49,775 bases of DNA from a virus, in IMG/VR virus record IMGVR_UViG_3300025133_000168, positions 1-49,775 of that record. One strand, written 5' to 3'. The notes beneath the pieces were generated by a model. It did not search any database and was not told the DNA's origin. It saw only the letters and a program-made list of their open reading frames with translations. This document shows positions 1 to 49,775 of the stretch, one piece after another. Positions within the stretch are counted from its first letter, which is position 1, and every line of letters starts with the position of its first letter. Both the position numbers and the translations under genes were made by a program.

Positions 1-116
1 TCAATGGGAACCTCGGTGTCCAAGTACTCCTCAAGAGTCAGCTTGACGTAGGCGTAGGGAATGCCGTTGGGCCGCATGAAGCGAGCGTAAGGCACTTCTG
101 GTATTTCATCTTCCAT
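1..116 (-). CDS. Partial hypothetical protein, runs off left edge
   Basis: A reading frame starts with ATG at 116 and stays open to the window edge. About 38 residues are visible, beginning MEDEIPEVPYARFMRPNG and rich in acidic and aromatic residues. A good Shine-Dalgarno (AGGAG) lies about 5 bases upstream. It follows the LamG-domain gene on the same strand with only about 70 bases between them, so it is probably the next gene of the structural operon. No family recognised; the rest of the protein lies outside the window. Confidence 0.6.
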   Translation of the reverse strand, partial: MEDEIPEVPYARFMRPNGIPYAYVKLTLEEYLDTEVPI

Positions 117-185
117 AATTACTCCTATGACATGAATAGTACATAACCGTCTACATTTAACATGAAGTTGCTGTTAATAAGATCT

Positions 186-3100
186 TCACGAGGCAAAACC
201 TCCGATAGGTGATGGCCCATAGTATCGTTGATTACGTGCTATCTGCGCAGGGGTAAAGCTCATGCCTGCGGGATATTGATCAGCCTTGGCAACGTACCAG
301 ACTCCGGACACCGCATCCTGCTCCCATTTGAACCAAGAGCCGCCAGAGCCATTCGGGTGATTCAGTGCGGCATCGTAGTCCTTGGGAACCCATACCTCGC
401 CAGTGCCCCAGTACGTTGGGCCGCCAAGGGCATTGAGCGAATATTCTATCAAGTCAACTTGGCGTATAACAGACACCCAACCAGTTGTCGGAGGAAGATA
501 GGATGTCGCAGGGTTGGTTCCGAGGGTGGCCACATTCGCGGCGAATCGCCAAGCGCCTCCATAAGCCTTTTGTATCCACTCCGAGCCTTCAGGTGAGACA
601 TATTGTGGCGACCCAAAAGACATGCCATCATAGGCGAATTGAACCGGACCCCCGCCATCAATACTCACATAGATATGAAGCGGGTGTGTCACATCAGCCG
701 CCGTCTGGATCGCCAGAGGTTCCGCGCCGTTGTAGATGTCGCCGCCACGGTTGGTCAACGGGAGGTATGACCCTGCGTCAACTACGGTCCCACCTTCAAC
801 AAGAAGCCCTTCTGTCGTGAGCGTAGTGGGATCAAGTCTACTAGTCATCACCTCACTAGTGACCGCGTCATACATAACCCCACCCGCTAAAGGCGTTGCG
901 TCAACAACGAGATCGCCGTTCTGCCACATCTTAAATGAGAAGAGTTTGCAATTCATGTAGTTGCTCGTGCTACGGGAGAAAAGCCTGTATGTTCCCGACC
1001 CATTGAGAGTCGGGACAGAATGCGTCTCACACACTAACTCGCCGTCAACGAACAGTTTTCCTCCTGTGTCACCATGCGCTTCTAGGCGGACTTCATAGCG
1101 CTTGAACGCTTGAATCGTGACATTGCTTGTATCCGAAATGGACGTTCCATAACCCATCTGAAATTTCCCATTAGAGCTTGAACCAAACCAGAAGTACGGC
1201 GCAGTGTGGCCCATGCGTTGGTCAACAGGGGCATCTTCGTTCCACATGATGGAAGCCTCGACCACTTCGGTCTTCGTATTTGCTCGGATGCCTGTGTAGA
1301 TATTATCTTGGCCGCCTGCATATTGTACCACACATGTGTCCGGACCAACTACTCGATTCGCCCAACGGGTTCCCCACATCGTGGACAAGCCGCTCGACGT
1401 TACGATCGTTCCATCGCGCCCAGAGGGGATAAGGATTTCTTCCGTGGACTTGCCAAAGTACTTCGTGAAGTCGTACTCGTGCTCGCCTGCGATAACCTTT
1501 CGGATAGTACCGTGGAACCCGAAAGTACCATTCATCAGCATTCCGATCCTACTCCCTGTAGCGGAAGTTGTGGATGTGGAACTCTGTGTTAGGACTTGGG
1601 GTGTACCGTCAATCCAAAGGAGTTGAGTTCCATCTCCCGCTTTATGTTCCCATTTGAGGTGATGCCACTTATCAGGCACAAGGGTATTCGCGTGAACAGT
1701 TGTACTTGCTACAAAGGAACCAAGGTAATGCCCAACAATGGGCCTGTTGTTAGAACCGTCGATAGCAACGAAACACCTGTCGTGAGCATGCGGAGCGGGG
1801 TCACTTGACGTCGCCGCGTAAATGTACTCCCTTGTTGCCGATGCGTCATATTTAAACCACGCTTCGATAGTGAAGTTATCTTCATAACCCGTATCTTCTT
1901 CAGCACCTACGAGGTACACGTAGTCTGCGCCGCCGAACGTGAGTTGACTCAAGGTCGGCTCTGCGAGGGCGGGGGCGTAACAGTCAGGATCAATACAGCG
2001 AATATTTGTAATATCAATATCACGGGTCGTCCCATTCTGTATAATGAAATACAGCGGGTCCACGTCCACGCAAGGAAGACTCTCTTTATGCGGACCTACT
2101 GCTGAACTCACAGGGGTGGATGCAGTGAACCCATTACCCGACAAGAACAAGTTGCCTGCACCTTCTGCCCGTAGTACTTCGTAGTAAATATCATAGGTCT
2201 TACCTACGATTGGGGTGATCGACAGATCTTGATATATAGCCGCACTATCACCATCCAAATGTACATAACCGTCATATAGGGTAGCGCCATTCTGGGCAGT
2301 CCATCCGCCGTCTTGCGTCTCATCAAAGGAACCATTACTGATGAGGTCTTTAGGCGAGAACCCTTCCGCAAGGTTGTAACTGGGGATGTAACCTCCTCTG
2401 TATTCCTTGATGGACACATAGCTTACAGTTATGTCTGTTACCTCTCCAGAGACGCCGCGCTTAAGACCTCCGTATGTAACGGTTGGTGTGTACTTAACAG
2501 TATGAGTCCCCACCGTTGACGGGATTGTTTCTTGCGTGGGCGTGTTCGCGTTGTTCCGCAAATACCCACCTGCGCTCTCAATAACCGTATACGTCATTTG
2601 GTACGTCTTACCGATCTCATGCAGATTACTTAGCGCTAACTTAGAAGACTGCGCTCCGGAATCGTAAACAGTCCCAGTACCTGCCACTGTGTCTATAGAG
2701 GCCCCGCCATCAGCATACCATCCCGAGGCAGAAGCGAAATCCGGATTCAGAATCTCTTCTGACCCAAGACCTGTCGCCTCCCAAGTCGCATCAGTGATCG
2801 TTCCGTGGTTACCGTTGCCTGATACATCGTGAGCTACGGTTCCAGAGCCTTCGGAGAGAGGGAAAGACACGTCATAGCCCACCATGTCCGGAGTCGAGAA
2901 CTTCACTTGAGACAAACTTCCAGTCAGGCGATTGGCAGTTGATTGATAACCAAAACTAGGTCTGGCACACACTGTATCTGATACAATGTTAGTGATGGTG
3001 TGTTTCGGTACCGGATCATTTCCCACATAGAAATAAGCGACATCATCGACACGTTGTAATTTAAAGTACACCCATTCATTCGCCGTGAAGACCCCTAAAG

Positions 3101-3494
3101 GTGTTCCCGTCTTATCGCCTACCTCTAAGTATACTGAACCGTTTGGGCGCGGTAATATACGTTCCGTACCGTTGTAAAGATTTCCACTCCAAAAGGCTTG
3201 GTTAGAGCCTCCATCCGTAGAAGTCGTTTTGTACCACCCTTCTACAGTGTAATTCCGGATCGCTGTTGAGGACCATGGATAGTCCACCCTGTTGGTCACC
3301 CCATCAAAGCTCAGGCAGTTCACGCCTGTTACTTCCGGACTTGTAACTATGTCCTTCTTGTCCACGAACGGCGTGACACCGTCATAGGCCGTCAACATTT
3401 GGAGCATAGAGTTCGGATCGTAGGGACCCTGCGCACCTCCAAACCCTACCTCCCTCCATGGGAGTAAAAAGTTCCTGTAGTCCCAAAGCGACAT
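186..3494 (-). CDS. LamG/concanavalin-like multidomain virion surface protein (tail fibre or head adhesin)
   Basis: A 1,102-residue protein built from repeated beta-sandwich modules. LamG-like segments occur near residues 60-215 (FDGVTNRVDYPWS, YTVEGWYKT, EWVYFKLQ), 525-690 (FTIEAWFKYD, KWHHLKWEH, LLWIDG) and 700-870 (YEVRLEAHGD, GKLFVDGEL). Between them are two segments of the kind ILNPDFASASGW and LISNGSFDETQDGGW, which look like carbohydrate-binding (CBM-type) jelly rolls. Such modules bind sugars or proteins on the host surface, so a receptor-binding or capsid-decorating role is inferred. It has no signal peptide. It is the last full gene of the head operon, downstream of coat and decoration genes. 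The ATG at 3494 is preceded by AGGAG (in GCTAGGAGACCACC). Fibre versus head appendage cannot be decided from sequence. Confidence 0.7.
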   Translation of the reverse strand: MSLWDYRNFLLPWREVGFGGAQGPYDPNSMLQMLTAYDGVTPFVDKKDIVTSPEVTGVNCLSFDGVTNRVDYPWSSTAIRNYTVEGWYKTTSTDGGSNQAFWSGNLYNGTERILPRPNGSVYLEVGDKTGTPLGVFTANEWVYFKLQRVDDVAYFYVGNDPVPKHTITNIVSDTVCARPSFGYQSTANRLTGSLSQVKFSTPDMVGYDVSFPLSEGSGTVAHDVSGNGNHGTITDATWEATGLGSEEILNPDFASASGWYADGGASIDTVAGTGTVYDSGAQSSKLALSNLHEIGKTYQMTYTVIESAGGYLRNNANTPTQETIPSTVGTHTVKYTPTVTYGGLKRGVSGEVTDITVSYVSIKEYRGGYIPSYNLAEGFSPKDLISNGSFDETQDGGWTAQNGATLYDGYVHLDGDSAAIYQDLSITPIVGKTYDIYYEVLRAEGAGNLFLSGNGFTASTPVSSAVGPHKESLPCVDVDPLYFIIQNGTTRDIDITNIRCIDPDCYAPALAEPTLSQLTFGGADYVYLVGAEEDTGYEDNFTIEAWFKYDASATREYIYAATSSDPAPHAHDRCFVAIDGSNNRPIVGHYLGSFVASTTVHANTLVPDKWHHLKWEHKAGDGTQLLWIDGTPQVLTQSSTSTTSATGSRIGMLMNGTFGFHGTIRKVIAGEHEYDFTKYFGKSTEEILIPSGRDGTIVTSSGLSTMWGTRWANRVVGPDTCVVQYAGGQDNIYTGIRANTKTEVVEASIMWNEDAPVDQRMGHTAPYFWFGSSSNGKFQMGYGTSISDTSNVTIQAFKRYEVRLEAHGDTGGKLFVDGELVCETHSVPTLNGSGTYRLFSRSTSNYMNCKLFSFKMWQNGDLVVDATPLAGGVMYDAVTSEVMTSRLDPTTLTTEGLLVEGGTVVDAGSYLPLTNRGGDIYNGAEPLAIQTAADVTHPLHIYVSIDGGGPVQFAYDGMSFGSPQYVSPEGSEWIQKAYGGAWRFAANVATLGTNPATSYLPPTTGWVSVIRQVDLIEYSLNALGGPTYWGTGEVWVPKDYDAALNHPNGSGGSWFKWEQDAVSGVWYVAKADQYPAGMSFTPAQIARNQRYYGPSPIGGFAS

Positions 3495-3503
3495 GGTGGT
3501 CTC

Positions 3504-3770
3504 CTAGCTGTAAACGAGTTGAATGGCCCCGGCTGAACTCAGTTTGATCGACGAGATGCTCGCAAGAATGATCGGAGAGTCCGTATCAAGGGAGGCACCG
3601 TCGTAAAAACCTCCGATGTTTGTGCAGTTCGGGGAAGTAATCGTCTCGATGGTGCAGGCTTCGAGCACCCGGGCGGCGCAAGGGAGCCTTCCAGAACCAA
3701 AGCGGTGCGTATCCGTGTCCGTGATGATTATACTGCCGTGTTCAGCGGCTCGATTTTCAACGTTTGCCAT
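3504..3770 (-). CDS. Small structural-operon protein of unknown function
   Basis: An 88-residue protein starting MANVENRAAEHGSIII. It is rich in Ser, Thr and Ile with many short beta-prone stretches (SIIITDTD, SPIILASISSIKL) and no hydrophobic membrane segment. It lies 9 bases upstream of the LamG gene and downstream of a terminator-like hairpin that follows the decoration-like gene. The composition suggests a small beta-structured virion protein, for example a head or fibre accessory, but no family is recognised. Confidence 0.6.
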   Translation of the reverse strand: MANVENRAAEHGSIIITDTDTHRFGSGRLPCAARVLEACTIETITSPNCTNIGGFYDGASLDTDSPIILASISSIKLSSAGAIQLVYS

Positions 3771-3793
3771 GATGCGTCTCCATTAGAGATAGG

Positions 3794-3817
3794 AAAAGGG
3801 CCCCCGTGAAGGGGCCC
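3794..3817 (-). terminator. Rho-independent terminator (minus strand)
   Basis: The plus strand shows AAAA followed by GGGCCCC-cgtgaa-GGGGCCC. Read on the minus strand this is a 7-bp G/C stem followed by TTTT. It sits between the decoration-like gene (3824-4264) and the next gene (3504-3770), so it probably limits read-through from coat and decoration expression into the adhesin genes. Confidence 0.7.
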
Positions 3818-3823
3818 GATTAT

Positions 3824-4264
3824 TTACGGTGCGGGGGTGTCAACTGCGGTCTGAGTCACAGGACTCACAACGCGGGCAACCACTGCAAAGACACTGAAGT
3901 CAATGTCCAAGCCGCCACCTGCGCCGCCAGTGACGATCGCGTTGATGACACCGGTAGCTCCGGCCGCAGGTACAGTACCTACAGTCTTCGCTACAGTGGC
4001 CAGATCGACAGCCGTAAGGCCGGTGACCGCAGTTGCGTCGAGGTTGATTTCGACGTCGGTCGAAGCCGCTGACTCAGAGCGTACGTCTACCCCGATGCTC
4101 AGTACAACTTCATCCGCGTCGAGGTCGAACAGATTGTAGGTGTCACCTAGAACAACCAGTCCGTTTTCGAGCTGTGAGCTAACCAGATCAGCAGTGCGAA
4201 CACCGAGAACCTGCATATTCGAAGGGATTCCGCCTTCTTGATATTTTTCGTTACTTGTAGCCAT
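3824..4264 (-). CDS. Putative head decoration protein
   Basis: A 146-residue protein beginning MATSNEKYQEGGIPSNM. It has alternating hydrophobic residues and many Ala/Gly/Thr/Val (TVGTVPAAGATGVINA, VTGGAGGGLDIDF), typical of small beta-rich capsid-binding proteins. It lies 31 bases downstream of the coat gene and is followed by a terminator, the usual place and size for a decoration or head-stabilising protein expressed in coat-like amounts. The assignment rests on position, size and composition only. A good ribosome site (GGAGAAA) precedes the ATG at 4264. Confidence 0.5.
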   Translation of the reverse strand: MATSNEKYQEGGIPSNMQVLGVRTADLVSSQLENGLVVLGDTYNLFDLDADEVVLSIGVDVRSESAASTDVEINLDATAVTGLTAVDLATVAKTVGTVPAAGATGVINAIVTGGAGGGLDIDFSVFAVVARVVSPVTQTAVDTPAP

Positions 4265-4295
4265 TTTATTTCTCCGTTAAGGGTTTGGGGTTATG

Positions 4296-5291
4296 CTATA
4301 CGGACATCGCCGGAAGAGCACGAAGCAGACCGAGGGCGTGAGGCTTAATCACCTTATACCCGTAGACCTGAAGACCGCGATAGATCTTGTCGAATCCGTT
4401 AGGATCATCGACCATCTTGTTCTTCGTGAGCTGTGTCGCGAAGGTCAACCCTTCCCGGTTACCGAACAGGATATTGATGTACGACTGCGGAAGGGTGTCC
4501 GGATTAGTACCCGCGTCAGTCGCGGCTTCGCGGAGCAGACGGTTGGTTGCGAAGACCGTGAAACGGTCCAAGCGGCCTACCAGACCGGTACGGTACGGAG
4601 ACTTGGAGTCACCCGTCAGATCGACAGCCTTGATGTCGGAAGCTTTCAGGATCGCGGCGGTCAGCGGGTCGATCAAGAGCCAACGGCCCTCGTCCGGAAC
4701 GTTCTGTTCATCCAGAACTGCGCCCATCTCCACGATCTTCTTCATGATGTTCTGTTCATCCAGAACCAGAATCGTAGCTTCCTCCGCGCCGCCGAGGTCG
4801 ATCGACCCTGAAAGCCGACCCGCAGTCGTGCCCTTGTTCTTAATATGGACGTCGCCCGGAAGGTCTTCGAGCACGTCAGTGCAGATAACCGCATCCAAGT
4901 TTTCCGCCGCGTTCTGCGACCATTCGGTCACGCGGTTTTTCAGGTCCGTCTGAACCTGTTCGATGTCATCGATGATGAACGACCAACGTTTCGCTTTGTT
5001 GATCAAGAGCGTTTTAGACTCCGACAGCGGGCGCTGATTGGTGATCACGTCGCCAATGGCGTGGTCGTCGATGGCGATTTCCGGCACAGTGCGGATTTTA
5101 ACTTCGTTGCCCTGCGCTTTGATCATGCCTTCATAATCCGTATTGGAGATGAAAGGGAGGATCGATGTCTCGTAATAACGCTTGATGGTTTTACCCGCAT
5201 ACAAGATGGGGATATACTGCATCAATTGATTGCCAATCGAAGGGATGCCTGAGGCATACGGCATTGGGGAACCATTACTATGTGTGGCCAT
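4296..5291 (-). CDS. Major capsid (coat) protein
   Basis: A 331-residue protein (MATHSNGSPMPYASGIP...) of the type found as coat in podovirus-like phages: an N-terminal arm, then YAGKTIKRYYETSILPF and repeated mixed alpha/beta segments with no catalytic motif. It lies directly downstream of the scaffold gene and two genes downstream of the portal, the standard portal-scaffold-coat order. It would self-assemble into the icosahedral shell. HK97 fold is inferred from the family, not visible directly. AGGAG precedes the ATG at 5291. Confidence 0.8.
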   Translation of the reverse strand: MATHSNGSPMPYASGIPSIGNQLMQYIPILYAGKTIKRYYETSILPFISNTDYEGMIKAQGNEVKIRTVPEIAIDDHAIGDVITNQRPLSESKTLLINKAKRWSFIIDDIEQVQTDLKNRVTEWSQNAAENLDAVICTDVLEDLPGDVHIKNKGTTAGRLSGSIDLGGAEEATILVLDEQNIMKKIVEMGAVLDEQNVPDEGRWLLIDPLTAAILKASDIKAVDLTGDSKSPYRTGLVGRLDRFTVFATNRLLREAATDAGTNPDTLPQSYINILFGNREGLTFATQLTKNKMVDDPNGFDKIYRGLQVYGYKVIKPHALGLLRALPAMSV

Positions 5292-5347
5292 TGTCTAACT
5301 CCTGTTTAGTAGTCGCCACAGGGAATCCCGGTCGAAGGGCACTCGCC

Positions 5348-6301
5348 CTAAAGTTTAACCCGTCCTTCCTCCATGGCGACGTCAATATCCAACTCCAGAG
5401 CGTTCATCTGTTCTACGCTTAAGTTCGCGGTAATCCCCTTACGGAGACCTCGCGTCCTGTTATCATAGAACTCACGGATTTCATCTTGCGAATAAACCCG
5501 CTTTTCACTCGGTGGTTGGTTAGAACCGTCATCTTTCGGAGCTACAGGCGTCTGACTCGGCTTCACCGGAACTGCCGGTTTCGCCAGATTTGCGCTTTCG
5601 CGGTAGGTATCGATCAACTCGGCCAATCGTCGGGCGTCGTTCACGCTCGCGGCGGCTTCACCGATGTCGCGGTAGAGACTACCACTGACCGGATCAACTT
5701 CAGCGAGGAATGCAAACCATCCCGGATCACTTTTGTTAATCGCTTTCGAGCCCGGATTGAGCTTCTCGACGAGATCCCAAGTCGTATTCCCTTCTGAAGA
5801 GGCTTCAGCCTGATCGACACGGTCCTCCATGTCGGAGAGCTTCTGCTCAACTTCCAGTTGGGCCTTACTTATGGCCTTCTCGGCGATCGCTCCTGCCAGT
5901 TTCTCAAGCACTGCGATACCACTTTCACCAAATTCCGCCTGCTCTTCCTCGCTGAGGAGTGTGCTGACATCCAATGGTGCTTCCACTTCAGCGGCCTTTC
6001 TGTCAGCCAACTGTTGCTCTAGCCCTTGAATGAGTTCGGTGGACCGTTTCCGGTCCGCTTTCATCATGCCTTCCAACGTCTTATAACGCTGATTCGACTT
6101 CTCGAGCTGTTTTTCGAGGTCCGGTGTTACTGGTTCCGGCACGTTGTCCTTTGGGGTTTCAACTACTGGTTCCGGCGCTACTGGTGCCTCTGGCGCTGTC
6201 GCGGGAACTTCAGGGTCTGGAACTGCACCCTTCTCCAGTTGGGACAAAAGATTATCAAGCCCTTCGTCCGCGTCCGCTATTGCTGATGGTAGGTCTCCCA
6301 T
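5348..6301 (-). CDS. Capsid scaffolding protein
   Basis: A 317-residue, very acidic and Ala/Glu/Pro-rich protein. Residues about 25-75 form a proline-rich linker (PEVPATAPEAPVAPEPVV). A long coiled coil follows around 75-190 (LEKQLEKSNQRYKTLEGMM; KLSDMEDRVDQAEA), and the C-terminus is charged (VEQMNALELDIDVAMEEG). Low-complexity acidic coiled coils immediately upstream of the coat gene are the hallmark of scaffolds that organise procapsid assembly and then leave. An internal protease role is not supported, as no catalytic motif is seen. Confidence 0.75.
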   Translation of the reverse strand: MGDLPSAIADADEGLDNLLSQLEKGAVPDPEVPATAPEAPVAPEPVVETPKDNVPEPVTPDLEKQLEKSNQRYKTLEGMMKADRKRSTELIQGLEQQLADRKAAEVEAPLDVSTLLSEEEQAEFGESGIAVLEKLAGAIAEKAISKAQLEVEQKLSDMEDRVDQAEASSEGNTTWDLVEKLNPGSKAINKSDPGWFAFLAEVDPVSGSLYRDIGEAAASVNDARRLAELIDTYRESANLAKPAVPVKPSQTPVAPKDDGSNQPPSEKRVYSQDEIREFYDNRTRGLRKGITANLSVEQMNALELDIDVAMEEGRVKL

Positions 6302-6402
6302 ACCTTGTTCCTTTATGGTTTGCGCTCCTATGACGGTCTGCGCGTTTACTAAACAGGAAATGGTCCCGTCCGTGGGTGTCCGTTTCCTCGTCTAAAAAAT
6401 GT

Positions 6403-6603
6403 TTACTCTAAACCGACGGCTTTGTCCAGTACCTGATTGATCGTACTGTTCTGGCCTTGAAGGTGTAGGGCCTCCTCAAGCGGGCACGCTTCGAGATACT
6501 CGCGGTTTTCGGTCCTCGACTCGACGAGCCACTGCTTCAGCGCAGGGCACTCGTCGAGCTCGCGGGTCACACGGGCTAAATGGTCCCTATCCAGTTGCTT
6601 CAT
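6403..6603 (-). CDS. Small hypothetical protein overlapping portal 3' end
   Basis: A 66-residue protein beginning MKQLDRDHLARVTRELDE. It is mostly helical and charged, with two Cys. The ATG at 6603 overlaps the last 17 bases of the portal gene in another frame and is preceded by AGAAGG with about 9 bases spacing. Three codons upstream is a TTG that could also start. Position between portal and scaffold suggests a morphogenesis accessory. No family recognised. Confidence 0.55.
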   Translation of the reverse strand: MKQLDRDHLARVTRELDECPALKQWLVESRTENREYLEACPLEEALHLQGQNSTINQVLDKAVGLE

Positions 6604-8797
6604 TCTGGTCAACCTTCTGCTGTTCGATATCGTTTTCCATCTTGGCCTTGGCGTAAGCGAGCTGAGTTTCCGCCGCCTTCAGGGCGATTTCCGCTTCATC
6701 TTTGCGGGCCAGACGGTCCATTTCAGCGAGCTCGACCTCACGGGCCTGAGCCGCCATCTGGGACTCCTCCTGCAACATGGTCGCAATCTGCTCCTGAGAC
6801 TTGACCGGGTTGAAGTCCAGATCAAGCGTCGACGCGATGTCCTTGAGAAGCTTGGCGCGGTTTTCGTCGCCGATGGCCCGCATATCGATGTCGTTGGAAG
6901 TCGCCTGTAAAAATTCGAGCCTACGGGCCGCCATTGACTCTTTGATCATGATTTGGATGGCCCCCGTGGCTCGTACATTGATGTCCGCTCCGTACTTGAG
7001 CAGTTCGTCGTCCGAGTATTGGATGTTGTAATAGTACAGATCCTCAACCACTTTATTGAGGATCTGAGCATCGATCCGCAGGATGACGTTCTTCACGCCG
7101 CGAGCCGCAGAAGACATGAGCATGGATAGGCCGCTCGCCGTCCGCCCCGCTCCGGCGACCCGATCGTTACCGTAGGCGTAAGCGGGGATGCCGGTAAAAT
7201 CATCCGCCAGTTTAGCGAACCGATCGTAGACGGCGAGCAGTTCTTGAGCATTGGAGCCCGGCTGAAAAAAGTCGAGAGGCTTACCCGAGGCCTTATGGAC
7301 GTTGGTAAACTGCCACATTTTAAGGGGGTGAGGGGGCGTGAGTGTTTCCCCGTCCGGTAGCCGGGAGATGTCGTTGATCACACTTTGCGGGCCTGAAGAA
7401 AAAGCCATGTTGTTGCACAGCGCACGGGCGCACCCGTTGCAGACATCTTGGATGTCCGTCATGAGCTCCCATATCGCTTGGTACCAGAAAGACCCTACGA
7501 TTTCCGCCCACCCCGTAGAGCTGTAAGGGCGTGAGCCGTATTCGTCCGGGTTGTGATTCAGGTAATGAATCCGGGAGTTGATGAGGATCGCGTTGACGTC
7601 GTAGGCACCGTTCGGGTCGAGGGGTGTCTTCCCGTCCCGGTCAAATTTAAACCCAAAATTGATGAGCCTTGTGCCATCCACCACTGCGTGCACTTCCCAA
7701 CCCCGGGCCACGGTCCGAGATACATTCTCGTCGTCGTAGTCGATATGCTTGAGGTCATCTGACTCAGTGGAATACTCAATGGGTTTCTCGGCGTGGTTGA
7801 AGTTTTCAAGGGTGCGGTTGATTTCCGCCTCAGAATAGTTGGGCCGACCGCGCAGGTTGGCGAGTTCGGCCCGGTCGTAATAGACGCGCTCGACGGTGTT
7901 CCCTTTGTCGGAGACCTTATGGACCGGTGACGGGAAAAAGTCCTTGGGCTCGACTCGGTACACTTTCGGTACGATTTTCGCCACTTTCTGGACTTTCGGC
8001 ATCCCTTTGGAGTCTACGGTCCATTCCCGCGTCTCGATAATCGTAGGCACCGGGCCTTTCATGATCGCGACCTTATTGCGGCAGACGTCGGTGATGATCT
8101 CACGGAAGGTCTCTTCGAACTTCATTTCGACCATCTGGTCATGGATCACCCCCTCCATGCGGTCAATCGAGATCTCGGACTGGCGCTTACGCTCAGCGAG
8201 GACCTCGTCGCGAACGGAGGCGGACAGGTCATAAATCAGATCGGGTGTCAGATCGAGGGGCGCTCCGGCCTGCTCAGATTCCATTTGGAGCTGTTTGATC
8301 CGCTGTACCGCCTTTTCAGCCATCTGCTCCGCAAGCGGCTTAGGGATATCGACGACAGGAGTCGAATCAATCCGCCAAATCTGCTCGCGGTCGGTGGTGA
8401 GGATCTCTTTGATCCACGCATCGGCGGCTCGTATTTTAACTCCAGTGAGGCCCATAAAGACTTCCGATCCCCCAAAGTCCCGGATTTCCTGCAATTTTCC
8501 GGGCGGATACTTAGACTGGGCGCGGTACTCGCCTTCGATAAGCGCATCATCAATCCCCTCCGTTTCGCGGTGATATCGGTTCTCATCAACAATAGACAGA
8601 AAAAAGCCGATGAGCGGATCAATCTTATCCGGCACATCGGTTACGAGCATCTCATCCATCTCTTTCGAGTTGGCCTTTTCAAGGTCCGCCGGAGTAGAGA
8701 CATGCAGAAGCGTTCCGCTACGGCTCTCCGGCACGGCGGTGTCTGATAGCCCTGCCTGATTGCGAGGATCTGCCCCTGTAGTGGGTGAATTTTCCAT
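6587..8797 (-). CDS. Portal (head-tail connector) protein
   Basis: A 736-residue protein of the large podovirus portal type. Supporting stretches are FGGSEVFMGLTGVKIRAADAWI, YRVEPKDFFPSP, WEIVGSFWYQAIWELMTDIQD, and a glycine-rich stretch GNDRVAGAGRTASGLSMLM typical of portal proteins. A long helical C-terminus (residues about 660-730, EESQMAAQAREVELAEMDR, then KAKMENDIEQQKV) would form the barrel or a coiled coil. It makes the 12-mer ring through which DNA is packaged and ejected. It lies between the terminase large subunit (upstream) and scaffold (downstream). The ATG at 8797 is preceded by CGGAGAG. Confidence 0.85.
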   Translation of the reverse strand: MENSPTTGADPRNQAGLSDTAVPESRSGTLLHVSTPADLEKANSKEMDEMLVTDVPDKIDPLIGFFLSIVDENRYHRETEGIDDALIEGEYRAQSKYPPGKLQEIRDFGGSEVFMGLTGVKIRAADAWIKEILTTDREQIWRIDSTPVVDIPKPLAEQMAEKAVQRIKQLQMESEQAGAPLDLTPDLIYDLSASVRDEVLAERKRQSEISIDRMEGVIHDQMVEMKFEETFREIITDVCRNKVAIMKGPVPTIIETREWTVDSKGMPKVQKVAKIVPKVYRVEPKDFFPSPVHKVSDKGNTVERVYYDRAELANLRGRPNYSEAEINRTLENFNHAEKPIEYSTESDDLKHIDYDDENVSRTVARGWEVHAVVDGTRLINFGFKFDRDGKTPLDPNGAYDVNAILINSRIHYLNHNPDEYGSRPYSSTGWAEIVGSFWYQAIWELMTDIQDVCNGCARALCNNMAFSSGPQSVINDISRLPDGETLTPPHPLKMWQFTNVHKASGKPLDFFQPGSNAQELLAVYDRFAKLADDFTGIPAYAYGNDRVAGAGRTASGLSMLMSSAARGVKNVILRIDAQILNKVVEDLYYYNIQYSDDELLKYGADINVRATGAIQIMIKESMAARRLEFLQATSNDIDMRAIGDENRAKLLKDIASTLDLDFNPVKSQEQIATMLQEESQMAAQAREVELAEMDRLARKDEAEIALKAAETQLAYAKAKMENDIEQQKVDQNEATG

Positions 8798-8829
8798 ATC
8801 TGCTCTCCGGTAATGTGAGCAAAGTAGGG

Positions 8830-9018
8830 TCAGCGAAGCTGTTTGTCAAGTTTCTTTGGGCAGTGGGACGGGAACGGGATCGCCCGTTGCCACTCAACTA
8901 TCTGAACCAACCTCGCCTTCATGTCGAGGCTACGGTGGGTCACCCTCGGGTGGTCGCAATACACGGGCCCCTGCCCGTTGCAGAACCCTGAAAAATGTTC
9001 GCATCCATTACAAGTCAT
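8830..9018 (-). CDS. Small Cys-rich (zinc-binding?) protein
   Basis: A 62-residue protein beginning MTCNGCEHFSGFCNG, with Cys at about positions 3, 6, 13 and 21 and a nearby His, which suggests a small metal-binding knuckle. The C-terminus is basic (PKKLDKQLR). The chosen ATG at 9018 shares ATGA with the stop of the upstream gene, so it is translationally coupled. Longer in-frame starts exist but lack a ribosome site. It sits between a gp49-like gene and the portal gene. Function unknown. Confidence 0.5.
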   Translation of the reverse strand: MTCNGCEHFSGFCNGQGPVYCDHPRVTHRSLDMKARLVQIVEWQRAIPFPSHCPKKLDKQLR

Positions 9019-9281
9019 CACGTACAACCCTGCGAGCTTCCGCCCTCGCACTGAAGACGGTAACCCTCGAGTTCCCAGAGTTTGTCTTCGATCCGCTTGA
9101 TGGCGATCTCATTGCCGACTGCCGGATCGTAGTTCGCCAGATCGACGCAACTCGAGGTCGCGGTGATCTCAAACCCGTTGGCGAGGGTCAGCGTCACGAC
9201 GGTGGTCTTCTGCCCGAGTTTGGTGTAATCGAATTTTCCGGTGATCATCAGGTCGTTGATCTGGTCTTGAGTTACTTTCAT
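9018..9281 (-). CDS. Phage gp49-like protein (PF13876-type)
   Basis: An 87-residue protein beginning MKVTQDQINDLMITGKF. It closely fits the pattern of the Phage_gp49_66 family: a T-T-V-V-x-L-x-L-x-NGFE core, then ATSSCVDLANYDPAVG and an invariant-looking LWELEGYRL near the end. These small proteins are widespread in phage genomes and their function is not known. Of two adjacent ATGs the second (9281) has the better spacing to AAAGGAG. It lies 14 bases downstream of the terminase gene. Family recognition is from memory of the motif pattern. Confidence 0.7.
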   Translation of the reverse strand: MKVTQDQINDLMITGKFDYTKLGQKTTVVTLTLANGFEITATSSCVDLANYDPAVGNEIAIKRIEDKLWELEGYRLQCEGGSSQGCT

Positions 9282-9295
9282 CATTTCTCCTTTGG

Positions 9296-10834
9296 TTAAG
9301 TCCAACCCTGCGAGCTTCCGCCGACGACGGTCACCTTCTTCACCACGTCCATCCCCTGATCAAACGCACTCTTTTTCGCCTGCATCTGGAACCCGGTAAG
9401 GTACAGGCAGGCGTACTGGAGCGCGTCGTGGATGTGCGAGAAATCGTTCTTTTCAGGCGCATCGGAGAACTTAATCCCGCTCGCCGTCTTAATCTTGCGG
9501 TAATGGTACCCGGACGCGAATCCCTCACGGAGCAGGGTACACGACGGATCAATCTGAAACCCCGGCTTACCCTCCACATTGGTGACCAGATGCTTCACGA
9601 CGGACTCAATCCTCGCCGTGGGCTTATTCGTGACCGCAGGCATGTACTGAAACCCGTTATCGCGCAGAATCGTCTCACAGGTCATCTCGTTGGCCTCGTT
9701 GCCGTACGAACCGCTCGGGTCCCCGGTCACCATAATGTGCATGTTGCGGAACTCCTTCATCAGCGCAGGCCGGATAACCTGCGGAAGGAACGACTGCAAT
9801 CCCATCCCTTCGGCAAAATATTCCCTGAGCACCCGGACCTGCCCCGTAGGACTCATCTGGGTAACGACGCATGCAGGCGTTCTCCCGTAGTCAAACCCAA
9901 GTAAAATCGGCATACCGGGGATAATTTCAATCGTTTTCTTGGCGCAATGGAACGAATCGTTGTACTCCGGGTAAACGGGCTTGCCCTTCTGGACCATGCC
10001 GTAATTCCCCTGAATGAAAACCTTCACCCAGTCCATCGTCTTGCCCTGCACCATGTTCAGATAATAATCAAACCCGAGGGTATGGTGGATTATGTTTTCG
10101 GCGGCGGGGATGCCCTGAAGCTGTCCGGTATTCGGGACGTAGACAGGCGGGATCGCCTCCCCGTCAATCTCACACCCCGTGCCCTGTCGAAGCAGGAGTG
10201 CGGGCGGCTGACGGAAGAAGTCATACCGTTCAGGCTTGGTGACCTCGTCGAGGTCCTGCCACCAATGACCAATCGCAGGGGGGTTTGTATCCATGATAAC
10301 CCCGGTCCAATTAAATCCACCGTCGTCTTTTGATGGAAAACGGCCAACACGTGAGGTCGCAACTTCGAGCACTTCCTTCGGTATCTCTGAGGCTTCATTA
10401 AGAAAACATCCGGTTAATTCGAGCGATTTGAGCTTCCCTACATCTGCCTCCGTATCCAGAGCCAGAAAGATAACTTCCATCCAAATGCGTGTGCCGTCGC
10501 CAAGATCTTGATCAAGGGTCGCCATGAGGCGGGGACTTTTCTTAACAGGCGCGATAGCTTCGGGGACCCAATCCATCCATGTGTTGAGGGTGGTTGAGAG
10601 GAGCTCTGGATAGGTGTTCCGTACGAAAGCCCACCGTGATCGTCTAACTCCCATTTTGTTCGGAATTTGTTCTCTTGCACGGCTCAGCGCCTCCATTATG
10701 CACGCAACAGATTTCCCCGAGCCGAACGGACCCATGACGCCGCGCACAAAAGCGTCTGAGGCGTGGAAAGCCGATGCCGTCGGCTCGGGGATGTAATCCT
10801 TAATTGCGATGCGGGAATAATCAGGTTTGGGCAT
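9296..10834 (-). CDS. terL: Terminase large subunit
   Basis: A 512-residue packaging motor from the ATG at 10834 (MPKPDYSRIAIKDYIPEP), chosen because AAGGA lies just upstream; an in-frame ATG further out (10939) lies inside the previous gene. The ATPase Walker A motif is GPFGSGKS (residues 35-42). A Walker B-like strand CFLNEASEIP follows, and the C-terminal nuclease domain begins near PILLGFDYGRTPACVV (first metal-binding Asp) with VTGDPSGSYGNEANEM as a second acidic segment. It cuts and pumps DNA into the procapsid through the portal. It overlaps the small coiled-coil gene upstream by 14 bases. Confidence 0.9.
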   Translation of the reverse strand: MPKPDYSRIAIKDYIPEPTASAFHASDAFVRGVMGPFGSGKSVACIMEALSRAREQIPNKMGVRRSRWAFVRNTYPELLSTTLNTWMDWVPEAIAPVKKSPRLMATLDQDLGDGTRIWMEVIFLALDTEADVGKLKSLELTGCFLNEASEIPKEVLEVATSRVGRFPSKDDGGFNWTGVIMDTNPPAIGHWWQDLDEVTKPERYDFFRQPPALLLRQGTGCEIDGEAIPPVYVPNTGQLQGIPAAENIIHHTLGFDYYLNMVQGKTMDWVKVFIQGNYGMVQKGKPVYPEYNDSFHCAKKTIEIIPGMPILLGFDYGRTPACVVTQMSPTGQVRVLREYFAEGMGLQSFLPQVIRPALMKEFRNMHIMVTGDPSGSYGNEANEMTCETILRDNGFQYMPAVTNKPTARIESVVKHLVTNVEGKPGFQIDPSCTLLREGFASGYHYRKIKTASGIKFSDAPEKNDFSHIHDALQYACLYLTGFQMQAKKSAFDQGMDVVKKVTVVGGSSQGWT

Positions 10835-11033
10835 GATGTCCTTGGTACGGCATGTCTGAGATGGTTTGGCCCCTCTCCTTGAGTCGGTCGATCTCTTGAG
10901 CCTGAGCCGCGCTCTCAGCGATCTTATTGGTGAGCGCATCCTCCGTCACCTTGAGCCGAGCGCGGAGCTGAGTGTTCTCTTCGGCGATCCGATCGTAGTT
11001 ATCAACCATGTACTTGCTATCAAAATCACGCAT
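10821..11033 (-). CDS. Small coiled-coil protein
   Basis: A 70-residue protein from the ATG at 11033 (MRDFDSKYMVDNYDRIAEEN), preceded by GGAGG with 7 bases spacing. Almost the whole chain is a predicted heptad coiled coil (LRARLKVTEDALTNKIAESA). It overlaps the terminase large-subunit start. It could be an assembly or packaging accessory. No family recognised. Confidence 0.55.
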   Translation of the reverse strand: MRDFDSKYMVDNYDRIAEENTQLRARLKVTEDALTNKIAESAAQAQEIDRLKERGQTISDMPYQGHHAQT

Positions 11034-11047
11034 CAATCTTCCTCCAC

Positions 11048-11524
11048 TCATTCATCAAGCAACTCCTGAATCCCCGTCGGAATCGATTCCTGATACGCCT
11101 GATTCTCCACACACCCGTGGATGTAAGGGAGCTTCTTTCCGAGCCGCTGTTGGACGAACTGCACCACATGGAGCGTCATATCATCAATAAGGCTGTTCAG
11201 CCTCTCCTCCCGCTCTTCATCCATCACGCTGAGGGCAAAGACCCCATCACGGTCCGAAAGGGCCCAGAAGATCGCATGGCGGACCTCATGGCCCACCGTC
11301 TCGAGGTCCAAGAGCTCAGCATTAAAGAAAATAAACGACGATTTGATGGCCATGACGGACTCCATCTGAAACGAAACGCCTCGGCGCTCCTTCGACGTAA
11401 GATCCGCCCCGGAGAATTCCATGGCTTCCGCTAAGAACTCATTACGGTGTTTGCACAGCCCCACCTTCACGAGGGACTTCGTCGAACCTTCGAGACTCGG
11501 AATATAAAAAGCGTGGTCAATCAT
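11048..11524 (-). CDS. HEXXH putative zinc metalloprotease-like protein
   Basis: A 158-residue protein starting MIDHAFYIPSLEGSTKSL. Its ATG overlaps the previous stop as ATGA. Residues 79-83 are HEVRH inside LETVGHEVRHAIFWAL, a textbook zincin HEXXH helix, and acidic residues downstream (MDEEREERLNSL) could give the third ligand. Similar small zincin-like proteins occur in phages next to packaging genes; their substrates are unknown. Activity as a protease is inference from the motif alone. Confidence 0.6.
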   Translation of the reverse strand: MIDHAFYIPSLEGSTKSLVKVGLCKHRNEFLAEAMEFSGADLTSKERRGVSFQMESVMAIKSSFIFFNAELLDLETVGHEVRHAIFWALSDRDGVFALSVMDEEREERLNSLIDDMTLHVVQFVQQRLGKKLPYIHGCVENQAYQESIPTGIQELLDE

Positions 11525-11757
11525 CTCGACCCCGGCGCAGTCCGCATGTCCTCGTCCTGAGCGAGAGTCCACCGTTGCACCTGCCCGTACTGCGCATTGA
11601 AGTTTCCACGGCCCGAGGTCTCGGACACCGTGGTGTCGCCCCCGACGGAGGCTGTAACAAAGAGCCTACAGGCGTCGCACCCGAGCTCCATCATCCTATC
11701 AAGCAGTATGTCCGCCTGTTCGCGGATCGCCTGCATTTCCTGATCTGAAACGTTCAT
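11521..11757 (-). CDS. Hypothetical protein of packaging cluster
   Basis: A 78-residue protein from the ATG at 11757 (MNVSDQEMQAIREQADILL), with AAGG about 7 bases upstream. The N-terminal half is helical. The middle has LGCDACRLFVTASVGGDTTV with a CxxC pair, and the C-terminus is polar and Gly/Gln-rich. Translation is coupled to the HEXXH gene by an ATGA overlap. Unknown function. Confidence 0.5.
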   Translation of the reverse strand: MNVSDQEMQAIREQADILLDRMMELGCDACRLFVTASVGGDTTVSETSGRGNFNAQYGQVQRWTLAQDEDMRTAPGSR

Positions 11758-11765
11758 GTCGGGCC

Positions 11766-11912
11766 TTATCTGTCTTCTGTGTCCGCCAGTGCCTCCCGTA
11801 AAAGGCACAGCTCAAAAGTGATATTTTCCCCGCAAGCAGGGCAAATCCAACAAGCGCGGCCACGGTGCTGAGCATTCTCGAAGTCGTGCTGTCCGTCACC
11901 GCACGAGAACAT
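11766..11912 (-). CDS. Short zinc-ribbon protein
   Basis: A 48-residue protein not obvious by length: MFSCGDGQHDFENAQHRG, then ACWICPACGENITFEL. Cys pairs C..CPAC plus an N-terminal Cys and two His give a plausible zinc ribbon. The ATG overlaps the upstream stop in TGATG, and it ends 8 bases before the next start, so it fits the operon tightly. Function unknown. Confidence 0.5.
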   Translation of the reverse strand: MFSCGDGQHDFENAQHRGRACWICPACGENITFELCLLREALADTEDR

Positions 11913-12193
11913 CAGTTCCCATAGCCTGTAATAGGCATACGTTCAGGCCCGCTCACCGAGCATGTAGGGTTAGCCCCGTTATTCGGTGAGCCTTCCTTAC
12001 ACTCAGCAACGGGTGGTACCCCGCTATACGCCTTAGGTGAATTCCCGGAAGAATCGCCGCTGACTCCGGGGATCGATCCCCCTGTAGGTCGGGTCGGCAA
12101 CTGTCCTGTGTCTTGTTTCGGTCCGGAAACTTTCGGCATGGGTCCGGATGCACAACTGCTATTAACTTGCCCGGTATCTGCTTTTCCATTCAT
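11912..12193 (-). CDS. Low-complexity Gly/Pro/Ser-rich protein
   Basis: A 93-residue protein beginning MNGKADTGQVNSSCASG. It is composed largely of Gly, Pro, Ser, Asn and Thr with three Cys, and is probably disordered. A strong ribosome site (AGGAG) lies 6 bases before the ATG. It lies between the terminase small-subunit gene and a zinc-ribbon gene. A different frame is also open here (11953-12189), but the ribosome site and tight overlaps support this frame. Confidence 0.45.
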   Translation of the reverse strand: MNGKADTGQVNSSCASGPMPKVSGPKQDTGQLPTRPTGGSIPGVSGDSSGNSPKAYSGVPPVAECKEGSPNNGANPTCSVSGPERMPITGYGN

Positions 12194-12215
12194 CTCGTGC
12201 TCCTAGTTATAAAAA

Positions 12216-13016
12216 TTAAGCTCCCGGCGGCTGTTCTTCCTCCACCTCCGCAAACGGCGACTCAACCGTAATCTCCCCCTGAGTCATAGGGGTCGTACGC
12301 ACATTCTCCCGAAGTCCCATTTGCATGTTGAGTACCACTCCTGTGGATTTTACCTCATGCCGTTCAGTAAACTTATCGGGATGATCCGCTTTGAGAAACA
12401 TCTGGAGAAGTGCGTCCGAATACTTAATACGATGCCCTACAAGCTTACCCGATGGCGAGAAAATATCTTCCTCCGTCCCTTCGGTCGCCCTTCGATGGGC
12501 CTCGTCATACCGAACAATCTGTCTCGTCTCCTCGCCGAGCCGACTGACTGCGGTGTAAATCTTGCCAACCACCGGGAATTTCGAGCGGTAAATGCTGAAA
12601 TCCGTCCAAACCCAATTCACATCGGAGAGCGCCTCTTTGTGGCGGGCCCCCAGAGCGAGATTATGAAGCACCGTAATGAGCTTCTCCCGGTCACCGGGTT
12701 TACGCTCCACGATACTCGCCATGGGCGTCATATCAATCTTCGGCGCAGACGCTACAAGGATCTCGTACTTTTCAATCCCATCGAGCGTTAAATCAAATCC
12801 ATCGTCGGGCTGTCGGACCGACGAGACCTTTTCCGTCGATTTCTGAGTATGTACCCGCCGCTCCGTCGTCTTGAGAGGCTCCGGTGTAATAGACGACGCT
12901 TTCTTAGCTTGGGGGACTATCGGTTTGACGGGCCCCCATACGGTGCCCTCCGGTAAGTCGTGCGCCGGTTTCTTTAGGGTTTTGTCCCATTCAGGGTTTC
13001 GTGGTTTTTTAGCCAT
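12216..13016 (-). CDS. terS: Putative terminase small subunit
   Basis: A 266-residue protein and the first gene of the leftward operon. Residues 1-75 are basic and proline-rich. The middle (about 110-190) is helical, with HKEALSDVNWVWTDFSIYRS that could be a DNA-binding helix-turn-helix. Near residues 200-225 is YSDALLQMFLKADHPDKFTE, followed by RHEVKSTGVVLN, the segment many small terminase subunits share before their C-terminal tail. It would recognise the packaging site and recruit the large subunit. Position at the head of the packaging operon supports this. Confidence 0.65.
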   Translation of the reverse strand: MAKKPRNPEWDKTLKKPAHDLPEGTVWGPVKPIVPQAKKASSITPEPLKTTERRVHTQKSTEKVSSVRQPDDGFDLTLDGIEKYEILVASAPKIDMTPMASIVERKPGDREKLITVLHNLALGARHKEALSDVNWVWTDFSIYRSKFPVVGKIYTAVSRLGEETRQIVRYDEAHRRATEGTEEDIFSPSGKLVGHRIKYSDALLQMFLKADHPDKFTERHEVKSTGVVLNMQMGLRENVRTTPMTQGEITVESPFAEVEEEQPPGA

Positions 13017-13090
13017 GGGTTCAGTCTTACGCGTAAGCGCGGTTCGGCGTCAAGCTCGAAAAATCGTGTAATTTTCAAATTTCCGAAAAA

Positions 13091-13096
13091 ATTATA
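13091..13096 (-). promoter_or_regulatory. Possible -10 element of the leftward head operon
   Basis: On the minus strand the sequence reads AAAAATATAATTTTTT, with a perfect TATAAT about 75 bases upstream of the first leftward gene. The matching -35 is poor (around GTCAGA). It lies in a short AT-rich patch inside the divergent control region. It could serve a host sigma-70 polymerase, but the weak -35 keeps this tentative. Confidence 0.3.
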
Positions 13097-13187
13097 TTTT
13101 TGGGCCCCTTTGTCTGACGCGGACATATGGGGAATATATAGTATTGGCCGGACACTTACGTTTCTATTTGTGGTCCCGGCCACCCCC

Positions 13188-13223
13188 TTCGCTCGCTTCG
13201 CTCGCTTCGCTCGCTTCGCTCGC
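13188..13223. repeat. Four tandem copies of a 9-bp repeat TTCGCTCGC
   Basis: Four perfect head-to-tail copies of TTCGCTCGC at 13188, 13197, 13206 and 13215, in the control region between the leftward head operon and the rightward early genes. Tandem arrays at such a place can be operator or polymerase binding sites, or replication slippage products. Confidence 0.85.
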
Positions 13224-13242
13224 TCTCGCCTTCGGCTCGAAT

Positions 13243-13400
13243 TGGTGGGGGTGCCCCCCACACCCCGCTATTAGTTGTTCGCCGTTCCGTCGAACTGGTG
13301 GGGGTGCCCCCCACACCCCGCTGATGCGTCGAGCCTTCGGCTCTCCTTACTGCCGAACCTTCGGTTCGTCTGATTGATGGGGGCAAGCCCCCATACCCCC
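13243..13400. repeat. Duplicated 27-bp G/C hairpin repeat plus short UUCG-type hairpins
   Basis: A 27-bp unit beginning TGGTGGGGGTGCCCCCC occurs at 13243-13269 and again at 13296-13322. Each copy can fold as a G-run/C-run hairpin. A related hairpin TGGGGGC-AA-GCCCCCA follows near 13377-13392. Between them are small hairpins GAGCC-TTC-GGCTC (about 13331) and GAACC-TTC-GGTTC (about 13357). The dense alternation of short hairpins just before the first rightward gene suggests a regulatory leader or promoter array. Confidence 0.7.
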
Positions 13401-13471
13401 TTGTGCGCCTTCGGCTAGTGCGTATATTCGTAGAGCGAGGGATGAACCCTCACCTTAACAGGAGAAATACC

Positions 13472-13762
13472 ATGGCTACTGAAGCACGCGTTAACTTTGC
13501 GGGTACGTACCCGATCCCGCGTGAAAACTCCAGAGGCGAAGCCTTCTGGAGTTGTCACGCTCCGATTCGTGGTCACGAATCACATCAAGCGCTCAACTTC
13601 GTTGTGAACAACGAAGAAGAGCTTGCTGAAGTAACGGCTGTCGGCGTCGTGAAGCTCTCCGAGCTCACGACACTCGAAAAGCCGTACGTGGCCGAGTCTG
13701 GTGATGAGCTCGTTGAGCTCACCACCAACATCGGCAACATCCGTTCGCGGGGTGAATGGTAA
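13472..13762 (+). CDS. First rightward gene, hypothetical early protein
   Basis: A 96-residue protein, MATEARVNFAGTYPIPREN. The ATG is 8 bases after AGGAG, which decides the start over longer in-frame options. It is moderately acidic with repeated Glu in the middle (NNEEELAEVTAVGVV) and no membrane segment. It is the first gene after the divergent control region and is followed by a terminator hairpin, so it is probably a strongly expressed early protein. No family recognised. Confidence 0.65.
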   Translation: MATEARVNFAGTYPIPRENSRGEAFWSCHAPIRGHESHQALNFVVNNEEELAEVTAVGVVKLSELTTLEKPYVAESGDELVELTTNIGNIRSRGEW

Positions 13763-13777
13763 ACCATTCACAGCATC

Positions 13778-13798
13778 GCACCTCTTCGGAGGTGCTTT
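13778..13798 (+). terminator. UUCG-capped terminator-like hairpin
   Basis: A perfect 7-bp stem GCACCTC-TTCG-GAGGTGC is followed by TTT only. It lies 16 bases after the stop of the first rightward gene. The short T-run suggests a partial terminator or an RNA-stabilising 3' end. Confidence 0.6.
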
Positions 13799-13895
13799 GC
13801 GTTCGCGAATAGACGGCTCGCCTAGGCTCGCTTTCGAAAGTGCTTGCTTTGCGTTCGCGAATAGACGGCTCGCCTAGGCTCGCTTTCGAAAGTGC
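13793..13895. repeat. Tandem direct repeat, two 51-bp copies with 52-bp period
   Basis: The unit at 13793-13843 is repeated exactly at 13845-13895, with one extra base between. Each copy contains the palindromes TTCGCGAA, CCTAGG and TTTCGAAA, so both DNA-level protein binding and RNA hairpins are possible. It lies in a gene-free stretch just after the first rightward gene. Confidence 0.85.
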
Positions 13896-14321
13896 GTGCT
13901 TGGCCCCCTCGAGAGGCGGAGCTTAGGCGCATTCAGGCAATCGACGATTCAACGGTGCGACGAATCGACGGTTCGATTAATCTACGGACCGACGATTCGA
14001 CGCCTGCAAAACGCGATTCCATCATGAGTAGATGGTTCACGCGTAGATGGATAAATAGGGCATTTCAAGCCTTATTCGTCCATATCAGAGGAGTAAAATA
14101 ACAAGATAGACCAAGGAAGATACGTGAAACAGCGCCCACTGGCGTTGGTATTGAATTGAAGTCGAGTCTCCCGGACTTAGGTATGTGACATATTACATGC
14201 TGGGCCTGAATAGGTTACAGGGATCAACTCAAACTAAGACGCTCGCATTGCCTCACTCACAGTAACGGCAAGAGTCGCCCTCTTCGGAGGGTTCACCCTT
14301 TTTCAAACTAAGGAGATAACC
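13896..14321. other. Gene-free stretch with short repeats
   Basis: No supported gene lies between the 51-bp repeats and the 44-residue gene at 14322. Short CGACGATTC-type repeats occur near 13941, 13960 and 13990 in direct and inverted forms. There is a hairpin AAGTC...GACTT near 14159-14178 and a UUCG-capped stem CCCTC-TTCG-GAGGG near 14278-14291, just before the ribosome site of the next gene. It may be an untranslated leader or a structured RNA. No promoter of known type was identified. Confidence 0.4.
14292..14318 (+). promoter_or_regulatory. Repeated 27-base translation leader, copy 1
   Basis: A 27-base leader starting TTCACCCTTTTTC and ending with the ribosome site AAGGAGATA is identical at 14292-14318 and 14710-14736, each directly in front of a small gene. 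A shorter relative (TTCACCCTTTTC) follows at 15020. The exact conservation suggests a shared translational enhancer or recent duplication. Confidence 0.7.
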
Positions 14322-14456
14322 ATGAAAACATACCTCGCAATACTGAAAAGCGAAGGCGTCCTCATAGAAGCCGTCAAATTCAGGACGGCAGAAGACCCAG
14401 CCATCTGGGTAAAGAAGTATCTCGCAGATCTCCCTTGGGAGATAGTCGAGAAGTAA
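14322..14456 (+). CDS. 44-residue hypothetical early protein
   Basis: A small protein, MKTYLAILKSEGVLIEAVKF and so on, ending PWEIVEK, of mixed alpha/beta character without Cys. Its start is fixed by the ribosome site AAGGAG 6 bases upstream inside a 27-base leader that recurs before the 83-residue gene at 14740. It is followed at once by a long hairpin overlapping the stop codon. Function unknown. Confidence 0.6.
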   Translation: MKTYLAILKSEGVLIEAVKFRTAEDPAIWVKKYLADLPWEIVEK

Positions 14457-14709
14457 CACGTATCAAGACTCCAAGATAACTTGGGGTCTTCGTACGTGGT
14501 GCGGATAACACCTAGTCAGTGGGCCTGCTGACGATAGAAAGAGTGGTAACAGCTCTAATTACAGGACCCAAACCGCTTGGAGAAGCGTACTGTGAGACAC
14601 CATCACGATAAAAGTAGAGAGCAGGGAGCACAGCTCAACAGGTAATCCATGGCGAAACAATGAGCCGTATATGGATTATGGGAAACGGAAAACCGGCACT
14701 CTCTACTTC
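14457..14709 (+). ncRNA. Structured non-coding RNA region between two small genes
   Basis: No gene fits here, but the strand folds densely. A hairpin at 14457-14498 has CACGTA/TACGTG outside AAGACTCCAAG-ATAA-CTTGGGGTCTT. GTCAG/CTGAC and TGGGcCTG/CAGgaCCCA stems follow near 14515-14572. A rod at 14612-14708 is closed by a perfect 10-bp stem (AAGTAGAGAG/CTCTCTACTT), with an inner perfect 8-bp stem TAATCCAT/ATGGATTA (14643-14650 and 14671-14678) and a small CGG-AAAA-CCG hairpin. Three nested stems in about 100 bases are unlikely by chance. Whether it is a separate RNA or a structured part of a polycistronic message is unknown. Confidence 0.55.
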
Positions 14710-14736
14710 TTCACCCTTTTTCAAACTAAGGAGATA
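14710..14736 (+). promoter_or_regulatory. Repeated 27-base translation leader, copy 2
   Basis: Identical to 14292-14318 and ending in AAGGAGATA four bases before the ATG of the 83-residue gene. The 3' strand of the long upstream RNA stem ends just before it, so folding of that RNA may affect access to this ribosome site. Confidence 0.7.
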
Positions 14737-14739
14737 GAT

Positions 14740-14991
14740 ATGGAATACAACCCGTACAAAAACATAGTTAGTGTTGTCACGGAGGGCATGGGCTCATGCC
14801 AATGTGGCAACTGCTACTGTTCCGTCTACCGTGACGGAACAGTGCAATACGAGGGGCTGGAGGACTGGCAACAATCCGAGAGGCGGGAATTTCTCGGCAA
14901 GGAGGAGCCACACCGTATGTATGGCTCTCAGTTGAATCAGAAGGCTTACGAACGGGCAATGGAAGCCTTCCCGCCCGTGACTCATCAGTAA
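14740..14991 (+). CDS. 83-residue Cys-containing hypothetical protein
   Basis: MEYNPYKNIVSVVTEGMG, then SCQCGNCYCSVYRDGTVQY. It has four closely spaced Cys (CxCxxCxC), followed by a short beta segment and a charged helix (QSERREFLGKEEPHRMYG). The cluster suggests metal binding. The start is set by AAGGAG in the repeated 27-base leader. The stop is followed by a GTAA-capped hairpin like the one after the 44-residue gene. Unknown function. Confidence 0.6.
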   Translation: MEYNPYKNIVSVVTEGMGSCQCGNCYCSVYRDGTVQYEGLEDWQQSERREFLGKEEPHRMYGSQLNQKAYERAMEAFPPVTHQ

Positions 14992-15285
14992 CACGTCAAG
15001 GCCCCAAGGTAACTTGGGGTTCACCCTTTTCATGGCGTTCTCAACGTCAATAGTCTGAACTGAAGACATTGAGATATACACGGTGAGCTTTGGTCCCGTG
15101 TGAAAGACCTCGCGAGTCATATGAAACCCAATTGTGATCCCGTCATGGGAACCGGAGAGAAGAAGCGGTGGAACCCCCGTCTTAACACGCCCCGTGATAG
15201 TGATCGGGAGCATTTTACAGTAATCTACTTAGCTGTAGACGCCCCTCTTCGGAGGGGCGATATTGTAATTAACTAGGAGATAGAT
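14992..15285 (+). ncRNA. Structured gene-free stretch with GTAA-capped and UUCG-capped hairpins
   Basis: Contains CCCCAAG-GTAA-CTTGGGG at 15002-15019, a second copy of the stop-codon-linked hairpin seen at 14457-14498, then an ACACGG/CCGTGT stem near 15076-15098. At its end is a perfect 8-bp stem CGCCCCTC-TTCG-GAGGGGCG (15240-15259). An antisense frame is open here but lacks a ribosome site. It is probably a structured leader or RNA gene for the gene at 15286. Confidence 0.45.
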
Positions 15286-15582
15286 ATGGAAAAGCATAAA
15301 AGATTAATCAAAGAAGCTACGGCCAAAGGATGGTCAGGTTTCTTTATAGACAATCAAGGCCGTCTATGGGGTCGGTCAAATATTAGCCCTTCACCGAAAC
15401 TAGTTCCCACTTTTAAAAAGAATTATGAAGAGTGGTTGGAGTGGGAAAACGGAGGCATTGAGCAATCGATAGCCGACGCAGAAAGTGGTGCTGATCGTGA
15501 GCACTGTTATGATTCAGAAGCCAGTATGGAAAAAGCGTATCAAGAGTACGTGGAGAATTATGCACCGTTTGGAGAAAAATAA
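15286..15582 (+). CDS. 98-residue hypothetical early protein
   Basis: MEKHKRLIKEATAKGWSG, then FFIDNQGRLWGRS. The N-terminal half is basic, with a short beta hairpin and aromatic residues. The C-terminal half is acidic and helical (IADAESGADREHCYDSEASM). AGGAGATAGAT precedes the ATG. The stop overlaps the next start (TAATG), so it is coupled to a small membrane protein. No family recognised. Confidence 0.65.
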   Translation: MEKHKRLIKEATAKGWSGFFIDNQGRLWGRSNISPSPKLVPTFKKNYEEWLEWENGGIEQSIADAESGADREHCYDSEASMEKAYQEYVENYAPFGEK

Positions 15583-15713
15583 TGCCTTATCACAGAAAAC
15601 ACAGAAAACACAGAAAACACAGAACGAGTGACGAGCAAGGTTTGCTCGCGATGCTATGGGTGGTCACAGCCTTTATCATCGTATTGTTAATTTGTGACGC
15701 AATATGGAGATAG
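15582..15713 (+). CDS. 43-residue single-pass membrane protein
   Basis: MPYHRKHRKHRKHRTSDEQG, then one hydrophobic helix LLAMLWVVTAFIIVLLICDA ending WR. The N-terminal HRK repeat comes from three perfect 9-base DNA repeats (15591-15617). The start overlaps the upstream stop as TAATG. A basic head plus one membrane helix resembles small phage membrane toxins or inner-membrane modifiers, but no family is recognised. Confidence 0.6.
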   Translation: MPYHRKHRKHRKHRTSDEQGLLAMLWVVTAFIIVLLICDAIWR

Positions 15714-15717
15714 AACA

Positions 15718-15996
15718 ATGGCAAAACAACTAATAGCCGCGTGCATTAGTGTGAACACCGCAGAAGAGAAGAAGCATCGTAAGGGCAAAAAGACCCGAAC
15801 GATTGACTTCATAGATATCAATTTGATGTATTCAGACGCCAACGAGCGCATGAATGTGACATACAAACCAAAGAAGAAAGCCCATGAAAATTTACGACCT
15901 CCCGCCCAAAGAGGCGGTAACACTGACAATCGTTCCTTCGACCGTAACCCGGTCAGGGAACGCAACATTGAAAGGCTTTACGCTCCAAAGTGTTGA
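15718..15996 (+). CDS. Basic 92-residue hypothetical protein
   Basis: MAKQLIAACISVNTAEEKK, then HRKGKKTRTIDFIDINLMY. It is highly basic, especially in the last third (RNPVRERNIERLY), which suggests nucleic-acid binding. The ribosome site GGAG is inside the end of the preceding gene. Its last 113 bases overlap the next gene in another frame. The tail after about residue 56 could be an artefact of the overlap, but no earlier stop exists. Confidence 0.5.
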   Translation: MAKQLIAACISVNTAEEKKHRKGKKTRTIDFIDINLMYSDANERMNVTYKPKKKAHENLRPPAQRGGNTDNRSFDRNPVRERNIERLYAPKC

Positions 15997-16156
15997 CTAC
16001 AGTTTGGAAGAGGCCGTCGCAATTGACGGCTTCTACGGATATGTCCACGCAGTGGATGGAGTTAATCGGCTTGGAACACAGGCCGTACGCTATGACGCTA
16101 AGCGCAGACCCACCCAGATTGTTGGAGTGGCGTTCACCAAGCAAAAGTCATGTTAA
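15884..16156 (+). CDS. 90-residue hypothetical protein
   Basis: MKIYDLPPKEAVTLTIVPST, then SVDYSLEEAVAIDGFYGYV. A beta-rich protein with regular hydrophobic alternation that looks like a genuine folded domain. It starts inside the previous gene with a purine-rich AAGAAGAAAG upstream. Its stop overlaps the start of the next gene (ATGTTAA). Function unknown. Confidence 0.55.
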   Translation: MKIYDLPPKEAVTLTIVPSTVTRSGNATLKGFTLQSVDYSLEEAVAIDGFYGYVHAVDGVNRLGTQAVRYDAKRRPTQIVGVAFTKQKSC

Positions 16157-16302
16157 TCCACGACATAAAATTTGACGGTACGCGCTTCCACGCATCGTAC
16201 TGGTCAAAACGGGAGGGAAGGCGCGTACATCTAGGCGCGTTCCACTCCCGCCGAACCGCTGAAGCGGAGAGACGTAAAGCCGTCAAACAAGAAAACCGGT
16301 GA
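16150..16302 (+). CDS. 50-residue AP2-like DNA-binding miniprotein
   Basis: MLIHDIKFDGTRFHASYWSK, then REGRRVHLGAFHSRRTAEAE. The arrangement of a beta hairpin with Y-W-x-x-R-x-x-G-R-R-V-H-L-G-x-F followed by a basic helix matches the AP2/integrase-type DNA-binding domain (W-x-A-x-I...G-K-x-x-x-L-G-x-F-x-T-x-E-x-A). It lies next to the AT-rich repeat cluster at 16309, a possible target. Start overlaps the upstream stop. Motif match is by eye. Confidence 0.5.
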   Translation: MLIHDIKFDGTRFHASYWSKREGRRVHLGAFHSRRTAEAERRKAVKQENR

Positions 16303-16308
16303 GTAAAT

Positions 16309-16627
16309 GTGTATGTATGTATGTTTAGTTTTATAACTACGCCCTATACGACACGTCATTATGTGTTTATATACGGGATATATGTTATATTTATATATTT
16401 ATACTATTTTTAATAATAAACATACACAACCTACACTACATAGATTATATAGCACTATTATTAGTCGAACAGTGTGTATGTATGTTCGTGATTCGCCGAT
16501 TCAAACATACACAACATACACTGAAAAATTAACACGTAGAACACCTACATTTTACTCACCAGTGTATGTTTGGTTTTGAACACCCCCTAAACCGCCCCTT
16601 GTGCGTGTATGTTTCAAAAACATACAC
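16309..16627. repeat. AT-rich cluster of GTGTATGTTT repeats in both orientations (candidate origin or operator array)
   Basis: GTGTATGTTT-type 10-mers occur in plus orientation at 16309-16326 (expanded by TATG repeats), 16474-16486, 16562-16571 and 16605-16614. In minus orientation they occur at 16418-16427, 16503-16512, 16513-16522 (9 of 10) and 16618-16627. The last pair forms a perfect 10-bp hairpin with loop CAA. Between copies the DNA is very AT-rich (16330-16460). Iterons next to an AT-rich stretch and flanked by small DNA-binding genes are typical of replication origins or repressor arrays. Confidence 0.75.
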
Positions 16628-16657
16628 TCGACCTAAATCCTAAGGAGAAAAAACACC

Positions 16658-17302
16658 ATGCCTAGCGATACTGAAAAGCCGGTACTTGACCGGAAATTGC
16701 AAATACTTGAGCTATTCGTCGGTACCATTACTGACGATAGCGCCGAACAGGGTGACCTCTACGCCACCCTCCTCGGTCGAATAGTCGTCAGAAATACCAT
16801 CACCGCTTTGTACGCCACATACGTGGAATATGTACAGGGCGACCTTGAAGCGAAAACGGGATTCGATAGGCACCAGTTTGACCTCCTTTTCCATAACAAT
16901 AAAGAAAAGCTCGGCGACCTCGAATCTATCATGAAACTGATGGTAACGGGGGACCCGAAAGGTACCATCCCCTCTGGACCTGTTAATTTCTTCCCGACAG
17001 GCTTCTGGCAACTGCCCGAAGTCAAATGGGAATTAATCAACCAGATATCCAACCTGCACACAGCCCTCTTAAGTGCTGTTTGTGAAAGTCATTACGAACT
17101 GCCTGCTGATTGGCAGGAAGAAGGCCATCCCGAGGGGCTTTATATCCCCCTAGAGGATCAGGTTAAGAACCTGTCCGACGCGCTAACCAAACGCCTCGGA
17201 AAAATCCAGACGAAAGAATCTGAGGCTGAAACCGAAGTGGAAGAAGAGGTCCCTGAAACTGATGGTGAACTCCCTGAAGCTGAAGATGAAGCTAAAGATT
17301 GA
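16658..17302 (+). CDS. 214-residue hypothetical protein with acidic tail
   Basis: MPSDTEKPVLDRKLQILELF and so on. The first 180 residues are mainly helical with scattered aromatic residues. The last 35 (from KESEAETEVEEEVPETDGEL) are almost all acidic, like the tails of single-strand DNA-binding or DNA-mimic proteins. AAGGAG precedes the ATG. The gene follows directly after the repeat cluster and precedes a 1.2-kb gene-free RNA-like region. An origin-binding or DNA-handling role is a guess from context. Confidence 0.6.
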   Translation: MPSDTEKPVLDRKLQILELFVGTITDDSAEQGDLYATLLGRIVVRNTITALYATYVEYVQGDLEAKTGFDRHQFDLLFHNNKEKLGDLESIMKLMVTGDPKGTIPSGPVNFFPTGFWQLPEVKWELINQISNLHTALLSAVCESHYELPADWQEEGHPEGLYIPLEDQVKNLSDALTKRLGKIQTKESEAETEVEEEVPETDGELPEAEDEAKD

Positions 17303-17930
17303 TGCCGTTGATCGACCCCTCTCGAAGTGCGGGATTAGCCGTAATAGAGAAAGGTTGATTGTAGTACCTAGTGAAAGTTAAGAAACCAGTCGAAGTACTG
17401 ACGGAATTTCGGCGTGGGCTCAGTTCGCTGTAGCTCCATCCAGAAGATATCGTCTGTTTAAATCGTTTTATCTATTCATGGGCTATGACTCGATGGACTA
17501 AAATCCGGGTGCATACCTTCAAGTAATTAAAGGCGGCGTACCGTCGAACCGTATATGTTTGAACCGTCGAGCCTTAGTAGAAGGTTCTACGCTCAAGCAT
17601 TTAGTTCGATAGACCCCGTCCCCAAAGCTTGCAGTTTCTCGCTTAGTCAGAATACTGATTGTACATTGATCTCGTGTGGGTTAATCCAGACAGAAAAGTA
17701 TAGGCCACCTGAGGGTGAAGCTTAACTGATCACGCCTGATTCCCTATGACCGTAACGGTGTACTTTAGGATAAAAACGCAGTTCCAATGTCCGTAGTGGG
17801 CAGGATGTTTCGAAATCGAGATGATCAACGGAATTACCTAACGGAAAACGCTCAAAGTAATAATGGACACTAGACGAAAGTCGCACAGATAAAGCCCTCC
17901 TCTCTGACGGGAGAGGGGGCAACCCCTTTT
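17303..17930 (+). ncRNA. Long gene-free stretch, candidate large structured RNA
   Basis: There is no credible gene in about 630 bases on either strand. Local stems include GTAGAA-GG-TTCTAC (near 17576-17589), ACCGT-A-ACGGT (near 17749), a CCTT/AAGG hairpin near 17516-17534, and GTAC-closed stems around 17360-17400. It ends in a strong stem GCCCTCCTCTC...GAGAGGGGGC (17894-17920) followed by AACCCCTTTT, which may terminate it. Size and phage setting recall ornate RNAs such as GOLLD or ROOL, but no conserved motif of these was confirmed. Confidence 0.45.
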
Positions 17931-17931
17931 A

Positions 17932-18053
17932 TGAACGCCACTGGGCGGGACCAAGAACCTCTGCCGTTTAAGTACGAAGAGGTACAATCCCCGCCCCGGA
18001 ACTGGATCATCCACTTGGGGATGAGTCGCCACTGCCACCGTGGTGGGCGTTCA
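17932..18053 (+). ncRNA. Structured RNA element A (about 122 nt, closed by a 10-bp stem)
   Basis: TGAACGCCAC (17932-17941) pairs with GTGGGCGTTCA (18043-18053), leaving one bulged G on the 3' side. Inside are ACCTCT/AGAGGT, TCATCC-acttg-GGATGA and CCACC-GT-GGTGG stems. A 77-codon frame overlaps this element but lacks a ribosome site. The element is followed by CCTTTTA. Confidence 0.55.
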
Positions 18054-18068
18054 CCTTTTAACAATTTT

Positions 18069-18197
18069 GCCCCACCTCAACTCATGCCAGAGTCCTTTAA
18101 CCTCCGTGTGGAAGATAAGGTATGGTCTGAGTGCAACCACGGCTACGCTGTCAGGGATACCTGACTATGGCGTTAGACAAATTCGTGAGGTGTGGGC
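18069..18197 (+). ncRNA. Structured RNA element B (about 129 nt, closed by an 11-bp stem)
   Basis: GCCCCACCTCA (18069-18079) pairs with TGAGGTGTGGGC (18186-18197), with one bulged T on the 3' side. Element B lies 16 bases after element A and has the same plan: a 10-11 bp closing stem, one 3'-strand bulge, and an inner domain of 100-110 nt. No sequence similarity between A and B was obvious. Confidence 0.55.
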
Positions 18198-18502
18198 ATC
18201 CAATTTAATCATCAAGTCGAAACCGGACGTGAAACCTCACATACGATACACGAACGTCAAACCTGCAACGGCTGTCACGCATCCGTTTCAAAGATCTAGC
18301 ATCCTTGATATTGTGGGTGGTGCAAGTACCTAGGTACCGGACAGGACATCAGGCAGACCCTCGGAACGTTGGCAGTTAGTACCCCTCCAAAGTAAACCTC
18401 TGATGATTAATTAATAGGCCCCAAGACTGACCATCTTGGACAAAGGCATATGGTCAAGTGCACAAAAATGGCCCTTAGCGGGGTCAAAACAAGGAGTAAC
18501 AT
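18198..18502 (+). other. Gene-free leader upstream of the Ub-like gene
   Basis: About 300 bases without a gene between RNA element B and the Ub-like gene. It includes GTACCTAGGTAC (a 12-base perfect palindrome near 18327-18338) and the possible stem GACTGACCATCTTGG/CCATATGG-type pairs near 18424-18452. It ends with AAGGAG 8 bases before the ATG at 18503. A promoter probably lies here, but no clear sigma-70 match was found. Confidence 0.35.
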
Positions 18503-19219
18503 ATGTTTACTGTAGGATATGGCGTTGGTGTCAACGCAACCCGCGACGAGAATAATTACCGCTCGATCGCACAGGTGCTGAGTGACTCGAGCCTCATCGC
18601 TCAGCTCAGCTTCGACCCGAATCAGGTTGACGCACGTGTCGGTGGTCAGATCGTTGATACTAGCGCGGCAGTAACTGCCAACATGCGCATCGAACTGGTT
18701 AAGAAAGCCGGACGTAAGTCCGCTGACGAAGCCGGACCGCTGATGGGTTCCGACAATCAGCTCGCGTCTATCGGCGTGAGCTATGAAGTGAACCAGATTC
18801 TGAGCCGCAAAGTGGCCGATGCGAAAGCACCGTTCTACGAAAAGCTCCAGAAAGCGGAAGCTGATCTTCGTAAAGAAGTGGTAGCGGCTCAGCGTGAAGC
18901 GGTTAAAGGTAGCGAAAACTTCATGAAATACGAAGAAGCTATCATCGACCGTCTGGTCGAAGCCAACTTCGTCGATAACGTAGGTAGCCTCACGGTTCCT
19001 GTTGCTATCCGCGAAGAACTCGCCGCAATCGCGACTACTGCTGATGCGTCTCTCGAGAGCGTCCGTAAGGAAGTCAAAGATGCGGAAGCGAAAGTCAACG
19101 CATGGCACACTTCGGTTTACGCCGATCTGGCTATGACCGTGACCATCGCTGACCAGAAGAAAGTTCTGGCTAAAGTGGCCGTATCTGATCCCCTTCAGGT
19201 ATGGACCATCGAAGCGTAA
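18503..19219 (+). CDS. Beta-grasp (ThiS/ubiquitin-like) protein with helical C-terminal extension
   Basis: A 238-residue protein. Residues 1-73 follow the ThiS/Ub-like beta-grasp order. Strand 1 is MFTVGYGVGVN, strand 2 is TRDENNYRSI, and a helix runs from AQVLSDSSLIAQL to the FDPNQ turn. Then come strand VDARVGGQIVD and a final strand MRIELVKKAGRKS. The last two align with the V-x-V-N-G-x-x-V ... D-R-V-E-I-V segment of ThiS and PRTRC-C-type proteins. Residues 95-235 are helical and coiled-coil-like. No C-terminal diglycine is present, so it would need processing after about residue 73 or act non-covalently. It is flanked by a structured leader and a strong terminator. Homology is inferred from pattern; the E1, E2-like and JAB genes downstream support it. 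Confidence 0.6.
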   Translation: MFTVGYGVGVNATRDENNYRSIAQVLSDSSLIAQLSFDPNQVDARVGGQIVDTSAAVTANMRIELVKKAGRKSADEAGPLMGSDNQLASIGVSYEVNQILSRKVADAKAPFYEKLQKAEADLRKEVVAAQREAVKGSENFMKYEEAIIDRLVEANFVDNVGSLTVPVAIREELAAIATTADASLESVRKEVKDAEAKVNAWHTSVYADLAMTVTIADQKKVLAKVAVSDPLQVWTIEA

Positions 19220-19244
19220 TCTGACCATTCTGGTCTAATAAGAA

Positions 19245-19277
19245 CCCCCTCTTGCAAGCTCAGGAGAGGGGGTTTTT
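19245..19277 (+). terminator. Rho-independent terminator after the Ub-like gene
   Basis: A perfect 8-bp stem CCCCCTCT/AGAGGGGG with a 12-base loop is followed by TTTTT. It ends the Ub-like transcript 25 bases after the stop codon and separates it from the tRNA-like element. Confidence 0.85.
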
Positions 19278-19302
19278 ACCTATTTTAAGTTTTAGAACCC
19301 CC

Positions 19303-19469
19303 GGGCCTATGGTGTAGTGAAACACACCTTCGGGCGGTCGGATAGGGGCTACACCAACGCGTGGTTGGTGGTCCCAAAAGCTAAACAGGAAATGAATGAG
19401 CCTGTTTTTGGTCTAAAAATACACCCGTCTGCCAGAAGGAATCCCGGCTCGTACCCGGTAGGCCCACCA
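19303..19469 (+). ncRNA. 167-nt tRNA-like / tmRNA-like RNA with encoded ACCA end
   Basis: GGGCCTA (19303-19309) pairs perfectly with TAGGCCC (19459-19465), followed by encoded A-CCA. After U and G comes a D-arm-like hairpin GTGT-AGTGAA-ACAC. A T-arm-like hairpin CCGG-CTCGTAC-CCGG (19444-19458) abuts the acceptor strand; its loop differs from TTCGAAT at the 54 and 58 positions. In place of the anticodon arm is an extended helix, 19327-19341 with 19425-19439, 13 pairs with two single mismatches. Its 83-nt cap holds two perfect 7-bp hairpins (CACCAAC/GTTGGTG and AAACAGG/CCTGTTT). This plan is tmRNA-like, but too short and without an evident tag frame. Identity as tRNA, tmRNA relative or decoy is open. 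Confidence 0.6.
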
Positions 19470-19541
19470 ATTTCAGCTACTACAGGTAGCTAATTTTCAC
19501 GCTCTTCCCCCTCTTTTTCACCATAAATAAAGGAAAAAACC

Positions 19542-20009
19542 ATGAACATACCACAGAATGTAGCAAATATCATCGACCGTCGAATCGACGAAGCGATGAA
19601 CGCCGAGCAAAATTACTGCAACCAGAAGGTGCGCAAGCACAAGGAAGCGACGTATGACAAGATCGACGCCATTAAGACCAAGCCCCTTACAAAGGCCGGG
19701 ATTGCCATCGTGAACGCCGCGATCGCGAACAACGACATCATTGAACAGCACGACATCATGTCCGCCGCTGATAAGAAACGTGTCATCGCGCTTCGCAAGA
19801 AGCATAATGGGTACGAAACGACTCAGTGGCGTCGCCGGGATAAGATCCGTAAACAACTCACGAAGCTCAAAGTAGCTGTCGGAGCTGATCTGGAACTTTG
19901 TAACTCCCGTGACGAACAGCGTGCGCTCTTGGCGAAGTTCAAGACCCATCCTCTGGATAAGGTCTGGATCATTCCAAAGAAGCCCCACACCCAACCGGAT
20001 TACGAGTAA
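19542..20009 (+). CDS. 155-residue basic helical protein
   Basis: MNIPQNVANIIDRRIDEAMN and so on. It is Lys/Arg-rich and helical throughout, with KVRKHKEATYDKIDAIKTK and QWRRRDKIRKQLTKLKVAVG. Nucleic-acid binding is plausible. The ribosome site (AAGGAAAAAACC) is close to the ATG. The gene stops one base before the next gene begins, so they are co-translated. Family not recognised. Confidence 0.6.
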   Translation: MNIPQNVANIIDRRIDEAMNAEQNYCNQKVRKHKEATYDKIDAIKTKPLTKAGIAIVNAAIANNDIIEQHDIMSAADKKRVIALRKKHNGYETTQWRRRDKIRKQLTKLKVAVGADLELCNSRDEQRALLAKFKTHPLDKVWIIPKKPHTQPDYE

Positions 20010-20010
20010 G

Positions 20011-20262
20011 ATGCCCCTGCAAATTAAGGACTTCGTTAGCTACGCCTTTGAGTGCCAGATTTGTGGCTCTCAGGGCGAGGTTGGCGTATCGCAGGCCAGT
20101 TGCCTAGATGGAGCTATCGCCACGATGCAGGCAGACGGATGGGGTATGACGAAGTACAAGGAAGAGTCAGAGGACCTCAAACGCCTCGCTTGCCCTGAAT
20201 GCTTCATCGATACCCCGAAACGTTCAATCCACGGAAATTCATTCGATGATCCTGATATTTAA
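20011..20262 (+). CDS. 83-residue zinc-finger-like protein
   Basis: MPLQIKDFVSYAFECQICGS, with CQIC and later CPEC pairs (LACPECFIDTP), giving a likely treble-clef or ribbon metal site. The ATG follows the previous stop directly (TAAGATG). A region with Ser/Ala/Thr-rich helices and one Trp lies between the Cys pairs. It could be a transcription or host-takeover factor, but function is unknown. Confidence 0.6.
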   Translation: MPLQIKDFVSYAFECQICGSQGEVGVSQASCLDGAIATMQADGWGMTKYKEESEDLKRLACPECFIDTPKRSIHGNSFDDPDI

Positions 20263-20629
20263 TAACTGATTTTGCCCCCGGTCGGGACGCTTGACAGCCA
20301 AGTCTCAGCCACTGCAACCACCAAACTAAGTACCGCAAAACACGCCTTCTTGGCCTCTGTAGGGGAAAAAAAGTTAGGATAGGCCACATCAGTGCAAGAC
20401 CGCGAACCTGTAGGCCGTGGCAAGAATCACGACCACCGTTCAGCTTATAGCTAGGGAAAGGCTTTTTAGAGAACAAGTAGATGATCCGACGATACGAGTA
20501 GGGATGGGACGCATTAGTGCGGCCCGCCACGAAAGTGCGATCATTGAGTTCTGAAACTAGAAAGTCCGAGCCCGTCTAGGGGCAGACCATCTTGGGCGTA
20601 AGCCCGGGAACGACAATCGAAACGTCGCT
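20263..20629 (+). ncRNA. Gene-free structured region preceding a strong terminator
   Basis: There is no gene in about 370 bases. Stems include ATGATC/GATCAT (near 20480 and 20540) enclosing CGCA-TTAG-TGCG, then GTCT...AGAC (20574-20588) and GGGC-GTAA-GCCC (20595-20606). Together with the perfect terminator just after it, this looks like an independent RNA gene of roughly 350-400 nt. Short matches to RNase P conserved words (GAAAGTCCG, CTTATAG) occur, but in the wrong order. Confidence 0.45.
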
Positions 20630-20663
20630 GTTCCCCGTCCTTCGGGATGGGGAACTTTTTTTT
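20630..20663 (+). terminator. Strong rho-independent terminator
   Basis: An 11-bp stem GTTCCCCGTCC-TTCG-GGATGGGGAAC is followed by eight T. It ends the structured region at 20263-20629 and lies about 50 bases before a coupled leader peptide. Confidence 0.9.
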
Positions 20664-20710
20664 ACATGGGGACTACGAATGACCGAATCAACCACATGGA
20701 GGTTAGCCAA

Positions 20711-20752
20711 ATGTTTAACAGATTGCACCAGTTGATGTGTGGGGGCGCATAA
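20711..20752 (+). CDS. 13-residue leader peptide coupled to next gene
   Basis: MFNRLHQLMCGGA, with GGAGG 8 bases upstream of its ATG. Its stop overlaps the ATG of the following gene (TAATG), while that gene has no ribosome site of its own. This fits a minicistron that delivers ribosomes to the next start. Confidence 0.45.
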   Translation: MFNRLHQLMCGGA

Positions 20753-21168
20753 TGCCCTCCAGATCAAGAAACCGAACAATGGAAATCGACAGAGCTCCGT
20801 ACGAAAAACTCTCGACCGGGTGGAGAACCGGGTTCGAAAAGCCGGGACAGCTCATCGAAAAGGTAAAGCTAAATACCCGGTACATGGGGGGCACAGAGCG
20901 AACTAAATCCGTGAAACTTATGTTACAGCGGAAGAGGTCGCTGATGGTATTCGCCGCAAAGTACCTGCACATCAAGATGCACACCCAATTCGACAGCGAC
21001 ATCAACGAAATGGTGAAGCTCTTCACGGCGGTACGGTGTTTGTTCATCATCAAACGCGAGCTGTCGTACCGATGGCTCAAGGAGATTCCATGGACAGACC
21101 CGTTCACCGATAAAGCGGTGGCAATGCGTAAGAGGGACCACGTAAGGAGTACCATATATGACAACTAG
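20752..21168 (+). CDS. 138-residue basic hypothetical protein
   Basis: MPSRSRNRTMEIDRAPYEKL and so on. Strongly basic with long helices (KSVKLMLQRKRSLMVFAAKY). The start at 20752 is favoured by the TAATG coupling with the leader peptide. An ATG five codons upstream is the alternative. It overlaps the next gene by 11 bases. No family recognised. Confidence 0.55.
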   Translation: MPSRSRNRTMEIDRAPYEKLSTGWRTGFEKPGQLIEKVKLNTRYMGGTERTKSVKLMLQRKRSLMVFAAKYLHIKMHTQFDSDINEMVKLFTAVRCLFIIKRELSYRWLKEIPWTDPFTDKAVAMRKRDHVRSTIYDN

Positions 21169-21550
21169 AAGGGCAGGCGAGAGCCCAACGAAACTCGAAT
21201 CGGCGATCATCAGTCTGCACGAACACAAAGATAAGTACTCGTGCTTTCAGATCGCCAACATGCTTCAGATTGACCCACTCACCGTGCGTCGTGTCACCAA
21301 TTACTGGTGCGCTGAAGAACCCCACAACCAACCCGGAGAGAAAACAACCATGGCAAAAAGTGATAAAAACAAAGATAAACGTGGAAGAAACATGGAGAAG
21401 CTTCGCGAAGGCGACCCTCTCTACACCATCCCAATGGATGACGTTCGTGGGTTGCTCGGCGACCTCGAAGACGGTGAATGCCTGATCTGCATCAGGACAT
21501 CTCAGACAGGTAAAGTTAACATCAGGCTAGGCGACTGCGCCTACTCATAA
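21158..21550 (+). CDS. Helix-turn-helix protein, 130 residues
   Basis: The N-terminal 50 residues contain KLESAIISLHEHKDKYSC, then FQIANMLQIDPLTVRRVTNY, which reads as a compact helix-turn-helix (recognition helix DPLTVRRVTNYW). A lysine-rich linker (SDKNKDKRGRNMEKLRE) joins a small C-terminal domain (YTIPMDDVRGLLGDLEDGE). AAGGAG lies before the ATG. The last base of its stop starts the next gene. It probably regulates transcription, perhaps of the Ub-like operon that follows. Confidence 0.6.
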   Translation: MTTRRAGESPTKLESAIISLHEHKDKYSCFQIANMLQIDPLTVRRVTNYWCAEEPHNQPGEKTTMAKSDKNKDKRGRNMEKLREGDPLYTIPMDDVRGLLGDLEDGECLICIRTSQTGKVNIRLGDCAYS

Positions 21551-21747
21551 TGAAAACTCACATCATAATTGAAGTGGAAACAGGAGAAACAGTAACCGGA
21601 GAAAGTCTTCCGGGAGCGTTCTTCAGTTTCAAATCGGACCTCGCCAAATGGGTAGAGGAGCAAAATAAAGCGATATACTTCGGAACCCCCGACCCCATCT
21701 CTTGGGACGCTAAGGTTCTCAACACGTATCTCGAAATACAGGACTAG
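21550..21747 (+). CDS. 65-residue hypothetical protein
   Basis: MKTHIIIEVETGETVTGESL and so on: two beta strands, a helix (FKSDLAKWVEEQNK), then a short strand and helix. The order is vaguely beta-grasp-like, but too little is conserved to claim it. Start overlaps the upstream stop (TAATG). It lies 6 bases before the E2-like gene and may be a component of the same system. Confidence 0.55.
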   Translation: MKTHIIIEVETGETVTGESLPGAFFSFKSDLAKWVEEQNKAIYFGTPDPISWDAKVLNTYLEIQD

Positions 21748-21753
21748 AAAACC

Positions 21754-22725
21754 ATGAATACGACAAGATACGAATTATCCTCTTCAGGCCAACTCGTTGA
21801 AGTAATAGAAACCCGCTCTGCGATAATCAACTCAGAACAGATCTTCAACGTGCTTAAAGAACAAGTAAATGCCCCTGAAGACGAAACCCCGGTAGCCGAT
21901 CAGATCGGAAACTTGAAAACCTTCTACAACCTCGGCGACGGGGTTTGCGGATTCCAACGGGAGTACGGAAGTAGCATGAAGACCTTCGGCGGTGTCATGC
22001 TACAAAAGATTCCGTTTTACACCCAGTGGGTCTTGAACGAAGAAGCCGCAATACATGAGCTAATCCCTTGGACCGGACGAGGCGACGTCCTTGACATAGG
22101 GGCACCGCTTATGATGGACGTGCCGGATGACTTAATCGTCCATTTCTTCGTTGAATGGAAGCACTCAATGCCCATAAACATCATCAACCCGAGTGCGGAT
22201 CTCGTCTGGAGACTCCCTGAACTGCTCCGGCAGAACTCTCGTTCCCACTACCTGACGGCGTTTAGCCGTAGCCGAAACACCTGCGTACGTTTACCGTTGC
22301 CGAATCTGTACGATGACGCACGTTTATGTACCGGCTCGGCGTTCCGGGCACCGGGATTTGCTAACCCGCGTAACCACTGGGGCTTCACAACTTCAGTTAA
22401 AACGTACGCGCACTACTGGGCCCAAACAGCGTGGAACACTGACCTCCTCGGAGGGCCGGATTCCCGTCTGTCCAGACAGTACTGCCGTTTCGTCCGGTTC
22501 AACGCACATACGGGTAAATATCGCCCGTTTAGCGGGTGTGAAGACTGGAACATGAGTACATCGCCTGTCCCTCTGGAAGACGTTTATCGTCCATGGATGA
22601 GCAATGAACGTCCAACCATGCCGCAGATTGTGCCGGGCGAAGAAGGGTTGTCGGATACCGGCGAAGAAATACCTGAAGCTGAACCCGCTCCTGCCACTCA
22701 AGCAGGTGTACCGGGAGGTGGCTAA
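21754..22725 (+). CDS. E2-like (PRTRC-B-like?) protein with PN-x7-C motif and C-terminal GGG
   Basis: A 323-residue protein. Residues 180-196 read LPLPNLYDDARLCTGSA. P183-N184 ... C192 has exactly the spacing of the ubiquitin E2 catalytic HPN-x7-C segment (HPN-I-Y-x-D-G-x-I-C). It lies after a helical/strand N-terminus (DDLIVHFFVEWKHS, then LVWRLPELLRQNSRSHYL). The His of HPN is a Leu here. A disordered acidic tail (from about 294) ends in PGGG, reminiscent of adenylated Ub-like C-termini. It is followed by an overlapping gene (TAATG), then the E1 and JAB genes. A thioester-carrying role at C192 is inferred, not shown. It may be a B-type component of PRTRC cassettes. Confidence 0.6.
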   Translation: MNTTRYELSSSGQLVEVIETRSAIINSEQIFNVLKEQVNAPEDETPVADQIGNLKTFYNLGDGVCGFQREYGSSMKTFGGVMLQKIPFYTQWVLNEEAAIHELIPWTGRGDVLDIGAPLMMDVPDDLIVHFFVEWKHSMPINIINPSADLVWRLPELLRQNSRSHYLTAFSRSRNTCVRLPLPNLYDDARLCTGSAFRAPGFANPRNHWGFTTSVKTYAHYWAQTAWNTDLLGGPDSRLSRQYCRFVRFNAHTGKYRPFSGCEDWNMSTSPVPLEDVYRPWMSNERPTMPQIVPGEEGLSDTGEEIPEAEPAPATQAGVPGGG

Positions 22726-23600
22726 TGGACATCGCACAACTAACCGACAAACTACGAACCGAGCAGGAGGGATTAGACATATTCCTCGCTTCTGAGAGGC
22801 GCGTCCTAGTCTTGCATGAAATATCAAGGATGTTCTATAATCAGGGCTCAGCCGAAGCCCCTCAGGATACGCCGGCTCAGATACTCCGCCGCAAAATCAA
22901 ACGCTCAAAAAACCCCCAGATCAAGAAACTACTGGACTGGGCACAGTTACATGGAACCACCGGACACAGAGACGCCCTTAGCAGGTTCACGGAGCACCAC
23001 AGACTGCTTAGCCCGTTAGCATTCCTGACCCGCTCTTCGAGCGGCCGGTTATTGATGGACACGATGGGCAACAATCCGAGCATCGCTAATGGAGTTCTTG
23101 TGCGAATCCTTCACGCCTCCCGTAGCTTAGGGGAGGCCGCCGGGTTTTCCACAGATCTGATGACTGCACACCCCATAGAAACATACTTGGCCAAACGTGA
23201 TGACCTCATTGCGCGAATCCAGAAAACGGGTAGCTTCATGCAGTTAATTCAGAAACAGGAAAGGCTACTGCAACGCATCGGTACGACCACAGACATGGTG
23301 CTCAACGACCCCGTGGCCTCCCTCATCAGAGCGGAGGACGTTGAGATGTTTAAATCTCTCTGGGGAGCCCACGTCGAAGCACTGGCAAAAAACACGAGTA
23401 CCGTTAGATTCACAGCCCCGCCAATCCTGACGTATATGCTGTACGAGATCCTCTTCATGTACTGCGATTCGAATCTCTCAGGCATGGGAGCCGACGAAAG
23501 TCTATACCGACGGATAAAGGAAGTACACCCCCTGAAGGACGTAGTGCGCGAGATCCACGCCTCTGCAATTAAAGGCACGCAATCAGCGTTCTTCAGATAA
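22725..23600 (+). CDS. 291-residue helical protein of the Ub-like cluster
   Basis: MDIAQLTDKLRTEQEGLDIF and so on. It is all-helical, rich in Arg/Leu, without recognisable catalytic motifs; Cys is scarce (one, near residue 245, MYCDSN). It is translationally coupled to the E2-like gene by TAATG and separated from the E1 gene by a GGGCCCC/GGGGCTC hairpin. Its fixed position between E2-like and E1 suggests a partner or substrate adaptor. No family recognised. Confidence 0.6.
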   Translation: MDIAQLTDKLRTEQEGLDIFLASERRVLVLHEISRMFYNQGSAEAPQDTPAQILRRKIKRSKNPQIKKLLDWAQLHGTTGHRDALSRFTEHHRLLSPLAFLTRSSSGRLLMDTMGNNPSIANGVLVRILHASRSLGEAAGFSTDLMTAHPIETYLAKRDDLIARIQKTGSFMQLIQKQERLLQRIGTTTDMVLNDPVASLIRAEDVEMFKSLWGAHVEALAKNTSTVRFTAPPILTYMLYEILFMYCDSNLSGMGADESLYRRIKEVHPLKDVVREIHASAIKGTQSAFFR

Positions 23601-23606
23601 ACAGTA

Positions 23607-23632
23607 CCGGGCCCCACAACGGGGCTCGGGTT
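23607..23632 (+). terminator. G/C hairpin between E2-like and E1 cistrons
   Basis: ACCGGGCCCC-acaac-GGGGCTCGGGT can form a strong interrupted stem followed by TATTC only. It is more likely an mRNA-processing or partial-termination element than a full terminator. Confidence 0.45.
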
Positions 23633-23663
23633 ATTCATAAACTAAAAAACTAAAGGAAAAACC

Positions 23664-24365
23664 ATGAGACTATATATTATCGGGGCAGGCGGAACCGCGT
23701 CCTATCTGTTGCCTGTACTCATCCGCACGCTCACCCGGAACTGCGGAATTGAAGAAGTCGTTATCATCGACCGTGATGAGATCGAGGAAAAGAATGTTGA
23801 ACGTCAGAACTACGCCTTTGAAGATGTCGGTAAGAGCAAAGCTCAGATCATCGCCGACAGCCTGAAGGAATTTACACAAATTCCCATCAATGCAATCAAT
23901 GAGTGGTATACGGAAGACTTCGCGCTGTTCCCGAACAGCTTTATCGTGTCGTGCACCGACAACCACCCGGCTCGTCTGGCGTTGCTCAACAGTTGCGATG
24001 TGTATAACTGTAAAGCGGTCATTTGCGGTAACGAAACTTTTTCTGCGGATGCGTACTATTATGAACCGTCATTCCAAAACACTAAAAAAGATCCTCGTAT
24101 TCGGTACCCGGAAATCGTGACAGACAAACAGGATGACCCAACCCGGCCTCCGTGTAACGATGCAGATGCCATCGAAGAAAACCCGCAACTCGCGGCGGCT
24201 AACTTTATGTCTGCCAACCTAGGGATGCACCTCATTCAGCTCTGGCTGTTTGAATTGCATCAATTCGACCTCAAAAAGGACAAAGAATACCTGCCGCTTG
24301 AACTCTCGTCAGCGCTTACAGGAATTAAAGTCCTCAAACATCAGGATTTAAAGGAGCAACAATGA
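23664..24365 (+). CDS. ThiF/MoeB/E1-like adenylating enzyme
   Basis: A 233-residue Rossmann enzyme. GAGGTAS (7-13) is the ATP-binding glycine loop. D36-R37-D38 in VVIIDRDEIEEKN binds ribose/Mg, followed by N44, R47 and Q48 and by K59 in GKSKA. CTDN (97-100) holds the usual Asp. These residues are those ThiF, MoeB and PRTRC-type ThiF proteins use to adenylate the C-terminus of a Ub-like partner. C164 in RPPCNDAD is a candidate thioester cysteine. The chain lacks the C-terminal zinc CxxC pairs of MoeB. AAAGGAAAAACC precedes the ATG. The stop overlaps the next start (ATGA). Confidence 0.85.
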   Translation: MRLYIIGAGGTASYLLPVLIRTLTRNCGIEEVVIIDRDEIEEKNVERQNYAFEDVGKSKAQIIADSLKEFTQIPINAINEWYTEDFALFPNSFIVSCTDNHPARLALLNSCDVYNCKAVICGNETFSADAYYYEPSFQNTKKDPRIRYPEIVTDKQDDPTRPPCNDADAIEENPQLAAANFMSANLGMHLIQLWLFELHQFDLKKDKEYLPLELSSALTGIKVLKHQDLKEQQ

Positions 24366-25423
24366 CTACCACTGAAGGACCAAAAACGGGTTATGAAAAG
24401 TATAAAAACGATCCGTTCGTGAAATTCCTTTTAAAATACTTCGACAATAACTCGAAGGTGAGTATCCCGGGCATCTGGCAACGTTTCATCTCGCAGAGTA
24501 CGCCGGAGTCCGACATAAACCTCTTGTTAGCCCAACTTCAAAACTGGGGTATCGAAAACCCGACGATCGACGTCAACCTCCGGGGAAACGAGCTGTTACA
24601 GGCAATTCTCGACTCACGCCTCGCCCCGATCTTCACAAAAGCAACTGAGCTTGCGGAAAAGAACGGTCTGAAGTGGCCTGAAGCGCTTGAACTCGCCCTG
24701 TCAGCTAAAGGGCACATCCCATCCAAAGCTACGCGAGATATGATCGGAACCGCGAGCATGCATGTCAACGGCGATTTAATCTACACAGAAACAGGTACGG
24801 TCAGATACGAAGTCGTTAGACGCATCCCGGATGTTTCAATGTTGGTCCCGCCGAGTTGGATCTTACGATACTGCGGCCCGGAAGTATCTGACAACGACAT
24901 GGTAACCGCGTTTACCAACGCCCACCATCGGGGGTTTGCCCCAATGGAGCATTTGAGAGCTGGAGGATTCAGCTTGCGGGAGTGTTGGAAAAAGATATTC
25001 CGCAAGACGCCCACGTCACGTTGGGACCGAGACAAGATGACATCAAGTATGGAAGGCATATTCCCAAAACAAATTCAGATATCCCGTTGGGATGATGAAC
25101 CGCCCGCCACTATGCACTTGCTTGAATGTCGACGCTCAGCCATGAAAACTGACGAAGACGTGGACCGCCGAGCAATCCACATGGACTGGCGACGTGATTC
25201 CCGGAATCGTGACCGCATGACGAACATACGCTTTCCAGTCTGCAACAACGTTGATGGCCAGAGAGTCCCTGAAAGTAAACTGGTGTATCGAGGGTACCCC
25301 CGGGTGGCTATAGCCGATCAAGACGAAGACTGGGTGAGTCTCATAACAGCCCTCAGAAATGCGTATGACACGTTAGCCCAAGCATCAAACTATGACGACG
25401 CCCGTAAACAGGCGTTGAGATAA
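24362..25423 (+). CDS. 353-residue protein of the Ub-like cluster, unknown
   Basis: MTTTEGPKTGYEKYKNDPFV and so on. The first 140 residues are helical. The rest is mixed alpha/beta and aromatic-rich (SMLVPPSWILRYCGPEV, HMDWRRDSRNRDRMTNIRF) with several conserved-looking Trp and Cys. It shares ATGA with the E1 gene, so the two are translated together, as expected of a complex. No known domain seen. A hairpin GCCCCC-GCAA-GGGGGC (25428-25443) follows. Confidence 0.6.
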   Translation: MTTTEGPKTGYEKYKNDPFVKFLLKYFDNNSKVSIPGIWQRFISQSTPESDINLLLAQLQNWGIENPTIDVNLRGNELLQAILDSRLAPIFTKATELAEKNGLKWPEALELALSAKGHIPSKATRDMIGTASMHVNGDLIYTETGTVRYEVVRRIPDVSMLVPPSWILRYCGPEVSDNDMVTAFTNAHHRGFAPMEHLRAGGFSLRECWKKIFRKTPTSRWDRDKMTSSMEGIFPKQIQISRWDDEPPATMHLLECRRSAMKTDEDVDRRAIHMDWRRDSRNRDRMTNIRFPVCNNVDGQRVPESKLVYRGYPRVAIADQDEDWVSLITALRNAYDTLAQASNYDDARKQALR

Positions 25424-25480
25424 TCCATGCCCCCGCAAGGGGGCTCACTTTAACAATCATTCATAAAACAAAGGAAAACC

Positions 25481-27115
25481 ATGACCACAGGCATGCAAGT
25501 ATACGACAGCAAACACTTGATAGAACAAGTCAGCCAAGGGCTGTACACCGGGGACATTAAATTAAGCCCACCCCCAATGGAATACCACCCTCAACTGCAA
25601 TGGAACGGGGCCCCTATTGACCGTGACACCTTCCGTCTTGCCCTGTCTTTTTTGAAATGGACACACGACACATTCCACTGCGAAGGGCAGGCCCGTTTCT
25701 GGTATAACCCGGAAACCTTTCAATGGAAAACAGTCGTCCTCCCGCAAGAAAAACACGGATCGGCTCACACCCGTGAAGTAGAAGAAGAAAATGACATTAA
25801 AGAATCCGTTATCACCGCCCTTTTTGAACAGGGATTCGGCGAAGCCGGTACAATCCACCACCACTCAAACATGGGGGCTTTTCAATCCGGCGGCGACCTT
25901 GCCGATGAACTCAGCCGTTCCGGTTTCCACGTCACGGTAGGAAAAATGTCAAATAAAACTGCCGATTTCCACGCGAGAGCGACGTTCAAAGGGATTAACT
26001 ATGAACAGGAAAAAGGAATGATGACCACAGGGCACTGGCTTCCGGGGTTGCGCACCGCAAATAACAAGGGTAAGCATTCACCGCTCGACCGGTCCATCGC
26101 TAACTTCTGGCTCAGCCTCGAAGACCTACCGGAGTTTCCACCGATCTGGAAAACATACGTAGTTGAAGCACCGAAACCGACGACAAACTATAAATACCAG
26201 TGGAACAACTACAGCTACAACAACCAATGGGCAAATAATGTCGGGGGGCGAGGAGCAGGTACGGGGTACTACCAAGCGCACAAATCCCCCATGGAACGGA
26301 ACAAAGAAATCCACAAGCACGACGAGCCCGTCTTCGTCGACAAAATGTACATCGTCTGGCTTCGCAAGCATACGCCGCGCTTTAGGATCAATGTACGCAT
26401 TCCAAAAGCGCAACGAGATGCGATTGCGGCAAGTAACGAGGCGTCTCTGGCCAAGCAAAACGGCATCAAAACCCCAGAGTCCCCCAACAAGGCCGCTGAA
26501 CACGGCGTACCAGATGGCGGAACGCCGATGTTCTCCGCCGCAGACATCCGTAAGATCAATAAGATGTCGGCGGGAGAGTGTACTGAGTACATCCGGGTCC
26601 TTCAGGAGGAAAATCGCGTTAACAGCGAAGGCGTTAAAGAAGAAGTTGAAAACAAATTCAAGGAAGAACTAGTCGATCTGCGTACCACCTACATAGGTGA
26701 CCAGATCACCGGTGATGGCCTTGACGAAGTATTCACCAAGCTTCAACGTTTGACTACCCGAATCGTGCGCATGGTCCAACTCACAGACCTTGAAAACGAA
26801 TCGGAGGGATGCCCGTCAGGCACCGAAGCTCGCGACCTCATAGCCGTATGGATTCAAAAACTCGCGAGTATCATATACGAAATGCACGACGAGGAGTGGC
26901 TCGCACTTGCTGAAGCCTCCTGCGAGGTAGGTCTGGGTGATGAAAATCACTTCTATAATCTGATGTGCGACACTCTCGAACAGTACATGGACGAGGGGAC
27001 TGTTCAGGATGTGTACTTCCCCAATGGGGAGGTCACGGACCTGTTCAAGCGCGACGCAGAAAAAGAAGCTGAAGACATGGCGGACCTCCGCAATACCCGC
27101 ATCTCGGGGACATAA
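25481..27115 (+). CDS. JAB/JAMM (MPN) metalloprotease-isopeptidase
   Basis: A 544-residue protein with a full JAMM signature: H126-x-H128-x7-S136-x2-D139 in IHHHSNMGAFQSGGDLAD, with E68 (HCEGQARFWYNP) the likely catalytic Glu. The family cleaves Ub-like proteins from targets or trims their C-termini. Residues about 200-290 form an Asn/Tyr-rich linker (NNYSYNNQWANNVGGRG), and 350-540 form coiled-coil and acidic helices (VKEEVENKFKEELVDL, LTDLENESEGC). It is the last gene of the Ub-like group and is similar in kind to the Mov34/MPN component of PRTRC cassettes. It could process the 238-residue Ub-like protein, which lacks a free diglycine end. Specificity is inference. Confidence 0.75.
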   Translation: MTTGMQVYDSKHLIEQVSQGLYTGDIKLSPPPMEYHPQLQWNGAPIDRDTFRLALSFLKWTHDTFHCEGQARFWYNPETFQWKTVVLPQEKHGSAHTREVEEENDIKESVITALFEQGFGEAGTIHHHSNMGAFQSGGDLADELSRSGFHVTVGKMSNKTADFHARATFKGINYEQEKGMMTTGHWLPGLRTANNKGKHSPLDRSIANFWLSLEDLPEFPPIWKTYVVEAPKPTTNYKYQWNNYSYNNQWANNVGGRGAGTGYYQAHKSPMERNKEIHKHDEPVFVDKMYIVWLRKHTPRFRINVRIPKAQRDAIAASNEASLAKQNGIKTPESPNKAAEHGVPDGGTPMFSAADIRKINKMSAGECTEYIRVLQEENRVNSEGVKEEVENKFKEELVDLRTTYIGDQITGDGLDEVFTKLQRLTTRIVRMVQLTDLENESEGCPSGTEARDLIAVWIQKLASIIYEMHDEEWLALAEASCEVGLGDENHFYNLMCDTLEQYMDEGTVQDVYFPNGEVTDLFKRDAEKEAEDMADLRNTRISGT

Positions 27116-27156
27116 CCAAGTTACCGCTCGTCGGTTTCATGGTTGTTCCGACGGGC

Positions 27157-27191
27157 AAAAAAAACCCCCTCCCCTGTTAAAGGGGGAGGGG
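27157..27191 (-). terminator. Rho-independent terminator pointing left
   Basis: A perfect 9-bp stem CCCCTCCCC/GGGGAGGGG is preceded on the plus strand by eight A and followed by no T-run. Read leftward it is a stem followed by eight T, so it should stop transcription coming from the right on the minus strand, although the surrounding genes are all rightward. Confidence 0.7.
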
Positions 27192-27285
27192 AACCTATCC
27201 TCAACTCAAACCAAGGAGTCACCATTCAACCTCGGTAAAAACTCAACATATCACACCTATTTAATTAACCAAGGAGAAAAAAACC

Positions 27286-27837
27286 ATGAAACATAATCAT
27301 CCTGCCTCATGGCGGATTTTAAAAGCGAACCCGAAGCCCGAAGCTTCTCGTTCAAGTGAATATCTACTGCCTACGCCTGCCGAACAGGACCCGTACGTCA
27401 TCTCGACGTTTGCGGCGAATGCCCTGCTCCGCCATTACCACGGAAAGAATCTCGTCAAACCCACCACCGCCAAAGGCTTTGCCGAGGCATGTAAAGGGTT
27501 GATCGAGCGCGTCGGTGACTTGTCAAATCTGACCAACGTCAGCCTTGATGCGGACACCACTGTTCGTGAATGGTTAGTCGTCTATGAAAAAGCCTGCCGT
27601 GAACATGGCAAAGGTAATATGATGGACGTCAAACCAACCGATGCCACCGTAATGAAAGACAAAATAAAAGTTATCGTGAAGAAGTCGCTCGTTTACGAGT
27701 CAATTACGGTTGCCGCAATTAAAGGATTCACCCAACACCACGGGCTTACAGTCGATCCGAAGCTAGTCGCGGAACGAGCTAAAGCTGTCGCGGATGCTTA
27801 TGAGGAGTTGAACAATGCCGAAGAGATCCCGGAATAG
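27286..27837 (+). CDS. 183-residue hypothetical protein
   Basis: MKHNHPASWRILKANPKPEA and so on. A mostly helical protein with a Lys-rich middle (PTDATVMKDKIKVIVKKSL) and an acidic C-terminus. AAGGAG precedes the ATG and the 3' end overlaps the next gene by 23 bases. It is the first gene of the replication block. No family recognised. Confidence 0.6.
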   Translation: MKHNHPASWRILKANPKPEASRSSEYLLPTPAEQDPYVISTFAANALLRHYHGKNLVKPTTAKGFAEACKGLIERVGDLSNLTNVSLDADTTVREWLVVYEKACREHGKGNMMDVKPTDATVMKDKIKVIVKKSLVYESITVAAIKGFTQHHGLTVDPKLVAERAKAVADAYEELNNAEEIPE

Positions 27838-28006
27838 ACTAAAGGTGACCGACCTCGAGGACTACTTCCCGTGTAAAAAGTGCACGTACCGGGACGCAGA
27901 GGTGTTCAACGAGATATGCAAAGGCATCCGCGAGAAGAAAGGATACGACGGATGGATCAAGGGTGTCGGATGTGGGAAAAAACCTAAGGAGAAACATGAA
28001 ACATAG
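27815..28006 (+). CDS. 63-residue Cys-containing protein
   Basis: MPKRSRNRLKVTDLEDYFPC, then KKCTYRDAEVFNEICKGIRE. It has Cys at 20, 23, 35 and 53, possibly zinc-binding, and a basic N- and C-terminus. GAGGAG lies within the preceding gene. It overlaps both neighbours. Unknown function. Confidence 0.55.
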   Translation: MPKRSRNRLKVTDLEDYFPCKKCTYRDAEVFNEICKGIREKKGYDGWIKGVGCGKKPKEKHET

Positions 28007-28823
28007 CTATCAGCAGTACAAATTCAAACTACTAAAACACGCCTCAGGCCCTGACAAGAACCCGGTCCATTACGACCCGACTATCTACGGGATGCGGCTC
28101 CAAACGTTACTTAAAGAACACAACGCACAGCAGGAACAAATCCCCGGCGCGGTGCAGGCAGATGATGACGACGTACTGAACGTACTCATATTCACCAACG
28201 CTGAACACGCAATCTGGCGAGGGGAAGGAATTCACTCCTTCATCGACCCCGATACGGAAGCCGTAATCAACCGTGCGATTGAAAAGCTCGACAACAAAAC
28301 CTTAGCGCGTTACCGCCCTAAGAACCTAATCGGAGTCCTCTATCGCGCAAACAAAGACCCCATCCTGTACAACTACTCGTCGGACGACGGTAAGAGTGCC
28401 GGGATTAACATGGAGTCCCTAGGAATCTTCCGTATGGATGACCTTGGTCAAATCGAATGGGGCTCTAGAGGAAACAGGGATACATCCCCAGACGAAAGTC
28501 TCAATGAACTCCGGGACGCCATGCGATTCACGAGCGGCTGTTTCATGATGCAGGAATGTTTCCCCGACGTCTTCGTCGACGGATTGCCTGACTTCGTGAA
28601 GCACCCATCGTGGTTCAAGAAGTTAAACGCCAGAGCCATATCGGTAGACCGAGTGGAACGTGAGGTATGCCCCCACATCCGGCGTGGACACTTCAGATTG
28701 TTATCGGATGACCGCTATGTCCATAAGAAGGGACAGGTGGTCTTCGTTAAATCCTCTATGGTTAAAGGAAAAGCAAAACACACCGAACTGGAGGAACTCA
28801 ATGCCAAGTCGAAAAAGAAATAG
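27996..28823 (+). CDS. 275-residue hypothetical protein
   Basis: The start is MKHSYQQYKFKLLKHASG (AAGGAG 5 bases upstream), rather than an in-frame ATG 11 codons before it. The C-terminal part, VCPHIRRGHFRLLSDDRYVH followed by KKGQVVFVKSSMVKGKAKH, resembles a basic phage segment seen in several replication-region proteins of unknown role. The middle is acidic (QADDDDVLNVLIFT). It overlaps the next gene by 23 bases. Confidence 0.55.
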   Translation: MKHSYQQYKFKLLKHASGPDKNPVHYDPTIYGMRLQTLLKEHNAQQEQIPGAVQADDDDVLNVLIFTNAEHAIWRGEGIHSFIDPDTEAVINRAIEKLDNKTLARYRPKNLIGVLYRANKDPILYNYSSDDGKSAGINMESLGIFRMDDLGQIEWGSRGNRDTSPDESLNELRDAMRFTSGCFMMQECFPDVFVDGLPDFVKHPSWFKKLNARAISVDRVEREVCPHIRRGHFRLLSDDRYVHKKGQVVFVKSSMVKGKAKHTELEELNAKSKKK

Positions 28824-29052
28824 ATTCGCCCCGAAAACCCGTATGGAAGAGCTACTCATGCAGTTGCCTGAAGATGTTCGACATCTGGCGATTGCGAATC
28901 TCGACACCGAATGGTCTCATTACACCCCTGACCCTAGGTCCACGTCGATAGCGGTTAACCGCGCGTTCAAATGGTCTAATACCCTTGAAGGGCACGGGTT
29001 CTGGGAGAGCGTACACAAAGACCAAGAAGTCCGGGAAAGGAAGATAGCATGA
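28801..29052 (+). CDS. 83-residue hypothetical protein
   Basis: MPSRKRNRFAPKTRMEELLM, then QLPEDVRHLAIANLDTEWSH. A basic N-terminus followed by helices. GGAGG lies 7 bases before the ATG inside the previous gene, and the stop overlaps the helicase start (ATGA). It may be a helicase accessory. Unknown family. Confidence 0.6.
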   Translation: MPSRKRNRFAPKTRMEELLMQLPEDVRHLAIANLDTEWSHYTPDPRSTSIAVNRAFKWSNTLEGHGFWESVHKDQEVRERKIA

Positions 29053-30380
29053 AAGCATCCCCCTATAACTGGCAGAAAAAGCATATCGAGCACTTGGTAG
29101 AGTGTCTTAACAACCACTCTTATGTGCTCGATGCGTCGGACACCGGAACGGGGAAAACCTACACGGCGCTCTTCGTGTGCAAGGAGTTCGGCATCAAGCC
29201 GTTCGTCGTTGCACCGAAGATCGTCCACTCCGCGTGGCGTCAAGCCGCGTCGGAGGTAGGGATTGAACTGTCGGATGTTAATAACATTGAAAAAATCAAA
29301 GGGAAACACCATGACGCATTACACAGGAACCCGAACACGGGGACGAAGAAACACCCGATTGCGAACTGGAAGTGGAACCTCCCGCCCGGAACTCTCGTTA
29401 TATGGGATGAGGTACACGGGGCCGGGGGACAAGATACTCAGAACGCCCGCGCCCTATACGCTCTACGTCAAGCGCAACTTCCGTGCCTCGCTATGTCGGC
29501 AACGGTGGCAGATGACCCAATGCGTCTCAAGTCGCTGGGCTATCTTCTCGGCCTACACGAGTACACCAACTATCGGGCGTGGTGCATCCGTCACGGTTGC
29601 GTCCGCAATCCGTTCGCTGGTGGCTATGGACTCATGTTCTCAAAGAGTTCATTCGTTACAGAGAAATCGATGGCCCGTATCCACGGGCAGATATTCCCCG
29701 AAATGGGCGGACGTCTCCGTATCGACGACATCGAAGACTTCCCCGAGTGCCAGACAATCGCGGAGGCGTATGATCTACCTGACAAGAAGAAAGTCGAGGC
29801 AATCTACGACGAACTCGAACAAAGCCTCGTGGATGCGGATGACGATGATCCTGCGATTGTCAAACTTCTCAGAGCCCGACAGGCCGTGGAATTATTTAAG
29901 ACCCCGGTTTTCGTTGAGCTTGCGCAGGATGCGCTCGACGAAGGCAAAAGCGTTGCGATATTTGTATCATTCCGCGCATCGTTGGAAGCGTTAGAACTTC
30001 AGTTCGAAAAACTTGGTATAGATTATGCTATAGTGGCCGGAAATCAGAAAAACACTGAGCGCGAAATTGGAATTTCCGATTTTCAACTCAACCGGAAACA
30101 CGTAATTCTGATCATGATACAGGCGGGCGGACTGGGGCTCTCACTCCATGACCTTCACGGTCGACCGAGAGAGGCTTTGATCTCCCCACCCTACGCGGCG
30201 AAGGAACTCAAGCAGGCGCTTGGACGAATTCACCGCGCCGGATCGAAATCAAAAGCGATCCAGAAAATCGTGTTTGTTGCAGGCACCGTCGAAGAGGACG
30301 CGTGCAAAGCAGTCAGACGGAAATTAAATAACCTGAGTACCCTGAATGACGGGGACTTAGGAACAGGAGCAGGATTCTGA
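29049..30380 (+). CDS. SF2 (SNF2-like) DNA helicase
   Basis: A 443-residue protein with superfamily-2 motifs in order. These are Q9 region YNWQKKHIEHL, Walker A DTGTGKT (31-37), VVAPKIVHSAW (Ia), DEVH (120-123, motif II), MSATVADDP (III), FVSFRASLEALE (IV), IMIQAGGLGLSLHDL (V) and QALGRIHRAGSKSK (VI). The Q-x-x-R-I-H-R-A-G signature resembles SNF2/UvsW-type translocases. It probably remodels replication or recombination intermediates. ATGA couples it to the preceding gene, and its stop overlaps the next start. Confidence 0.85.
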   Translation: MKASPYNWQKKHIEHLVECLNNHSYVLDASDTGTGKTYTALFVCKEFGIKPFVVAPKIVHSAWRQAASEVGIELSDVNNIEKIKGKHHDALHRNPNTGTKKHPIANWKWNLPPGTLVIWDEVHGAGGQDTQNARALYALRQAQLPCLAMSATVADDPMRLKSLGYLLGLHEYTNYRAWCIRHGCVRNPFAGGYGLMFSKSSFVTEKSMARIHGQIFPEMGGRLRIDDIEDFPECQTIAEAYDLPDKKKVEAIYDELEQSLVDADDDDPAIVKLLRARQAVELFKTPVFVELAQDALDEGKSVAIFVSFRASLEALELQFEKLGIDYAIVAGNQKNTEREIGISDFQLNRKHVILIMIQAGGLGLSLHDLHGRPREALISPPYAAKELKQALGRIHRAGSKSKAIQKIVFVAGTVEEDACKAVRRKLNNLSTLNDGDLGTGAGF

Positions 30381-30592
30381 TGAAAAGACAAGGATGCGGA
30401 AGAACGCTCGGTCACGGAGAGAACTGTTGCGAAGGGAACTTATGCTCCCATTGCTCAGCTCTCTTCGGGATGAGCAACCCGTTCACGCCGAGGATTCCCT
30501 GCGGCAGGACCACCGGACACGGTGAATCCTGTCAGGAAGGGTACCTCTGCGGTAGTTGCGAACGGTTAAGCAAACTCAGAGGAGGTCTCTGA
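30380..30592 (+). CDS. Duplicated Cys-motif (double zinc-ribbon) protein
   Basis: 70 residues made of two near-identical halves: CGRTLGHGENCCEGNLCSHC (about 6-25) and CGRTTGHGESCQEGYLCGSC (about 41-60). Each half has the pattern C-G-R-T-x-G-H-G-E-x-C-x-E-G-x-L-C-x-x-C, giving four Cys and a His for metal binding. It is an internal duplication. Start overlaps the helicase stop; the next gene begins at its stop. Role unknown. Confidence 0.65.
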   Translation: MKRQGCGRTLGHGENCCEGNLCSHCSALFGMSNPFTPRIPCGRTTGHGESCQEGYLCGSCERLSKLRGGL

Positions 30593-30792
30593 TGCCTAAA
30601 AGAAACAGAAATCAAACTGTCATCACCACCGAGCATTGTCCCTTCTGTGAAAATGAGTCAGACATGACCAAGATCGTAGAGCCGTGTCAACATTGCGGCC
30701 ATGTGATCTCGGCATGCTCTCTCTGCACAACAGAAGGGCCATGCTACTCGTGTAGAGAGGGCAGTAACTTCAAGGAGAGAACAGATGAGTAA
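30592..30792 (+). CDS. 66-residue zinc-ribbon protein
   Basis: MPKRNRNQTVITTEHCPFCE, with CPFC, CQHCGH, CSLC and CYSC pairs, so eight Cys in a run of about 40 residues that could bind two zinc ions. GAGGAGG precedes the ATG. It overlaps the next gene by 8 bases. Likely a nucleic-acid or protein-binding module. Confidence 0.6.
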   Translation: MPKRNRNQTVITTEHCPFCENESDMTKIVEPCQHCGHVISACSLCTTEGPCYSCREGSNFKERTDE

Positions 30793-31087
30793 GTACGGAG
30801 AAAATCCGTTCGACAACCCTCTCGGGCATCCCGGAGGGCCGCCTGCGAACAAGACGGAGTACGAGGAACGGTGGGTCACGAACCCTAAGTCGTTCGAACC
30901 GATGTTGGTTCGGACGCCGAAGTTCAGATCCGATCGGTCGTACTACGAAGAAATGGAACGGCAAAGGATGATCGACGAGGCGGGGAGGCACGCAAACCCT
31001 CCGTACTCGGCAAAGAACATGGAGAAGGCTCCGTGTCCACCGAAGAAAGATAAACCTAATAAAATACTACTACTGGAGGACATATAA
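30785..31087 (+). CDS. 100-residue hypothetical protein
   Basis: MSKYGENPFDNPLGHPGGPP and so on. A Pro/Gly-rich start, then charged helical stretches (SDRSYYEEMERQRMIDEAGR), and a basic tail. GGAGAGAACAG precedes the ATG and the stop shares a base with the next start. No family recognised. Confidence 0.55.
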   Translation: MSKYGENPFDNPLGHPGGPPANKTEYEERWVTNPKSFEPMLVRTPKFRSDRSYYEEMERQRMIDEAGRHANPPYSAKNMEKAPCPPKKDKPNKILLLEDI

Positions 31088-31368
31088 TGAAAATGCCAAG
31101 CTACGCAGACGCCCTGAAGATGGGCAAAGAAAAACTGAAGGAAGCTCTTATCCCTGTACGGGTTAAGAAGGCCCGCAAGCAGGCCGAGCTTGAAATGTGC
31201 AACCTTGAAGAGCAAGTCGCAGTGAAGGAAGCCGCGATCTCTGATGCCTGCACAAGCGAGGATCTTAACTTCAAGAAGATCATCGAACTGCAAGACGACC
31301 TCGCTATGCTTGAGCGTCGTCAGCGTCAGTACGAATCCATCCTGAAAGAGATGTTCCCGGAGGATTAA
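31087..31368 (+). CDS. 93-residue coiled-coil protein
   Basis: MKMPSYADALKMGKEKLKEA and so on. Residues 25-85 form a continuous charged coiled coil (KKARKQAELEMCNLEEQVAV, LQDDLAMLERRQRQYESIL). GGAGG lies before the ATG. It is separated from the next gene by a single base. Probably oligomeric. Confidence 0.6.
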   Translation: MKMPSYADALKMGKEKLKEALIPVRVKKARKQAELEMCNLEEQVAVKEAAISDACTSEDLNFKKIIELQDDLAMLERRQRQYESILKEMFPED

Positions 31369-31369
31369 G

Positions 31370-31654
31370 ATGGCTAAAGATCCTAAACTCAAAGACGAAT
31401 TCATCACCAGTCAGCTACCCGAACCAGAGAAAGCATGGACCCTCAAGATCCGTGAACTTCTCCAAGGTAAGAAATGTTTGGGCGGACGGTACCTCACTCA
31501 GGAAGAAGCAGACGAAATGGGATGGAGTAAGCGCCCTTTCTGTATGTTTTTTGAGGGCGGGTTGATCGTCTATGCGTCCAGTGATGACGAGGGTAATGAT
31601 GGAGGTTCGCTGTTCACAACGGACGAGGACCTCTCGGTCATTCCCGTTTTGTAA
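31370..31654 (+). CDS. 94-residue hypothetical protein
   Basis: MAKDPKLKDEFITSQLPEPE and so on. Mixed alpha/beta with a central basic part and an acidic second half (FFEGGLIVYASSDDEGNDGG). GGAGG upstream in the preceding gene. Unknown function. Confidence 0.55.
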   Translation: MAKDPKLKDEFITSQLPEPEKAWTLKIRELLQGKKCLGGRYLTQEEADEMGWSKRPFCMFFEGGLIVYASSDDEGNDGGSLFTTDEDLSVIPVL

Positions 31655-31660
31655 CTTGAC

Positions 31661-31698
31661 AGTTGAGGGTTAGGAGGAGTAATCCTAATCTCTCAACT
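31661..31698 (+). promoter_or_regulatory. Two-step hairpin before the nuclease gene
   Basis: AGTTGAG and TTAGGA pair with TCCTAA and CTCAACT across a small internal loop, giving 13 pairs. The hairpin has no T-run and lies 22 bases before the nuclease start, so an RNA-stability or translation-control role is more likely than termination. Confidence 0.5.
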
Positions 31699-31720
31699 CA
31701 ACCAAGAAGGACGAAACACC

Positions 31721-32863
31721 ATGCCAGTTAAACACGCACGCCATTCCCCTTCAAAGCTATCAGCCATTGAGAAATGTCCGTGCTTTGAAAGTGATAATAA
31801 CATGCGTCGAAGTAGAGACTTGGCCGCCGCAGACGAGGGAACGTTGATCCATGACGCCCTTGAACACGACGACCCGTCGAACCTCGAATCGGAAGAACAG
31901 ATGTGGGCATATCATGCCTGCAAGGGTCACGTGCAAGCTATCATTGACTCCTGTCCGGGCCGACACAGAATAATACGTGAAGCTAAACTTACAGTCAAAG
32001 GCCTGACCTATGGTTACGCTGATGTGATCGTCATCGATTACACCAACAAGATCATCCATGTCATTGACTATAAGCTAGGCCGTATGGCTGTAGACCATGC
32101 AGAGTTCAACCTACAACTTCACGCTTACGGCGTGGGCGCTCTCGAACGATTCCGATCGTACAATGAGCTCCACGTACATCTGATTGCCCCGCGCATTCCA
32201 GATTTCACATCCGCAGTCTTTAATCGCACCATCGTGGATGTGACTAGAGCTCGGATACAGTCCATCATTTCCGAGGCATCCTCCCCGTTCAAGCAACCGC
32301 AGGGAGGTGACCATTGTGGCTTTTGCACAAATAAACCTCGCTGTCCAGTGATGAACGCGGCTGTCACGGGAGTGGTCCGTGGTGCCGGATACCTCGAGCT
32401 ACCTGAACAATTCCTGCCGGAAAACATCCTAACCCCAGAAGATCGATCACGAAGCCTGCTATTAGCACGCGTCATCCCTGATTGGTGTACTCTGGTGAAG
32501 CAGATAAATACCTCGGCGGCGATTGAAGACGGCGAGAACATTCCGGGGTTCTCTCTTCGCCGACGTGCCGGAAGCGTATCCGTAAAGGATGCGGGGACGG
32601 TACTGGAGAAGACAGTACGAACACTCGGGTTCTCTCACGAGGACCTGTTGGTAAGCGGTACAGCTTCAGTTTCTATCTCGAAGCTTGCCGACCTCATGCG
32701 GACCGAACGTCCAATTCCCGAGTTCAATACTAAGCGCGACTATGTTGACGCGTTGGTAGAGTTATTCGGGGATGCTGTTTCACGTGGTTCCGAAGTCGTC
32801 TTCTTACAGAAGGATCGTAAGCTGACGGATCAGGAACTCGCGGATCAGTTATTATTAAACTAA
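31721..32863 (+). CDS. PD-(D/E)XK (RecB-like, DUF2800-type) nuclease
   Basis: A 380-residue protein. GTLIHDALEHDD (helix with His) is followed by YADVIVID (D101) and IHVIDYKLGR (D116-Y-K118), the PD-(D/E)XK core, with FNLQLHAYG (the Q motif). GDHCGFCTNKPRCPV later holds three Cys that may bind metal or an iron-sulfur cluster together with the N-terminal CPC. This is the build of phage DUF2800/RecB-like exonucleases that work in recombination or DNA repair. AAGAAGG precedes the ATG. Confidence 0.75.
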   Translation: MPVKHARHSPSKLSAIEKCPCFESDNNMRRSRDLAAADEGTLIHDALEHDDPSNLESEEQMWAYHACKGHVQAIIDSCPGRHRIIREAKLTVKGLTYGYADVIVIDYTNKIIHVIDYKLGRMAVDHAEFNLQLHAYGVGALERFRSYNELHVHLIAPRIPDFTSAVFNRTIVDVTRARIQSIISEASSPFKQPQGGDHCGFCTNKPRCPVMNAAVTGVVRGAGYLELPEQFLPENILTPEDRSRSLLLARVIPDWCTLVKQINTSAAIEDGENIPGFSLRRRAGSVSVKDAGTVLEKTVRTLGFSHEDLLVSGTASVSISKLADLMRTERPIPEFNTKRDYVDALVELFGDAVSRGSEVVFLQKDRKLTDQELADQLLLN

Positions 32864-32907
32864 CGAAGCTACGAATAGTCGAAGCTACGAAACATGAGGA
32901 AAGTAAA

Positions 32908-33648
32908 ATGGCAGAAAAGAAAGCGATCAAACCCGTAGACATCGAAGACAAAGCAGGGGCAGTTGCAGTGCCGGAAGGTGCTGAGCCCCCTGCGGTTGCG
33001 ACTCCGATGGTTCCGGGAACTGTCTCTGGTGATTTCGATATGTCGGACGTAACATTTCCGACACTCAAGATCATCCAGAAGATGAGTAAGAATCCTGACA
33101 AACTCGACGAGGGGCTGATCACCCTCGACAACTCCGTACTGGTCGGTGGTGACAAGAACGTGGCTAACATCGTTCTGGTCTCCGTCCAAAAGGAGTATCA
33201 GGAAGTAGTGGACCGCGATGCGGGGGTCTTCCCTCAACGGTTCGAGACAGAGTTGGAAGCTAGAGAAGCAGGGTTCCGTGTTGCACGCACGAAAGCCGAC
33301 CGCGACTCCGGTGTTCCGATTGTCAATGCACAGGCGAAGTTGTTGGTCTTGGTCGAACAGCCCGAAGGGGCAACCGACCGAGCCTTCCCGCTAACGATAG
33401 ATGGTAAACGGTATGCTCGAGCACGTTGGTGGCTCCAGTCTGCTTCATATGGTACCGCCGGGAAGTATATCTTCACGCGCTGTAACATTGAGCTGAACAA
33501 CCGTAACCTTCTGGTCGGCAAGTGGACGCTCGGGTCTGACATGGTAAACGGAAAGAAGGGTACGTACTATAACCCTGCCATCCGTCTGCTTGAAGACGAG
33601 AATACCGATGCGTTCGTTGCGGAAGCAATGGAGCTATTGAGCATGTAA
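32908..33648 (+). CDS. Probable replication accessory (single-strand DNA-binding-like) protein
   Basis: A 246-residue protein, MAEKKAIKPVDIEDKAGAVA, with a disordered acidic N-terminus. The core (DFDMSDVTFPTLKIIQKMSK, ANIVLVSVQKEYQEV) and FPLTIDGKRYARARWWLQSA suggest a beta-barrel-like domain with aromatics. It lies between the PD-(D/E)XK nuclease and DNA polymerase, where many phages encode a single-strand-binding protein. A strong terminator follows. Function is inferred from position. Confidence 0.5.
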   Translation: MAEKKAIKPVDIEDKAGAVAVPEGAEPPAVATPMVPGTVSGDFDMSDVTFPTLKIIQKMSKNPDKLDEGLITLDNSVLVGGDKNVANIVLVSVQKEYQEVVDRDAGVFPQRFETELEAREAGFRVARTKADRDSGVPIVNAQAKLLVLVEQPEGATDRAFPLTIDGKRYARARWWLQSASYGTAGKYIFTRCNIELNNRNLLVGKWTLGSDMVNGKKGTYYNPAIRLLEDENTDAFVAEAMELLSM

Positions 33649-33656
33649 TACCTACG

Positions 33657-33681
33657 CCCCCTCTTCGGAGGGGGTTTTTTT
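33657..33681 (+). terminator. Rho-independent terminator before DNA polymerase
   Basis: A perfect 7-bp stem CCCCCTC-TTCG-GAGGGGG followed by seven T. It separates the accessory-protein gene from DNA polymerase and probably lowers expression of the downstream genes. Confidence 0.9.
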
Positions 33682-33705
33682 CTCAACCAAAGGAGCACAC
33701 CATTA

Positions 33706-35505
33706 ATGGAAACCATAGGGCTAGACCTAGAAAATTATTATGACAAAGAAGTTTCGATTACGCCCCTCGGATTGGACGGGTATGTTAATCATCCTGACGC
33801 TCATCTGTACCTCATCAGCTTGTATAGCGAGTTGGATGACGGGACCACCTCGTTGGAATTCTCAGGACCCGTTGATGACAACGTACCGTGGGACCGGATC
33901 AAAGGATGCCACGCCGTTGCGCACAACGCTCGATACGACGAGACCGATTGGTTGGTTAACACCCTCAAAGGACTCATCCCTGCTGACTGTCAGCCCGCGA
34001 AATGGTCCTGTACCGCCGACCTATGTGTTTATATGTCTGGACCTCGAAGCCTCAAAGGATCAGCCCGTGCGCTACTTGACTACACTGCCTCCAAAACTTA
34101 TCGAGGGACAGCCCTTGGTAAAAACTGGGACGACTTCGACGACAAAGAAAAGGTAGAGATTTGCGAAGCGGGTGTCCAAGATGCCTTCATCGCATTCAAC
34201 TTCTGGAAACACTTCAGCCAGTACTGGCCGGAGGATGAACAGGACTTGTCGCGGATGCACCGTGAGATGGGGCGTCGTGGGATCAGGATTGACGAGGAGG
34301 CTCTCGACAACGCCATTGATCACATGGAGACTCTCCTATGGGAAGCAGGCCAAACAATCCCATGGGAATGGGGAGGTAAACGATCCAAGACTCCGATGCT
34401 TAAAAAGGAAATCGCCGTCGAATGCAAGAAGGTAGGAATCAAATGCCCCACCTCTTTCGCAGAAGATTCTGTTGACGCTCAGGAATGGGAAGCCGAGTAC
34501 GGCGACACATACCCTTGGATTAAAGCGTTGAAAGTCTGGCGTCAGGGCAACGGGTTTCTCTCGAAGCTCAAGCACCTGCGCGACCGCAATGTTGATGGGA
34601 TCTACCCCTTCACCTTGAAGTACTTCGGTGCACACACCGGACGCTTCAGTGGAGACGGCGGGTTCAACATGCAGAACATCTACCGTGACGAACGCTTCGG
34701 CGTTCACCTACGGCACATGTTCATCCCGAGACCGGGGTACCGATTCCTTATTGCCGACTACGCTCAAATTGAAGCCCGCCTTCTAGCTTGGGTTTGTGGC
34801 ATGGAAGACACACTTGAGATGATCCGGCAAGGCTACTCAGTCTACGAAGTCCACGCCATAAAAACTATGGGATGGGACCCGAAGAAGGGAAGCCTCAAGA
34901 AGATTGATCCCGAGCTGTACTCCCTAGCAAAGGCAAGAGTACTCGCTCTAGGCTACGGTTGCGGATGGGAACGATTCATTATCATGGCGTTTAAGTACAC
35001 GGGACTGGACATTTCCCCTGCGCTTGCCGTCAAGACGGTGGATGATTTCCGAGCAACCAACCCGGAAATCACAGGGCACTGGAGAAAGTTAAGTCAGGAG
35101 ATGGGAGCATCAGTCCGCAAAGCGAATAGACGATACAGTCTACCGCTACGCTCGGGCCGTAACCTCGACTACTTCGACGTGAACTACTCCGATGGAATGA
35201 AGGCACGGACCGTACGGGGAGGCAACTCCTTGAATTTCTACGGTGGAAAACTGACCGAGAACGAGATTCAGGCTACAGGTCGGGACGTAATGAAGGACGC
35301 GAAGCTTGCGTGCCTCAAAGAGTTCCCGCAGTACCCTATCGTTCTTGACGTACATGACGAACTCGTCTTCGAGATACCGATCGACGAGTGCACGGACGCC
35401 ACGGCGAACGCGATCTCCAAGCTGATGACCGGATCATCCCCATGGGTTGACGGTGTACCGCTTGAAGTTGAATGGGACTATGAAGACAAATACGTAAAGG
35501 GATAA
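33706..35505 (+). CDS. DNA polymerase, family A
   Basis: A 599-residue replicative polymerase. The N-terminal 3'-5' exonuclease domain has GLDLENYYD (D7/E9), AHNARYDETDW and GVQDAF. Polymerase motif A is DYAQIEARLLAW (D351). Motif B is LAKARVLALGYGCGW (K409, Y417). Motif C is DVHDELVF (H550-D551-E552). In motif B the residue at the position of E. coli F762 / T7 Y526 is Leu (L413). It is T7-like in size without a separate thumb insert. AAGGAG lies before the ATG. It is followed by the primase-helicase gene two bases after its stop. Confidence 0.9.
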   Translation: METIGLDLENYYDKEVSITPLGLDGYVNHPDAHLYLISLYSELDDGTTSLEFSGPVDDNVPWDRIKGCHAVAHNARYDETDWLVNTLKGLIPADCQPAKWSCTADLCVYMSGPRSLKGSARALLDYTASKTYRGTALGKNWDDFDDKEKVEICEAGVQDAFIAFNFWKHFSQYWPEDEQDLSRMHREMGRRGIRIDEEALDNAIDHMETLLWEAGQTIPWEWGGKRSKTPMLKKEIAVECKKVGIKCPTSFAEDSVDAQEWEAEYGDTYPWIKALKVWRQGNGFLSKLKHLRDRNVDGIYPFTLKYFGAHTGRFSGDGGFNMQNIYRDERFGVHLRHMFIPRPGYRFLIADYAQIEARLLAWVCGMEDTLEMIRQGYSVYEVHAIKTMGWDPKKGSLKKIDPELYSLAKARVLALGYGCGWERFIIMAFKYTGLDISPALAVKTVDDFRATNPEITGHWRKLSQEMGASVRKANRRYSLPLRSGRNLDYFDVNYSDGMKARTVRGGNSLNFYGGKLTENEIQATGRDVMKDAKLACLKEFPQYPIVLDVHDELVFEIPIDECTDATANAISKLMTGSSPWVDGVPLEVEWDYEDKYVKG

Positions 35506-35507
35506 AT

Positions 35508-37691
35508 ATGATGATCGAATTACCATATCTCCCTCGGCTCAGTGAAACGGACTCCGTAAGCGGTCGCACTCAGCCGTGGGAGTTCGAACCGACAGAAAAA
35601 ATCACCGACGAGATTCGAAACGTTAAGAGCAAGCGGATGAACTGGGCCAACAACCACGAGACGGAGCACTGCTTCTTCTCGGGGTACCTCGGCCTCAACC
35701 CTGACGGTCGTATCTCCAAGTCCAACGAGAACCCTGCCGCCCAGATGCTCGCCATCGTGGTGGACTATGACGGAACGCAGGATCTCGAAAAATTCAAAAA
35801 GCAGTTGGATAAATATGCCTGCCCCTACTACCCGAACTATATTTCACAAAGTTTGGGCGGTGGGTTGCATGCCGTGTGGGTCCTCGAAGTCGCAACCAAC
35901 GTAAGCGACCAGATGATTGAGCCGTTGATGAAGGAGATCAGTGCACAACTGAAACTCCCGAAGCTCGCCAAGTCGTTTGATAAGCCTGCGTTGTTCGACG
36001 CGAGTAAGTACTACACGACGGGGGATGCGTGGACGAAAATAAGCGACGTCCCGATCCCTGAGTCCGTCATGGCGTACTGGGTGAAGGAAGCACTAACGGC
36101 TGAGACCTTACGTCTCGGATCGAAGGCGTCCATCGACATTCCGTTAGACCTTGCCTTCGAGGAGGCCAAGAGAATCTACGGGGCTAAGATGGACGACGTC
36201 TTGAGCTTCACCCCCGGAATGAGGTGCCGTCGCTTTTGGGACGACACTGCAACAAAACCTGCCGGAGCCTTCCTAATGGACAACGGGTTTTACTGTCACG
36301 CAGGCCATGAGACCTTCATGGACTGGGAGACTCTGCTCGGTCCGAACTTCGTAGCCCAGTATAAGGTGAAGCAGTTCGATGACATGACCGAGAACACGTG
36401 GTTCAACGGTAAGGACTACATTTATAAGAACGGTGCGGATGATCGGTGGACCGTACAGGACGCCAAGAACGCGTCGCTCCGATTCAATGTGGACTTCGGA
36501 ATCAACACAGCCAAGAAAAAGGGCGAGGCTAGTGAAATGGATCACCTGCTTCGCGACGTACAGAAAATGAAAGGGGTGACTGCATTTGCTCACTTCGTGT
36601 ATAAGCCAGAGGGCATCATGGAATACCAGAAAGAAAAATACCTGAACATGTCACAAATCGAAGCCATGAAACCGTCAGGCCGGGCCGGAGAGTGGGGCGA
36701 GCTATTCCCATTCATGGCGGAGTTCTTCGACAGGTTCTGCGTAAGCGAGAACGAGAAGCACCTGCTACTGGCATGGTGGAAGCGGTCGTACCAAGGAGCA
36801 CTCGAGCAGAAACCTAAGCGCGGGCAGATCATGCTCATCGCAGGGCCCCCGTCATGCGGTAAGACGCTGTTCAACCTCAGGATGCTCGCCCCAAGTATGG
36901 GCGGAGGCATCGATGCGGCTGAGCATTACATCAACGGGTCCCAAGGTGGGTTCACCGACGTCCTTTACAAGTACGGACTGCACATGGTGGATGACGGAGA
37001 ACCCGGAAGCCGGATCGGTGCGCGTAAAGCAATGGCCGCTCGGCTCAAGAAGACTGCGGCGACGGACTCACTCTCGGTTAACGGGAAGAACAAGGACCTC
37101 AAGCAGATCGAATGGATGGGACGCGTGTGCATTACGATGAACGATGACCCCGAGTCGTTGAAAGCCACCCCTGAACTTCAGGAGACCCTCACCGATAAGC
37201 TCATCGCCATCCGAGCACGGCAACCCGGCGATCTGTTGGAACGCACGGGCGAAGGTACCGACCAGACGATCAAGGAAGAGCTACCGCACATGCTTCAATG
37301 GTTGCTCGACTGGACTCCACCGAAGGAAGTCCTCGGCGAGACGCGGTACGGCATCATTCCGTACTGCAACCTGCAACTGCGTCGGGAGATGGAGTCGGGA
37401 GGTACTGACGAGTCATTCTGCGAGCGTCTCGACGTGTACTTGACTGAATGCCAAGCCGCTTCGCCGGACGAGGAGATGGCCCCGCTGAACATACAGACCA
37501 CTGTACTGCTTGAACGAATGCAGGCATGTGACCTGATCAAAAACGGAATGAGGGGCATGAAGAATGAGCACCTCGGCCACATCCTCTCCCGCCTACAGAA
37601 GCGAGGGTTCAGGATCACGAAGAGGCGGTCCAATAAAGGTCAGATGTGGACCATCCCTGTTAACTTCAGGCCGGATGATTACAATGAGTAA
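35508..37691 (+). CDS. AEP-like primase fused to SF3-type helicase
   Basis: A 727-residue protein. The N-terminal region holds VVDYDG (D86, D88) and GGGLHAVW (H121), the DxD and S/G-x-H pairs of archaeo-eukaryotic primases. The C-terminal half has a Walker A GPPSCGKT (446-453), then GLHMVDDGEPGS and RVCITMNDDPES, the DUF5906/SF3 helicase pattern. It would unwind DNA and prime the polymerase next to it. It ends inside the RuvC-like gene start (8-base overlap). Start MMIELPYLPRLSETDSVSG, two bases after the polymerase stop. Confidence 0.8.
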   Translation: MMIELPYLPRLSETDSVSGRTQPWEFEPTEKITDEIRNVKSKRMNWANNHETEHCFFSGYLGLNPDGRISKSNENPAAQMLAIVVDYDGTQDLEKFKKQLDKYACPYYPNYISQSLGGGLHAVWVLEVATNVSDQMIEPLMKEISAQLKLPKLAKSFDKPALFDASKYYTTGDAWTKISDVPIPESVMAYWVKEALTAETLRLGSKASIDIPLDLAFEEAKRIYGAKMDDVLSFTPGMRCRRFWDDTATKPAGAFLMDNGFYCHAGHETFMDWETLLGPNFVAQYKVKQFDDMTENTWFNGKDYIYKNGADDRWTVQDAKNASLRFNVDFGINTAKKKGEASEMDHLLRDVQKMKGVTAFAHFVYKPEGIMEYQKEKYLNMSQIEAMKPSGRAGEWGELFPFMAEFFDRFCVSENEKHLLLAWWKRSYQGALEQKPKRGQIMLIAGPPSCGKTLFNLRMLAPSMGGGIDAAEHYINGSQGGFTDVLYKYGLHMVDDGEPGSRIGARKAMAARLKKTAATDSLSVNGKNKDLKQIEWMGRVCITMNDDPESLKATPELQETLTDKLIAIRARQPGDLLERTGEGTDQTIKEELPHMLQWLLDWTPPKEVLGETRYGIIPYCNLQLRREMESGGTDESFCERLDVYLTECQAASPDEEMAPLNIQTTVLLERMQACDLIKNGMRGMKNEHLGHILSRLQKRGFRITKRRSNKGQMWTIPVNFRPDDYNE

Positions 37692-38148
37692 AATCACAAT
37701 GGCAATAGACCCCGGCCTATCCGGCGGGGTTGCTTGGTGGGATGGGGAGGAGGCGTACTGCCACAAGATGCCCCAGACCATCAAGGACCTATACGACTTC
37801 CTCTCCAACTTCACTGACCGCGACACGTCGGTGATGATGGAGAAGGTCGGCAAGCATCGTCTCGGTAACTCAGCGCAATCTTCAGCGACCTTCGCTAAAC
37901 ACGTCGGTCATCTGGAGATGGCTTTGGTTGCATGTAGACTTCCAACTCATGAGGTGACAGCCACGGGTTGGATGAAGGAAATTGTTCCGGGCAGGCCCAA
38001 GGGCGTTGAATCCCAACAGGTACGTGCCCGGAAGAATTACATCAAGGACCAGATGCAGAGACGCTACCCCTACCTCAAGGTAACATTGGCAACTGCCGAT
38101 GCCCTTGGGATTATGGAGTACGCGGTGCGTAATAAGGATCGTTATTGA
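37684..38148 (+). CDS. RuvC-like Holliday junction resolvase
   Basis: A 154-residue protein from the ATG at 37684 (MSKITMAIDPGLSGGVAWWD), inside the primase-helicase stop region. RuvC acidic residues are D9 in AIDPGLSGG, E53 in VMMEKVG, D139 in TADALGIMEYA and a nearby E145. It would cut four-way junctions during recombination and before packaging. Its last 7 bases overlap the stop of the giant gene on the other strand. Confidence 0.85.
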   Translation: MSKITMAIDPGLSGGVAWWDGEEAYCHKMPQTIKDLYDFLSNFTDRDTSVMMEKVGKHRLGNSAQSSATFAKHVGHLEMALVACRLPTHEVTATGWMKEIVPGRPKGVESQQVRARKNYIKDQMQRRYPYLKVTLATADALGIMEYAVRNKDRY

Positions 38149-41100
38149 TTCTCAACCGTAACGCCTCCCCGACGACCCCACGTATCTGCGTGGGTGTCGT
38201 TCGCATTTCGCACTTCGGTTCGGAACCTATAGGAGTCATACAACCCCTGTAGGCGGGCCTTCTCTTCTTTGCTTAACCTTTCTGAACGATTTACCCGGTA
38301 ATCAATCGTGCGACGCAGGCTATCGCGACGGGCACGGTAATTGGGTTGGAGAACCGCGAGCCCTAGTAGGTGCTCCTGCAATTTCTCGCTGTCCGGGTTG
38401 TGACTGGACATCTCTTCCACCAACCGTTGGTTGTATTGCGCCCGTGCCTCCCTGCGCCCTTCCGTCTGGACGGTGCGAACGTCGACTCCGTTGAGCTCAG
38501 CGGCACGCCATATCTCAGCGAACTCCTTCTCCAACTGCATCGCCCGTCGCTCGGGAGACATGCGTTGGTACCCCTTACCCGAGGCGGCGTCCAAGTAAAC
38601 CTCCGAAGCGCGTTTCGCCAGAGTCCATTCCGACGCACCACGGGTCACGGTCAGGAAGGGACGCATGCCCAACGGAACCTCGGCGTCGTTCATCCACCCG
38701 GAAGCGACGAACGGAAGCAATGAGTACACCGCCTCCATCGCTACGTCTTCACGGTCAACCGTCCAAGGCTGAGGGGAGAACGGATGGGTCTTCGACCTGA
38801 ACACAATCAGGTTCGCCATGCGAACGACGTTCGACGACTTGCCGTAGAGGGTCTTAGCCGGATGCTGTAGCCACCCGCCAATCTCACGGAGCTGTTTACC
38901 CGGAGTCAGGTACGCACGGCGGTCCGGCACTTCATTCCCATTGGTCTCATGGTAGTGCCTCAGGATCGGAGTGAAATCGATCAGGAACTTTTTACCCTTC
39001 TCGTTGTTCCACGTCCACATTTCATCCCCGTCGTCACCGCTTCCGAACATGGTGAAGATCATCGCCTGAATTGCAACCGGGGGCATCACGAGTACATTCA
39101 TGAAGAATCCGGGCAGGTACTTCGTCCACCGATGGCGCCCGATGGCGCTCTTCGTGACGTCGAATGCGTCGTCCGAGTAGTTCATCGGACCCTCGAGACC
39201 GAAGGCCGCACCCATCGCCTTGCTCATGCCCGACACGTTCAACGCGGACAGCGTCCAGTCCGGGGCGAACATCACCATGTTGGCCCAGTCCTGCATGAGC
39301 GGGTTCATGTGCATGTACTGCTCCCACTCCTGCCCGCCGAGCGCGTCGTTGACGTACTTGGCGATGTCGTGACCAAGCTTTTCGTCGGTCAGGTGTTTGA
39401 GACGGGGGTCCGCACGGAACTTCTCGAACATCTGTTCAGCCATATGCACCTTCATCACCGGAACCATGCCGTGCCACAGGAGATTGTCCGTCTGCCGCTT
39501 GAGATTGCCGACACCCAGTATGAAGTTCCCGACCACGTCGCCCGCTTTCGTCTTCTTGAACAAGCCCTTGCCGTCTTTCTTGAAGGCGTGGCCCGCACGG
39601 GACAGCCACTTCGAACTCTCCTGATAGTGAAGCGCGTCCAACGGAAGCGTCGATGCCTTGAGCCCACGGCCCGCCCACTTGCCCATGATTTCAGGGTTCG
39701 CGGTCATCTCCCGGTACATCTTCAGGCCCTTACGTCCCGCCATCCAGTAGTTTCCGAGGTGGAAGATTGGATTCTTGAACGTCAGACCCACGTTAGCCAC
39801 CGCCGATTCGGCGAGGGCAAGGTGGTGGAACGCCGAGAACCCGACGTTGAGTCCTTTCAGTAGCTTGGTCACACTCAACAGACGGTTCGCGACACCCCAA
39901 CCGAGGGTACGCCCGAAGGATTTATCAGCTTTCGCCTCCTGCAAGCGCCCCTTGAACCCGGTATATGACACGTGCTTGACCACGTTCTCGAGGGTACCTT
40001 GGATGACCCACACCTGATCGACGTTCGGACCCAGTGCGTGAGACTTGAGCGGAACGTACCCCAACCCGGCCATCGCCTCCGGGTAGGCGGTCGCCAACTC
40101 ATTCGCCTGAACCCAAGGGCTCTTGTTGGGATTAAGCGGTGGGAGTTTCACGCTTTTATGTTCCGAAAGCTTTTTACGCAGGTTGTTGAGCATGAGGAAC
40201 CCGGCCTTGCGGTCGTACGGGGTCAACTTCTCCCCGGCGGTGGTGTCCGCGCTTCCCATTACCAGTCCGGGAACCCCATTGATGTCTGTCATCAGGGTGG
40301 AGGAGCGCAGGACTCCGACGAGTCGCGCTTTCTCGGACGTACTTCTCAGCCACGCCGCGAAGTTCTCAGCCACGTTGAACGTACGAGGGTTGAGCCCCCG
40401 TCTGGACATCTCGGAGTAACTGGAGGTCTCGAGGAACGTGTCCTGATCCTCTTGGGCTCCGCCGAGCTTGTTCGGTGCCGATGCAGTCCCGCGATCTTCG
40501 ATGTCGAGGACGTGGAAGACCCGGTTCTCGTGCTTCTTCATCCAATCGTAGCCGACGTTCTTATTCATACGGCTCGCCGCATCGTCGAGCGTCCTAGCGT
40601 AGTCCGTCATCACGGTTTCCCAACTGTGCATCCGTTTGGACTCAGCCTTCTCCCGCCGCTTCCCCTTGAGGGCATCGATCTTGGCGTTGTGCTTGTTCGC
40701 ATCCGCCCAGTACGTCGCGGCTGTCTCTGCGGCGTACCTGCGCTTGGACTTCGGCACAACCCAATAGACCTTACCGTTGTGCTTTTGCTTAATCAGGTCG
40801 TCCGGGCTGTCCCAGTAGTAGATGTCTCCGGCCTTCACGGTACCCGGATTAGCTTTCATGAACTCGACGTACTCTGGACGTTTCGCGGCGCTTGCCGGGT
40901 ACTTATCCCACAGAACCTGCGCCATGATTGAGGTCTGGAGGTCAGATTCCGTACGGATTCCGGCCTCGTACATCACCGTCAACGCCTTGAGCATCGCTTC
41001 GCCTGCCCGTTCAGCCTCCTTGATTTTATCGAGGTCACCGCCACGGGAGTTGGTCATCCTGATCCAACGCTTCGCCGCTTCGGCGAGGATGATCTCGTTC

Positions 41101-44100
41101 TGCTCGGTGATCCGGGAGTGCTTCAGGAGCATCTCCCGCCCACCGTTCTGCGAGCTGATCGTCGAGGCGTCCACCTTGAGTAGCTTGGTGAAGAACGCCG
41201 CCTGACTTATGTTGTTGTCCGGGTCGGTGTCTTCGCCGTTGACGATGTCGTCGAAGGCTTTCAACGGGTCCATGTCGAGTGAGACCTTCGGGAGGTCCTT
41301 CCCCTGATCCAAGATGGACTGCACAGCGCCCGGCAGGATTTCTTTCGCATTCCCCGAAATCTCTCCGGCTTTATGCGCTTCGTTTAACACTTTGTGTATC
41401 TGCGCATCGGTGATCGTCGGTGGTGGGGTGTCCTTCGTCACAAGGGTGAACCCGCTGACGTAATCCCCACTTGACATCAAGGCGAGGGCAAAGTTCCCGT
41501 ACTCAGATAGGCGACGGACAAGCGCATCACCATCCATCCTTTGAACGGAGGTACGTCCCGTACTGAATTTCACGCTCTTGTAGATACGAGGTTGGCTCCA
41601 ACCCCCTCCGTCTGGGGAGTAGTTAGTGCCCAGTGCCCGTCCACCTTCGGAGGACTTGTCCGTGATTCCCTCAACGAACCGGGGTTGCCCTGCCGCGTCC
41701 CGCCGTGCGAGCTCTTCGTGCCACTTCCGCGTCCGCCTTTCCTGTGCAGTCTCCTTAACCGCAGGCCCGCTCATCATCGAAGCGATCGTCTCGGCGATCA
41801 CTTCCTGCGTGACCTCCTGCGTGACCTGCGCCTTCTCTTTCGCCGCCGCTTTCGCTTTCGACACCGCTTCTTTCGCCTGATCCAACTCGGCAGGGTCCTT
41901 CTCAACGAACTCCTTCGCCGCGTCGAGTACAGCGGACTGGGCGTCCGTTGAAGCGGGGGGCGTAGCAGTCCGCTCCGCTTCGATCTCTTTAATAATATCA
42001 GCGTACCGTTCGACCATGCTGGCATCACCTTCAGCCAAATACTTGTCTTGGAGGCGTTTCGCATTATCGATTCGCTCATCGATAGATGGGGTTAACGGAA
42101 TGTTCGCCCCGGGGATCAAGGCGTCAACCACCGCAGACAGCACGGGCATGGGGGAATCCCAAGCCCCAAACTTCTGACCCGCGAAAAAGGCGAAGGCCTC
42201 GTCGATTCGGCTCTGGTAATCCTCGCCGAAAACGGCGGCCATTATCCGGCGTTCGAGTTCAGGGGTGATGGTCCCGGAAGACAGGGGCGGGAAACCCGTT
42301 CGATTCCCAGCACGGTACGTCAGCTTTAGCGTCCCGTCTGACTTCCTTGAAACCTCCAGTTCCAACCCCATCCCGGACCCTTCTGAAGAGGATACCTCAA
42401 GGAAGGTCGAGCCCTGCGAAGAGCGGGTCGTGACGTAGTCTACCGCCGACCTACTTCCGGGGATCGGGACAGGAGGCGTCAATTTCAGAGCGGACGAGCC
42501 GCCGTCAATCGACTCCACAGAGTAGGGGGCAGTGGGGGCGGCTGTGGCGTCCGTTGGGGCCGAAAGCTCTTCTCGCACCTCCATCAGGATTCGAGAGAAG
42601 CGCCCCCCGTCCTGCTCCCTCCCCGACTTGTCCTTATGAGTCAACGGGGCAGTTCCAGTAGCGCGGAGCTTTTCGAGAGCGTACGGGTTCTGAGAGAAGC
42701 TTTGGATCATTGCCTCCTTCATAATGTCGTCGGAAATCTGAGCCCAGAAGCTAGCATCGAACTCCACGCCCTTGTGGCGGGCATTGCCTAGCCTCTTCAG
42801 CGTCGCACCGTTGCGCGTGTCATGGATCTTATCCGCCATACCCATAATCCAATCGATCGCCTCCTGATCCTCGTACCCGAGGACCTCGGCGGTTCGGAAC
42901 TTCATGAGTTGGAAATACTGCTCTACCGAGGCGAACTCTTCTCCTTGGTACGTGAAGGGGCGTACTGCAAAGTTGCTAAGGTGCGCGTTATCTCCAGTAC
43001 CTGCGAAGACGTTTACAGCGGACTGAGCGTCAGCTTTAGCTTCAACTAGAGCGGGGGCGGCTGTGTCGGCTTTCGGCACTTTGGCCTGAAGCTTGTCGAT
43101 CGCTTTGATCGCGGCGTCCTTCGTCTCCGGCTTCATCAACGGTTGGACCCGCTCCTTGAATTTCTTCAGGAACTCGGAGTCTTCCTCGGTGATGACCTCA
43201 CCTCGGTCGTTGCGGAAGTTGTGGAGAGTCCAAGAACCCACCGTCGAAGCGGTCAGCGGTACGTGGCGGTGCGTAAAGTACGTATCCCAATCCGCTTTGG
43301 ACGCCCCGTGCAGTTCGTAGTCTAAGGAGTAGTCCCCAACGCTTGGGTTTTCAACCTGACCTTCGCCTTCGGTGTCCTCTAACGCCTTGGCCTCTGTCGC
43401 GGTGACCGCTTCAGCATCCATAGCCACCTTGCGCTCGGAAGGGCTGAGCTTAGGGTCGGGGTTGTCCGCATGGTTCTCAATTACCTGAGCTTCGGCTTCC
43501 GGTACCGGGTGTTTGATGTCCTTCAGGTTCATGCCGAGGGCACTACCCGTCGCACGGGACGCACGGTGAGCGAAGATGGTCGCACGCTTCTCGTTCAACT
43601 CGCTCATGGTGAGTTCGTTGGCCGTCTTGATGTACGGAGTCAGGTAGTCCGGGCTGATGTACGGCAGGTACGACCCGTACGATGTGTGCAGGGCCAAGCC
43701 ATACTTAGCGACCGCGTACATCAGCAGGTCGAGCTTCACGTCTTCCGGCAGGGCGTCGAACCCTTCGTGGAACTGCTTGAGTTCAGCTTCCGACCGCTCA
43801 ATCCCAGAGGTACCTGAGGGTACAGAGAACTCAAAGCGTTCTTCCCCGGCAGGCTTCTCCGCCACCCCTTGAGTGAGGAACAGGTTCGTTCGGTCGGCGG
43901 CGTACGCTTCGCCTAATCGTTTAGAGAGCCGTTGCTCCAGTTCCGGCATCGATTGACGGAACGGGTACCCGGTGGTCATCACAGCGGTCGCGAACACGAG
44001 ACGGTTGATCGCCGCCCGAGACTTCTCGACCCCGACACCTGTCTGGTCTGCCGAGACATCCTGTCCTTCCGAGTCACGTAGCTTCAGCTTCTTCAGCGGG

Positions 44101-47100
44101 TCACGAACCGCTTCCCAAAGGCGACGGTGCGCCGGGTCGGAGTCGCGGACCTCGACAGCGATATGCTTGTTTATACGCACCGCAGGGTAGAGCCCGTTCA
44201 CGTTACTCAGGGCGATGGACGCCGTATCGAACGACGCAGTGAACGCCCGGTGAATCTTCGCGGTTTCGATCGCCGCGAACGGCTCGTGGATCAAGGTCTG
44301 GAAGTGGTCGTTCCCGACGTGGGCCGGGAGTTGGAAGATGCTCGGGGTGCCCTCCCACACTCGCTCCACCTTCTCCACTCCGGCAAGACCGATGGCCCGC
44401 CGCGTCCACGCCTGCCGCTTGTTGAACAAGCTGACCGAGTCGGTGGGCATCGGGTTGCGGTACCCACGGAACAGTCGCTCGATGTCGAGCATCTCCTGCG
44501 ACCCGCCGATAATCAGTTCCCAGATTGCAGTGTTCGGGATGACGCCGGGGTTGTTCTGCTTGAATAGCTTCTCGATTACGTCCTGCTTGATCGCGTCCTT
44601 GGAGTTCTCCATGTCGTCGAGGAACCCACGCTCCTCCTTCGTCAGGTTGAGCTTGAACTTCAGGCGGGACAGGTCGGCCCACGCTTGAACCTCAGGAGAT
44701 TCAAGTACGCGCCACATGACTTCACCGTACTCGGTGACTCCGTCTAAGTCCGGGTTGCCCTCAGCTTCTGCGTCAGACACGAGGTCCCGGTTCATGTACA
44801 GCATGGTCGCAAACAAGGAGGCGGTGATCTCGTCGCCCCCAAGCTTATCGATGACCTGCATCTTGGTGTGGTCGGTGTACAGGTTCATGACCAATCCGAT
44901 CATACTCCGGGTAACGTGGAAGTTGGTCCGGTCGCCTGCTAGGCGGTTGACCTTAACCCGCATGTCCACCGGGGTTCCTTCGACGTCGGTCGAGAACCCG
45001 AAGCTCCGGTCGCTTGTGACCCCGTAGCCCAGTCCGTGCATGATCCCGGCGGAGAACATCGAGGTAGCGGAACGGCCGAGGCCCTTCTTACCGACGGAGT
45101 TCAGCTTGTACAACCGAGCCGCGCCATGTACGGAGGCTAGGTCAGCTTCCCACGATGCGGACTCATCGATCCGAGCCTTCTCACTTACCGCCTTCTTCGT
45201 CAGATCCTTAATCAGGTCGTGGTCGAGTTGGTACGTGATGGCGTCGAAGTTATTTACGTCCTCGAAGTCGGACACGAGCCCGAGCAGGAAGCGGTTGTAC
45301 GCGGCCCACCGTGGGTTCGACAGGTCGTACTGGACGTTGGTCTTACTGGTCTTCGGTAGCTCGGCGTTCTGTCGGTACGTCTTCTCGGCGATGAACCGTT
45401 CCTTATCACTCACGATGCGGTCCGACTGTAACGAGGTCCGGCGTAGGGACATAACGAAACGTTTATCGATATCGAAGTCAGCACCCGAACCAATCTGAAC
45501 CCCCTGCGAGGTCATGATAACGTTCGGAGACTGCCCGTCCTCTGTAAGGACCCGCTTCCCGGCGCGGACGACCGACGTGGAGTACACGTTGTCCGACGGC
45601 ACACGTTGAATCAGTACTGGCTCTCCCGGAACCGAGATGAACTCCCCGTCGGTTTCCAGATCCCAAGAGCGGAACTCATAGTCCGGGTTCGCGGCGGCTT
45701 GGGCAAACCACTCAGATGTTTTGGCTGAGGACAGGCCCTCGAGCAATTTCAAGTCGGCCCGAGGGATGTCGAACATGTCCATGAAGTACGGGAATACCAT
45801 CGGGTCGCGGAGCAACGCCTCTGCCTCCGCAACGGTACGGGCCTGCAACGGCCCCTCGTTGAGCTTCATAGAGAACCGTACGCCGTCCGAGTTGAAGTCA
45901 GCTCGAGCAAGGCGAACCTTATCCCCCTTCGGATCGGGGTCCCAAAGGCCAAACGTCTCCTCCTGAGAGACCTTATAATAGTCCATCAACATCTCGGGAG
46001 GCGCGGCGATCGGAGCTTCAACCAGTTGGTTGCCGCTGATCTCCGGGCGTACGATCTTGGAAAGCTTGATCGTCTGTTTCTTCGACAGCAACTGGGACAT
46101 GAACACGTTGTCAAACGGGATCACGTTGGCGTGGGCCAACGGGGCCAACGCATGGTCGGTCTCAGAGATAACGTTCTTAGGCTGTAGTTGCTTCACCGCA
46201 GACTTCTGGGCGTGGGCGACCGCCGCATCTTGGATGCTAAGCAGGTCGTTGAACGCTCCGGGGATGCCGGAAAGTACGGCCACCGTCTGAACGGGCATCT
46301 GCATGACCGTCGCTTGGGTGGAGTGCCCTGCGGACAGCAACCAGTAGAAATCAGATACTGGGATTCGGTCAACGCTTTCGGTTGGGAAGGACCACCCCGG
46401 ACCCATATCGTACATCTCGTCCTTGTTCGCCATGAGGTCGTATTCTTTCCCGGACTTAGCTTTATCCCCGGACGAGAAGAAGATGACATCAACGCGGTTG
46501 GCCCCTTGCCCACCGTTACGGGCGACGGCCTCATCCATTTGGCCCACGGTCTGAGTCTGCAAGTGGCGAGCAACAGCATCAAGGATGACTTGATATGCAC
46601 TGCCGTCAGCATGGGCGGCAAACTCAGGGGTCAAGATGGACGCCCCTTGCTTGTCGAGGCCCTCGTGCCCAGTATGGATCGTCTTCGCAACTTTGAGAGA
46701 CCCGAGGTCTTTCTCCTGCGTGAGTAGCGGGCCGTACGCCCATTGGATTCGGTCGCGGGCCTGAGGCATGATCAAAGCATGGCCGTCGGTGGACTCAACG
46801 CCACCTCTACGGACCCCATCATCTCCCTTCTTACCTTCGAGGAAGTCCTTCGCCGCCGCTTCCGTCTGGGCCAGTAGCGCCTGAGCCGCCTTGAGGGCCT
46901 GCGGTTTACCCTTCGCTTTGTCAACCTGAGCCTGAGCCCGGTCGATCGCAAGCTGAAGCGCGGTCGTCACGAACGCAGGGTCCTTGATCCGTATAGCGTT
47001 CAGGTGGGTGTCCCCGAATCCTTCCTTGGTCATCGTCACACCGGAAGAAGCCGCTGTGGATGCACGCTTGGTGAGAGCCTTGGCGTCTCCGAACTTGGAG

Positions 47101-49775
47101 AAGTCCCCGTGGATGGCGTGCATGATGCGCAGGCGGTTAGCCCGGTCAACGATCTCGAAGACCAATCCTTCAGGAGAGTTGTCGAACTCACCGCGATTCC
47201 CCGCCTCGAGGATTTGATCGATGGTCCGTACCGCCTCGTGGTTCCGCTCACCCTCTGTAAGTACGTCTTCTTTAGTGACCGTATCGTTGTAGTAACGGAC
47301 CGCCGCTTCGTAGGTATGGTACAACGGCATCGTGACGGTACGTACGGAGGTCTTATCCCCGAGAGGCCCGGCCCATGCGTCGTACCATTTCTGATTCTTA
47401 GCCAACGCCTCGTCCCAAGCCGCCCGGTGGATGGAGACATGCTCCTCCTCGAGCAGGTTTTCAAAGGTAATCGCCCGACGGAGTACCCCGTGGGTGGCGT
47501 CAACCATGTCGAGTTCCTTGAGTACCCAGTAGTCGTAGTCCGGGCCGAACTCCTCGAGTCCGGCGTTACGGGCATGACCAACCATATGGGTAATCTGGTC
47601 CGGGGAGTTGACGTTAGCCCGGTGCGTTCCGTCGGGACGACGGTAACTCGCAGGGGCTTCAGACTCCGGCATGCTCTGAGCGATACGGGCAAGGCTTGTC
47701 ATCCCTTTGGCCTTCACTTCAGGGACAGCCGACAGCCCGTTGGACCGCATCTTCCGGGAAATCTCAGCCGACAGCTTACGGAAATCCGCAGGGTCGGTGG
47801 CCGCTTTGACCTTCTCGAGGTAGTCGTCGAGGATTTTACCCCAGTAACTCTTAACGTTCGGGTCCTTCAACGTGGAGAACAGCGGGCCCAGTTCATTCGC
47901 AGGCTTGGGGATTCCGGGCTTCTTCCGTAAGACCTCCGCTCCGATTTCGGAGTCTGCAAACTCCAGCACCTCAGCAGGTTCAGACAGCATCAGGCTCCAG
48001 AAATTGTACACGGAGTCGCGCTTCAGGTTCTGTACCCCCTTGATGAGGGCGAAGAATTTTAGGGCTTCCTCCCGAGTGGAAAGCTTCTGGGTCAGGACGG
48101 TAGCCAACGACGCGACCATCGTACTGCCGGAATTGGACGAGTACGGTACGATTTTCAATGACGAACCCTTCGCCACACTGGATTTGAATACCACCTTGGA
48201 CGCCGGGCGTGAGCTCGCGTTGTGGAATCGGGTGCTCAAATCCCGGTACGCGTCGAACATCTTGAGCGGTTTCAACCCGGCCCGGAGCATGGCGGTGAGT
48301 AGATATCGCTCTTCAAGCGAGCGGTCCGGGCTGTTGAGGTACGCCTCTACAGCGGTCTCGATGTCTGCGTCCCGTTGCTTCTTCGTAAACTTCGGGTCGT
48401 TCAGGAACATGTTGTTCAACGACGCACCCTCTCGGATCAGTTCACGGATAGCGGAACTGCCTTTTATAGCCTTCAGGATGAACCGGGCACCGAATGCGCC
48501 TTGGAGTCCGGTGTCTGCCAGTAGCTTACGGGTCGCATCTGCGAATCGCTTGTCGTACTCCTTGAGCTGATCCCCGTCGGACCCCGCTTCTAGCGGTTCG
48601 CCGTCATCATCATCATCATCATCGGGTACAGGGTCCTGCTGTTCGGATTCCGCAAGGGCCGCGCCTTCCATCGCCTTGAGAGTGAGCCCCGTTGAGATCC
48701 GGGATTCGACGGTAGCCGCCGCGAGCCGGAGTTCCGTCCGGGTCTTGGGTCTCGGGGAGTTGTAGTAGAACGCAGTAAGGAAAGCTTCGGCAAACTCTGG
48801 AGAGTTATTCGCCAACTCAGTTTCAATGAAATCTGAGACCGCTCCCGGTATGGTGAGGGTCGAACCCTCTTTAAGGAAGTTATCCAACAGCGTGAACGCC
48901 GCCTCCGACCCAAGTTCGGCATCGGTCTTCTCGACACCGGGTTCTGGAGGTACGTCTTTTGCCTCTTCGGCAACGTCCTTCCGAACGTCGTCAACGACAT
49001 CTCCCCGGAGCGCCGAGCTGACGCTTCGGAGCCCTGCGGCGTCCGCAAGGGTCAAAATACCCTGAATTAACCTCTCGAGAATCGCTTCGTTGCTAAGTGG
49101 GTCGCCCCTCAGGTCAACGAGCTCACTAGGATCGCGTCCACCATGCACCTCAATGCGCTCAACGATCAATCGGCGTTGGTCTGCGGAGAGTTTGGTCAGA
49201 AGCTGTGGGTTATCGAGCAGGAGCCGGAGCGTCCGCATCGGGAACACCGTACGACCTGTGAGGTCGAAGATGTGACCCGTACCAAGTACCTTCCGAATCA
49301 ACTTCTGCTCGTTGATCAGGTCCGCCTTGTTTGGGAGCGTCGAGAACTTCTTAGTGCCGTCGCCTAAACTCAGGCGCGGACCGTCGTACGGTTTAGCTTC
49401 CGGCTTGGGCTTCTTCGGTGGCTCGACGTCCTGTTCAAACTTAGGTTTGTCGGTCTCGCCCCGGCGGTCGGTGTGCGTCCACTTAGGTTTGTCGGCCTTC
49501 GGCTTCTGGGGTTGTTGCTTACTGGTGGATGCAATCTTTCCATCCACTATGTACCCATCTGGTAGGGTTAGTCCATACTCCCTTACTGCGCTAATGGATA
49601 CAGGATCTCCAGCCTTGAGTGATTCTTTAACCATTGATCTGTGAAGATAGTCAGTCTCAAAGAATTTATAAAACTCATTATTTGAAAGACCAACCTCATT
49701 CAGCATTTTAGAAATAATACCAGTTTGATTCTTTGCGTTCTTACCGCCAATATGATCGGCCATGCCCCATCTATA
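38142..49775 (-). CDS. Giant polyvalent virion-type protein, 5' end beyond window
   Basis: At least 3,877 codons, one continuous frame open to the right edge. The first ATG (49763) lacks a ribosome site and the frame continues upstream (YRWG before it), so the true start is outside. From the N-terminus: helical and disordered parts with a seven-Asp run near residue 380 (numbering from 49763). An RNA-polymerase-like segment lies at about 990-1500. A NADAR domain lies at about 2250-2400 (NVFAGTGDNAHLSNF, SVEQYFQLMKFR). A long helical C-terminal half has glycine/hydrophobic stretches (KYLPGFFMNVLVMPPVAIQ). The plan matches large polyvalent proteins and ejected internal virion proteins of podoviruses. 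Confidence 0.8.
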   Translation of the reverse strand, partial: YRWGMADHIGGKNAKNQTGIISKMLNEVGLSNNEFYKFFETDYLHRSMVKESLKAGDPVSISAVREYGLTLPDGYIVDGKIASTSKQQPQKPKADKPKWTHTDRRGETDKPKFEQDVEPPKKPKPEAKPYDGPRLSLGDGTKKFSTLPNKADLINEQKLIRKVLGTGHIFDLTGRTVFPMRTLRLLLDNPQLLTKLSADQRRLIVERIEVHGGRDPSELVDLRGDPLSNEAILERLIQGILTLADAAGLRSVSSALRGDVVDDVRKDVAEEAKDVPPEPGVEKTDAELGSEAAFTLLDNFLKEGSTLTIPGAVSDFIETELANNSPEFAEAFLTAFYYNSPRPKTRTELRLAAATVESRISTGLTLKAMEGAALAESEQQDPVPDDDDDDDGEPLEAGSDGDQLKEYDKRFADATRKLLADTGLQGAFGARFILKAIKGSSAIRELIREGASLNNMFLNDPKFTKKQRDADIETAVEAYLNSPDRSLEERYLLTAMLRAGLKPLKMFDAYRDLSTRFHNASSRPASKVVFKSSVAKGSSLKIVPYSSNSGSTMVASLATVLTQKLSTREEALKFFALIKGVQNLKRDSVYNFWSLMLSEPAEVLEFADSEIGAEVLRKKPGIPKPANELGPLFSTLKDPNVKSYWGKILDDYLEKVKAATDPADFRKLSAEISRKMRSNGLSAVPEVKAKGMTSLARIAQSMPESEAPASYRRPDGTHRANVNSPDQITHMVGHARNAGLEEFGPDYDYWVLKELDMVDATHGVLRRAITFENLLEEEHVSIHRAAWDEALAKNQKWYDAWAGPLGDKTSVRTVTMPLYHTYEAAVRYYNDTVTKEDVLTEGERNHEAVRTIDQILEAGNRGEFDNSPEGLVFEIVDRANRLRIMHAIHGDFSKFGDAKALTKRASTAASSGVTMTKEGFGDTHLNAIRIKDPAFVTTALQLAIDRAQAQVDKAKGKPQALKAAQALLAQTEAAAKDFLEGKKGDDGVRRGGVESTDGHALIMPQARDRIQWAYGPLLTQEKDLGSLKVAKTIHTGHEGLDKQGASILTPEFAAHADGSAYQVILDAVARHLQTQTVGQMDEAVARNGGQGANRVDVIFFSSGDKAKSGKEYDLMANKDEMYDMGPGWSFPTESVDRIPVSDFYWLLSAGHSTQATVMQMPVQTVAVLSGIPGAFNDLLSIQDAAVAHAQKSAVKQLQPKNVISETDHALAPLAHANVIPFDNVFMSQLLSKKQTIKLSKIVRPEISGNQLVEAPIAAPPEMLMDYYKVSQEETFGLWDPDPKGDKVRLARADFNSDGVRFSMKLNEGPLQARTVAEAEALLRDPMVFPYFMDMFDIPRADLKLLEGLSSAKTSEWFAQAAANPDYEFRSWDLETDGEFISVPGEPVLIQRVPSDNVYSTSVVRAGKRVLTEDGQSPNVIMTSQGVQIGSGADFDIDKRFVMSLRRTSLQSDRIVSDKERFIAEKTYRQNAELPKTSKTNVQYDLSNPRWAAYNRFLLGLVSDFEDVNNFDAITYQLDHDLIKDLTKKAVSEKARIDESASWEADLASVHGAARLYKLNSVGKKGLGRSATSMFSAGIMHGLGYGVTSDRSFGFSTDVEGTPVDMRVKVNRLAGDRTNFHVTRSMIGLVMNLYTDHTKMQVIDKLGGDEITASLFATMLYMNRDLVSDAEAEGNPDLDGVTEYGEVMWRVLESPEVQAWADLSRLKFKLNLTKEERGFLDDMENSKDAIKQDVIEKLFKQNNPGVIPNTAIWELIIGGSQEMLDIERLFRGYRNPMPTDSVSLFNKRQAWTRRAIGLAGVEKVERVWEGTPSIFQLPAHVGNDHFQTLIHEPFAAIETAKIHRAFTASFDTASIALSNVNGLYPAVRINKHIAVEVRDSDPAHRRLWEAVRDPLKKLKLRDSEGQDVSADQTGVGVEKSRAAINRLVFATAVMTTGYPFRQSMPELEQRLSKRLGEAYAADRTNLFLTQGVAEKPAGEERFEFSVPSGTSGIERSEAELKQFHEGFDALPEDVKLDLLMYAVAKYGLALHTSYGSYLPYISPDYLTPYIKTANELTMSELNEKRATIFAHRASRATGSALGMNLKDIKHPVPEAEAQVIENHADNPDPKLSPSERKVAMDAEAVTATEAKALEDTEGEGQVENPSVGDYSLDYELHGASKADWDTYFTHRHVPLTASTVGSWTLHNFRNDRGEVITEEDSEFLKKFKERVQPLMKPETKDAAIKAIDKLQAKVPKADTAAPALVEAKADAQSAVNVFAGTGDNAHLSNFAVRPFTYQGEEFASVEQYFQLMKFRTAEVLGYEDQEAIDWIMGMADKIHDTRNGATLKRLGNARHKGVEFDASFWAQISDDIMKEAMIQSFSQNPYALEKLRATGTAPLTHKDKSGREQDGGRFSRILMEVREELSAPTDATAAPTAPYSVESIDGGSSALKLTPPVPIPGSRSAVDYVTTRSSQGSTFLEVSSSEGSGMGLELEVSRKSDGTLKLTYRAGNRTGFPPLSSGTITPELERRIMAAVFGEDYQSRIDEAFAFFAGQKFGAWDSPMPVLSAVVDALIPGANIPLTPSIDERIDNAKRLQDKYLAEGDASMVERYADIIKEIEAERTATPPASTDAQSAVLDAAKEFVEKDPAELDQAKEAVSKAKAAAKEKAQVTQEVTQEVIAETIASMMSGPAVKETAQERRTRKWHEELARRDAAGQPRFVEGITDKSSEGGRALGTNYSPDGGGWSQPRIYKSVKFSTGRTSVQRMDGDALVRRLSEYGNFALALMSSGDYVSGFTLVTKDTPPPTITDAQIHKVLNEAHKAGEISGNAKEILPGAVQSILDQGKDLPKVSLDMDPLKAFDDIVNGEDTDPDNNISQAAFFTKLLKVDASTISSQNGGREMLLKHSRITEQNEIILAEAAKRWIRMTNSRGGDLDKIKEAERAGEAMLKALTVMYEAGIRTESDLQTSIMAQVLWDKYPASAAKRPEYVEFMKANPGTVKAGDIYYWDSPDDLIKQKHNGKVYWVVPKSKRRYAAETAATYWADANKHNAKIDALKGKRREKAESKRMHSWETVMTDYARTLDDAASRMNKNVGYDWMKKHENRVFHVLDIEDRGTASAPNKLGGAQEDQDTFLETSSYSEMSRRGLNPRTFNVAENFAAWLRSTSEKARLVGVLRSSTLMTDINGVPGLVMGSADTTAGEKLTPYDRKAGFLMLNNLRKKLSEHKSVKLPPLNPNKSPWVQANELATAYPEAMAGLGYVPLKSHALGPNVDQVWVIQGTLENVVKHVSYTGFKGRLQEAKADKSFGRTLGWGVANRLLSVTKLLKGLNVGFSAFHHLALAESAVANVGLTFKNPIFHLGNYWMAGRKGLKMYREMTANPEIMGKWAGRGLKASTLPLDALHYQESSKWLSRAGHAFKKDGKGLFKKTKAGDVVGNFILGVGNLKRQTDNLLWHGMVPVMKVHMAEQMFEKFRADPRLKHLTDEKLGHDIAKYVNDALGGQEWEQYMHMNPLMQDWANMVMFAPDWTLSALNVSGMSKAMGAAFGLEGPMNYSDDAFDVTKSAIGRHRWTKYLPGFFMNVLVMPPVAIQAMIFTMFGSGDDGDEMWTWNNEKGKKFLIDFTPILRHYHETNGNEVPDRRAYLTPGKQLREIGGWLQHPAKTLYGKSSNVVRMANLIVFRSKTHPFSPQPWTVDREDVAMEAVYSLLPFVASGWMNDAEVPLGMRPFLTVTRGASEWTLAKRASEVYLDAASGKGYQRMSPERRAMQLEKEFAEIWRAAELNGVDVRTVQTEGRREARAQYNQRLVEEMSSHNPDSEKLQEHLLGLAVLQPNYRARRDSLRRTIDYRVNRSERLSKEEKARLQGLYDSYRFRTEVRNANDTHADTWGRRGGVTVENQ
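42564..43022 (-). other. NADAR (YbiA-like) domain inside the giant protein
   Basis: Residues about 2248-2400: INVFAGTGDNAHLSNFAVRP, then EEFASVEQYFQLMKFR, ATLKRLGNARHKGVEFDASF, and MKEAMIQSFSQNPYALEKL. The F-x-G-x-x-x-x-L-S-N-F, S-V-E-Q-x-F-Q and helical finish match the YbiA/NADAR family. These proteins act on ADP-ribose-type glycosidic bonds, including removal of ADP-ribose from guanine bases. In a phage this could undo a host ADP-ribosylating defence. Confidence 0.75.
45264..46796 (-). other. RNA polymerase beta/beta-prime-like (two-barrel) segment inside the giant protein
   Basis: Residues 1385-1435 read PVLIQRVPSDN (R1387, P1389), then 39 residues on GADFDIDKRFVMS (D1429, D1431, D1433). 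This parallels the beta-prime double-psi barrel VLLNRAPTLH...NADFDGDQM, with the same D-x-D-x-D triad but Ile for Gly. Upstream, DGHALI (993) and FFSSGDKAKSGK (K1101, K1103, K1106) could supply the beta-barrel lysines. Downstream, VMNLYTDHTKMQVIDKLGG resembles a conserved helix in crAss-like phage polymerases. Identification is by eye; catalytic function is inferred. Confidence 0.55.

Follow-up and report, generated by a model that had tools for sequence, protein, structure and literature searches.

A phage-borne gene set related to the plasmid PRTRC operon probably encodes a ubiquitin-like conjugation cassette

The window analysed here is the whole 49,775-nucleotide stretch of IMG/VR virus record IMGVR_UViG_3300025133_000168. 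Four of its forward-strand open reading frames encode a candidate ubiquitin-like (Ub-like) modifier of 238 aa (18503–19219), an E2-like protein (21754–22725), an E1-like adenylating enzyme (23664–24365) and a JAB/JAMM metalloprotease (25481–27115). The coordinates and strand of all four were confirmed, and a plausible ribosome-binding site was found for most of them. A sequence-only reading had placed these functions together in one region, all pointing rightward, and this was borne out by leave-one-out profiles, which were built without the window sequence and run against every one of the window's 739 six-frame segments as a control; all four named frames were picked out. That the carrier is a phage was likewise upheld by the presence of a major head protein, a portal/adaptor and both terminase subunits. 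Direct scans with Pfam, PHROGs and NCBIfam left both the Ub-like protein and the E2 unrecognised, and with PADLOC the E1 matched only fused E1-E2 families while the rest of the set gave no match. Relatives were reached by alignments only and not by single-sequence scans: searches of viral contigs with the E1, the JAB and the 238-aa protein returned no close homologue, and the one-to-one similarity of the window Ub and E2 is weak. Both of these observations count against the main reading developed below.

The modifier candidate (hereafter the tag) was examined by profile, hhalign and an AF2 model. A profile of 15 phage Ub sequences ranked 18503–19219 best of the 739 segments (E 0.0047; next 1.9), and in the hhalign comparison, where the ends lined up, P was 0.0015 against 0.59 for the control. 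An initial Ub profile made from PRTRC_C missed the tag, which was picked up with the ThiS-like phage subtype. The AF2 model of residues 1–73 reached a pLDDT of 86.6 and a pTM of 0.70, and its best PDB matches were nearly all ubiquitin, SUMO or FAT10. The whole protein had been called a beta-grasp protein, a claim that structure prediction could have overturned; the fold held for residues 1–73 (18503–18721), and the description fails for the remaining 165 residues, which form a separate C-terminal extension that the tag-family profile did not match. The domain ends KKAGRKS, with K72-S73 at the position where relatives have K-G, and runs straight into the extension. This replacement of the terminal Gly of relatives by Ser counts against the main reading; a search of the region for another tag gene, one with a KG end, found none.

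The E2-like protein was assigned by leave-one-out HMM, hhalign and the occurrence of PF14460 in its relatives. Its catalytic loop, LPLPNLYDDARLCTG, contains P183-N184-x7-C192-x-G194, in which C192 is the predicted E2 nucleophile, and a downstream WNTDL corresponds to FNxDL of phage relatives. The leave-one-out HMM scored it at E 2.2e-5 (next of the 739 segments 1.3) and at 19.6 bits, against at most 5.2 bits for any shuffle. The hhalign match falls on the catalytic loop, with P 9e-5 as opposed to 0.21 and 0.23 for two neighbouring genes; together with the profile, it substantiates the E2-like PN-x7-C motif that had been read from the sequence. PF14460 (Prok-E2_D) was matched by 17 of the 20 members of the E2 alignment and not by the window E2 itself, which on sequence grounds would be a divergent kin of Prok-E2_D through intermediates only. 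Two results count against the main reading. The AlphaFold model was too poor (pLDDT 55.6) to show whether C192 is exposed, and Foldseek run with this uninformative model, which is not relied on here, matched no E2 fold. Moreover, the His downstream of the E2 Cys found in PRTRC, reported as absolutely conserved (Iyer 2006, PMC1779556), is absent, its place being taken by Thr229 in the window and, in several of the phage relatives, by Asn, Asp or Cys.

The other two enzymes were recognised more readily. The E1-like protein is a single ThiF-family domain of 233 aa without a rhodanese domain, detected by its leave-one-out profile at 1.5e-38 among the 739 segments and by Pfam ThiF at 2.3e-17. Its best NCBIfam match was PRTRC_ThiF (5.5e-18), at 65 bits and so below the curated cut-off of 145. 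The adenylation residues G7, G9, G10, D36, D38, N44, R47, Q48, K59 and D99 are all there, as had been claimed, and Cys164 is a candidate thioester Cys. In the metalloprotease (leave-one-out HMM 1.2e-13), which carries a long C-terminal extension, the JAMM residues span positions 68–139 and the signature is indeed complete (E68, H126, H128, S136 and D139). It matched PRTRC_A weakly, with the same JAMM layout. Its nearest relatives were the JABs of viral loci L100, L105, L112 and L052, and bacterial genomes scanned with the JAB alignment yielded no relative.

The enzyme genes form an operon that opens the rightward arm, which also bears helicase, PD-(D/E)XK nuclease, DNA polymerase A and resolvase genes, and the cassette lies on the strand opposite to the head genes of the window. 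The same layout recurs in a phage whose capsid protein is related, with other genes at the cassette position. The order in the window is Ub ... E2-X-E1-Y-JAB, with all reading frames of the operon open and starts that overlap and are apparently coupled. X, a 291-aa protein (22725–23600, forward), overlaps the E2 stop by 1 base, and Y, a 353-aa protein (24362–25423, forward) between E1 and JAB, overlaps E1 by 4 bases; neither has a family match. They are the two candidates for the fast-diverging F, or alpha-helical, partner. Neither product could be linked to PRTRC F, and the F sequences of the relatives themselves form many unlinked groups. A match of the 353-aa protein to a gene of L095/L067 (6e-4) was judged to be due to chance, as the gene in question is 5 kb downstream of the E1 of its own locus and only part of the protein is covered. 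Directly behind the Ub-like gene, a terminator-like GC hairpin with a T run (19244–19278, forward), read directly in the sequence, parts this gene from the enzyme genes; its loop exceeds the length allowed by a consensus terminator scan.

Viral contigs and four cultured phages, Burkholderia BgVeeders33, Vibrio D69, Salmonella Arash and Bacillus KLEB27-3, together provided 103 distinct loci with E1, the window included. E2 was present in 94 of these, JAB in 80 and Ub in 93, and 67 had all four; in a scan seeded with JAB only, all 19 loci had an E1 within a few kb. This recurrence as a set, together with the six-frame and shuffle controls, rules out a chance collection of motifs. It also bears on whether the cassette performs sulfur carrier or cofactor chemistry of the ThiS/ThiF or MoaD/MoeB type instead of protein tagging, as the single-domain ThiF-family E1 and the ThiS-like layout of the tag might suggest. 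Such chemistry is very improbable, given a cysteine E2 in nearly every set, an E1 nearest to PRTRC_ThiF, and a neighbourhood in which no thiamine, molybdopterin or sulfur genes were noticed.

The tags of the other cassettes carry Lys-Gly at this position in 92 of the 93 that could be scored, the exception besides the window being L008, itself a doubtful tag match. All 20 scored tags from cassettes without a detected JAB stop exactly at Lys-Gly, while 38 of the 72 tags from cassettes with JAB extend at least 5 residues beyond it. Run-on confined to JAB-bearing cassettes is the pattern expected if JAB trims a precursor; in the tree, however, the association comes down to some two independent changes, which counts against the main reading.

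In our view the region probably constitutes a ubiquitin-like conjugation cassette of PRTRC kinship, borne by a phage and used early in infection to modify proteins of host or phage. The computed basis is the four-part homology, the intact E1 and JAMM sites and E2 Cys loop, the beta-grasp model and the recurrence of the set, from which we infer trimming, conjugation, substrates and timing as follows. The 238-aa precursor would be made from its own transcript and trimmed by JAB at the end of the beta-grasp domain. The ThiF-type E1 would then adenylate the exposed tag C-terminus with ATP, may hold the tag as a thioester, and would hand it on to C192 of the E2-like protein. This protein, perhaps guided by the product of 22725–23600 or 24362–25423, would join the tag, at an early stage of infection, to lysines in a restricted group of host or phage proteins, and JAB could also take it off its targets. 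The conjugated end would be Lys-Gly in the relatives, and the same residue is Ser in the candidate tag of the window.

That residue invites the view that the cassette has been repurposed or has decayed: the tag would have lost its conjugatable end, with the Ub-like domain, E1 and E2 acting non-covalently, or the locus would be losing function. The near-universal Lys-Gly end elsewhere, the great length of the E1 branch (3.32 changes per column) and the divergent E2 point in this direction. Decay would not preserve intact E1 nucleotide-binding residues, JAMM residues and E2 cysteine loop, nor open frames with overlapping, apparently coupled starts, and we regard this view as unlikely.

A second question is whether JAB alone matters. 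It could strip tags attached by the host (Bil, CBASS or other), the rest of the set being accessory; JAMM proteases of mobile elements have been proposed to remove host tags in the case of Borgs (PMC12660748), and Bil tags phage parts according to Hor 2024 as cited there. A JAB is present in the window set, but a pure deconjugase has no need of its own E1, E2 and tag. Moreover, no JAB was detected in 23 of the 103 phage cassettes, roughly a fifth, and nearly all of these keep E2 and tag, so the common core is conjugation rather than removal. Counter-defence by deconjugation is thus a distinctly improbable account.

Lastly, virion maturation or assembly might involve attachment of the tag to phage structural proteins, or its trimming on them. 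Pairing of a Ub-like protein (TAPI) with a JAB (TAPK) is known from lambdoid tail modules (PMC1779556), and PAAR genes lie some kb from the Arash and D69 cassettes. Arash E1 (Gp246), JAB (Gp247) and E2 (Gp248) were found by mass spectrometry in purified particles (PMC10585845), which indicates that such cassette genes are expressed. The 116 proteins of that particle set include many intracellular enzymes, however, and its authors allow for carry-over (PMC10585845). TAPI/TAPK modules lack E1 and E2, and their Ub-like and JAB/NlpC genes sit inside the tail module, whereas the window has both enzymes, on the strand opposite to the head genes and at the start of the replication arm. A role in the virion seems rather unlikely. 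The sequence-only reading had offered modification of host or phage proteins, counter-defence and virion maturation as possible roles, and the first of these is the one we prefer as the more probable.

Among known systems, the plasmid PRTRC operon (type 6d of Iyer 2006, PMC1779556) resembles the set most closely. Both have a ThiF-type E1, a JAB, an E2 of the Prok-E2_D kin and a Ub-like protein upstream, with extra genes for divergent proteins within the operon. The PRTRC order is E-C-F-B-A-ThiF, unlike that of the window, and the PRTRC tag is small with a conserved C-terminal Gly, whereas that of the window is of the ThiS-like subtype with K72-S73 and a 165-aa extension. The window set is also phage-borne, and no ParB or E gene was matched among the ten ORFs of 18503–28820 that were scanned, in agreement with the earlier remark that no ParB-like gene lies beside it. 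Kinship with Bil had been suggested alongside PRTRC, on the joint presence of Ub-like, E1, E2 and JAB proteins, and only the PRTRC part stands. Bil is a host defence with a double-Ub BilA, a two-domain E1 with a Cys domain and a CEHH E2 motif (PMC11354881). The window showed none of these structural features, its E1 consisting of one domain and its tag containing one Ub-like domain, and membership of Bil was rejected.

The nearest cassettes in IMG/VR (L052, L098, L100 and L102–L118) share the closest JABs, a ThiS-like tag and an E1 of about 235 aa that neighbours ours in the tree. They differ in that their tags mostly end at or within 2 residues of Lys-Gly and their order is mostly JAB-E2-E1 or E2-JAB-E1. 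The four cultured phages have complete or near-complete sets with the JAMM motif, and D69 and Arash have the E2 loop LP[FL]PNxYxDxxxCxG in common. Their phage backgrounds differ from that of the window, and their tags are PRTRC_C-like and occur singly (BgVeeders33, Arash), in triplicate (D69) or in quadruplicate (KLEB27-3).

Attaching ubiquitin-like proteins to phage parts is a known bacterial defence; here it is phages, not bacteria, that possess the tagging machinery. We give an even chance to the broader proposal that a class of phages, with genomes from about 33 kb to more than 300 kb, encodes complete ubiquitin-like cascades of tag, E1 and E2, often with a JAB, acting during infection on proteins of the host or of rival phages, the window being a divergent member whose tag is processed differently. 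If true, prokaryotic viruses would own a ubiquitination system. A search of open-access full texts found no paper that links PRTRC or E1/E2/JAB cassettes to phages that carry them, and neither JAB nor ThiF is named in the text of a jumbo-phage survey from 2021. To our knowledge, what the PRTRC operon does on plasmids has yet to be solved; with cultured phages that carry the set, the question can be put to a direct test by silencing genes and by mass spectrometry. Sets without a detected JAB, whose tags already end in Lys-Gly, offer a minimal three-part system for reconstitution.

One further gene between the tag and the enzymes, on the forward strand at 19542–20009, encodes a 155-aa protein resembling the C-terminal extension of the Ub-like protein (pairwise blastp E 5e-4), and may be a duplicate of that extension.

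The window spans the complete IMG/VR record of 49,775 bases and can be assigned to a tailed phage on the basis of its head and terminase genes. Its left part encodes, on the minus strand, a major head protein (phrog_267, 2e-37), a head-tail adaptor/portal (1.7e-38) and the large (4e-20) and small (1e-13) terminase subunits, while a DEAD-type helicase, a PD-(D/E)XK nuclease, DNA polymerase A and a Holliday junction resolvase lie on the plus strand in the right part. Rhizobium phage RHph_TM3_14A, whose capsid protein shares 38% identity with that of the window, is organised along similar lines overall but carries different genes between the head block and the replication genes. In the window, this space is occupied by a cassette encoding, on the plus strand, a candidate ubiquitin-like tag (18503-19219), an E2-like protein (21754-22725), an E1 (23664-24365) and a JAB metalloprotease (25481-27115). 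For a 3873-residue protein encoded at 38142-49763 on the minus strand, the one match, short and confined to residues 2252-2376, was to PHROGs without an assigned function.

Plasmid PRTRC operons, a cyanobacterial plasmid version and Bacillus phage KLEB27-3 served as seeds in the search for relatives. An E1 protein alignment yielded 97 viral contigs, 80 of which were kept, a second E1 alignment added 10 more, and a JAB alignment of the window with the related locus L052 gave 19 loci. Profiles were rebuilt without the window and run on all 739 of its six-frame segments, where E1 (1.5e-38), JAB (1.2e-13) and E2 (2.2e-5) were recovered, the next-best segment having E >1 in each case. E1 also matched ThiF at 2.3e-17, its nearest NCBIfam model being PRTRC_ThiF (5.5e-18, below the model's cut-off). 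JAB gave only a weak direct match to PRTRC_A (0.068); its JAMM residues are complete.

The E2-like protein had no match in a direct database scan, nor to Pfam Prok-E2_D, a family matched by 17 of the 20 E2 alignment members (best 1.2e-24). Its profile score of 19.6 bits exceeded that of every shuffle (maximum 5.2), and the hhalign match fell exactly on the catalytic loop stretch (P 9e-5; 0.21 and 0.23 for neighbouring genes). This loop, LPLPNLYDDARLCTG, resembles those of Vibrio phage D69 (LPFPNVYGDARMCTG) and Salmonella phage Arash (LPFPNQYGDGNMCVG), and WNTDL resembles the FNNDL downstream. As the AlphaFold2 model of the whole protein was poor (pLDDT 55.6), we infer the E2 fold from homology only.

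No match to the tag was found by direct database scan. A ThiS-like phage Ub profile ranked segment 18500-19216 first among the 739 (E 0.0047; next 1.9), but taken alone this is only suggestive of Ub-like identity, since two out of 2000 shuffles scored 10 bits or more, and the top-scoring one (15.4) exceeded the observed 12.8. The AlphaFold2 model built from an alignment of residues 1-81 and 14 phage tags was in beta-grasp order (mean pLDDT 86.6, pTM 0.70, core mostly >90). Nearly all of its best 50 PDB matches were ubiquitin, SUMO, FAT10 or close kin, with probability 1.00 and TM of about 0.6-0.7, every E-value being at least 0.001. The model supports a beta-grasp fold without being independent proof, because the alignment rows help it.

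With identical E1 sequences dropped and profile matches accepted up to E 0.05, 103 distinct loci with E1 were counted including the window (E2 in 94, JAB in 80, Ub in 93, all four in 67), from contigs called viral in IMG/VR; some could be plasmid-derived, but the set is also present in four cultured phages. Burkholderia phage BgVeeders33 (E-Ub-F-E2-JAB-E1, where F is a helical protein and E a further PRTRC gene) has the PRTRC gene order but lacks ParB. D69 encodes a triple Ub, F, E2, JAB and E1, KLEB27-3 a quadruple Ub, E2, JAB and E1, and Arash F, E2, JAB and E1 plus an unannotated Ub reading frame. The Arash tag (..SRRTGTKG) lies at 107-307 of our locus L087, where the record annotates gp251 (102-320) in another frame. 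The E1 tree groups the window, whose branch is very long, with big phages bearing ThiS-like tags and separates it from the plasmid PRTRC rows (support 80-94, forks open). PRTRC is the plasmid form of the row 6d operon. A 2006 paper predicted this type of operon in bacteria, comprising Ub-like, JAB, E1, E2 and helical proteins (PMC1779556). We found no description of it as a phage system in the open-access library searched, and a phage-borne form of a known bacterial operon type is surprising for the field. Some related loci carry additional genes: in L102 (11587-12447) and L103 (11634-12494) the cassette is followed downstream by another E1-like gene, and related ORFs (RIYIYKITFEEVxYYYYG) that look like homing endonucleases flank cassettes in L104 (7658-8545 and 11646-12644), L107 (13596-14261) and L117 (2662-3486).

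Lys-Gly closes the beta-grasp in 92 of the 93 other cassettes whose tag was scored; the exception (L008) is a doubtful tag hit. The tag stops exactly at Lys-Gly in 20/20 cassettes without a detected JAB and runs 5 to 114 residues further in 38/72 with JAB (Fisher p 4e-6, kinship ignored), a statistic that cannot stand alone because no more than two JAB changes are required on the E1 tree. The pattern is as would be expected if JAB were a tag-processing protease exposing the glycine. Deconjugation is unlikely to be the main role of the set, because many sets without JAB retain E1, E2 and tag. The window tag, with a 165-residue continuation and JAB present, is consistent with the pattern in JAB-bearing cassettes but reads Lys-Ser (codon TCC) at the glycine position. 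This means that the processing site has moved, that the end is a variant one or that conjugation has been lost, and it is mainly because of this serine that our confidence is not higher. Tandem poly-Ub precursors were observed in phage loci L006 (685-1392, ~4 units), L088 (4301-5092, ~3), L030 (1764-2843, ~6) and L039 (4586-5692, ~5), the units ending mostly in GTKG or GVKG.

A separate ribosome-binding site serves the tag gene, and a terminator-like hairpin comes after it. From 21754 onwards the enzymes are encoded in the order E2-X-E1-Y-JAB (X, 22725-23600; Y, 24362-25423); two of the junctions overlap, by 1 and 4 bases, and the others are spaced by ~60 bases. Plausibly, the tag is made apart from the enzymes and needed in excess over them. 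A 155-residue protein (19542-20009) is similar to the extension of the tag (E 5e-4). The leader AAGGAAAAACC, or a close variant, is found just 5' of the ATG of several genes (19542, 23664, 25481 and 27286). At 22700-22728, E2 ends in GVPGGG, whose GGG codons double as the ribosome-binding site of the next gene (GGGAGGTGG), so this Gly tail may reflect only translational coupling.

The location of the cassette in the early region makes takeover or replication a likelier role than virion assembly in this phage. Mass spectrometry of purified Arash particles detected E1 (Gp246, 95 spectra), JAB (Gp247, 430) and E2 (Gp248, 369) (PMC10585845). Because abundant intracellular enzymes were possibly carried over into the particles, as the Arash authors noted (PMC10585845), these data show expression rather than a structural role.
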